From a virus: a DNA stretch of 39,291 nt. The position numbers were made by a program, and so were the translations under genes. This document shows, piece after piece, positions 1-39,291 of this stretch. The stretch covers positions 1-39,291 of the IMG/VR virus record IMGVR_UViG_3300032286_001259. One strand, given 5' to 3'. Below the pieces are notes generated by a model. The model searched no databases. It saw only the letters and a program-made list of their open reading frames with translations, and had not been told where the DNA came from. Numbering within the stretch: the stretch's first letter is position 1; every line of letters begins with the position of its first letter.

Positions 1-1465
1 AGTCTAGCTCGCGCCCCAGTTCAGTAATTTCTACACTGAGATCATTTTGAAATACCACACTGTGTGGCAGCCCAATAGTTTTAGTATAGTGGTCTAGTCT
101 AGCATTAAGATAAGCTAGATTTTGATCAATGATACGCTTGCGGATAAAGCTGTCTTTGCTGGTCAGCAGTTTGTGTAGGAACTCTTGATGTTCGCGCACA
201 CGGTTCAGTGAATTAATTGTGCTGTAGTCAATCTCTTCCAAGCTGGCTCGACGCATTTCGTCAATCTGCTCTTGATAAGGATCTACTTCATCAGCCCTAG
301 TCAACAACTGCTGCTCTAGCGTAGTCAAATTGTTTTGATGTGTTAGAGCAGCTTCCAGTGTTGGATAGTATGTTACAGGCTTGGTGTCAGCCATGTTGAT
401 AGCTGCAATATCATCTAGGATTTGATTTAGTTCAGCTGTCGCTCGATTAAATTCTTCATAAGACTCTTCAAAATTTGTTACAGCAGCGGCAGTCATGGTC
501 TCGTGCTTGTGATCATGTAGTGCTTGTTCACAAGCTGGGCAAGTACGATCAGCTAGTTGCTCTACTTCACGCTGATACTTGGCTAGTGTTCGTTCTGCTT
601 GTGCTACAGATCTTTCTAGTGTAGCACGTTGTTTGCTTAAACTGGTAAAGCGAGCAAACTGTTCGTTATAGTCTTTGAGCAGTGCATGTTGGGCAATTTC
701 TGCAGCAATATCCACTGACTGTAGTTCAGCAATAGCAGTAGCAAAGGCCTTAATGTCTTCTGCTTGTTTGTTGAGCCAAACAGTTTGTCTGCGTTCGATA
801 CCGCTAATTTGCTCTTGAATACGAGCATTAGCCGTTTGTATGCCCTTGATGCGGTATTCTTCACTGGTAATCTCGTCTTTAACAACTTTGATAGACTCTT
901 TAAGACGTTCTGCCCGCTCACTGAGCTGTGTGATGCCCAGCAACTGCTCAATCAGCTGACGCTGTTCGCCGGACTTCAAATTCAAAAACGGCTCGCTATA
1001 GGTGTTTAGTGCAACAATGTGTTTGAACATGTCAGCACTCATACCTAATGTGCGCTCAATGTGCCCTTGTGTTTCTCGACTATCGCCCTGACTGTTGTCG
1101 TCTGTGCTGCTTTGCTCTTGATTGTTAACGTAGAATTTTAGCAGATTTGGCTTGCGCCCACGTTCAATTCTATAGTCAACACCAGCAACTGCAAAGTCTA
1201 CCGTAACAATCATACCACGTGTATTGGTACGATTGATCAGGTTGTCCTTTTTGATATTGGCAATAGCTGAGCCATACAGCACATAGCTGAGTGCGTTTAG
1301 TATAGTGGTTTTGCCTACGCCGTTGCGTGATCCTGCATCAGACCCGCCTAGGTCAAGATTTTCACCTAATACTAGATTTAGTTGGCTGTTGTTGAAGTCT
1401 ACGCACTGTGTTACATTGCCAACGCTTTGAAAGTTCTTACAGGTTAAGTTTTTGATTACAATCAT
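1..1465 (-). CDS. gp46: gp46-like recombination endonuclease large subunit (SbcC/Rad50 family), 3' end outside window
   Basis: ATPase subunit of the gp46/gp47 complex that resects DNA ends for T4-type recombination-dependent replication. The frame is open from an ATG at 1465 to position 1, giving 488 residues. T4 gp46 is about 560, so the C-terminal signature and Walker B half lies outside the window. Seen: an N-terminal Walker A loop SRNGVGKTT (residues 46-54), a long Glu/Gln/Lys-rich coiled-coil stretch from about residue 170, and a CPAC zinc hook at residues 309-312, the dimerisation clasp of Rad50/SbcC. The start codon overlaps the gp47 stop (ATGA), so the two are translationally coupled. 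I see nothing odd apart from the truncation by the window edge. Family assignment is very secure. Confidence 0.93.
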   Translation of the reverse strand, partial: MIVIKNLTCKNFQSVGNVTQCVDFNNSQLNLVLGENLDLGGSDAGSRNGVGKTTILNALSYVLYGSAIANIKKDNLINRTNTRGMIVTVDFAVAGVDYRIERGRKPNLLKFYVNNQEQSSTDDNSQGDSRETQGHIERTLGMSADMFKHIVALNTYSEPFLNLKSGEQRQLIEQLLGITQLSERAERLKESIKVVKDEITSEEYRIKGIQTANARIQEQISGIERRQTVWLNKQAEDIKAFATAIAELQSVDIAAEIAQHALLKDYNEQFARFTSLSKQRATLERSVAQAERTLAKYQREVEQLADRTCPACEQALHDHKHETMTAAAVTNFEESYEEFNRATAELNQILDDIAAINMADTKPVTYYPTLEAALTHQNNLTTLEQQLLTRADEVDPYQEQIDEMRRASLEEIDYSTINSLNRVREHQEFLHKLLTSKDSFIRKRIIDQNLAYLNARLDHYTKTIGLPHSVVFQNDLSVEITELGRELD

Positions 1466-2475
1466 AAATTACGGTAAATTTCCAGCAGGAGATTTTTATC
1501 AAAGCTGTCACTGGCAATGTTTTGAATCTCTTGTGTAACAATTTGGTCTACGCTTTCAAATTTTACTGCTTCGCCTGTAGTGAATTCGCTTTCGGCACCT
1601 GCTTTAGGAATTAGTGTTAATTCTCTAAGTTGGTACTTGGGTGCAAACTGTTCCTTGATAAATGCAGCTTCTTCGTAACTGATGTCAATGTCTATATTAG
1701 CACGAACATTCATTTTAGGCCTAAGGATTTGTTCGGTATTGGTCAGCAGTTCGCTCAAATTCAGTGTCCTGTACGTGGGCTGATTGGGCCAAGCATGATA
1801 TTCAGGCACTCCGCCCCATTCCAGTATCATTGCGCCACGAGCATCGTCTTGGGCATCACTGAAATTGTGCGGAAAAGCATTGCCAATGTAAGTTATGTTG
1901 CCCTGTGTTTGGCGCTTGTGAAAGTGCCCACTGAATACATGGTCAAACCCACGAAAGTCGTCTAGCGCAATATCACCATGATCTGGCATTCGCACCATTG
2001 CGTTCATGTAAAAGTTAGGCAGTTCAAAGTGTCCTAACAAATATTGACCACGCAAACGAGGGATACGCTTGTGATCACCGGGCACCAGCCATGGGCTAAT
2101 AGCCACATTGCCTTCTTCAAAAAAGTCATTGATGATATTAACACCGGGTATGTGTCGAGCCCAACTAACGCTTTGAACATCCCTGCGATCACGATAAAAC
2201 AAATCGTGATTGCCGGGAATAAAAAACACTTGGCCAAACCCGGCAGCCAACTGCTCAACACCACGAATACTGTAGTCCAGTGTTAGAATATTGATTGCAG
2301 CACGGTTGTTGTTCCAGTCGCCTAGAACAAAAACAGTATCACACCCTTGGGCACGACCAAACTCAATTGCCCACTTGACGAATTCGTCACAGTCGGTGTT
2401 GTGTGCAACGGAATTGGACTTCAGTCCATAGTGAATATCTGTGATGAAAATTGCTCGTTTGAATAGATTACTCAT
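1462..2475 (-). CDS. gp47: gp47-like recombination endonuclease small subunit (SbcD/Mre11 family)
   Basis: Metal-dependent nuclease subunit partnering gp46. The 337 residues match the usual gp47 length (T4 about 339). Calcineurin-type phosphoesterase motifs are all visible in order: DIH at residues 13-15, GDWNN with D53, GNHD at 88-91, and GHFH at 183-186. These ligate the two catalytic metals. The C-terminal part is the expected capping/gp46-binding region. The start is ATG at 2475. A sigma70-like promoter lies directly upstream in the gap to gp55, so close that the mRNA would have almost no leader and no Shine-Dalgarno is visible. The gene overlaps gp46 by 4 bases. The order gp55-gp47-gp46 on one strand resembles T4. 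Confidence 0.93.
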   Translation of the reverse strand: MSNLFKRAIFITDIHYGLKSNSVAHNTDCDEFVKWAIEFGRAQGCDTVFVLGDWNNNRAAINILTLDYSIRGVEQLAAGFGQVFFIPGNHDLFYRDRRDVQSVSWARHIPGVNIINDFFEEGNVAISPWLVPGDHKRIPRLRGQYLLGHFELPNFYMNAMVRMPDHGDIALDDFRGFDHVFSGHFHKRQTQGNITYIGNAFPHNFSDAQDDARGAMILEWGGVPEYHAWPNQPTYRTLNLSELLTNTEQILRPKMNVRANIDIDISYEEAAFIKEQFAPKYQLRELTLIPKAGAESEFTTGEAVKFESVDQIVTQEIQNIASDSFDKNLLLEIYRNL

Positions 2476-2480
2476 GCAGC

Positions 2481-2510
2481 ATTATAGCATCGGCGTAGGG
2501 TAATAAGCAA
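2481..2510 (-). promoter_or_regulatory. sigma70-like promoter before gp47
   Basis: On the minus strand TTGCTT (bases 2510-2505) and a consensus TATAAT (2486-2481) are separated by 18 bases. Predicted initiation falls at or within a few bases of the gp47 ATG, implying a leaderless or nearly leaderless message. The -35 box is weak and shares TTGCT with the gp55 promoter. Confidence 0.4.
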
Positions 2511-2519
2511 TGATAAAGG

Positions 2520-3353
2520 TTATTCATCGTGTCCCCCGCCCCATTCACCTTGACGAGTAAAGCTGGGAGTGTAGTGATTCATCTCTAAGATGTCGTCACG
2601 AATGGTTTGATGTTTCTTTTCTACGCTGAGTACACGTAGGAAGCTGTTTTTGAGAATTTGAGTAAAGTACGCAAATGGATTGCTGCTGCGGCTCTCGTCA
2701 AACTTTAGTGCAATGGCACTGAGGTGCAGCAGTGCTTGACAGCGCATCTCATCATTGTAAGTGTAATTGCGCCAGTTGGCCCTAGTACCATATCGATCTG
2801 TTAATTTAATAAACATAACAGCTAGATTATTGGTGATGACGCCGTGATCCATGCAAAATTCACCAGTTACTAAATCGCCTTTCCAATGACTTTTACCTAC
2901 GCATACCAGCTGATCTTGATCATCAAACTTCCAATGTTGGAAGGGTGGAAAGTTGACCTTGGCATAGGTCAGTGGCTGTTCAAGTGGAACAATGTCGGTA
3001 AATTCGATTGATTCATCCTCAACTACGTCAAGTAGCTCCACCGCAATTGTTTTTTTACTTTTGGTTTTAGGAACTTTGGGTTCAACTTCAGGAATATGTG
3101 ACCAACTCATTAATCTAAAAATTAGTGCAGTCTTTGGTACAGTGACAGGATCAATTACAGTGCTGGTTTCTTTTTTGGCTCGATCCACAAAAGTTTGCCT
3201 TGCTTCTGTTATTCGTTCTTCAGTTATTTCAGTTAAGTCTTTAACTATGCAGTCAAACACATGGTAAGAACGATCGGTGAATACACTGTATGTGGCTTTG
3301 CTGCGATTTATTTCGCGCATGAGATCGCGATTTGTTAGATATATTGTGGCCAT
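2520..3353 (-). CDS. gp55: gp55-like sigma factor for late transcription, N-terminally extended
   Basis: Phage sigma subunit that, with host core RNA polymerase, recognises the T4-type late box TATAAATA. Of its 277 residues, the recognisable sigma-region-2 core is about 172-268, with NWRNYTYNDEMR, then SSNPFAYFTQILKNSFLRVL and EKKHQTIRDD. This corresponds to the helix set of T4 gp55. The first ~165 residues are additional: T4 gp55 is only 185 residues in total. The extension contains a helical start, an acidic stretch and an NFPPFQHW-SHWKGDL segment that I associate, from memory, with gp55 of pelagic T4-like phages. The start is ATG at 3353 with AGGA upstream. It has its own early-type promoter and diverges from the tail module it is expected to activate. 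Confidence 0.85.
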   Translation of the reverse strand: MATIYLTNRDLMREINRSKATYSVFTDRSYHVFDCIVKDLTEITEERITEARQTFVDRAKKETSTVIDPVTVPKTALIFRLMSWSHIPEVEPKVPKTKSKKTIAVELLDVVEDESIEFTDIVPLEQPLTYAKVNFPPFQHWKFDDQDQLVCVGKSHWKGDLVTGEFCMDHGVITNNLAVMFIKLTDRYGTRANWRNYTYNDEMRCQALLHLSAIALKFDESRSSNPFAYFTQILKNSFLRVLSVEKKHQTIRDDILEMNHYTPSFTRQGEWGGGHDE

Positions 3354-3382
3354 GTAATTCCTATAAATTCAAATATGCATGT

Positions 3383-3411
3383 ATTTTACACGATAAATAC
3401 TAGATGAGCAA
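3383..3411 (-). promoter_or_regulatory. sigma70-like promoter for gp55
   Basis: Minus-strand TTGCTC (3411-3406), a 17-base spacer and TAAAAT (3388-3383). Initiation near 3376 leaves a leader of roughly 22 bases containing AGGA before the gp55 ATG. This would be an early promoter, giving gp55 before late boxes are used. Confidence 0.5.
3392..3399 (+). promoter_or_regulatory. T4-type late promoter box, start of tail module
   Basis: GATAAATA, seven of eight matches to the T4 late consensus TATAAATA, placed 32 bases before the ATG at 3424. That is the same distance as the box in front of gp6. It lies inside the region occupied by the oppositely oriented gp55 promoter. Confidence 0.55.
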
Positions 3412-3423
3412 CCTTATAACATC

Positions 3424-4320
3424 ATGCCCAATAGAATTAGTACTGGTAAACTAATACAGCAACAAGCCAAAGGTGTAGCGACCGGGTTTGTATCAGATGT
3501 TGCTAGTACCTTCGTTAGTAATTTATTTAGACGAAAACAGCCTCCGTCGAACATACTGTCGCGGCGTGACAGCAACACTCGATTAGCAACAATTCGTTCA
3601 GATCTCTACGAGGATAACAAACTGCCGGCTGCAGATGTGATATTTAACAGTTCGGTTAACCCTTATGCAAAAGATGTTACAGTTGAGCAACTTTCAAAAA
3701 TTGGCGGCACCCAAGCGGCCAATCCTTCGGACTGGCGTGTTCGATTAGATCTTGGGGCAAATAATCGATCCTTTTTTAATAGTAAATTATTGCAGAGTTT
3801 AAACAGTACCAAAGGAGTTGTGTTTCCCTATACTCCGCAACTGATTATAACACATAGTGCAAATTACATCGCAACGCCTATAACCCATGCAAATTTTCAA
3901 CAGTACACATATTCTAATAGCGATATTGCAGCGATACAGATATCTGGGGATTTTTCAGCGCAAAACCAAGATGAGGGACGGTACTTGTTGGCTGCAATAC
4001 ATTTTTTTAGAACAGTAACAAAAATGTATTTTGGGACTGATTCTTCAGCACCAGCCGGGACTCCTCCGCCAATATTGTTTTTGTCAGCGCACGGCCCGCA
4101 ACTGTTTAACCGTGTACCGGTAGTGGTCACCAGTTTTGTTAGCACATTTCCGTCGGATGTTGACTATGTCTACATAAATGGTGAAGGTGGGCAAACTCGA
4201 GTTCCTACGTTTATGAATTTAGCAGTTTCGGTACAACCAGTGTTTAATAGGCGGCAATCTAAAAGTTTTTCATTGGATCGATTTGCTAAAGGGGAATTGC
4301 TGTCTCGAGGCTATATCTAA
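3424..4320 (+). CDS. gp48: gp48/gp54-family baseplate tail-tube cap/initiator
   Basis: Expected to sit on top of the baseplate hub and start tail-tube polymerisation. Of its 298 residues, an N-terminal ~100 are variable. A central tube-like segment follows with VFPYTPQLIITHSANY, then FSAQNQDEGRYLLAAIHFFR and the proline-rich PPPILFLSAHG. The C-terminal part has the SVQPVFNRRQS pattern typical of this family in marine T4-like phages. It is the first gene after the divergent spacer and is immediately followed by gp53, as in related phages. T4 gp48 and gp54 are structurally related, so I cannot fully separate them; gp48 is preferred by context. No Shine-Dalgarno is visible. Confidence 0.65.
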   Translation: MPNRISTGKLIQQQAKGVATGFVSDVASTFVSNLFRRKQPPSNILSRRDSNTRLATIRSDLYEDNKLPAADVIFNSSVNPYAKDVTVEQLSKIGGTQAANPSDWRVRLDLGANNRSFFNSKLLQSLNSTKGVVFPYTPQLIITHSANYIATPITHANFQQYTYSNSDIAAIQISGDFSAQNQDEGRYLLAAIHFFRTVTKMYFGTDSSAPAGTPPPILFLSAHGPQLFNRVPVVVTSFVSTFPSDVDYVYINGEGGQTRVPTFMNLAVSVQPVFNRRQSKSFSLDRFAKGELLSRGYI

Positions 4321-4620
4321 ATGACTGTTTATTCTAATCGCAGCCCCTATTTCAACACCAAAACTTTTGGTAATTTTTTAGATGTCATGACTAATCGTCC
4401 CATTCCTTCTGACTCGTCGGATTCACTAATTACCATAAGTTCAACTTATCATCAACGTCCAGATTTGTTGGCGTTTGACCTTTATGGCGACAGCAGACTA
4501 TGGTGGGTATTTGCAATGCGAAATCCTGATATACTAGAGGATTCAATATTTGACTTTACTAGCGGGACACAAATTTATGTTTCTGCAGCAGACACAGTGT
4601 TAACAGCATTGGGGGTTTAG
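4321..4620 (+). CDS. gp53: gp53-like baseplate wedge subunit
   Basis: Small wedge protein that joins neighbouring wedges around the hub. At 99 residues it is shorter than T4 gp53 (196) but close to the length usual in marine relatives. The diagnostic block is FDLYGDSRLWWVFAMRNPD (residues 52-70), followed by a short LysM-like end with FDFTSGTQIYV. The ATG directly follows the gp48 stop with no gap, so translation is probably coupled. Confidence 0.85.
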   Translation: MTVYSNRSPYFNTKTFGNFLDVMTNRPIPSDSSDSLITISSTYHQRPDLLAFDLYGDSRLWWVFAMRNPDILEDSIFDFTSGTQIYVSAADTVLTALGV

Positions 4621-4625
4621 TATAA

Positions 4626-7205
4626 ATGGCTACTACCGGCGTTGGTGAACCATTTAATAAACAGTATCCATCAGGATTTACTTTCCCAATCAATGAAGAT
4701 GTTTTTCGGAGAAAAAATCCAGCTGCCTTCAAAGCATATAAAACATTCATAAAAAACTCTTATGAGGAAGCTGTAGCAGAAGGTACTCCTCCAACTATAG
4801 CTCTAGAAAGAGCCAATGATATAGGACGACGGTTTTATTTTCAAGAGGCAGTTAAAGTTGGCGCAGCCGTAGACCCTAATCCTAACGACACCAGGCCCGA
4901 CTCAATCGCACCGGTACCCGAATCCAGTAGTAGACCAAAGCCATTGCCAACAACAACTTCAAGAACAACAACTCCAAGACCGCCCCCACCCCCACCCCCG
5001 TCCCCAGCACCAAGACCGCCACAAAGTACTACGGGCACTACGGGAACGACTAAAACAAGCGGTAGTGGGTCAACACCTAAATCTAAGGTGTCGCCTAATG
5101 TACTGCATAATTATGTCAATTATACTTACAGACTGAGTTTATACGCATTAAAAAGTAGCGAATTTAACCGATTAGTAGTTAATCCTCAAGCCAAAGTCGA
5201 TAAAGCATTGTTGATAAGTTCAGGCGGCAGCGGAAAAAATAAAGCCGCGGCGTTTGATCTAGATTTTTATTTTGAGGATTTAGATGTAGCTACTATTATT
5301 TCCCCTACATCTACCAATAGAGAAACAAATGCATATGATGTAAACTTCACTATATTTGAGCCCAATGGATGTACTTTAATTGATCGGCTGATTGCGGTTA
5401 CAAAAAAACTTGCAGGCCCAAGCGAGGACAACTATCTAACCATGCCGTATCTGCTTGAAATAAGTTTTTTAGGCTATGATGAAATGGGCAATCCCAAGTC
5501 AATAGGCGTTGCAAACAAAATTATCCCGGTTTATTTGACTGATATGAAAATAAAACCCAATTTTGATGGCACACGTTATGTTATTCGCGCTCAACCTTTT
5601 AATCAAAACGCCTTAACACAAACTGCTGGAATTGTGCCAGTGAACTGTGAAATCAAAGCAGACACAATTGACGCACTGTTTAGGTCAACTGGGGTTCTTG
5701 GTACTGGCGTTTCACAAGCTGTTAATTCTTTTGGTGATGTTATACGCCAGTCTGAAGAAACTCTAAATACATCTGACAATGCCCTTGAACGTGATGCTGC
5801 AACTCGGCAAGCAGCAAATGCTAGAGAACAAGTGAAAAAACCAATTACGGCGTCAAGTCTAGGAAATTTTCTAAATGAATGGCAGAAGTATTTGGTTGAT
5901 AATGAAATGATTGGGGTCGCAGACGAATATGATTTTTTATTTGAACCCGAGATTGGATCATCTAAAGTTATATTGCCTCAACTAAATCCGGTACAGGACG
6001 TCCCTACCAATAACAGTAGGAGTTCAGCAGATGCAACGTCTCTAGCATTATTAAATGCTCGCAGGGCAGGTATTGTAGGATCTGCAGGAACTGGTGTTAC
6101 TAGAATATTTGCTGGAACCAGTATCACTCAAATTTTAGGGTATGCAGTTCGACATTGTAGTTTTATCTTAGATCAACTGCCAGATACTAGTCAAACACCA
6201 CAAACACCTGCTAATAATACTGATGCTAGGGGTTCTACCACAACAGATTCAGCCAGAAATAATGCTCAATCCAGTGTAAAAGAAGAGAAAATTTTAAAAT
6301 GGTTTTGGGTAACTCCACGAGTAGAAATTAAAGAGTTTGATAAAATTAGAAATACTTACGCTAAAAAAATAACTTATATTGTAAGCATCTATGACAGCCC
6401 AAATCCTCGATATCCAGGCGCACCGCAAGGTCAAGCTCAAGACTATGTGAAAGAGTATAATTATTGGTATACCGGCGATAATACTGACATTTTAAATGTA
6501 GATATTAATTTTGACACAGCTTTTTATACGTCAGTGTCGTTACCAAATTCAGCCACCCTTCAAGGGCAAGTTAGGCCGTCAATGGGAGGAAATGATACTC
6601 AACCCGATGAGCAAACACGCCGCGCCGCTGAGCGTAGCAATTTACTTGCAAAAACTGGACTGCCGTTTCCGGTTGTAAGGTATCCTTCAAAACAACAAGC
6701 TGATTTGAGTGCGGCAGGCAAATCAGCTGTGGACCAAAAATCTATTGCGGCTGACGATTTAGCTGAAAGTTTAATGAGTCGTAGTCGAGGCGATATGGTA
6801 ACTTTGAAATTGGAAATTTTAGGTGACCCTGAATTTATCAAGCAAGATGGTTTGTTCGGTGATGTTCCAAGCCGCAGTTCTAATAAAAACAATGGCAGCT
6901 TGGTTACCAATCATGGCCGAGTCATAGTTAAATTTAATTTTAACTACCCTAATGACTGGGGTCGAGATCGTGGGCTGTTAACTGCTAGGGCGCACAGAAC
7001 AGTTTTTGAAGGCCTATATGGGGTAGTCAAAGTAGATTCAAAATTTGACCGCGGCTTATTCAAACAGACTCTTGATCTTTACCGACTATATGAAAAGGAT
7101 TACGAGGAGCCTCCTGAAGAGCCGGCAGCAAAAATTAATCCCTTGACACGCAGTGTAACAGGTGGGGTAGATCGAGATAACTCTTTAATTGATACGGGAC
7201 AATAA
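4626..7205 (+). CDS. Large baseplate hub protein candidate (gp27 position)
   Basis: 859 residues; not matched with certainty. It sits between gp53 and gp5, where a central-hub component that receives the gp5 trimer would be expected. Seen: an N-terminal domain of about 90 residues with FNKQYPSGFTFPINEDVFRR, then a Pro/Thr/Ser linker (about residues 95-155) with a run of seven prolines near 118-126. A beta-rich region from about 160 contains FDLDFYFEDLDVATII and MPYLLEISFLGYDEMGNP, compatible with a gp27-like hub fold. A long C-terminal half ends in an acidic Glu/Pro tail. The stop overlaps the gp5 start (TAATG). A gp27-type hub is inference from position and style; a tail-length protein is less likely. 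Confidence 0.5.
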   Translation: MATTGVGEPFNKQYPSGFTFPINEDVFRRKNPAAFKAYKTFIKNSYEEAVAEGTPPTIALERANDIGRRFYFQEAVKVGAAVDPNPNDTRPDSIAPVPESSSRPKPLPTTTSRTTTPRPPPPPPPSPAPRPPQSTTGTTGTTKTSGSGSTPKSKVSPNVLHNYVNYTYRLSLYALKSSEFNRLVVNPQAKVDKALLISSGGSGKNKAAAFDLDFYFEDLDVATIISPTSTNRETNAYDVNFTIFEPNGCTLIDRLIAVTKKLAGPSEDNYLTMPYLLEISFLGYDEMGNPKSIGVANKIIPVYLTDMKIKPNFDGTRYVIRAQPFNQNALTQTAGIVPVNCEIKADTIDALFRSTGVLGTGVSQAVNSFGDVIRQSEETLNTSDNALERDAATRQAANAREQVKKPITASSLGNFLNEWQKYLVDNEMIGVADEYDFLFEPEIGSSKVILPQLNPVQDVPTNNSRSSADATSLALLNARRAGIVGSAGTGVTRIFAGTSITQILGYAVRHCSFILDQLPDTSQTPQTPANNTDARGSTTTDSARNNAQSSVKEEKILKWFWVTPRVEIKEFDKIRNTYAKKITYIVSIYDSPNPRYPGAPQGQAQDYVKEYNYWYTGDNTDILNVDINFDTAFYTSVSLPNSATLQGQVRPSMGGNDTQPDEQTRRAAERSNLLAKTGLPFPVVRYPSKQQADLSAAGKSAVDQKSIAADDLAESLMSRSRGDMVTLKLEILGDPEFIKQDGLFGDVPSRSSNKNNGSLVTNHGRVIVKFNFNYPNDWGRDRGLLTARAHRTVFEGLYGVVKVDSKFDRGLFKQTLDLYRLYEKDYEEPPEEPAAKINPLTRSVTGGVDRDNSLIDTGQ

Positions 7206-9454
7206 TGGCTACAAATAGAATAGCAGGAACAAAAACACCAGCGCAGTTTGCTCGTGAGCGAGCACCTGGGATGCGTATTGATTCAGGACCGTATCTTGCC
7301 GAAGTCAAGGACAATGCAGATCAACTGTTTCATGGACGATTACGTGTTTATATCCCTGAGTTTGGAGGTAATCCCGACGATGACAAAAGTTGGTTTACGG
7401 TTAACTATGCTAGTCCATTTTTTGGAGAAGTAAACCCGTATTACGAGCAACAAAAAACCAATAAAAAGCCAATTTATGGGCAAACACTGCAATCTTACGG
7501 TATGTGGTTTGTGCCTCCTGATCTTGGAGTTACTGTTTTAGTAACTTTTGCTGTGGGTAATCCAGATTTGGGCTATTGGTTTGCATGTGTGCCGACGCCG
7601 CGTGGACATCAAATGGTACCAGGGATTGCCGGGTCTAGCAAATACCAAGAAAGTGGGGCGGCTACCAAAGCTGATTTTCCGCAAGCGCCGGTTGCTGAAG
7701 CTGTTATAGGTGATCGTGACGATTTTTTAAACAGTACTCGCCCGGTACATACTGCCCAGTTTGACATAGTTCGAAATCAGGGCATCGCCGGGGATCCTGC
7801 TCGTGGTGTTATAACCTCCAGCTCACAACGCGAATCGCCCTCTAGAGTATTTGGCATTAGTACACCAGGTCGTCCTGATCCTGATCCTGCATTTGGCAGC
7901 GACCAAATCCAGCCAGACCCGGGCTTTATTAAAAAAATAGCCGAAGCGTCTAATGGGGCTAGCTCACAATTGGCTAAAGAATTGTTTTTACCTAAGGCTA
8001 GGAAAGGCGGGCATACTCTAGTCATGGACGATGGTGATATTACTGGTAACAGTCAATTAGTGAGACTACGCTCGGCTACTGGGCATCAGATATTAATGAA
8101 CGACTCTGAGGGACTAATTTACATAATAAATGCCGCTGGGACTTCATGGGTTGAAATGACTCCCGACGGCAGTATCAATGTATATTCAGGTGGCGATGTC
8201 AGTATGCGAGCCAAAGGGTCAATGAATTTTCATGCTGATGAAAACATAAGATTTCACGCTGGTGGTAATATAACCATGAAAGCTGTGGACAATGTCATAG
8301 CTCAAGGTACAAACATTTCATTAAAAGCTGAAGCAGCATTAATAGCTGACGGGCAAACACTGTTGCTGGTAAGCGACGGGGCTGCTATATTGCACGGTGA
8401 TGGTTCGCTAATGGTAAGTTCAGGCGGAGACTTAAATATCAGTGGATCAGTAGATATTTCGTCTTCAGGCGGAAGCAAGCCTGGATCTGGGGTAGATGTT
8501 ACTACTAGGGAATTCCCTGAATCTGAAAAGTCCGGTGAGGTTTGGCGCAACAGCGGAGGTAATGCTACCGAATCGTCAGTAGGTGTGCTACCTACTCATG
8601 AGCCTTGGAATCGGCCGGCCAAACAAATTGATCAACGGGCTATACAACGATTAAATTCAATTTCTGAAAATGCTAACATCTCGCCTAATACTACCGTTAA
8701 TCGTGCAGCAGTAGCCAGTGCCAACTTCTCTAGTTTGGGCGGGGCTGCAGCCAGTCGAAGTAATAATGCATTTACATCAGATGGGACTGCACTGCAGTCA
8801 ACTCCTAAAGGTTCTCGAATTACTGCAGAGCAAATTGATGCACAGCCCGACCCGCCAAACCCACCAATAGGCAATTTAACTCCACTGCAAACCAAAGCAC
8901 TATTTGCTCAGCTGGCCCTGCGTGAAAGTGGGTTGCGTTATCAAGTTGCTGGTGGCGTAACAACTGGGGGAGCATACACCGGCAATTATTTGGGCAAATA
9001 TCAATTGGGGTCCAGTGCGTTAGTCAATGCTGGGTACATTAGTCAAACATGCCTAGACAATGAATATAAAAATAATCCAACTTACGCAGTTCGGAGCGAT
9101 GCTTGTTGGACTGGAAAAAACGGCGTTAATTCTAAGACTGACTTTTTAAACAATCCGGCGGCACAAGAGGATGCTATGCATAGTTTTACCAAAAAGCAAT
9201 ATACTGCTTTGGTTACTACTGGGGCAATAAGGTCTGGTGATACGCCTGAGGAAGTTATGGGCAAATTAACTACAGCACATTTGATTGGGTCTGGAGGCGC
9301 AACTAAATTATTTAAGACTGGAATTGACAGCAACGATGCTAATGGTACTTGGGGTAAATCCTATTACGAGCTAGGGAGGCACGCAGCCAACGTAGCTGAT
9401 AATATGGTGTACAGACAAACTTTAGCACAAAACAAGACATCTAGCAAGGCATAA
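7205..9454 (+). CDS. gp5: gp5-like baseplate hub spike with C-terminal lytic transglycosylase-type domain
   Basis: Central spike that pierces the outer membrane and cuts peptidoglycan. 749 residues. An N-terminal OB-fold region (about 28-145) has GPYLAEVKDNADQLFHGRLR and YGMWFVPPDLGVTVLVTF. A beta-helix stretch (about 268-430) shows short repeats such as GGDVSMRAKG and GGNITMKA. A Ser/Asn/Pro-rich linker follows. A C-terminal domain (about 558-735) has LRESG with a candidate catalytic E574 and a downstream GKYQLG, the pairing typical of lytic-transglycosylase folds. In T4 gp5 the lysozyme lies between OB and beta-helix, so both its position and apparent fold differ here. The stop is followed by AGGA and gp25. 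Confidence 0.85.
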   Translation: MATNRIAGTKTPAQFARERAPGMRIDSGPYLAEVKDNADQLFHGRLRVYIPEFGGNPDDDKSWFTVNYASPFFGEVNPYYEQQKTNKKPIYGQTLQSYGMWFVPPDLGVTVLVTFAVGNPDLGYWFACVPTPRGHQMVPGIAGSSKYQESGAATKADFPQAPVAEAVIGDRDDFLNSTRPVHTAQFDIVRNQGIAGDPARGVITSSSQRESPSRVFGISTPGRPDPDPAFGSDQIQPDPGFIKKIAEASNGASSQLAKELFLPKARKGGHTLVMDDGDITGNSQLVRLRSATGHQILMNDSEGLIYIINAAGTSWVEMTPDGSINVYSGGDVSMRAKGSMNFHADENIRFHAGGNITMKAVDNVIAQGTNISLKAEAALIADGQTLLLVSDGAAILHGDGSLMVSSGGDLNISGSVDISSSGGSKPGSGVDVTTREFPESEKSGEVWRNSGGNATESSVGVLPTHEPWNRPAKQIDQRAIQRLNSISENANISPNTTVNRAAVASANFSSLGGAAASRSNNAFTSDGTALQSTPKGSRITAEQIDAQPDPPNPPIGNLTPLQTKALFAQLALRESGLRYQVAGGVTTGGAYTGNYLGKYQLGSSALVNAGYISQTCLDNEYKNNPTYAVRSDACWTGKNGVNSKTDFLNNPAAQEDAMHSFTKKQYTALVTTGAIRSGDTPEEVMGKLTTAHLIGSGGATKLFKTGIDSNDANGTWGKSYYELGRHAANVADNMVYRQTLAQNKTSSKA

Positions 9455-9466
9455 TAGGATTCAACT

Positions 9467-9844
9467 ATGGCTACTTACATAGGATTTTCTACTAATCCCA
9501 AATTTAAAAATTTCAAAGCTACAGATTTTGATCTAGCGGTTGAAGATCTACTAAATCATTTCAATATAAGAATTGGCGAAAAACTCATGAACCCCAATTT
9601 TGGGTGTGTAGTTTGGGATGTACTGTTTGAAAATTTTACCGATGATGTCAGAGCTGAAGTAATTGAAAATATTGGGCAAATCATCGACAGTGAACCTAGG
9701 TTAAATCTCGTCAGCATAAATGTAGATGAGTATGACCAAGGACTACAAATAGATCTAGAACTACAATATGTAAACAGTCCGTTGTCCACTAGTCTCAGCG
9801 TGTTTTTTGACCAAAACAGCGAGCAAATCTACGTGGCTGGGTAA
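9467..9844 (+). CDS. gp25: gp25-like baseplate wedge subunit
   Basis: Sheath-platform/wedge protein that helps trigger sheath contraction. At 125 residues it is near the family norm (T4 132). The GPW_gp25 hallmark EPR is present as DSEPRLNL, preceded by the helix with NFTDDVRAEVIENIGQII and followed by the paired strands VSINVDEYDQGLQIDLEL. The ATG has AGGA 8 bases upstream. It is followed by a 57-base gap carrying a late promoter before gp6. Secure. Confidence 0.92.
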   Translation: MATYIGFSTNPKFKNFKATDFDLAVEDLLNHFNIRIGEKLMNPNFGCVVWDVLFENFTDDVRAEVIENIGQIIDSEPRLNLVSINVDEYDQGLQIDLELQYVNSPLSTSLSVFFDQNSEQIYVAG

Positions 9845-9869
9845 GTTAAATACACGGTTTATGATAATC

Positions 9870-9877
9870 TATAAATA
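9870..9877 (+). promoter_or_regulatory. T4-type late promoter box before gp6
   Basis: TATAAATA, an exact match to the T4 late consensus, 32 bases upstream of the gp6 ATG in the gp25-gp6 gap. The downstream 12 bases are nearly identical to those after the box at 18813. Confidence 0.75.
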
Positions 9878-9901
9878 TTTGATACTTACCTTGGATTAAC
9901 T

Positions 9902-12900
9902 ATGCCCAGTTCACTGCGCCAGCAAACACTACTAGTAGCCGAAGATTGGAAAAAAGTTTATCAAACTTTTAGGCAAGCTGACTTTCAAAGTTATGACTTT
10001 GAAACCTTGCGGAAGAGCATGATCGACTACTTGAAGCTGTATTTGTATGAAGACTTTAATGATTTTATTGAAAGCAGTGAATATGTAGCGCTAATTGATT
10101 TGATTGCTTTTCTTGGGCAAAGTATCGCATTTAGAGTTGATTTAAATGCCAGAGAAAATTTCATCGACACGGCCGAGCGACGCGACAGTATCTTAAAACT
10201 AGCTCGGTTAATCAGCTACAGTCCCAAACGCAATACAGCAGCCGCAGGTTACTTAAAGGTAGACGCTGTGTCTACTACCGAAAATGTCAATGACACTGCC
10301 GGTAACATTCTGTCTAATCAAATTATAAATTGGAATGATCCCAATAATGACAATTGGCAAGAGCAGTTTAATGCTGTATTTAATGCCGCGATGTCATCAA
10401 ATCAGCGGGTTGGGAAACCAGCCGCGCAAACTACCGCAGGATCCACTCGATACCAGCAATACCAGTTATTATTGCCAAGCGGCACAGTTCCAGTGTACCC
10501 GTTCCGCGCTACAGTTCAAGGTATTGACACCAGTTTTGAAGTAGTAGGTACTGCTATTCAAGACGATGTATTAAGAGAGTCTGATCCGTCAATTCGAGGT
10601 GTATTTGACTTGTTATACAAAAATGATGGTCGCGGAGCGCAGTCGTCCAACACCGGCTTCTTTGTGAAATTCGTGCAAGGCCAATTGCAAAGTCAGGACT
10701 TTACTATCGCAGACAGCGTCAGCAATAGAATTGTTTCAATCAATACCAGTAACATTAACGACAACGATGTTTGGTTATTTGATGTCAATGCTGCAGGCGC
10801 TAGTACCACAATGTGGAAAAGTGTTCCGACTCTAGCTGTGTCTAATGTTGTTTACAACTCGGGCGCTAATGCAATGAAAAAACTTTATCAAATCATTAGC
10901 AGAGCCAACGATCAAATTGACTTGACCTTTGGAGATGGGAATTTTTCACAGATACCTGTAGGTACATTTAGGCTTTATTATAGAACATCAATCGGGATCG
11001 GGTATAAGATACTTCCTACTGACATGGTTCGTGTGCCAATTGTTATTGATTACCTTAGCCGAAATAACAAAATTGAAACATTGTCACTGGCTGTGAGCTT
11101 GACTACATCAGTAGCCAGTGCTAGTGCTGGTGAAACCAATGACGAAATTCGTCAACGTGCTCCACAACAGTACTACACACAAAACCGCATGGTCAACGGT
11201 GAAGACTACAACTTGCTGCCCTATACTAAATTTGCTAATATTTTAAAATCCAAAGCGGTAAACAGAACCAGCAGTGGAATTAGTCGTTATCTTGATGTTA
11301 TTGACGTTACTGGCAAGCAGTCAACAACCAATGTGTTTGGTGATGATGCAATTATATACGCAGAAAATACTGTGCAATCTTTTACATTTGATTATGCTAA
11401 CAGTGTTGACATATTAAACATGATAGGGTCTCGACTATCTCCGGTGTTGCGTAGCCGAGCCTTGCTGCATTTTTATTACGCTTATTATCGAAGATTTACT
11501 TCGGCGTTGGTGTGGCAATTAAGTACTGTTGGTACTAACCAATGCACTGGATTTTTTAGGCAGTACAATCGAGATCAGCCTAACCCAATTGGGCCCAATT
11601 ATTCTACTAATATCGTAAAAGGTACACTAGTGAAATTTGGAGCACCAGAGGGAATGCATTTTGATTTAGATAATAATCTAATACCGGGCGCTCCAAATTT
11701 TGCCATAGGCGATCGCCAGTATCTTTATGCAACAGTGGTAACAGTTATTGATGATGGCACTAATTCTAATCAAGGCAATTTGCTTGATGGCACCGGACCG
11801 GTCTCATTAAACGAAAAGATCCCGGCAGGGGCTGCTATTGTTGAGTATATACCCAATTGGCACAGTAGTTTTACTGGCGATTTCACTAGTCTTATTGTGG
11901 CTAATATATTAGCTAATAAAAACTTTGGTATATTTTATGACTCAAACAATATCAGTTGGAGAATAACTAATACTGAATTACCAAGTACCGCACTGTTTAA
12001 TCAAATAACAAACCCTTGGTTGGTTAGATTTGATTATGCTGCTGGTGTATATACAGTTTCCTATAGGTCTTTGAAATATCTAATAGAAAGCCCAATACAA
12101 ACACGTTTCTATTTTGATCCAGACTTGAAAATTTTTGACTCTAAGACTGGCAAGGTGTTAGCTGATCAAATCAAAATACTAAAATCTAATTCTCAACCCG
12201 ATAATAATTTAGGATTTCCGCAGGATCAAATTTGTCATGTATACGCACCAGTAGTAGAAATTGATGGATACATTGATTCTAGAAGAATTGAAATCACGTT
12301 CCCTGACAGTGACAGCGATGGTATTGCTGACAACCCAGATTTTTTTGAAACTATTGTATATTCAAAACTGTCTACCAATGTTAATGGGCTAGTGAATAGA
12401 ATAAATTCAGCTCGCGGATACATCAAAACATCATTGGTATTCTATGAAAAAAGTACTGATCAGTACTCGTATGTTCGATGGTTGCCTATTAACAGTAATA
12501 ATGTGTTGATTTTTGATACTTTGAGCAGCATTGAAAAAATCAAAAAACAATATCCAATGGGGCAACGGTTCTATGCCTACACAGCAAGTTTGATGTATCA
12601 ATCAGTTAAAACTGACAATGGAATTGAGATTTTTGACGTCACAGAAGATCATTTGATTCGAGAAGGTCGGCAGAATCTATTTTTTCAGTACCGGCACAAC
12701 AGTTCACAAAATCGAAGAATCGACCCTAGCCCAATCAACATTGTTGACCTTTACATTTTAACCAAGCAGTACGACAACGATTATCGACTATGGGCTCAAG
12801 ACAGTACCGGATCGGTGATTAAACCTACATTACCAACCCCTGAAGAGTTAGAAGCCAACTACTCGGATCTAAACAATTACAAAATGATTAGTGACAGCAT

Positions 12901-13303
12901 AATGTTTAATCCAGCCAAGTATAAGCCTATTTTTGGGATTGATGCGGCCCCGTCATTGCAAGCCGTTTTCAAAGTAGTTAAAGCCAGTGGGGGGTTAGCC
13001 AGTGACGCCGAAGTAAAGTCCAGCTTGATTTCAGCTGTGAATACATATTTTGCTATTGAAAATTGGGATTTTGGTGAGCCATTTTATTTCACTGAAATGG
13101 TTGCATATCTGCATCAGCAGTTAGCAACTATGGTCAGCAGTATAGTTATTGTACCAGTTCAAGAATCCAGCAAATATGGGGCATTGCAACAAATTAATGC
13201 CGAACCTGACGAAATACTAATCAGCACTGCTCGTGTTGAGGATGTAGTTATTATCTCTGCAATCACTGCTGTGCAATTGAATTCTTTTGTGTCTAACGTT
13301 TAA
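9902..13303 (+). CDS. gp6: gp6-like baseplate wedge subunit
   Basis: Core wedge protein that dimerises to form the continuous inner baseplate ring. The 1133 residues exceed T4 gp6 (660) and suggest inserted domains. The N terminus carries the conserved block YLKLYLYEDFNDFIESSE and LIAFLGQSIAFRVDLNAREN, then SILKLARLISYSPKRNTAAAG. This is the gp6 signature in marine T4-like phages. Another conserved part near residues 405-435 (GETNDEIRQRAPQQYYTQNR, then NGEDYNLLPY) matches the baseplate-J-like core. The C-terminal region (about 960-1133) includes AINTYFA-type and FYFTEMVAYLHQQ segments. It is preceded by its own late promoter and followed after 2 bases by the 1823-residue gene. Confidence 0.87.
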   Translation: MPSSLRQQTLLVAEDWKKVYQTFRQADFQSYDFETLRKSMIDYLKLYLYEDFNDFIESSEYVALIDLIAFLGQSIAFRVDLNARENFIDTAERRDSILKLARLISYSPKRNTAAAGYLKVDAVSTTENVNDTAGNILSNQIINWNDPNNDNWQEQFNAVFNAAMSSNQRVGKPAAQTTAGSTRYQQYQLLLPSGTVPVYPFRATVQGIDTSFEVVGTAIQDDVLRESDPSIRGVFDLLYKNDGRGAQSSNTGFFVKFVQGQLQSQDFTIADSVSNRIVSINTSNINDNDVWLFDVNAAGASTTMWKSVPTLAVSNVVYNSGANAMKKLYQIISRANDQIDLTFGDGNFSQIPVGTFRLYYRTSIGIGYKILPTDMVRVPIVIDYLSRNNKIETLSLAVSLTTSVASASAGETNDEIRQRAPQQYYTQNRMVNGEDYNLLPYTKFANILKSKAVNRTSSGISRYLDVIDVTGKQSTTNVFGDDAIIYAENTVQSFTFDYANSVDILNMIGSRLSPVLRSRALLHFYYAYYRRFTSALVWQLSTVGTNQCTGFFRQYNRDQPNPIGPNYSTNIVKGTLVKFGAPEGMHFDLDNNLIPGAPNFAIGDRQYLYATVVTVIDDGTNSNQGNLLDGTGPVSLNEKIPAGAAIVEYIPNWHSSFTGDFTSLIVANILANKNFGIFYDSNNISWRITNTELPSTALFNQITNPWLVRFDYAAGVYTVSYRSLKYLIESPIQTRFYFDPDLKIFDSKTGKVLADQIKILKSNSQPDNNLGFPQDQICHVYAPVVEIDGYIDSRRIEITFPDSDSDGIADNPDFFETIVYSKLSTNVNGLVNRINSARGYIKTSLVFYEKSTDQYSYVRWLPINSNNVLIFDTLSSIEKIKKQYPMGQRFYAYTASLMYQSVKTDNGIEIFDVTEDHLIREGRQNLFFQYRHNSSQNRRIDPSPINIVDLYILTKQYDNDYRLWAQDSTGSVIKPTLPTPEELEANYSDLNNYKMISDSIMFNPAKYKPIFGIDAAPSLQAVFKVVKASGGLASDAEVKSSLISAVNTYFAIENWDFGEPFYFTEMVAYLHQQLATMVSSIVIVPVQESSKYGALQQINAEPDEILISTARVEDVVIISAITAVQLNSFVSNV

Positions 13304-13305
13304 TT

Positions 13306-16300
13306 ATGGCTCAAAATAAAACCACAAACTTGCTGCCCAGTAAGTTTAGAACTAGCCCAAACAATAAGTTTCTCAATAGCGCTGTTGAACCACTGATATC
13401 CGATCCCGAGCTGCGGCGTGTCAATGGTTATGTAGGGCAACATTTAACTAAATCGTATCGAGTTGGCGATGGGTATATTCAGGAACCCACAGCAACTCGA
13501 CAGCATAGACAATTGGACCCTACACTAATTGTTTACAATAATATAACAGACAAAACCAAATTAACTGTTAGCTATGTTGAATTATTAGATAAATTGCGTT
13601 ATTTAGGTAGTACTGTTAAAAACGAAAGTATACTGTTTGAGCAAGAATTCTATAATTATTATCCTCATTTTGACGCTGACAAATTTATTAACTACGCTCA
13701 ATATTATTGGGTTTCGGGAGGGGTGCCATCGGTTTTTATTGAATCCAGCAGTGTAATTTTTATTGAAGACATTTTAGATCAACTAAACTATACTAGCCCT
13801 AATGGAGTAGTTTTTACCAATGGGTTAATAGTTAGATTTAATTCACTTACATATCCAATAGATTATCAAAATAATGACTATTATGTAGAACGTGTGGGTA
13901 CAGGCATTAAGTTAGTACGAGTTGATTCATTAGTAACTCCTGAATCTTTTTTGCCTGATCAATTTATTCCATATGCTGTTGATGGGTATGATGTGGGGCA
14001 ATACGACACTACTCTTGGGTTTGCACTAGACCCAGACTACTTTGTTATTAACAGGGCCGATCAATCACTAAATGCTTGGTCCCGCGGAAATAGATGGATG
14101 CACATTGATGTGATCCAAGCAGCTGGTGCCTATCAAAAAATTGATATTGATTTTTCACAGTTTAAAAGGGCTGTTAGACCAATTATTGAATTTGATCCTG
14201 ATATTGAATTGTTTAACCACGGCGTTAATTTTTATGGCACTGTAGATTTTATAGACACTGTAACTACTGACCCATTTAGTGATGCTAACTACACTGGTAT
14301 AGTAAACTCTTTGAATCCTCGTTTGGTCGACACAGTAAAGCTAGAGTCAGGAAACAAAATAATCTTTACTACGGCATTTGATCCCAATGTAAGAAACAAG
14401 ATTTATACAGTACAACATGACTTTTTTGGTAATACTCAGCAATCGAGAATTAGTTTAATTGCTGGTACAGAAGTATTATTGGAAAACTCTAATCTTGTAG
14501 TGAAGAATGGATCTAACCGAGGACTGGCTTTTGTATATAAAAACGGGATCTGGAGCCCTGCTCAACAAAAAGTTGGGTTGAATCAGCCGCCGCTTTTTGA
14601 TCTATTTGATCAAAATGCCAAGAGCTATTCTGATATAGACTATTATCCTGGTAGTACATTTATAGGTACTGAACTGTTTTCTTACAAAATTGGAAATGGA
14701 GTTAAAGACTCAACACTGGGGTTCCCTTTATCTTATCGAAACATTGGTAATATTGGCGACATACAGTTTCAAGACTATATAAACACTGAGGCATTTACTT
14801 GGCAGGACCTACCTGCAGGGTTTGGTAAACCAACAGTGTTAGGGCAAATTCGAAAGTCTGGCAATCTAGTTGATAATTGGCAGTTGACTGCAAATAATTC
14901 GTCACAGCGTCAAATTTTTGAATTTACAGTTGATGCGGCAATGTCTTACGTAATTGATATTGTGCCGTTGAACGGAAAAAATTCCATAGAAGTTGTAGTC
15001 AATGGCAATTTTTTAAATAAAAATGACTTTACCTATGATACAAATACAAAAATCATAACAGCGAGCAGCTGGCAAGTAGGCGACTATGTTGGTATTATTG
15101 TTATCAGTAGTCAAGTTTCTAGTCAAGCATATTATGAATTACCAATAAATTTAATCAATAATGCTGACAATCAAGATGTTGCTACAGCAACACTAGGTCA
15201 ATTACGTAATCATTATGGTTCTGCATATGGATACTCTCAAGGTGGAGTTGTGCCATCTTTGCGAGATCAACCTAAAGCTTCACTGTTAGCTGGCACTATT
15301 TTACAGCATAGCGCCCCAATAACTCCCGCAATGTTTTTTTTATGTAATAGTGATTTTGATTTTATTACCAGTTTAGAGCAAGCTCGCAGCGCTTATGGGT
15401 TTTTTAAGAAACGATTTTTAGAGGCAGCATCTACATTGGGCACATTGGATTTCAACGATGTTCCGTTGTCAGTAGATATTATTTTAGATTATATTTCTCA
15501 AAATAATTCTCCCGACATGCCTTATTATTACAGTGATATGGTAGCTCACGGCACGCAGCGCTCAAAAATTACTTATACAATTTTTAACTCCCAACAAAAA
15601 AATTACGGTATTGATTCAATTTTTAATAAAACAGTACCTTCACCTAGATCAGTCTTGGTATATTATAAAAATTCACCGTGGCGTCAATTAGTGCATGGGA
15701 AGGACTATGTATTTGAAACTGCTAGTTCTGGTATTACGTTATTAACTGAATTAGAAGCTGGGGGCATTTTAGAAATACGCGATTATGCTAATACCGATGG
15801 ATCTTACATGCCCGAAACTCCAACAAAAATGGGATTGTGGCCGGCGACAGCTCCAGAAATAAGAATTGACCGCAGTTTCCGTGATCCGCAGACTGTAATT
15901 ATAGGGCATGATGGTAGTCGTACTGTAGGATTTGGCGATATACGCGATGACATGCTGCTGGAACTAGAATTAAGAATTTATAATAATATTAAACAGCAGT
16001 TTGATCCTGCAAAACTAATTTGGCACGAAGTCTGCCCTGGTGCTTTTAGATCAAACGGTTATACTATTGATCAAGTTAACCAAATATTATCTCCTTACTA
16101 CTATCGATGGAAGGAAGAAAATAACCTTAATTTTTCAGACATTAAATTTTTTAAGAACAGTGACGCTTGGACATGGAACTACTATAATCAATTAGCTCGC
16201 GACAATTCTCGACTCAATGGCTCTTGGTCTGCAGTATTTCGTTATTGGTATGACACTGTTGAGCCAGACACTAGGCCTTGGGAAATGTTAGGCTATACTA

Positions 16301-18777
16301 CACAACCGGCCTGGTGGGAAAATAAATATGGGCCGGCCCCTTATACTTCGGGCAATACGTTACTGTGGGACGACATACGAGATGGAGTTCAAACCGCAGA
16401 CAACACCATCACCACTGTGAGAAACCCACTGTTTGCTAGACCTGAGATTTATAATTATTTGCCAGTTGATAGTCAAGGGCAGTTGAAGACGCCATTGGAA
16501 TTGTTTGTTAAATTGTTCAATGGTGCTATAACCAATACCAGTTATGCTTTTGGTATGGAGGATCCTGTAGAACATGCCTGGCGTCGTAGTAGCGATTTTG
16601 CATTTTCTGCCCAAATAGCCATGGCTGTGTTAAAACCCGCCAGATACTTTGCACTATTTGCATCAACAACTCCAGAGTCTGGCAATGATTTAGTGCCGCA
16701 TGTAACACCAACTTATTCATTTACAGTTGGTCCAACAAATTGGACCTGGAACATTGCCCGTCAATTAGAATACGAGTTTATCGTTGAGCCAACAGTTGGA
16801 TCCTGGGAAGTGTTCCTCCCGGCAACGCAGTTGTTTGTGGTGACCCCAATTGATTGGACTTGGTACATTACACTCCCGCCAGTGCCTGTAATCCCATCAG
16901 TGACATTGGGTGGGCCGTCCTGTATTGACACTACAGTTAATACCTCTATAGATTTCACCGCAACATTCAGCAATCCAGTAACTGGTTTTGACAATACTGC
17001 ACTAACATCTGCGTTTAAAAATCTGTTTGTTGGTTTAGATCCAATTAATATAACGTCAGTTAGCCCTACAGTTTACAATATAAGTTCTATAAGGAAAGGT
17101 ATACCTTATGGGATTTCAAACAGACGCACCGCCAATATAAAAGGCTCACCTGGGTTAAGTCTGCTGCTACAGGTTGGGGCCAGCGCTGCTCCACAAGGGG
17201 TCTACAGCTCAGTTGACACACGATACTCGGCACGTGATGAATCTATTCTACCAATAACATTGCCGTTCAATGTGTCATTCCCAACAAGCCCAACTAATTC
17301 TATAACTGGTAATCAGCTATGGGTCACATCAAACAGTATTATTTACTTGTCGGCAACTGAAGCAGGAACAGGGTATCCATTGAGATTGTCTAACCCGCCT
17401 GCGCCGGCCATAGTTGTGGGTTCCACTGATGGTGGTATATTTAATATATACGGCGGAACGGAAAACGGCGGAACGGAGTACAGAATAAGATGGGAAGGGG
17501 TAGCAAACTTTAAATCACCAGCTGTTGATAAAATTTGGGAAATCACATTCTACGCCAATGATCCTACCAAATACAGTATTGATATATCACCAACTTGGGT
17601 AGCCCAAGGAACAAGCTACATTAAAAATGATTCAGCACAGTTATATAACCTAACTAATGAAATAGCAGCAAACAAAGGATTTGATGTTTCTTTCGCATAT
17701 CAAGCAAGAATACCTTTTGGCGTTGCACGGGCAACAACCTATCCCAATAATGTCAATTTGACTAGCAATTTGTTGAAGATTGCGCCTTGTGTGATAACTA
17801 CTACAACTACTACAACTACTACAGCGGCACCGGGACCTGTTACTACAACTACTACATTGCCACCTACAACTACAACTACAACTACAACTACAGCGGCACC
17901 GGGATCTATTACTACAACTACTACATTGCCACCTACAACTACAACTACAACTACAACTACTACATTGCCGCCCGCACCTCCTCCACCCCCTCCCGCACCT
18001 CCACCAAGTCCTTATGCTGCGTCTTTACGAGTGGATGACAGTCTCGCTCTCACTGATACTGTGTTTGTAGTGCCAGCAGGTACTCCTTCGGGCACCGTAT
18101 ATCAGTATTTGATAGTGGGAGGAGGCGGCGCCGGTGGTTTCACCCAAGCTGGAAAAACAGCTATGGCTCGAGGAGGTGGTGGTGGCGGAGCAGTAGTATC
18201 AGGAACATTTACAGTTTCGGCCAACGATGTGATTACTTATCGTAATGGTCTTGGTGGGGCCAGTGGTATTGGTGGGCCAAATTGGAATGATGGTACTAAT
18301 ACTGTAATTTCAGTGAATGGGAAGACGTTTACTGCATTGGGCGGCATAGGAAATGCGACCTCTGTTAATGGGCAATCCAGTGGCGGTGCAAGATTTGCTG
18401 GCGGCACAGGCACTGGCAAGTTAGGCGGTGGCGGTGGCGGAGCTGCTGGGCCCGGTGCTGTTGGATCTGCAGGTGGCGATGGGGGAATGGGTGTGGAAAC
18501 AACTATTGGCGGAGTGGTATACCGGCTAGGTGGCGGTGGCGGTGGCGGGCAAGTTGACGGCCCAGGCGGCAATGTTGCTGCTGGATACGGTGGCGGGGCT
18601 GGCGGAGACCCCCAAACACCGCAGCCTGGTGATGCCGGCTCTAGTATGTCGGGCGAGCCCGGAACCCCCGGTACAGGTGGCGGCGGCGGCGGCGCGGCCA
18701 AGTCGTTATCTCAAGCAGTCCTAACTGGAGAAGGTGGCGGGGTTGGTGGGACTGGGCGAGTGATTATATATGGTTGA
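13306..18777 (+). CDS. Giant baseplate/fibre structural protein with Thr-repeat stalk and poly-Gly tip
   Basis: 1823 residues, in the position where T4 has gp7, though I see no clear gp7 sequence match. Residues 1-~130 have YVGQHLTKSYRVGDGYIQEP and DADKFINYAQYYWVSGG, a pattern known from large virion proteins of marine T4-like phages. Residues ~990-1100 have RPWEMLGYTTQPAWWENKYG and EHAWRRSSDF. About 1195-1240 resembles a bacterial Ig-like domain (FTATFSNPVTGFDNTAL). Residues 1498-1569 are a Thr- then Pro-rich linker. Residues ~1599-1823 are a glycine-rich domain starting YLIVGGGGAGG and ending GRVIIYG, typical of phage fibre tips. I infer a wedge-attached adhesin. It starts 2 bases after gp6 with no separate promoter. 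Confidence 0.55.
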   Translation: MAQNKTTNLLPSKFRTSPNNKFLNSAVEPLISDPELRRVNGYVGQHLTKSYRVGDGYIQEPTATRQHRQLDPTLIVYNNITDKTKLTVSYVELLDKLRYLGSTVKNESILFEQEFYNYYPHFDADKFINYAQYYWVSGGVPSVFIESSSVIFIEDILDQLNYTSPNGVVFTNGLIVRFNSLTYPIDYQNNDYYVERVGTGIKLVRVDSLVTPESFLPDQFIPYAVDGYDVGQYDTTLGFALDPDYFVINRADQSLNAWSRGNRWMHIDVIQAAGAYQKIDIDFSQFKRAVRPIIEFDPDIELFNHGVNFYGTVDFIDTVTTDPFSDANYTGIVNSLNPRLVDTVKLESGNKIIFTTAFDPNVRNKIYTVQHDFFGNTQQSRISLIAGTEVLLENSNLVVKNGSNRGLAFVYKNGIWSPAQQKVGLNQPPLFDLFDQNAKSYSDIDYYPGSTFIGTELFSYKIGNGVKDSTLGFPLSYRNIGNIGDIQFQDYINTEAFTWQDLPAGFGKPTVLGQIRKSGNLVDNWQLTANNSSQRQIFEFTVDAAMSYVIDIVPLNGKNSIEVVVNGNFLNKNDFTYDTNTKIITASSWQVGDYVGIIVISSQVSSQAYYELPINLINNADNQDVATATLGQLRNHYGSAYGYSQGGVVPSLRDQPKASLLAGTILQHSAPITPAMFFLCNSDFDFITSLEQARSAYGFFKKRFLEAASTLGTLDFNDVPLSVDIILDYISQNNSPDMPYYYSDMVAHGTQRSKITYTIFNSQQKNYGIDSIFNKTVPSPRSVLVYYKNSPWRQLVHGKDYVFETASSGITLLTELEAGGILEIRDYANTDGSYMPETPTKMGLWPATAPEIRIDRSFRDPQTVIIGHDGSRTVGFGDIRDDMLLELELRIYNNIKQQFDPAKLIWHEVCPGAFRSNGYTIDQVNQILSPYYYRWKEENNLNFSDIKFFKNSDAWTWNYYNQLARDNSRLNGSWSAVFRYWYDTVEPDTRPWEMLGYTTQPAWWENKYGPAPYTSGNTLLWDDIRDGVQTADNTITTVRNPLFARPEIYNYLPVDSQGQLKTPLELFVKLFNGAITNTSYAFGMEDPVEHAWRRSSDFAFSAQIAMAVLKPARYFALFASTTPESGNDLVPHVTPTYSFTVGPTNWTWNIARQLEYEFIVEPTVGSWEVFLPATQLFVVTPIDWTWYITLPPVPVIPSVTLGGPSCIDTTVNTSIDFTATFSNPVTGFDNTALTSAFKNLFVGLDPINITSVSPTVYNISSIRKGIPYGISNRRTANIKGSPGLSLLLQVGASAAPQGVYSSVDTRYSARDESILPITLPFNVSFPTSPTNSITGNQLWVTSNSIIYLSATEAGTGYPLRLSNPPAPAIVVGSTDGGIFNIYGGTENGGTEYRIRWEGVANFKSPAVDKIWEITFYANDPTKYSIDISPTWVAQGTSYIKNDSAQLYNLTNEIAANKGFDVSFAYQARIPFGVARATTYPNNVNLTSNLLKIAPCVITTTTTTTTTAAPGPVTTTTTLPPTTTTTTTTTAAPGSITTTTTLPPTTTTTTTTTTLPPAPPPPPPAPPPSPYAASLRVDDSLALTDTVFVVPAGTPSGTVYQYLIVGGGGAGGFTQAGKTAMARGGGGGGAVVSGTFTVSANDVITYRNGLGGASGIGGPNWNDGTNTVISVNGKTFTALGGIGNATSVNGQSSGGARFAGGTGTGKLGGGGGGAAGPGAVGSAGGDGGMGVETTIGGVVYRLGGGGGGGQVDGPGGNVAAGYGGGAGGDPQTPQPGDAGSSMSGEPGTPGTGGGGGGAAKSLSQAVLTGEGGGVGGTGRVIIYG
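17797..18012 (+). repeat. ACT/ACA trinucleotide repeat with a 69-base tandem unit
   Basis: Encodes residues 1498-1569 of the 1823-residue protein. Runs of ACT/ACA (Thr) are interrupted by AAPG and LPP. A unit beginning ACAGCGGCACCGGG recurs exactly 69 bases apart (17821 and 17890). It ends in a proline-rich segment. Replication slippage here would change stalk length without breaking the frame. Confidence 0.85.
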
Positions 18778-18812
18778 TGTGTCCTGCCAGCAAAACACAG
18801 CATTTCAACTTG

Positions 18813-18820
18813 AATAAATA
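18813..18820 (+). promoter_or_regulatory. T4-type late promoter box before the 2446-residue gene
   Basis: AATAAATA, seven of eight matches to the late consensus, 35 bases upstream of the ATG at 18848 in a 70-base gap. The following bases TTTAATACTTATC match those after the exact box before gp6 (TTTGATACTTACC), suggesting a conserved late-promoter downstream element. Confidence 0.65.
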
Positions 18821-18847
18821 TTTAATACTTATCGGACTTGACTCACC

Positions 18848-21800
18848 ATGCCTTTGAACAGTTTTCGTAAATCTCAAGTTGTAATCAATGGCACGACCGA
18901 CTCGTCTGGTAACGTTGTGCGTGGTGCCGGGTATCTTAATTGGGTTGCTGATCATCTGCGAAAAAACCTTCGTGCAGCAACCGACATCGCCCAAGATTTA
19001 TCAAGATCTGACATAAAATTAACTTATAGTCTTGGAGGGTACTCTTCAAAAAATTACCTGACAATACTAGGCGAGCAAAGTTCGCCCACAGCTACAATTA
19101 ACGGTATTTTGATTCCCGACGACGACTATGACATATTCTTAGATAAAAGTCAGCCGGTAGCACAAATTGTGTATAGTGCAGTTGTAGTAAGAAAAACCAA
19201 CTTGGGCTATTCAGTGTCTGGGTACGACACAGCTAGGCCATATTTTACTATCATTCCTTCACAAGCAACAAATAACAGTTATTCAATATCAATTGACGGA
19301 GTAGCGGCAACTATATTTAATGATTATGAAAATTTTTCAGTGGATATGCCGTACGAGAGTGAATTCTCGTCCGTGCAGCAGGTAGTTGATTTTTTAATAA
19401 GCTATCAAAGATATTTAGAATTCCAAGGCATACTATTTAATGACACTTCGGCGTCTCTCAAAGACACTATGGACTTTGCACTAAGTGCTCGAGAATTTAT
19501 AACTTGGCACTTGCAGGGGTGGAAAGAAAACAGTCTTATCGTATTGAGTCCACTGGCTGACATGTTAAAAGTTAATTTGCCTTTTGGTACGCCAGATCAA
19601 ATACAAAATAGCAAATTAAAAAGTTGTGTATTGGATCAAAATTACAATGTGATTAACGTCAAAGATCTTGACGTTAATCGGTACGGTAACTTTGCTTCAA
19701 TATATTCTAAGAGTTCAACAACGATTGGGCTAGTGGTATTAGACATTATTAGCTATCAACATCAGTTGATTTTTAAAAATAGAACACAGTTCAATGATAT
19801 AATTTATCAGCCTGAGCTAGGTAACCGGCAGAGTAGACTGAAAATCAACGGGACCATAACTGACAATTGGACTGGTACACTTGACGCTCCAGGGTTTGTA
19901 ATCAACCTCAATACGGTAGCTAAATGGATTGAGGATCAAAATTACTTAGTTGGCGATATTGTTGAATATAAAACTTTTTATTATGTAGCTTTAGAAAGTA
20001 ATAGTGCCACGACATTTAATTCTCGATATTGGCAGCAAGTAGATTACAGCCAAGTCAATCAAACGCTATTGCCTAACTTAACTAATCTAGCCGCAGCCGG
20101 CAGAGATTATTATAATTTTGACAATACAAATCTCAATGAGACTATTGATAATCATGCTCGTGGACTTATTGGTTACCGGCAACGTCAATACTTTAATGAG
20201 TTAGGGCTTGATAATGTAACTCAAACTAAATTTTATCAGGGCTTTATTAAAAATAAAGGTACACTGCCAGCAGTAACAGCGCTGCAGTATGTGAGTTTTG
20301 GAAAATTAACCAATACTGTTAAAATTTATGAAGATTGGGCATTCAGAGTTGGTGAATACGGCGGTATTAATTCTAGTAAATCAATAGAAATTAATCTACA
20401 AGAGCAGTATTTTTCAATTAATCCAGGCGTTGCTGTTATAGCTAACAGGCTTGGAGAAAGCGAATTAGGGTCGCAACTAGTCACTGTTCAAGGCTTATAT
20501 AAAAAGCCAGACGGAATAGAATTTGTAAAGGCAGCAGAACTTAGAAAACAAACAATAGAAGCAGGCACAATTACAGCACCCGACGATCAAACAATAGATT
20601 TAGGGACAATTGCTGCGCCCAGTGTTCGATCAGTGGATTTTGGTGTATTTGCTCAAATTGATGGTCAAATTTTTGATAACAATGTACTTGCTCGAGACAA
20701 TTTATTATACCGAGAAGATGTAATTCTTACGGCGGGTTATGTAGATCAATCTGATGTAAATGCTACTGTATTTGACATACAGGATTTGGCTGCTGACACT
20801 TTGTTGCCTGACATATATCCCGGTTATACTATTTGGTGCGCTTTAGATTACACTAGAGATTGGAATGTCTTTAGGGTAACCGAAACTGGTCTTACATTTA
20901 AAGAATTCAATAATCTATTAGATCAGCAGTTAATGATTGAGTTCAACTCAATTCACGAACTGGTAATAGGTGACGTAGTAGCAGTCAAAAATTTTAGTAC
21001 AGTATTAGATGGATTTTATCGTGTCACTGCGGTGCCAGCAATAGACACTATTGTAGTTATAGCTACAAAAAGTCTTCAAGGTTTTTCCACTGTCGTTGGT
21101 GATGACACTGGACTGTTTTTTAAATTGATCAGTCTTAGATTTAATAATATTGAAGACAGCGTTAGGTTCACTCCTCAAGACAGTTGGCGGGAAAATGAAA
21201 AAATTTGGATCGACAACTACGGCGAGCCGGGCAAATGGGCTGTTTTGGAGAAACATTCAACTTGGGCTACTACCTCTAATTCCATTTATTCCATTGATGA
21301 ACCATTAACTGGATTTGGGCTCTCAACTGCAGTTGACTTTGATGGCAACTATGTTGTAACTGGTACTAATAGCAATAAAGTTTTGATTTACACTAAAGAT
21401 TCTCTTGGTGCTTATTCTAAGTTACAAACACTATCTCCCCAATATGTGGGTCGTGGAAATTTTGGCACTCGTGTAACGTATATTGGATCTTTACTAGTTG
21501 TTAGCGATCCAGGATTTAATAAAACTGGTGCAGTAATAGTTTATCAAAAAAATGCTGCAGGGCGATTTGAGGCCATACAGTTTATTTCCCCGGTGTTGTC
21601 TGGAGACCCAAAATTTGGATTCTCTGCTGCACTCAGTAATAATTTTTTAGTAGTAGGGGCTCCTGGGGCTAATACTATCTACATCTATAAGAAAGAAACT
21701 CAAACTAAACTTATACTCAGCGTACCATTGCCGAGATCTACAAAAGTTACATTACCGACAGCAATCAATTCAAGAGATTCTATAATAATATTGTCTGACT

Positions 21801-24800
21801 TAGGCGATATAGTATCCCCAAGAACATACACTATTAGTGGTTCAGATATTATATTTAATACAGTGCCTTCAACAGCGTTTAGTGTGTATCAACCCACTGA
21901 GTTTTACAAGCAGTTTCAAATAATCAACGATATCACTATTAGTGGGTTGGATGATTTCTTTGGATATAGTCTAGAAATCAATGAAGCAGAAGATAAAATT
22001 TATGTTGGCGCTCCTTATGCTGATGTATATGATAATAACTTGCAGCAATTTGTTGATAACTCGGGCCGAGTTATAATGTACGGTCTTTATAATGACAGTT
22101 TTCAATTCGTTGAACAAATTGAGCCTGTTGTTCCTCAATTAAATGGAGAGTTTGGGGCTTCAATTAAAGCTGCAAAAAATGATTCTGCATTGTTTGTAGG
22201 GGCCCCGGGCGTAAGTTTTACTACTTCGTATAATTCAGGACAAGTTTATAGATTTGTTAACTTAGGGCAAACTACAGGGGCAGTTACTTCGGTAGAGTTC
22301 AATGGTTCAGTAGTTGGATACGGTAGTATTGTGATTAATGGGGTCGTCGTTACAGTCACTGGAAATCTTGGAAATATAAAATCACAAATTGATTCTGCTA
22401 ACATACCTTATATTAATACCAGCATCAACAGTCAAATTTTAACCATTAAGTCTAGTTCAATAGTTGACTTTGATAAACTTTCTGTTTTGCCCGGGGCCGG
22501 AACAGCGTTCCAACAATTGGGCTTTAAGTTTGTAATTGAAGCTCAAGTGATACCTAACCCTATAAATCGAAATCTCAGTAGATTTGGTGGGACAATTGCA
22601 CTAAGTGAAAATAACAATCAACTGTTTGTAGCTTCTCCTAGAGCTACTTCTATTTTGAGAACAATCTTTGACAACGAAACTTGTTATTTTGATTCAAAAG
22701 CTACAGTATTTCAAGATCAAACCACCGACAGTGGTAGTGTTTGTGTGTTTGAATTTATCAAACCTGTAAACTTCACAAACAGTAACTTGGGCAGTTATAT
22801 CTTTGGACAACAGCTAGAAGCAACTACAGTAAGCGGTGGAGATCTATTTGGCTCATCGTTGGCTGTTGCTAAAACTACAATTTTTGTCGGGGCTCCTGGG
22901 GACGACATACAGTCCAGTATCGACAATCGCGGTCGTATATTGCAATTTAAAAATCCTGGAATTGACTCTCTGTGGGCACAAATTAAAACTAAACAATTGT
23001 TAGTTGACACTGACAAAATTAGTCGCGTGTTCCTTTACAACAAAAAAAATAATACCATAGTAACACCCCTTGACATTGTTGACCCAGTAAAAGGACATAT
23101 TTTAGGTACAGCGCGTCAGTACTTAGACTATGTAGAATCACAGGATCCGGCCGATTACAACCGTAGTAGTGGTATTGATGTTGCAGGGGTATCTCGCATT
23201 AACAATTACAATTACTGGTCTGATCAGTACGTGGGTCGGTATTGGTTAGATACTAGTCACATCAGATTTGTGGACTACGAACAACAGGATTTAATTTATA
23301 GAAAATCTAATTGGAATCGGTTGTTTCCTGGTAGTGAAGTTCGAGTATATCAATGGGTTGAATCAGACGTATTACCGGCCGAATATAGTAACTACTATTC
23401 GGGCACCCCCAAGTATGTTGATGACGAATCCTATTCAATAGTATACACAGTTGACAAAAATACTAACGCAATTCAAACTCGATTCTATTTTTGGGTTAGG
23501 GCGCTCAATACCAAACCAGACTTTAAAGAGTTGAGCACCACTGTAATTGAAGAGTACATAAGTAATCCTAAGTCTGCAGTAATACCGTATATTGCATTTT
23601 ATTCACCTAGCGCATTTGGCTTGTACAACAGCGACAGCTATATTGATGCCGATAATACAATATTGCATATTGGGTACGATTTATCGTCTAATGAGAATGT
23701 AATACATTCTGAATTCCAATTGGTGCAAGAAAATAGCAGTACTAGCGCTTTACCTCAGCGTGTACTTAAAAAGCTAGTTGATAGTTTAAGTGGTATTAAT
23801 TTAATTGGTGATACAGTGCCAGATCCTTTGTTGCCAGTATCCCAGCGTTACGGCCTTGGTATTAGGCCTAGACAAACAATGGTTATTGATCGTTTGGCCG
23901 CACTTGAAGTTTTTGTTAAAACAGCCAACGAGATACTAATGTACTTGCCCACCGCTAGCAGAATTATTGGTACTGACTTTTTTTACAAAGACACCACACA
24001 CGATGCTACAAAATTCTGGCGTAAGAGTGACCGAATCGTTGAGGGGTTTGACTCTAACACACCAATTCAACACTCAGTGTCTAAGTTTGCTGATATTAAA
24101 AAAATAAACTACGCTGTTGGTACTGTAATAAAAGTAACCAACGACGGCGAACCTTACACAATTATAAAAATAACTGCATCGGGCTTTGACATTCTAGCAC
24201 AGGAAAACGGCACGATCACGCTATTGCCAACAATCTATCAAACTGCTAATCCTAATCGCGCTATAAGAAAAGTATTAGAAAGTGTATTTTATCAATTGTT
24301 TATTGAGGACTATGCTGTTCATGCTAATAAATTGTTTTTTGCATTGACTCGGTATTTGCTTCGAGAACAAAAAAGTCTTGACTGGGTGTTTAAAACTAGT
24401 TTTATAACTGTGGATCATGTTGTAACACAATTTGAACAGTGGCCTAATTATCAACCAGACAATACAACGTATCTAACTGACTTCCTCAATGAGGCTAAAC
24501 CCTATCATACTAAAATACGAGAATATCGTCCGCAGTATAATGGTATAACAGTGGGGCAAATTGGTGCAAGTGATTTTGATTTACCTTCTTATTACGATTT
24601 TGAAAGGTCAAATTTCCATACCCCCTCGGGTGAAAGTGCCGACGATGCTGATTTATGGCGTAGTCGAGAATATTACCAAGACTGGTACAATAATTATAAA
24701 TTAGGCGTAACAGCTCTTTCGATTGCGGACGCTGGGTCAGGATACTTGACTCCTCCGTTGATTACTGTTAGTGGGGGCGGAGGATCTGGTGCTAGAGTTC

Positions 24801-26188
24801 GAGCAAAAATTAATGCTGGTAAAATTGTTGACTTTATATTTGACAGCCCTGGTACTGGTTATACCACCATACCTACAGTTACCGTAACTAGAAATGGAAC
24901 AGAACCACTGCTAGACTTTCATCTTATTGCTGCTGCATTGTCTGAAAAAGTAGCCGGAAAAGTTATTGATCCAATTCTAGATGCAGCATTCACTAGTCGA
25001 GTCGGTAGCTTTCAACTTGGTGATTTAAACAATACTGGTGTAATAACTGCACTAGATGCAGCATTGGCACTGAGCTATAGTAATAACCAACTATTTGACA
25101 ATGCTTTTGATCTTGCTAGAGTTTCGGCAAAAATGGCCGGCATTTATAATTACTTGATCACACATAATGGCAAGATTGGATTGGCTGGTAATGCGGTGTT
25201 AAAAGCAAAAATCACCAATAGTACAACTAGAAACTTTTATATCCAATTATTGTTTGATCGTGTTTGGTATCAAGCCACCAATGGCGACCCTGGCTTTGAT
25301 GTAAACTTGTTTGACGATGACAATTTTGACGATGGTGACCCTGCGTTTAATTATCAAACAGCATTGGATCGAGTACGCCAATACTATACTGGGCGACCTG
25401 GGCAACCCGGGATTGATTATGGACAATTGTTCAATGGCGTAGATTTCCCAGGTTATAATCTACGCAGTATTGACTTTAGTGTGGCTGGCGGGTATGATGG
25501 AACAGAATACGACATGTCTAGTCCAGCAATAGGTTACGACGAGCAAGTTACTGCGACCGATCTTACTGAAATGACGGTTTACAGCACGTACAGGGATTTG
25601 CTATTAGGGACGCGAGCAGAAGATATAATATTTGATGGTGGCAAATTTATTGATGTCGCGCATAGCCATGCCCCTGAGGAATTGGTGCCAGGAATTGTAT
25701 TTGATACCTTGGAAATTCGTGTGTTTCACAAATTCGCTGATTCCTCAGTACCCAATGTAGCTTTTAGAATGTTTAAAAATCTATTAGATCAATACACTTA
25801 CTACCGTATGGCAGCGTCAAATGCAACCGCTCTAACTCAGCCTTTGTTGATCACAGACACTGTAATCTCAGTGGTATCAGCTGCTGCATTAGATGCCCCC
25901 TCGCCCAATTCAGCCAAGCCTGGAATCGTATTCATCAATGGCGAACGCATTACTTATTTTGAACGAGATTTAGTCAATAATCAACTAGGGCGTATTCGAC
26001 GTGGAACTGCCGGCACCGGTACACCCCAAGTGCATACAGTAGGATCAGCAGTGGTTGGGGCAGGGTCTTCTCAATATATCAATGATGCCCATAACAATGT
26101 TTGGTACGACCTCGCTGTTGGACTTGAAAAATCTACATCTGAGACTGCATTGTTCTTAAAAGACCAAGCACCGGTAGCAGCAACTTGA
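18848..26188 (+). CDS. Giant (2446 aa) virion structural protein with FG-GAP-type propeller and dockerin-like loop
   Basis: Longest gene in the window. The N terminus (1-~330) has YLNWVADHLRKNL, ILIPDDDYDIFLDKSQPV and VVDFLISYQRYLEFQG, and residues ~490-510 have EDWAFRVGEYGG. I recall these patterns from very large structural proteins of marine T4-like phages. Seven FG-x-S/A...VGAP...-type repeats begin at residues 823, 872, 923, 1038, 1102, 1246 and 1334, as in integrin-like beta-propellers. Near 1878 is FLNEAKPYHTKIREYRP. Residues ~1960-2015 hold GSGY/GTGYTTIP beta repeats. A dockerin-like calcium loop is at 2059-2070. A terminal module near 2358 has GIVFINGERITYFERD. Likely a peripheral baseplate or fibre-attachment protein; the exact role is unknown. 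It starts behind a late promoter. Confidence 0.65.
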   Translation: MPLNSFRKSQVVINGTTDSSGNVVRGAGYLNWVADHLRKNLRAATDIAQDLSRSDIKLTYSLGGYSSKNYLTILGEQSSPTATINGILIPDDDYDIFLDKSQPVAQIVYSAVVVRKTNLGYSVSGYDTARPYFTIIPSQATNNSYSISIDGVAATIFNDYENFSVDMPYESEFSSVQQVVDFLISYQRYLEFQGILFNDTSASLKDTMDFALSAREFITWHLQGWKENSLIVLSPLADMLKVNLPFGTPDQIQNSKLKSCVLDQNYNVINVKDLDVNRYGNFASIYSKSSTTIGLVVLDIISYQHQLIFKNRTQFNDIIYQPELGNRQSRLKINGTITDNWTGTLDAPGFVINLNTVAKWIEDQNYLVGDIVEYKTFYYVALESNSATTFNSRYWQQVDYSQVNQTLLPNLTNLAAAGRDYYNFDNTNLNETIDNHARGLIGYRQRQYFNELGLDNVTQTKFYQGFIKNKGTLPAVTALQYVSFGKLTNTVKIYEDWAFRVGEYGGINSSKSIEINLQEQYFSINPGVAVIANRLGESELGSQLVTVQGLYKKPDGIEFVKAAELRKQTIEAGTITAPDDQTIDLGTIAAPSVRSVDFGVFAQIDGQIFDNNVLARDNLLYREDVILTAGYVDQSDVNATVFDIQDLAADTLLPDIYPGYTIWCALDYTRDWNVFRVTETGLTFKEFNNLLDQQLMIEFNSIHELVIGDVVAVKNFSTVLDGFYRVTAVPAIDTIVVIATKSLQGFSTVVGDDTGLFFKLISLRFNNIEDSVRFTPQDSWRENEKIWIDNYGEPGKWAVLEKHSTWATTSNSIYSIDEPLTGFGLSTAVDFDGNYVVTGTNSNKVLIYTKDSLGAYSKLQTLSPQYVGRGNFGTRVTYIGSLLVVSDPGFNKTGAVIVYQKNAAGRFEAIQFISPVLSGDPKFGFSAALSNNFLVVGAPGANTIYIYKKETQTKLILSVPLPRSTKVTLPTAINSRDSIIILSDLGDIVSPRTYTISGSDIIFNTVPSTAFSVYQPTEFYKQFQIINDITISGLDDFFGYSLEINEAEDKIYVGAPYADVYDNNLQQFVDNSGRVIMYGLYNDSFQFVEQIEPVVPQLNGEFGASIKAAKNDSALFVGAPGVSFTTSYNSGQVYRFVNLGQTTGAVTSVEFNGSVVGYGSIVINGVVVTVTGNLGNIKSQIDSANIPYINTSINSQILTIKSSSIVDFDKLSVLPGAGTAFQQLGFKFVIEAQVIPNPINRNLSRFGGTIALSENNNQLFVASPRATSILRTIFDNETCYFDSKATVFQDQTTDSGSVCVFEFIKPVNFTNSNLGSYIFGQQLEATTVSGGDLFGSSLAVAKTTIFVGAPGDDIQSSIDNRGRILQFKNPGIDSLWAQIKTKQLLVDTDKISRVFLYNKKNNTIVTPLDIVDPVKGHILGTARQYLDYVESQDPADYNRSSGIDVAGVSRINNYNYWSDQYVGRYWLDTSHIRFVDYEQQDLIYRKSNWNRLFPGSEVRVYQWVESDVLPAEYSNYYSGTPKYVDDESYSIVYTVDKNTNAIQTRFYFWVRALNTKPDFKELSTTVIEEYISNPKSAVIPYIAFYSPSAFGLYNSDSYIDADNTILHIGYDLSSNENVIHSEFQLVQENSSTSALPQRVLKKLVDSLSGINLIGDTVPDPLLPVSQRYGLGIRPRQTMVIDRLAALEVFVKTANEILMYLPTASRIIGTDFFYKDTTHDATKFWRKSDRIVEGFDSNTPIQHSVSKFADIKKINYAVGTVIKVTNDGEPYTIIKITASGFDILAQENGTITLLPTIYQTANPNRAIRKVLESVFYQLFIEDYAVHANKLFFALTRYLLREQKSLDWVFKTSFITVDHVVTQFEQWPNYQPDNTTYLTDFLNEAKPYHTKIREYRPQYNGITVGQIGASDFDLPSYYDFERSNFHTPSGESADDADLWRSREYYQDWYNNYKLGVTALSIADAGSGYLTPPLITVSGGGGSGARVRAKINAGKIVDFIFDSPGTGYTTIPTVTVTRNGTEPLLDFHLIAAALSEKVAGKVIDPILDAAFTSRVGSFQLGDLNNTGVITALDAALALSYSNNQLFDNAFDLARVSAKMAGIYNYLITHNGKIGLAGNAVLKAKITNSTTRNFYIQLLFDRVWYQATNGDPGFDVNLFDDDNFDDGDPAFNYQTALDRVRQYYTGRPGQPGIDYGQLFNGVDFPGYNLRSIDFSVAGGYDGTEYDMSSPAIGYDEQVTATDLTEMTVYSTYRDLLLGTRAEDIIFDGGKFIDVAHSHAPEELVPGIVFDTLEIRVFHKFADSSVPNVAFRMFKNLLDQYTYYRMAASNATALTQPLLITDTVISVVSAAALDAPSPNSAKPGIVFINGERITYFERDLVNNQLGRIRRGTAGTGTPQVHTVGSAVVGAGSSQYINDAHNNVWYDLAVGLEKSTSETALFLKDQAPVAAT

Positions 26189-26194
26189 TAAATA
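26187..26194 (+). promoter_or_regulatory. Possible late promoter box overlapping the end of the 2446-residue gene
   Basis: GATAAATA overlaps the preceding stop codon. The next ATG lies only 5 bases beyond the box, so a transcript from here would start at or after that ATG. It may therefore be chance, or drive the fibre genes downstream. Confidence 0.3.
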
Positions 26195-26199
26195 TTCCT

Positions 26200-26829
26200 A
26201 TGAATCATAAACAAAACCCACAAATTGACCACAGCGGAATCTGGACTGAGGGGCATATCAAAATTTTTGATCCCACTACCCAGGAAGTGTATGTAGATAA
26301 ACGCAATGCTATTCATTTTGAGAATTTCAGTGAAGCATTGGCTATGTCTTTGGCTAATAAAGATACAGGATTCATCCATGAACTGCATCTAGGTAATGGT
26401 GGTACTAGTGTGGATCCCACTGGAGTTATTACTTATTTGCCTCCTAACACCAACGGATCTACAACTGACTTATACAATAGTACCTATTACAAAGTGGTTG
26501 ATGCTAATAGTACGTTTAATTCAGACACAACTAAAAATAACATGACTGTACGACATATCCCTGGGAAATATTACTCTGACATACTTGTAACCACTACTTT
26601 AGAGTACGGGGAGCCCAGTGATCAGTTAGTGTTTGACAATTCAGCTAATTTAGACAATGTTTATGTATTTGATGAATTAGGATTAAAATCCTGGGGCGGG
26701 TCTGTTAATGCAGGTAAACTGTTAACTCATGTAATTTTTCATCCAGTGCAAAAAAGTCTTAATCGATTAATTCAAATTGATTATACTATAAGAATTCAAT
26801 CCTTAACTAATCTTACTAGCCAACTATGA
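26200..26829 (+). CDS. Conserved small virion structural protein
   Basis: 209 residues from the ATG at 26200. A TTG at 26185 would add five residues (MINIP) and overlap the previous stop; the ATG is preferred because it leaves an 11-base gap. Visible blocks are GHIKIFDPTTQEVYVDKRNA, then LHLGNGGTSVDPTGVITYLP and IPGKYYSDILVTTTLEYGEP. I recall similar proteins annotated as structural in marine T4-like phages but cannot give a T4 name. No membrane segment or signal is seen. It lies between the giant protein and the fibre genes, so it may be a fibre adaptor. The stop overlaps the next ATG (ATGA). Confidence 0.6.
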   Translation: MNHKQNPQIDHSGIWTEGHIKIFDPTTQEVYVDKRNAIHFENFSEALAMSLANKDTGFIHELHLGNGGTSVDPTGVITYLPPNTNGSTTDLYNSTYYKVVDANSTFNSDTTKNNMTVRHIPGKYYSDILVTTTLEYGEPSDQLVFDNSANLDNVYVFDELGLKSWGGSVNAGKLLTHVIFHPVQKSLNRLIQIDYTIRIQSLTNLTSQL

Positions 26830-27890
26830 GCTATATTCTTGATAAAACCAATAATAATAGTCCTAAGATCACGGTCGCCGATGGAACTTTTGACAATACT
26901 TCTACTTCGCTGACTCTGGTAGGTCGAGCGTTTCTGGGATGGGGAGAAGCATTTAATGAAAATTTTCTTGCTCTTTTAGAAAATTTTAATGATGAAAAAC
27001 CTCCTCGCAGTCCTATAACTGGTCAATTATGGTACGACAGTGCTGCTGGAAAAATGAAAGTTTACAATGGCGCAGTGTTTGCGGCGTTGGCTGTGTTTCC
27101 GCCCACAAGCGAAGGGTATTTGTATGACAATGGGTCGGGTGTTACCCAATGGGTGTCGGCTAGTCAATTAAGCAGTAATCTTAATAAAAGTCTTTTCCCA
27201 ACAGTTGACCCTAGTTCGCCTACCTATAACAAAACTGGGTATCTAATAAAAAATCCCGATGGTAGTTATTCTTGGGTTACTGGCGACACTTTAATCAACG
27301 GTATTTTACCGCCTAACACAACAACCAACAGCGGCGGGGGCACAGGAACTGGTGTACTGACAAAAAACCCTGATGGAAGTTATACCTGGGTAAATTTAAA
27401 TTCTCTTGCCAAAAAAACTGACTTAGACAATGCAGTAAAGTATCTAGTTCCTGCAGGTGCAATTATCATGTGGTCTGGCACGGTCCTAAATATCCCCACA
27501 GGTTGGGTGCTGTGTGACGGAACCAACAATACACCTGATCTGCGTGATCGATTTATTATAGGTGCCGGTACTACCATAGGTAACACTTATGCAGTAGGTA
27601 ACAAAGGTGGATCAGCTGATGCGGTATTGATTGATCATACACACGCCTTAACTGATCCCGGACACAAGCATATAAGTCCATATAGCGAAATTGGCGTTGG
27701 GCCATATGGCAATGCGCCCGGTCTTACTGGGCGTCTTGGATCAGGCAAGTCAGATACTGATAATAATGCATATTATACCAGTACATCTACAACCGATATC
27801 ACTATCAGTTCCGCAGGTAGTGGAACTGGTGCGGGTGCAAACTTGCCACCTTATTATGCCCTAGCATTTATTATGAAAACTATTAATTAG
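26826..27890 (+). CDS. Tail-collar-domain fibre protein
   Basis: 354 residues. The N-terminal ~85 residues are a module shared with the next two genes: YILDKTNNNSP, then FLGWGEAFNENFLALLENF and a PITGQLWYDS end. A linker follows with three copies of a short motif of the type YL-K-N-PDGSY-WV. Residues ~208-250 are the phage tail-collar domain (AGAIIMWSGTVLNIPTGWVL, then CDGTNNTPDLRDRFIIGAG). It is followed by a His-rich DHTHALTDPGHKH segment and a GAGANLPPYYALAFIMK end, the classical arrangement of short-tail-fibre/collar proteins. It probably attaches by the N-terminal module and binds a receptor at the C terminus. No Shine-Dalgarno is obvious; start coupled to the preceding stop. Confidence 0.78.
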   Translation: MSYILDKTNNNSPKITVADGTFDNTSTSLTLVGRAFLGWGEAFNENFLALLENFNDEKPPRSPITGQLWYDSAAGKMKVYNGAVFAALAVFPPTSEGYLYDNGSGVTQWVSASQLSSNLNKSLFPTVDPSSPTYNKTGYLIKNPDGSYSWVTGDTLINGILPPNTTTNSGGGTGTGVLTKNPDGSYTWVNLNSLAKKTDLDNAVKYLVPAGAIIMWSGTVLNIPTGWVLCDGTNNTPDLRDRFIIGAGTTIGNTYAVGNKGGSADAVLIDHTHALTDPGHKHISPYSEIGVGPYGNAPGLTGRLGSGKSDTDNNAYYTSTSTTDITISSAGSGTGAGANLPPYYALAFIMKTIN

Positions 27891-27901
27891 TAAACCCAAA
27901 C

Positions 27902-29515
27902 ATGGCCTATATTCTTAACAAAACTGACGGAACGCCTTTAGTAACAATCCCTAACAAGTCTACGACTGGCACGGATTATTCGGTAACGTTTATTGGTAAA
28001 AACTACTTATCTTACGGCGAAGCTCTTAATGAAAGTTTATTACATTTGTTGGAAAATTCGGCTAGCAGCAGTGCCGCACGGCCAGTAAATCCAATAATTG
28101 GGCAAACCTGGTATAACAAATCTGACAAAACCTTGTATGTGTGTTATCAAGAACGTTCGGGGGCAACAGCAGCACAGTTTCAAGCCTTGGCCAAGTCTAA
28201 TACTGGTTTTGGAACTCCCGCTAATCCCACAGTAGGGGATCTTTGGTACGATCCAACTGCATCCAGCGGTGCAGCATCAGGTGCTCTGAAAATTTATGTT
28301 GGCCCGCCTCGAGGGTGGATCACAGTTGGCCCGCAAGTTCAATCCGACTGGGCACAAAGTGATATAAACCAAGTAGATTACATTAAAAATCGTCCAGTGG
28401 TTTTTGCCCCTGCGTTAAAAGTTTTTTATGGAAACAATGAATTAACAAAGCAGACAACACAAATTATAAACTTTACCGGCTCTGGGGTAACAGCTAATTT
28501 GGTTAATGGTACGACTAATAGTGTAGTAGTGAATATACCTGGGTCTGGAGCTGGCAGTTCATTAGTGTCAATTGGGGCAGCTCCGCCTCCAAATCCGGTT
28601 GCTGGGACATTATGGTATGAAAATGCTGACATCGGTCGTGGATTTATTTATGATGGGGTGCAATGGGTTGATTTTAGTCCAGCAATAGATGGTGGATCAG
28701 CGACTCCGGTACCAACGACACCAACTAATATTCCAATTGCGGCCAGCACTAGTTTTACACTAGCAACTACCGACGGTAGCACTAAAAGCATGGGTGTGGT
28801 GCTAACTCCTGGCACTTGGCAAATGATATTAGACACACGAATTGGTTCTACTACTAACTACAACGGTGCTTTTACAGCAACACAGTCTGCCACAGTGGGA
28901 TCAACTACAGTAGGTACCGAAGTACGTGTCTATAATGGGTCAAACGCAACGAAAGTAACGGGTACAGGGTTATTCGCAAATGTGGTAGCCGCAGTTGCAG
29001 CCGTTACGGCACAACAACTCAATAAAGACATTGTTAATTCAACCTCAGACATTGCTGTTGGCGAATTTACAATCTCGTCAGACACCGCGGTGGTTATGGC
29101 CATGCAGGCAGTGGTAGTCAGTGACCCAATTCTACAGCCCATTGGGTCTACGCTAACACTGTCAAAAATTGCCTCAACTGACGCACAAAAAATCTACAGC
29201 GGCACTGTTCCTACATTTACTGTGCCTGCTGCAGCAGGAATAGGTGTAGGGCAAACTTGGCAGAATGTTACTAATAATCGAGTGTCGGGTAGAGATTATA
29301 CAAATGATACAGGCAAACCTATCATGATTGCGTTGAGTTTTTATTTGCCGCACGATCGTGTCGCAACAGTGTATGCAGGATCAGTTCCTATGCTAGTTGC
29401 AAATAGTCCTGCTACCAATAATTGGATCAACTTAACTACTGTGGTTCCGAACAACACCACGTACAGGGTTACTGAAAATGGATGGTCTTCTGTTATTTGG
29501 ACAGAATTAAGGTAA
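27902..29515 (+). CDS. Tail fibre protein with shared N-terminal anchor
   Basis: 537 residues. The N-terminal module is paralogous to those of the genes before and after it (YILNKTDGTP, YLSYGEALNESLLHLLENS, NPIIGQTWYNK). The LWYD element recurs twice more, as PTVGDLWYDPT and NPVAGTLWYENA, suggesting internal module duplication. Near residue 160 is SDWAQSDINQVDYIKNRP, a short domain common in phage fibres. The C-terminal ~270 residues are Ser/Thr-rich beta, ending in a segment with GQTWQNVTNNRVSGRDYTND and a terminal WTELR, a common fibre tip. It is presumably a trimeric fibre; receptor unknown. Starts 11 bases after the collar gene. Confidence 0.68.
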   Translation: MAYILNKTDGTPLVTIPNKSTTGTDYSVTFIGKNYLSYGEALNESLLHLLENSASSSAARPVNPIIGQTWYNKSDKTLYVCYQERSGATAAQFQALAKSNTGFGTPANPTVGDLWYDPTASSGAASGALKIYVGPPRGWITVGPQVQSDWAQSDINQVDYIKNRPVVFAPALKVFYGNNELTKQTTQIINFTGSGVTANLVNGTTNSVVVNIPGSGAGSSLVSIGAAPPPNPVAGTLWYENADIGRGFIYDGVQWVDFSPAIDGGSATPVPTTPTNIPIAASTSFTLATTDGSTKSMGVVLTPGTWQMILDTRIGSTTNYNGAFTATQSATVGSTTVGTEVRVYNGSNATKVTGTGLFANVVAAVAAVTAQQLNKDIVNSTSDIAVGEFTISSDTAVVMAMQAVVVSDPILQPIGSTLTLSKIASTDAQKIYSGTVPTFTVPAAAGIGVGQTWQNVTNNRVSGRDYTNDTGKPIMIALSFYLPHDRVATVYAGSVPMLVANSPATNNWINLTTVVPNNTTYRVTENGWSSVIWTELR

Positions 29516-29554
29516 TAAAGAATATGGTGTTTTTAATGGCAAGGATCGCGTAAC

Positions 29555-32500
29555 ATGTCGTACAATATAAATCGAGCCGATGGTACTAATTTTTTAGTGC
29601 TAAATGACAATGTAGTCAATCGAGACTATTCGGTAACTTTCGTTGGCAAAATGGTACCTAATTACGGCCAAGTTGTCAATACCAATTTCTTAAGGCTGTT
29701 GGAAAATTCTGCAGCACCAGTTCGCCCACCAAGCCCCGTCCCTGGACAACTTTGGTACGATTCTGGTATACAAAAACTTAAATTCTATACCGGAACTGCC
29801 TTTCACACTCTTGACAGTATCCCGCCCAATACATTGGGCACCACTGCATATTTAACTAGCAATACTCTAGGTGATTACAACTGGGTCAATGCTAACACCC
29901 TTAAAAACAATCTTTTCCCAAGCTCGGCACTGGGTGGAGTGCCTGCTAATCAAATAAATTACAAAGGAAACTTAAACACTTCAGCCGATCTTCCCACATC
30001 GGGCGCTACGTTTGGTGACCTATATGTTACAAATGATGGGCACTCTTGGGTTTACAACAACTGTACGCCTCCCAGTGCTACTTGTGTTAACGGATTTCAG
30101 GATGTAGGCAGTCAAGTTGGTTATTTGAAAAAAAATGCTGATGGATCAACATCTTATGTGACTGCTGCTTCTTTGATCAGTGACATATTACCAGCAGGGA
30201 AAAATAATCAGATTCTGTTCAATCTCAACAAAGGTATAACTTCGTCGTCTAATTTTACATGGGACGGTACGCAGTTAATTGTGGCAGGTAAAATTTATAC
30301 CACCGATACTAATAACGGGGTCGCTCCGGGTGCAGCCGGCTCAAGAGATTTAAAAAAATACATTGACGATTTTGACTACAACAACGCAGATCCCAAAGCT
30401 GGTGTGCTGACCGAAAATCGAATTCCGTTGTATGCCGACTTTAAGTTTAGCATTGGCGGCTCGGGTCTAGGGGTGTTTGCTTTGTCACTTGAAAAAAATT
30501 ATCCAACAATGTTTTTTCACGCTGTTACAGCATCGGGTCTTGTTAGCGTGTTCAGGGCTTTTAAATTTAACGAACAAAGTATTTGGATTTTTGATCCTGA
30601 CCCAGTGCAAGTTAATTTTGCAACAGCGAGTGAGCGTGTTCGTGCGGTGTATAATATGGGTACACAATTTGCATATTTACAATTGGTTGATAAAACAACC
30701 GATGTGCAAACGCGCTTGGTCTTAGCTAAAACCAATAACAGCAGTAAGCCAGGATCGTGGTCATTTTACCTAGATGTGACTACATTTGTTACTAATAATG
30801 CTAATTTATTCTTATATATTAATCCTTACGGTGTGATTAATGGTACCATTAATGCTGTAACTGGCATTGATCCTGATGATAGACTTTTGACATTAGATCT
30901 AGCAGATCCAATGATATTGAAAGTCTACAGCATTCCATTTAGTGGCACAGCGGCCCCGGTATTTTTAAGACAGCAAACTTTAATGACTGGATCTGCTGAT
31001 GTAGCCAACACAGATTATTCTGGGCGACTTAGAGCCAATAGTAGTAACTATGTTACTTTGCCCTGGGGATATCAACCATTTGGTATGTGTTTTCCGTTTA
31101 CTTGGAATAAATTTACTGAACAGTTGATATTTGTTGGAGTAGGTTATAGATACTTGAGTGAAGCCAACGGATCAAGTTACTCGGCTGGATTTGGTGCTAC
31201 AGTATCGTGGAAAATTCCAAAAACTTGGCTGTTGTTGGGGACAGGTTTTCCTGTAAATTTAGTGCCAGTCAACACAAATTCAGGCAAGCGCTATAACTTG
31301 TTTGAAGATAGTACCTGGGATAGCGTTACTGGTGGCATGACAACTCGTTATTTCAATGCTGGATATGCTATAGGTATTGTCACTGACGAAAATTCAAAAT
31401 ATATTTCTTTAGGTTATACTTTACATTTTGGAGCAACAACATATCTTTACTACAGGAAATGGTCGGCAGATACAGTATACCCAGTTATTGGCGGGTCGAT
31501 TCCAGATCCAACGCTCTCAGAAGATGTTCGCATTATTGATGAATCTCCTTGGAGCAAAAATGCTTATGGTAGATCAGGATTTATTATTGGCAGTAATATA
31601 ACCTTATACTGCAGTAGTGCCAAATATGGATTACTTACTGTTAGTACTGATTTTTCCTCAGGACCCACAGCTCGTTATTTGTCTCAGTCGGGCACAAACA
31701 ATGCGCTTAAATTAAATACATTGGGATGGAGCACTGAATACGCACGAACAGCATTTACCTCAACGGTTCTAGCCAGTCCTGGATGGGCTGGTGACTTTAG
31801 TTTTTATCACACAGGGACAACTGTAAAAAGTGATGGCACACCGGTCTATTACATAGCTCGAGCTGGACGACGAGTTTTTACTGTTGGTGTAGCCGGTACA
31901 CCGTGGGATTATGGCGCTAGTAAAGCAACTCCACAATCAAGAACTTACACAGATGCTGGCATTTCAGTTCCAGCAATGCCTACTACCATTGGCGCTATAA
32001 CAAATATTGTTGCTGAACCAAGTTGTATTTGGGATGGCAACACTGTCAACCCAATATTTTGGCATGTTGTACGTGGCACAAATCCTGGGGTTCCTACAGG
32101 ACTGTCTGCAGGAGTTGGCACGCCGTTGTCAACTAATATGTTGTATGTAGCTAAGTGCATAAATGGAGTATGGAGTTCTATTTCGGGTCCATTTAATATT
32201 AGTAACATCAGTGCTGGTAATGTAGCTCGAGGAGACAACACCAACCAATGGACGCTACATAATGGTAGCCACTTGTTGACTCAAACAGGAATAATAATGC
32301 ATCCAGGGATAGATGTAAGAGTTCCCGGGGCCGCAAGTTTTTATTATTTGAGATTTGACACTAATACCAATACCACAGTTACTGAAGGCGCATCGCCGCT
32401 TTTCCCTGTGTCAACTGCTTTTGGGACCACATACGGATATGCTGGTGTTAGTTATGGATACAGCACTGTACTGGGTTATTATCAAATGTCCGGCTATGCA

Positions 32501-33499
32501 AGTTATATTGCTGCTGACATCAGATCAAGTAAAAATTGTCGCAACAGCAGTGACCCAGTGTTTACAGAATTGCAATGGTTTGCTAATTCAGGTTACAATA
32601 TTGGCGTAATTTGTCAAGGGCAGGTTGGATTAGGGTTATCGATTAAACCATTCCCAGTGTTTATTGGTGGTTATCAAATAAATGTTGCAGACACATTGTT
32701 GCCATTATTGCCCAATGAGCCTAAACAAAACATTTACCTTAGAAAAACTTCAGACAACAGACTCAGCAATCAAGTGTATTCAACAACTGAGGATGAGCCT
32801 AGCGGGTTTACAAAACAACTAATTGCTACTGTTGTTACAGATGATGAATTTGTAACTAGCGCGGTCACTTACCCTATTGGTATTTCAATTCCACCAAACA
32901 ACTCTAGTGTAACAAAATATTTGTCCAATACCGGTGGCGAGTGTGGCTGGGTGACAGCGTCCCAAATTGTTAGTTTAGGTAGCGGTCCCGTCTACACTTT
33001 ACCCGCAGCAAGTGCTACCACTTTAGGTGGTGTTAAGTTAGGTGCCGGAGTAACTACGGATGCCATTGGCAATTTAACTTTAAATTTAGGCGCTGGATTT
33101 ACTACTGACGCCAGTGGGGTCGTTAGTGTTAATCCCGGGCCAATCGTTGTATTGAATTTTGATACCAATGCCATAGACCCGCCTTGGACAACAGATCCTG
33201 CATTACCTGCGTTAACTGTTAAAATAGCAAGAGGTGCAACAGTTACTAGAGTTTCGGGGGCAAGTCCTGGTCGATATTTAGTTACTTTTACCACACCTCG
33301 ATCCGATGCTAACTATGTAGCAATAGTTACGATGGGGTGGAATTCTACCCACAGTCCGCCTGACACATATAGAGACAATGCTTCTTATTTCATTTTAAAT
33401 CAAACTGCCGCTAACTTTGAAATTTATGTAAATGATTGTCACGGACCTGCTCCAATACCAATGGATACCGACAACATTGGCATAGTTGTGTTTGCTTAG
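29555..33499 (+). CDS. Large fibre/spike-like protein with shared N-terminal anchor
   Basis: 1314 residues. The anchor module is at 1-~90 (YNINRADGTNFLV, PNYGQVVNTNFLRLLENS, VPGQLWYDS). Then come two copies of the YL-DG-WV motif (about 96-120 and 188-214) and a third near 1120-1140 after the central region. The central ~800 residues are rich in Tyr, Trp, Gly and Ser with strand-like alternation, for example KYISLGYTLHFGATTYLYYR. I do not recognise a family; a propeller- or spike-like beta domain is possible. The last ~130 residues look like a knob, with GRYLVTFTTPRSDANYVAIV and DNIGIVVFA. The start has AAGGA about 10 bases upstream. It could be an enzyme-bearing spike, but no catalytic motif was identified. 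Confidence 0.62.
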   Translation: MSYNINRADGTNFLVLNDNVVNRDYSVTFVGKMVPNYGQVVNTNFLRLLENSAAPVRPPSPVPGQLWYDSGIQKLKFYTGTAFHTLDSIPPNTLGTTAYLTSNTLGDYNWVNANTLKNNLFPSSALGGVPANQINYKGNLNTSADLPTSGATFGDLYVTNDGHSWVYNNCTPPSATCVNGFQDVGSQVGYLKKNADGSTSYVTAASLISDILPAGKNNQILFNLNKGITSSSNFTWDGTQLIVAGKIYTTDTNNGVAPGAAGSRDLKKYIDDFDYNNADPKAGVLTENRIPLYADFKFSIGGSGLGVFALSLEKNYPTMFFHAVTASGLVSVFRAFKFNEQSIWIFDPDPVQVNFATASERVRAVYNMGTQFAYLQLVDKTTDVQTRLVLAKTNNSSKPGSWSFYLDVTTFVTNNANLFLYINPYGVINGTINAVTGIDPDDRLLTLDLADPMILKVYSIPFSGTAAPVFLRQQTLMTGSADVANTDYSGRLRANSSNYVTLPWGYQPFGMCFPFTWNKFTEQLIFVGVGYRYLSEANGSSYSAGFGATVSWKIPKTWLLLGTGFPVNLVPVNTNSGKRYNLFEDSTWDSVTGGMTTRYFNAGYAIGIVTDENSKYISLGYTLHFGATTYLYYRKWSADTVYPVIGGSIPDPTLSEDVRIIDESPWSKNAYGRSGFIIGSNITLYCSSAKYGLLTVSTDFSSGPTARYLSQSGTNNALKLNTLGWSTEYARTAFTSTVLASPGWAGDFSFYHTGTTVKSDGTPVYYIARAGRRVFTVGVAGTPWDYGASKATPQSRTYTDAGISVPAMPTTIGAITNIVAEPSCIWDGNTVNPIFWHVVRGTNPGVPTGLSAGVGTPLSTNMLYVAKCINGVWSSISGPFNISNISAGNVARGDNTNQWTLHNGSHLLTQTGIIMHPGIDVRVPGAASFYYLRFDTNTNTTVTEGASPLFPVSTAFGTTYGYAGVSYGYSTVLGYYQMSGYASYIAADIRSSKNCRNSSDPVFTELQWFANSGYNIGVICQGQVGLGLSIKPFPVFIGGYQINVADTLLPLLPNEPKQNIYLRKTSDNRLSNQVYSTTEDEPSGFTKQLIATVVTDDEFVTSAVTYPIGISIPPNNSSVTKYLSNTGGECGWVTASQIVSLGSGPVYTLPAASATTLGGVKLGAGVTTDAIGNLTLNLGAGFTTDASGVVSVNPGPIVVLNFDTNAIDPPWTTDPALPALTVKIARGATVTRVSGASPGRYLVTFTTPRSDANYVAIVTMGWNSTHSPPDTYRDNASYFILNQTAANFEIYVNDCHGPAPIPMDTDNIGIVVFA

Positions 33500-33543
33500 T
33501 GTAAGGCTTTATTAACTCAAGAATCTAGATATAGGCACATTTA

Positions 33544-34725
33544 ATGACAATTAATTTCCCAACTATTAATTTATACAACGGTCAAAAATTCACTCCGCCA
33601 AGTTTGCCCGAAACTACATACACCTATGATGCAGTTAAACGTGTATGGGTAGGCGCAGGCGACAGTAATTATCCTGCTATTGCGGCTATTTTAGGCGGAG
33701 TTGATTTAGGGTATACTGGATCCGTTGGATATAATGGATCAATGGGATACAATGGATCAATGGGATACAATGGTTCAATGGGATACAATGGTTCAATAGG
33801 GTACACTGGTAGTGCCGGACCAGCAGGTGGCTATACTGGATCAATTGGATATACTGGATCAATTGGATATACTGGGTCAGTTGGCTACACTGGTTCGCTT
33901 GGCTACACTGGTAGCATAGGCTTTACTGGGTCAGTTGGCTTTACTGGATCAGTTGGCTTTACTGGATCAGTTGGATATACTGGATCACTTGGCTACACTG
34001 GTAGTATTGGCTATACTGGATCAGTTGGATATACTGGATCACTTGGCTACACTGGTAGTATTGGTCCATCAGGTGGCTATGCAGGATCAGCCGGCTACGC
34101 AGGATCAACTGGGTACATTGGATCAGCTGGCTATGCTGGGTCACTTGGTTATTCTGGGTCAAACGGTTATTCAGGGTCAAACGGATATGCAGGTAGCACT
34201 GGCTACGTAGGATCAGCCAGTACAATAGTGGGCTATACCGGGTCGCTTGGTTATTCTGGGTCAAACGGATATTCTGGATCAAACGGATATTCGGGGTCAA
34301 ACGGATATGTTGGATCAACCGGCTATACTGGTAGCATAGGGTTAGGCTCTCGGGCAACCGTTACTGTAACAACAGCAAGTGTGGCTAATTCTGCATCTAC
34401 TACCGCTAGTATAACTGGGTTTAAAGGGTACAATTTGTATAAAGTGTACTCTAGTCATGCAGCTTGGATACGAATTTATACTACAGCAGCAGCAAGAACT
34501 AGTGATAGCTCTCGAGCACAAGGCACAGATCCAACCCCTGACGTGGGAATTGTTACCGAGGTGATCACAATCAGTGCAGGGCAAACAATTACGTTGGCTC
34601 CTGCAGTGTTGGGGTTTAATGATGAAAGTCCAGTGAGTGATATTATTCCTATAGCAGTTACCAACTTGTCAGGAGCCACAGTAGCGATCACTGTTACTCT
34701 TACTCTAGTGCAAACGGAGATCTAA
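33544..34725 (+). CDS. Collagen-like tail fibre protein
   Basis: 393 residues. An N-terminal ~55-residue head (PTINLYNGQKFTPPSLPETT, DAVKRVWVGAG) would attach to the virion. Residues 56-269 are about 33 hexapeptides of the form G-Y/F-x-G-S-x, i.e. Gly-X-Y collagen triplets, interrupted by GPAG, GPSG and ASTIV. The C-terminal ~120 residues form a compact domain with GFKGYNLYKVYSSHAAWIRI, RTSDSSRAQGTDPTPDVGIV and a beta-strand end LVQTEI. I recall this as a fibre-tip domain in marine phages. The protein likely forms a trimeric stalk and knob. Starts 44 bases after the previous gene with a weak AGG. It is directly followed by the protease. Confidence 0.78.
   Translation: MTINFPTINLYNGQKFTPPSLPETTYTYDAVKRVWVGAGDSNYPAIAAILGGVDLGYTGSVGYNGSMGYNGSMGYNGSMGYNGSIGYTGSAGPAGGYTGSIGYTGSIGYTGSVGYTGSLGYTGSIGFTGSVGFTGSVGFTGSVGYTGSLGYTGSIGYTGSVGYTGSLGYTGSIGPSGGYAGSAGYAGSTGYIGSAGYAGSLGYSGSNGYSGSNGYAGSTGYVGSASTIVGYTGSLGYSGSNGYSGSNGYSGSNGYVGSTGYTGSIGLGSRATVTVTTASVANSASTTASITGFKGYNLYKVYSSHAAWIRIYTTAAARTSDSSRAQGTDPTPDVGIVTEVITISAGQTITLAPAVLGFNDESPVSDIIPIAVTNLSGATVAITVTLTLVQTEI
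33709..34350 (+). repeat. 18-base tandem repeats encoding collagen-like GYxGSx units
   Basis: About 33 imperfect 18-base units coding for Gly-Tyr/Phe-x-Gly-Ser-x. Three sub-blocks differ in composition: Asn/Thr at position 3 first, Thr in the middle, Ala/Ser at the end. This suggests successive local duplications. There are no spacers, so it is a coding repeat. Confidence 0.9.
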
Positions 34726-34727
34726 GT

Positions 34728-36440
34728 ATGGACGCTAAAGAATACATCGTTGTTTTAAACGAACGTACAGACCTAGATGACTTCTATACCGATATGGAAC
34801 AGCAAAGTCGTTACGAATATATCCCCAATAGGCCTGTAGAGTTGGTTTACCGTAGGCCCATGAGTCGTAGCACACATTATTTGTTAACCGATGAAGAAGC
34901 TGCTGTGTTGAAGCAAGACCCTCGGGTGCTGTCTGTGGACGAGCCCTACCACACCCGAGGACTTGAAGTTATGCCAATGGCTCAATACAGTACTAACTGG
35001 AACAAGTCCGGCATTGATTCCCAGACCAGCCTAAACTGGGGATTGCTGCGTGGGTATGAAGGCACGGCTCGAGCTGGCTGGGGTAGCGACGGCACGCCTG
35101 CAGCAACGGGTACTATAAATTTAACCAATACAGGGAACAATGTTGATGTAGTCATCATTGACGGACATATGTTACCTGGCCATCCAGAATTTGCGGTCAA
35201 CGCCGATGGCACTGGTGGATCTCGTGTAAATCAATTCAATTGGTTTCAATATAATCCCCAAGTAAGGGGAATTGCAGCCGGCACTTACGTTTATGATTTT
35301 GGTTCATCAGCGGGGGCAACACGTGACAACAATCACGGTTGTCACGTAGGCGGAACTGCTGCAGGTAACACTTGTGGGTGGGCGCGCAGTGCTAATATCT
35401 ATAATATCAGTCCCTATTCAACTACTACTGTCAACGGTACGGCGTCTGGATACAACAATTACAGTTACGATTTGATCAATTATGTTAGAGTATTTCACGC
35501 CAATAAATCTGTCAACCCGCGCACTGGACGTAAAAATCCCACTGTTTGCAACATGAGCTATGGGTTCTTTGGTTCTGCAGCATTTGCTAACATCGCATGG
35601 TTTAACTACAAGGGAACAGACACATTCAAACCGGTAGGCGGGTGGACAAAGTCACAACTTGACAATTTTGGCCTAATATTTAGACCTGAGAAAAACGCTA
35701 ATGGGGACTTTATTAATCTTGATAATGGACCTGACGTATATTATTCTGGTGGCGATCCCAGCATAGATCAAGATGTAGTAGATGCTATAGCCGACGGAAT
35801 TATTTTTTGTGGTGCGGCAGGTAATTATTTTACATTTAATGACCGTATAGGCGGAAACATGTACAACAATTATTTTGTTATCCCCTCTGGTGGGGTAAAT
35901 TATGCTTATTACTATCACCAGGGGGCTACCCCTACTAGGGCTACTGGCGTCATACATGTTAGTGCTGTTGACAGTACCGTGCTGGAACGGAAAGTTGATT
36001 TCAGCAACGCCGGACCAAGAACTGACATTTTTGCTGCAGGCACAAACATCATGAGTTCTAAAAACGTAGCAACTGTTACTGACCCTAGAAATGCCAGTTA
36101 TGTCAAAGCAAATGACAGTGGCACCAGCATGGCCAGCCCGCAAGTAACTGGTATTGTTGCTTGTGCATTAGAAACTTATCCCAATATGACGCCGGCACAA
36201 GCGTTGACTTACGTGCAGACCTATGCCAATAGCGGTGTTTTAGCGAACCCAACCATCAACACCGATTTTAGTGCCAATGAGTTAAAAAATGTAAATACCT
36301 TGTTCAATGGGCCAAACAAGTTTATGGTTTATCATCCCGAGCGAGGCGATCGGTATCAAGTGTATCCAACACGTGATTACAGTTATAGACCCACATCTGG
36401 GCGTGTTTACCCTCGTCCACGTATCAGGCGATTTGGGTAA
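34728..36440 (+). CDS. Subtilisin-like serine protease (S8 family) with I9-like propeptide
   Basis: 570 residues. Residues ~1-85 resemble an I9-type inhibitor propeptide (EYIVVLNERTDLDDFYTDME ... LTDEEAAVLKQDPRVLSVDE). The catalytic triad is readable: D145 in VVIIDGHM, H203 in NNHGCHVGGTAAG, and S467 in SGTSMASPQ, with oxyanion Asn N366 in CGAAGNY. The His motif has Cys where HGTH usually has Thr. There is no signal peptide. The C terminus is Arg/Tyr/Pro-rich. It is the last gene of the tail module, with GGAG before the ATG inside the preceding gene. This suggests a virion-associated protease acting on tail proteins or on host surface proteins (inference). It ends one base from the convergent thyX. 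Confidence 0.92.
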   Translation: MDAKEYIVVLNERTDLDDFYTDMEQQSRYEYIPNRPVELVYRRPMSRSTHYLLTDEEAAVLKQDPRVLSVDEPYHTRGLEVMPMAQYSTNWNKSGIDSQTSLNWGLLRGYEGTARAGWGSDGTPAATGTINLTNTGNNVDVVIIDGHMLPGHPEFAVNADGTGGSRVNQFNWFQYNPQVRGIAAGTYVYDFGSSAGATRDNNHGCHVGGTAAGNTCGWARSANIYNISPYSTTTVNGTASGYNNYSYDLINYVRVFHANKSVNPRTGRKNPTVCNMSYGFFGSAAFANIAWFNYKGTDTFKPVGGWTKSQLDNFGLIFRPEKNANGDFINLDNGPDVYYSGGDPSIDQDVVDAIADGIIFCGAAGNYFTFNDRIGGNMYNNYFVIPSGGVNYAYYYHQGATPTRATGVIHVSAVDSTVLERKVDFSNAGPRTDIFAAGTNIMSSKNVATVTDPRNASYVKANDSGTSMASPQVTGIVACALETYPNMTPAQALTYVQTYANSGVLANPTINTDFSANELKNVNTLFNGPNKFMVYHPERGDRYQVYPTRDYSYRPTSGRVYPRPRIRRFG

Positions 36441-36441
36441 T

Positions 36442-37125
36442 CTAAATCGAATCCAAGGCCATTGGAAAAATTTTAGCAATAACAGCAGCGCAGGCCAGTG
36501 CAACTTCTTGATGTTCTAGTTGTGTACCGTTGGCTGCTCTAAGTTGAATATAGTGGATCCAACTTCTAAGTGTGCCATTCATATATAATCTACTAACAGT
36601 ATTGCCTTCAGGCAGTATTGCTCGCGCCTGTTCTTTAGCAATACCATTACCTACAGCCCACCCATATGTTTCTCTTGCTAATTTAATTAATTGATGCTGT
36701 CGCTCCCGCCACATCTTGTTGAGTTCCCTGTGTGCAGAATCAGTCAAGTCAAGTGTTGTGCTGTTTTGCCTATTCTTAGTATCTTGTAAGCGTGTCTCAC
36801 GAATAACAAAGTCCAAGTCCTGTGTAGGGTCGGCGTAGCGCTGACTAAACTCTTGGAAACTAAAGCTGCGATGACGTAGCATTTGGCGTGCAATATCCCT
36901 TGTAGTTTCAATTTCCAAACAGGCCGACACCATCTCCAATGGACTCCAGTGTTGATGTTTGATCAAATATTTGATTAAGCGTTCGCTAGTTTCAGTATTG
37001 AGTTGATTACTGGGGTTGCTGACTCTAGCGCAATAAGCAATCAAGTCTTGTACGTCGGGTGAGAATCCAAAACTAGATTCAAGTTCTTCTGTTGCTCGAC
37101 TATAACTTATTAGTTTTACTTTCAT
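36442..37125 (-). CDS. thyX: ThyX flavin-dependent thymidylate synthase
   Basis: Converts dUMP to dTMP using methylene-tetrahydrofolate, FAD and NADPH, supplying thymidine for phage DNA synthesis. At 227 residues it has normal family length. The ThyX signature RHRX7S is present at residues 84-94 (RHRSFSFQEFS, then QR). C-terminal WIHYIQLRAANGTQLEHQEV corresponds to the LR...AQ.E substrate-binding helix. The usual SPLEH is SPLEM here, a possible family variant. The start ATG overlaps the previous stop (ATGA), so it is translationally coupled to the small gene upstream. Confidence 0.95.
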   Translation of the reverse strand: MKVKLISYSRATEELESSFGFSPDVQDLIAYCARVSNPSNQLNTETSERLIKYLIKHQHWSPLEMVSACLEIETTRDIARQMLRHRSFSFQEFSQRYADPTQDLDFVIRETRLQDTKNRQNSTTLDLTDSAHRELNKMWRERQHQLIKLARETYGWAVGNGIAKEQARAILPEGNTVSRLYMNGTLRSWIHYIQLRAANGTQLEHQEVALACAAVIAKIFPMALDSI

Positions 37126-37457
37126 AGGTTTTTCAGTAATTGGTCAGTTTTGGCTTGTACGGTACGTGCCACTGAAGCCACGGAAATATAGTAGTCTACG
37201 TCTTCAATATAATCATCAAGTTCTCGGAGACGATCTGACAAATGCTGTTCGAGATTTGCTGGATCATGTCCTACGGCCAAAAGCTGAGAGATGTTGATTG
37301 GCACCCGGGTGCCGTCCTTGAGATTCACTACCACGTACTGAATAACTTCAATGGGAACATCCGTTTTATCAACCTCTTTAATCCACCGTTGCCATTGGGC
37401 TCGAGTATTGAGGGTGATTTTTTTAGCTCTTGGCCGTCGGGGCTTTTTTTCTTGCAT
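37122..37457 (-). CDS. Small conserved protein of unknown function
   Basis: 111 residues from the ATG at 37457. A longer frame from a TTG at 37556 would add 33 residues lying wholly inside the upstream gene and looks less likely. The N terminus is strongly basic (QEKKPRRPRAKK). Then come VIQYVVVNLKDGTRVPINIS, an acidic helix (LRELDDYIEDVDYYISV), and a Lys-rich end. I recall comparable proteins in T4-like cyanophages without known function. It overlaps the upstream gene by 35 bases in the +1 frame and is coupled to thyX. A basic head suggests nucleic-acid or protein contact, but that is speculation. Confidence 0.55.
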   Translation of the reverse strand: MQEKKPRRPRAKKITLNTRAQWQRWIKEVDKTDVPIEVIQYVVVNLKDGTRVPINISQLLAVGHDPANLEQHLSDRLRELDDYIEDVDYYISVASVARTVQAKTDQLLKNL

Positions 37458-38073
37458 TGGCCGCCGCTCGCTTAGGTGTAGTAGCATTAGACTCTTTGAT
37501 TGGTTGCGGTATTGATTCAACCACTGTTCCTGCCAGCTCAGCAGCTTCTTGGTCAAGTATATCGGCTTCTTTTAGTAATTCGGCAGCTTGCCGACGCATA
37601 CGAGCACTTTGATCACGACGCTGCTGAGCCAAATCCTCGTCAGTAAGTACGTCAGATACAGCAGGTGCAGCAGTGGTGGCCTTGGTTGGTCGAGACATGT
37701 CGTTCAACTTCTTATTGGCCTGCTTGCCACGCTCCATTTCTGCAATAATCTTGTTTACTTCCTCAAGAGTTACTTTAGTTGCAGCATTAGGTGTGAGTAT
37801 AACTTGATTGGTGGGAATTTTTTTAATAAGTCCACCGGCATGCAGTGCATTTAGTGCATTAGTGCCGTCCTTCATGGTAACACGAAACAGTGCTTCAGCT
37901 AAGGTGGTCGAAGTTTGTCCGGCATTGCTTTCTACACAATGCATGACTTCTTCGTGAATCAATGGTGAGAGAGAATCTGAATATGCAACCAAGCACATAT
38001 GATCCTCATCGGGCACGGTGTTGTATAGCACAACTAGCTTTTTGCCCTTGTGCGTTCCTATGTGCTTGATCAT
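37423..38073 (-). CDS. Conserved protein of unknown function, possibly helical and Ala/Lys-rich at C terminus
   Basis: 216 residues. The N-terminal half (1-~110) looks folded, with HKGKKLVVLYNTVPDEDHMC, then HEEVMHCVESNAGQTSTTLA and a segment GGLIKKIPTNQVILTPN. The C-terminal half is low-complexity and helical, with ALA/GLU/ARG/GLN-rich RRDQSARMRRQAAELLKEAD and a basic tail AAANARKKAPTAKS. I do not recognise a family name, but similar proteins occur in T4-like marine phages (from memory). The ATG at 38073 follows the previous stop by 5 bases. No strong Shine-Dalgarno is seen. Confidence 0.65.
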   Translation of the reverse strand: MIKHIGTHKGKKLVVLYNTVPDEDHMCLVAYSDSLSPLIHEEVMHCVESNAGQTSTTLAEALFRVTMKDGTNALNALHAGGLIKKIPTNQVILTPNAATKVTLEEVNKIIAEMERGKQANKKLNDMSRPTKATTAAPAVSDVLTDEDLAQQRRDQSARMRRQAAELLKEADILDQEAAELAGTVVESIPQPIKESNATTPKRAAANARKKAPTAKS

Positions 38074-38078
38074 AGATT

Positions 38079-38315
38079 TTACTCGGCTGTTGCGTCAGGT
38101 GTTTCGTCTGTGCCAGCAGCTGGGGTAGACGTGTCTTTGACCTGCTCTAGAAAGTTAGAAATTTTTTCGTACACTTTGCCAACAGCAGTAAATTCTTTAG
38201 GACGGAAAGCACCGCGTTGCGTAGCAACGTCAATGATGCTAAGTACCGAGCTTAAATCTTCTAATGTAAGTGTGACTTGATCTGGTGCAGGTTGGGTAGC
38301 TTGAGTTTCAGACAT
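38079..38315 (-). CDS. Small conserved protein of unknown function (78 aa)
   Basis: 78 residues. An acidic/polar N terminus leads to a helical core, LEDLSSVLSIIDVATQRGAF and EFTAVGKVYEKISNFLEQ, and a Thr/Pro/Glu tail. Proteins with this core occur in T4-like cyanophages to my recollection, always without known function. The ATG has a strong AGGAGAT Shine-Dalgarno about 7 bases upstream. It is the first gene after a 77-base gap with a TTGACA box and an inverted repeat, so it probably opens a transcription unit that runs through thyX. Confidence 0.7.
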   Translation of the reverse strand: MSETQATQPAPDQVTLTLEDLSSVLSIIDVATQRGAFRPKEFTAVGKVYEKISNFLEQVKDTSTPAAGTDETPDATAE

Positions 38316-38326
38316 GACAACTATCT

Positions 38327-38355
38327 CCTTTAAAAATGTGTAATTGGGGTGTCAA
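38327..38355 (-). promoter_or_regulatory. Possible promoter before the 78-residue gene
   Basis: Minus-strand TTGACA (38355-38350), a perfect -35 consensus. At the normal spacing of 17 bases the -10 position reads TAAAGG, which is poor. The weak -10 suggests an activated promoter or a chance match. Confidence 0.35.
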
Positions 38356-38375
38356 TGTTATTTAACTACACATTT
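38334..38375. repeat. 9-base perfect inverted repeat around TTGACA
   Basis: AAATGTGTA at 38334-38342 and TACACATTT at 38367-38375 are exact reverse complements, separated by 24 bases that contain the -35 box. This could be an operator. A long-loop hairpin is less likely, and a terminator is unlikely because the arms are AT-rich. Confidence 0.5.
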
Positions 38376-38392
38376 AATGAAGGTAAAATTTT

Positions 38393-38662
38393 TTACCTAG
38401 AATTTAAATCTATCAGATTCAAACTAAAAAATGTTAGGTCTGATTCGTCCTCAAAGGCAGCACAGTGTAGATAATCAAATCCAACGTCGCTGCTTTTTAC
38501 ATAGCGTTGACCAAAAAAGAATCTTGAATCGGTATGTTCGTAGATCCAGTTCAGTATAGACTTAGAATCAGATACTTGCAGACTAAAGTATACGGGTGCA
38601 AAATGTGCGTAGAGTATTTCTACTCTACGCTGATTGTGATAGTCTAACGGGTTGAATTCCAA
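38393..38662 (-). CDS. Hypothetical protein (89 aa, TTG start)
   Basis: 89 residues from a TTG at 38662; no ATG or GTG lies between the upstream stop and this codon. The sequence is rich in Phe, Tyr, Ser and Asp (YAHFAPVYFSLQVSDSK, RFFFGQRYVKSSD, FEDESDLTFFSLNLIDL), with no membrane segment. I do not recognise it. It starts 4 bases after the VWA gene stop, so it is likely co-transcribed with it. Its aromatic-acidic character resembles small host-takeover proteins, but nothing specific supports a role. The lack of a Shine-Dalgarno and the rare start lower confidence. Confidence 0.5.
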   Translation of the reverse strand: MEFNPLDYHNQRRVEILYAHFAPVYFSLQVSDSKSILNWIYEHTDSRFFFGQRYVKSSDVGFDYLHCAAFEDESDLTFFSLNLIDLNSR

Positions 38663-38666
38663 AATA

Positions 38667-39291
38667 TTATTTTTTTGGTTCGGTGTATGGAACCGTCAAG
38701 CCCCACGGTGCTTCAATCCGCTCTCCGCCACTGTGGGCAATCCACAGCGTTTGGCAGTAGTTCTCATCGCCCCAACCGTCACCAGTCATCATGTCTGTAA
38801 AGACCACTAGCAACTTGGGTTCAATGTTGTTCTCTTTCATCCAAGTCCAGTTAACATCAAAACTAGTGCCACCGCCGCCCTGTACCTGGTAGTCTACAAT
38901 GTCGTCTAAGTTGTCATTAGTAAACACTTGGTGATTGTACACTTCGGTGTCAAAACTCCACACTTGTACGCGAAACTCGGCGTACTGCTCCATAATGCCT
39001 TTGATCTCGCCCATGATGTCTCGCAACATCTTGTCGGTCATGCTGCCTGATGCATCAATAGTCACGCACACATCAATAGTTTCTTCGGGCAACAAGCCGG
39101 CCATGATAGCATCACCGTGCCAGCCTTTGCGATTAGGCCGCATGAAACTGTAGTCGTTTTTGATAGTACTTTGAATCTGCTGTGGCAGCAGCTCACGCCA
39201 GTTCATTTTGGGCTCGGTAAAGTCTTGAATCAGACGCCCAATACCTTTTGGCAAGTTGCCAGCACCAGCTGCCTGAGCAGCTTGAATCATA
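38667..39291 (-). CDS. VWA-domain protein (VWA-like metallopeptidase/CoxE-type), 5' end outside window
   Basis: The frame is open to the right edge. At least 207 residues are visible from an ATG at 39290, but the true start is probably beyond the window. Visible: KMNWRELLPQQIQSTIKNDYSFMRPNR, a linker that in VWA-like DUF2201-type proteins joins an N-terminal peptidase-like domain to the VWA domain. Metal-site (MIDAS) residues follow: D79-x-S81-x-S83 in DASGSM, T142 in GGGGTSF, and D166 in FTDMMTGDGWGD. Such proteins usually work with a MoxR-type AAA+ ATPase. Here it precedes small unknown genes. Presumably it acts in the host cytoplasm; its target is unknown. Numbering is for the visible part only. 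Confidence 0.8.
   Translation of the reverse strand, partial: MIQAAQAAGAGNLPKGIGRLIQDFTEPKMNWRELLPQQIQSTIKNDYSFMRPNRKGWHGDAIMAGLLPEETIDVCVTIDASGSMTDKMLRDIMGEIKGIMEQYAEFRVQVWSFDTEVYNHQVFTNDNLDDIVDYQVQGGGGTSFDVNWTWMKENNIEPKLLVVFTDMMTGDGWGDENYCQTLWIAHSGGERIEAPWGLTVPYTEPKK

Follow-up and report, generated by a model that had tools for sequence, protein, structure and literature searches.

Propeller domains are already known from the attachment parts of several phages, and those found on baseplates have been proposed to bind receptors (PMC4901313). In S. aureus phage phi11, the receptor-binding protein Gp45 carries a five-bladed propeller with a GlcNAc-sized cavity, and in phiKZ a seven-bladed propeller, gp131C (PDB 4GBF), is located at the periphery of the jumbo-phage baseplate (PMC4901313), while other examples were described from the nozzles of T7 and SU10 and from phAss-1 (PMC10607447). 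An FG-GAP propeller protein is also present in the virion proteome of a haptophyte virus (PMC11953307). The literature searched returned no paper that links FG-GAP to a phage baseplate, tail or virion. Thus, baseplate propellers as such are known (phi11, phiKZ), but the FG-GAP family, the place and the distribution described below appear not to be.

The window, that is, the whole stretch of 39,291 nucleotides analysed here (positions 1 to 39,291 of IMG/VR virus record IMGVR_UViG_3300032286_001259), is a virus fragment in which a run of T4-type baseplate genes precedes two giant ORFs and, after them, fibre-like genes (Table 1); a megablast search with it found no near phage record. The gp6-like gene lies immediately 5′ of the two giant ORFs, which are separated by a 70-base gap (18778-18847) and both match phrog_10938, a single 'virion structural protein' of about 3.3k aa (E = 3e-177 for the 2446-aa and 3e-123 for the 1823-aa ORF). 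The 2446-aa ORF is homologous to residues ~1450-3850 of PA5oct gp355. In L006, L007, PA5oct and most relatives the giant protein is encoded by one ORF (~3.3-5.5k aa), and a split was also found in L004 and L005. The original prediction had placed an integrin-like propeller inside a 2446-residue phage tail protein; the length of that protein was reproduced, whereas its designation is better given as part of a giant protein adjoining the gp6 wedge gene than as a generic tail protein.

Several peculiarities of the surrounding genes were also recorded. Residues 1122-1823 of the 1823-aa ORF (window 16669-18774), a stretch of ~700 aa, are missing in the L004 and L005 counterparts and in all fetched loci; they contain repeated Thr-rich linkers (TTTTTAAPG, TTTTTLPP) and end in a glycine-rich domain (PF21722, E = 5.5e-7) that recalls phage adhesin tips, and may represent an adhesin recently added to the split N-terminal half. 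Within the 2446-aa ORF, residues ~557-598 (~20516-20641) form an insertion of ~41-50 residues, GIEFVKAAELRKQTIEAGTITAPDDQTIDLGTIAAPSVRSVDFG..., seen in the window only when compared with its four nearest relatives. Further downstream, the tail gene cluster includes a collagen-repeat fibre protein (33544-34725; PF01391, E = 5e-28), right after which a subtilase-family protease is encoded (34728-36440; PF00082, E = 2e-23).

Seven FG sites had been predicted at residues 823, 872, 923, 1038, 1102, 1246 and 1334 of the 2446-aa ORF, and all of them were present at exactly these residues together with VGAP/VASP/VSDP-type strands, in agreement with the V-G-A-P-type strands expected; an extra FG at residue 1319 is no blade start. 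Profile searches assigned the repeats to the FG-GAP family, with Pfam FG-GAP_2 (PF14312) matching the whole 2446-aa protein at E = 1.2e-8 (35.5 bits, cut-off 23) and residues 799-1400 alone at E = 5.9e-12 (46.0 bits, above the gathering score of 23), as well as 21 of the 22 alignment members at E ≤ 0.01. A blade HMM trained solely on remote relatives, whose propellers are ~20-26% identical to that of the window, recovered six of the seven sites, clearly at 871, 922, 1038, 1101 and 1334 and weakly at 1245, and did not match the residue-823 blade, the weakest one, as a whole blade. Eight of 1000 shuffled controls contained a blade above 3 bits, in each case a single one.

AlphaFold2 modelling of residues 799-1400 with a 22-sequence alignment yielded a confident seven-blade model (mean pLDDT 85.2, pTM 0.86), in which the strands are arranged as seven FG-a-b-c-d units, i.e. 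four-stranded blades, plus an N-terminal strand at residues 807-813. This strand, lying before the first FG, matches the 'd' strand found before every other FG, and blade 7 has no clear d strand of its own; judged from the modelled topology and the structural match, residues 807-813 would therefore complete blade 7 as its fourth strand, which is the usual ring closure. In a Foldseek search against the PDB, the top 20 matches were without exception integrin alpha chains (E from 2e-12, best target-normalised TM 0.61), so that integrin alpha heads are the best solved matches; the query-normalised TM (0.37-0.47) is low because of the inserts in the propeller. Integrin alpha also ranked first in PDB profile searches, both with the window propeller (alpha-6, E = 8e-9) and with the profile of a remote clade (alpha-4, E = 8e-16). 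A profile was required, as a single-sequence PDB search gave noise only (GPR84). An independent model of L076, a member of the remote clade, was equally confident (pLDDT 86.4, pTM 0.86), again with integrin alphas on top (TM ~0.65).

Based on the PF14312 matches, the AlphaFold2 models and Foldseek, the integrin-like seven-blade reading is upheld, and residues 807-1378 are predicted to form a closed seven-bladed FG-GAP_2/integrin-alpha-head beta-propeller, a fold that we regard as secure at the level of the models. That the repeats instead form an open beta-solenoid, or are chance FG matches, could be argued from the poor blade-profile score of blade 1, but it is strongly contradicted by the confident models, in which two mutually remote members both have integrin heads as their best matches, and is very improbable. 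The domain had been expected at 21314-22960; its location stands, while its start lies slightly further upstream (~21266-22981) because strand 807-813 precedes the first FG. Both larger inserts foreseen between the repeats are real and fall at ~955-1020 in blade 3 and ~1142-1228 in blade 5. The insert 1 region has a weak profile similarity to the tailspike proteins 7rfv/7rfo (E = 0.04), and insert 2 may correspond to a Flagellin_IN-like stretch that two of 22 relatives showed.

Table 1. Features of the window and of the propeller in the 2446-aa ORF (residue numbers refer to that ORF unless stated otherwise).
Feature	Position	Strand	Evidence or remark
Wedge subunit	start 4321		window's baseplate run
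gp5-like baseplate hub and tail lysozyme	7205..9454	+	
gp25-like baseplate wedge subunit	9467..9844	+	
gp6-like baseplate wedge subunit	9902..13303	+	phrog_10646, E 1e-291; phrog_219, E 9e-22
1823-aa ORF	13306..18777	+	its residues 1-1121 make up the giant protein's N-terminal part
2446-aa ORF	18848..26188	+	C-terminal part of the giant, putatively baseplate-associated virion protein; propeller at residues 807-1378
Seven-bladed FG-GAP_2 propeller (predicted), residues 807-1378	21266..22981	+	profile, AlphaFold2, Foldseek
N-terminal strand 807-813, putative fourth strand of blade 7	21266..21286	+	model secondary structure
Blade 1, residues 823-862	21314..21433	+	FG site, model; lowest by blade profile
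Blade 2, residues 872-913	21461..21586	+	blade profile, model
Blade 3, residues 923-1030, broken by insert 1	21614..21937	+	blade profile, model
Insert 1, ~955-1020, a small, largely beta domain that evolves fast	21710..21907	+	model, dN
Blade 4, residues 1038-1091	21959..22120	+	blade profile, model
Blade 5, residues 1102-1236, broken by insert 2	22151..22555	+	blade profile, model
Insert 2, ~1142-1228, alpha/beta, fastest evolving	22271..22531	+	model, dN
Blade 6, residues 1246-1322, short extra strands/insert	22583..22813	+	blade profile weak, model
Blade 7, residues 1334-1368	22847..22951	+	Pfam, blade profile, model
Fibre-like genes	26826-34725		downstream of the giant protein

Compared with the heads of integrin alpha-5, alpha-4 and alpha-6, which likewise consist of seven four-stranded FG-GAP blades with insertions between strands, the window propeller is only ~12-17% identical, lacks the thigh/calf Ig-like stalk, the membrane anchor and the beta partner, and is flanked by phage structural protein. 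The DxDxDGxxD calcium loops of integrin alpha were found neither in the window nor in any of 88 family rows; a calcium-dependent integrin-like binding is thus unlikely, and any binding would be independent of this motif. Repeat type and fold are shared with other viral proteins matching PF14312, including FG-GAP proteins of giant viruses and the cyanophage S-TIM5 virion structural protein H6WG31, as well as with the Atu_ph07 'hemagglutinin' and an FG-GAP protein of Vibrio phage nt-1, but these are listed as separate proteins, whereas in the window family the propeller is a fixed module of the giant protein beside gp6. With phiKZ gp131C it has in common the seven blades, a jumbo myophage, the baseplate and a suspected receptor binding; however, phiKZ belongs to a different phage group, and 4GBF was absent from the PDB profile matches and from the top 50 Foldseek matches of the window propeller. 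phi11 Gp45 is likewise a baseplate propeller and a proposed host-glycan binder (GlcNAc on teichoic acid), but it has five blades, is a trimeric separate receptor-binding protein and is not described as FG-GAP (PMC4901313).

A scan with the conserved C-flank identified 80 loci in viral contigs, and the propeller profile was present in 76 rows and absent from Phosso, PA5oct, L028, L087 and L089, proportions that are biased because the scan query was derived mostly from propeller-bearing sequences. The propeller is likewise absent in RaK2, GAP32, Vibrio 2.275.O, SCTP-2 and Atu_ph07, and the cultured propeller-less relatives (RaK2, GAP32, PA5oct, SCTP-2, Atu_ph07) retain the scaffold with the flanks. 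By flank alignment, the propeller lies in the interval from residue ~530 to ~1379 of the window protein, where the flanks are ~850 residues apart, compared with ~320 aa and no FG repeats in PA5oct. As the iterated propeller profile contains ~20 flank residues, blades were also counted with the separate blade profile, by which seven was the commonest number (37 rows) and six to eight were found in 67 rows. In a tree of 87 rows built from the flanks only, 77 of them with the propeller, one branch with 100% SH-aLRT support separated nine propeller-less rows (seven cultured, L087 and L089) from all others, with L028 as the sole propeller-less exception inside the propeller group; the tree is unrooted with several long branches, so that the change of propeller state could be a gain or a loss. 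The propellers of remote members are ~20-25% identical to that of the window. The propeller is a clade-specific module in the giant protein, and the two scaffold halves on either side of it occur in its absence as well.

The evidence that the giant protein is part of the virion comes from homologues lacking the propeller. The PA5oct homologue was detected in the virion by mass spectrometry, and the phAPEC6 virion proteome includes a 382-kDa protein with 17 peptides, listed immediately after the baseplate wedge protein (PMC7247149), which by size and order would be the homologue gp245. The equivalent giant protein of RaK2, GAP32 and PA5oct (phrog_10938; by size and order also phAPEC6 gp245) follows the gp6-like wedge in the same order; unlike that of the window, the phrog_10938 protein of RaK2, GAP32 and PA5oct is without the propeller. 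In T4 terms this would be the place of gp7, but hhalign gave a probability below 1% for all three profiles and only the gene order agrees, from which the exact baseplate (wedge) position is therefore deduced. When profiles of the N- and C-scaffold parts were searched against the PDB, matches stayed at chance level. Taken together with the gene order, the virion data of the homologues would place the giant protein on the baseplate.

As to the function, our leaning is towards contact of this calcium-motif-free, integrin-type propeller with the host surface, which we rank as the most likely role. The giant protein would be present in several copies per baseplate, whose propellers would form a contact platform facing the host surface in addition to the separate fibres, and the putative ligand would most likely be a glycan or a glycosylated surface structure. 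A protein- or glycan-binding role is suggested by what occupies the slot in relatives: in L028 (7349-10003) a GDSL-type acylhydrolase (PF13472, E = 3e-11) is found where relatives carry the propeller, and CBM5/12 occurs inside the propeller region above the Pfam cut-off in L077, at the cut-off in L081, and below it in L069 and L096. Motifs of the CBM5/12 type are frequent in structural proteins of phages and need not imply sugar binding. The GDSL replacement, the CBM5/12 insertions in L077 and L081 and the about twofold dN of blades 1-3 and the inserts relative to the scaffold were counted in favour of surface contact, as was the receptor binding proposed for baseplate propellers of other phages (PMC4901313). 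Since the propeller is near-universal in the uncultured lineage and missing in its isolated cousins, it probably serves surface contact and does not belong to the core scaffold.

Evolution rates were compared among the window and its close relatives L001, L002, L004 and L005, for which dS is near saturation. Blades 1-3 and the inserts had a dN about twice that of the scaffold in the window/L001 and window/L004 pairs, with a smaller excess in other pairs, while blades 4-5 (residues 1023-1140) were as slow as the scaffold in the window pairs. Such a pattern is consistent with, and no proof of, one side of the propeller being docked and the other exposed. All propeller parts and the scaffold are under purifying selection, on which ground a hypervariable receptor tip was rejected. 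The propeller differs in this from many receptor-binding tips, which also counts against host contact, as do the fibre-like genes downstream, which may do all of the adsorption.

The scaffold-like conservation of blades 4-5 fits a second, less probable role, in which the propeller would serve inside the virion as a platform for assembly or docking, to which fibres or adjacent baseplate proteins attach, and make no host contact. Integrin heads are binders of proteins, and several fibre genes that need an attachment point lie directly downstream; however, cultured relatives make a baseplate without the propeller, and the hydrolase replacement and CBM5/12 insertions better suit surface contact. 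Improbable in our view is a purely structural spacer that enlarges the wedge and has no specific partner. Although no member conserves the calcium motif, no catalytic site was recognised in the propeller, and repeat domains commonly accumulate in giant tail proteins, the retention of the propeller by nearly all members of so divergent a clade (77 rows, with ~20-25% identity to the window propeller in remote members) and the fact that seven is the most frequent blade number argue for a selected function.

Returning to surface contact, a broader reading is offered tentatively and with less confidence than the contact role itself: the propeller may be a lineage-defining host-contact domain on the wedge of a large uncultured jumbo-phage clade, in a slot exchangeable with a hydrolase, so that the attachment site would lie on the injection machine and not on the fibres. 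An integrin-type ligand-binding fold would then belong to the injection apparatus of a large-phage group that is widespread, sharply separated from its cultured cousins and not represented by any isolate in the phage collection searched. Should the domain bind host surfaces, it would provide a soluble, expressible handle for finding hosts and point to a baseplate slot where surface-contact domains swap.

Two further loci were noted. The one contig returned by a scan for host clues, a 6-kb contig binned in a Pacearchaeota MAG (NZDU01000057), carries a family member (L110, 1586-2575); it is possibly a misbinned phage contig and says nothing reliable about the host. Sinorhizobium phage Phosso (PV764938), whose own giant wedge-linked protein has no propeller, encodes a separate 3692-aa 'hypothetical protein' (L008, 1251-12329) with ~35 FG-GAP blades, enough for about five propellers.
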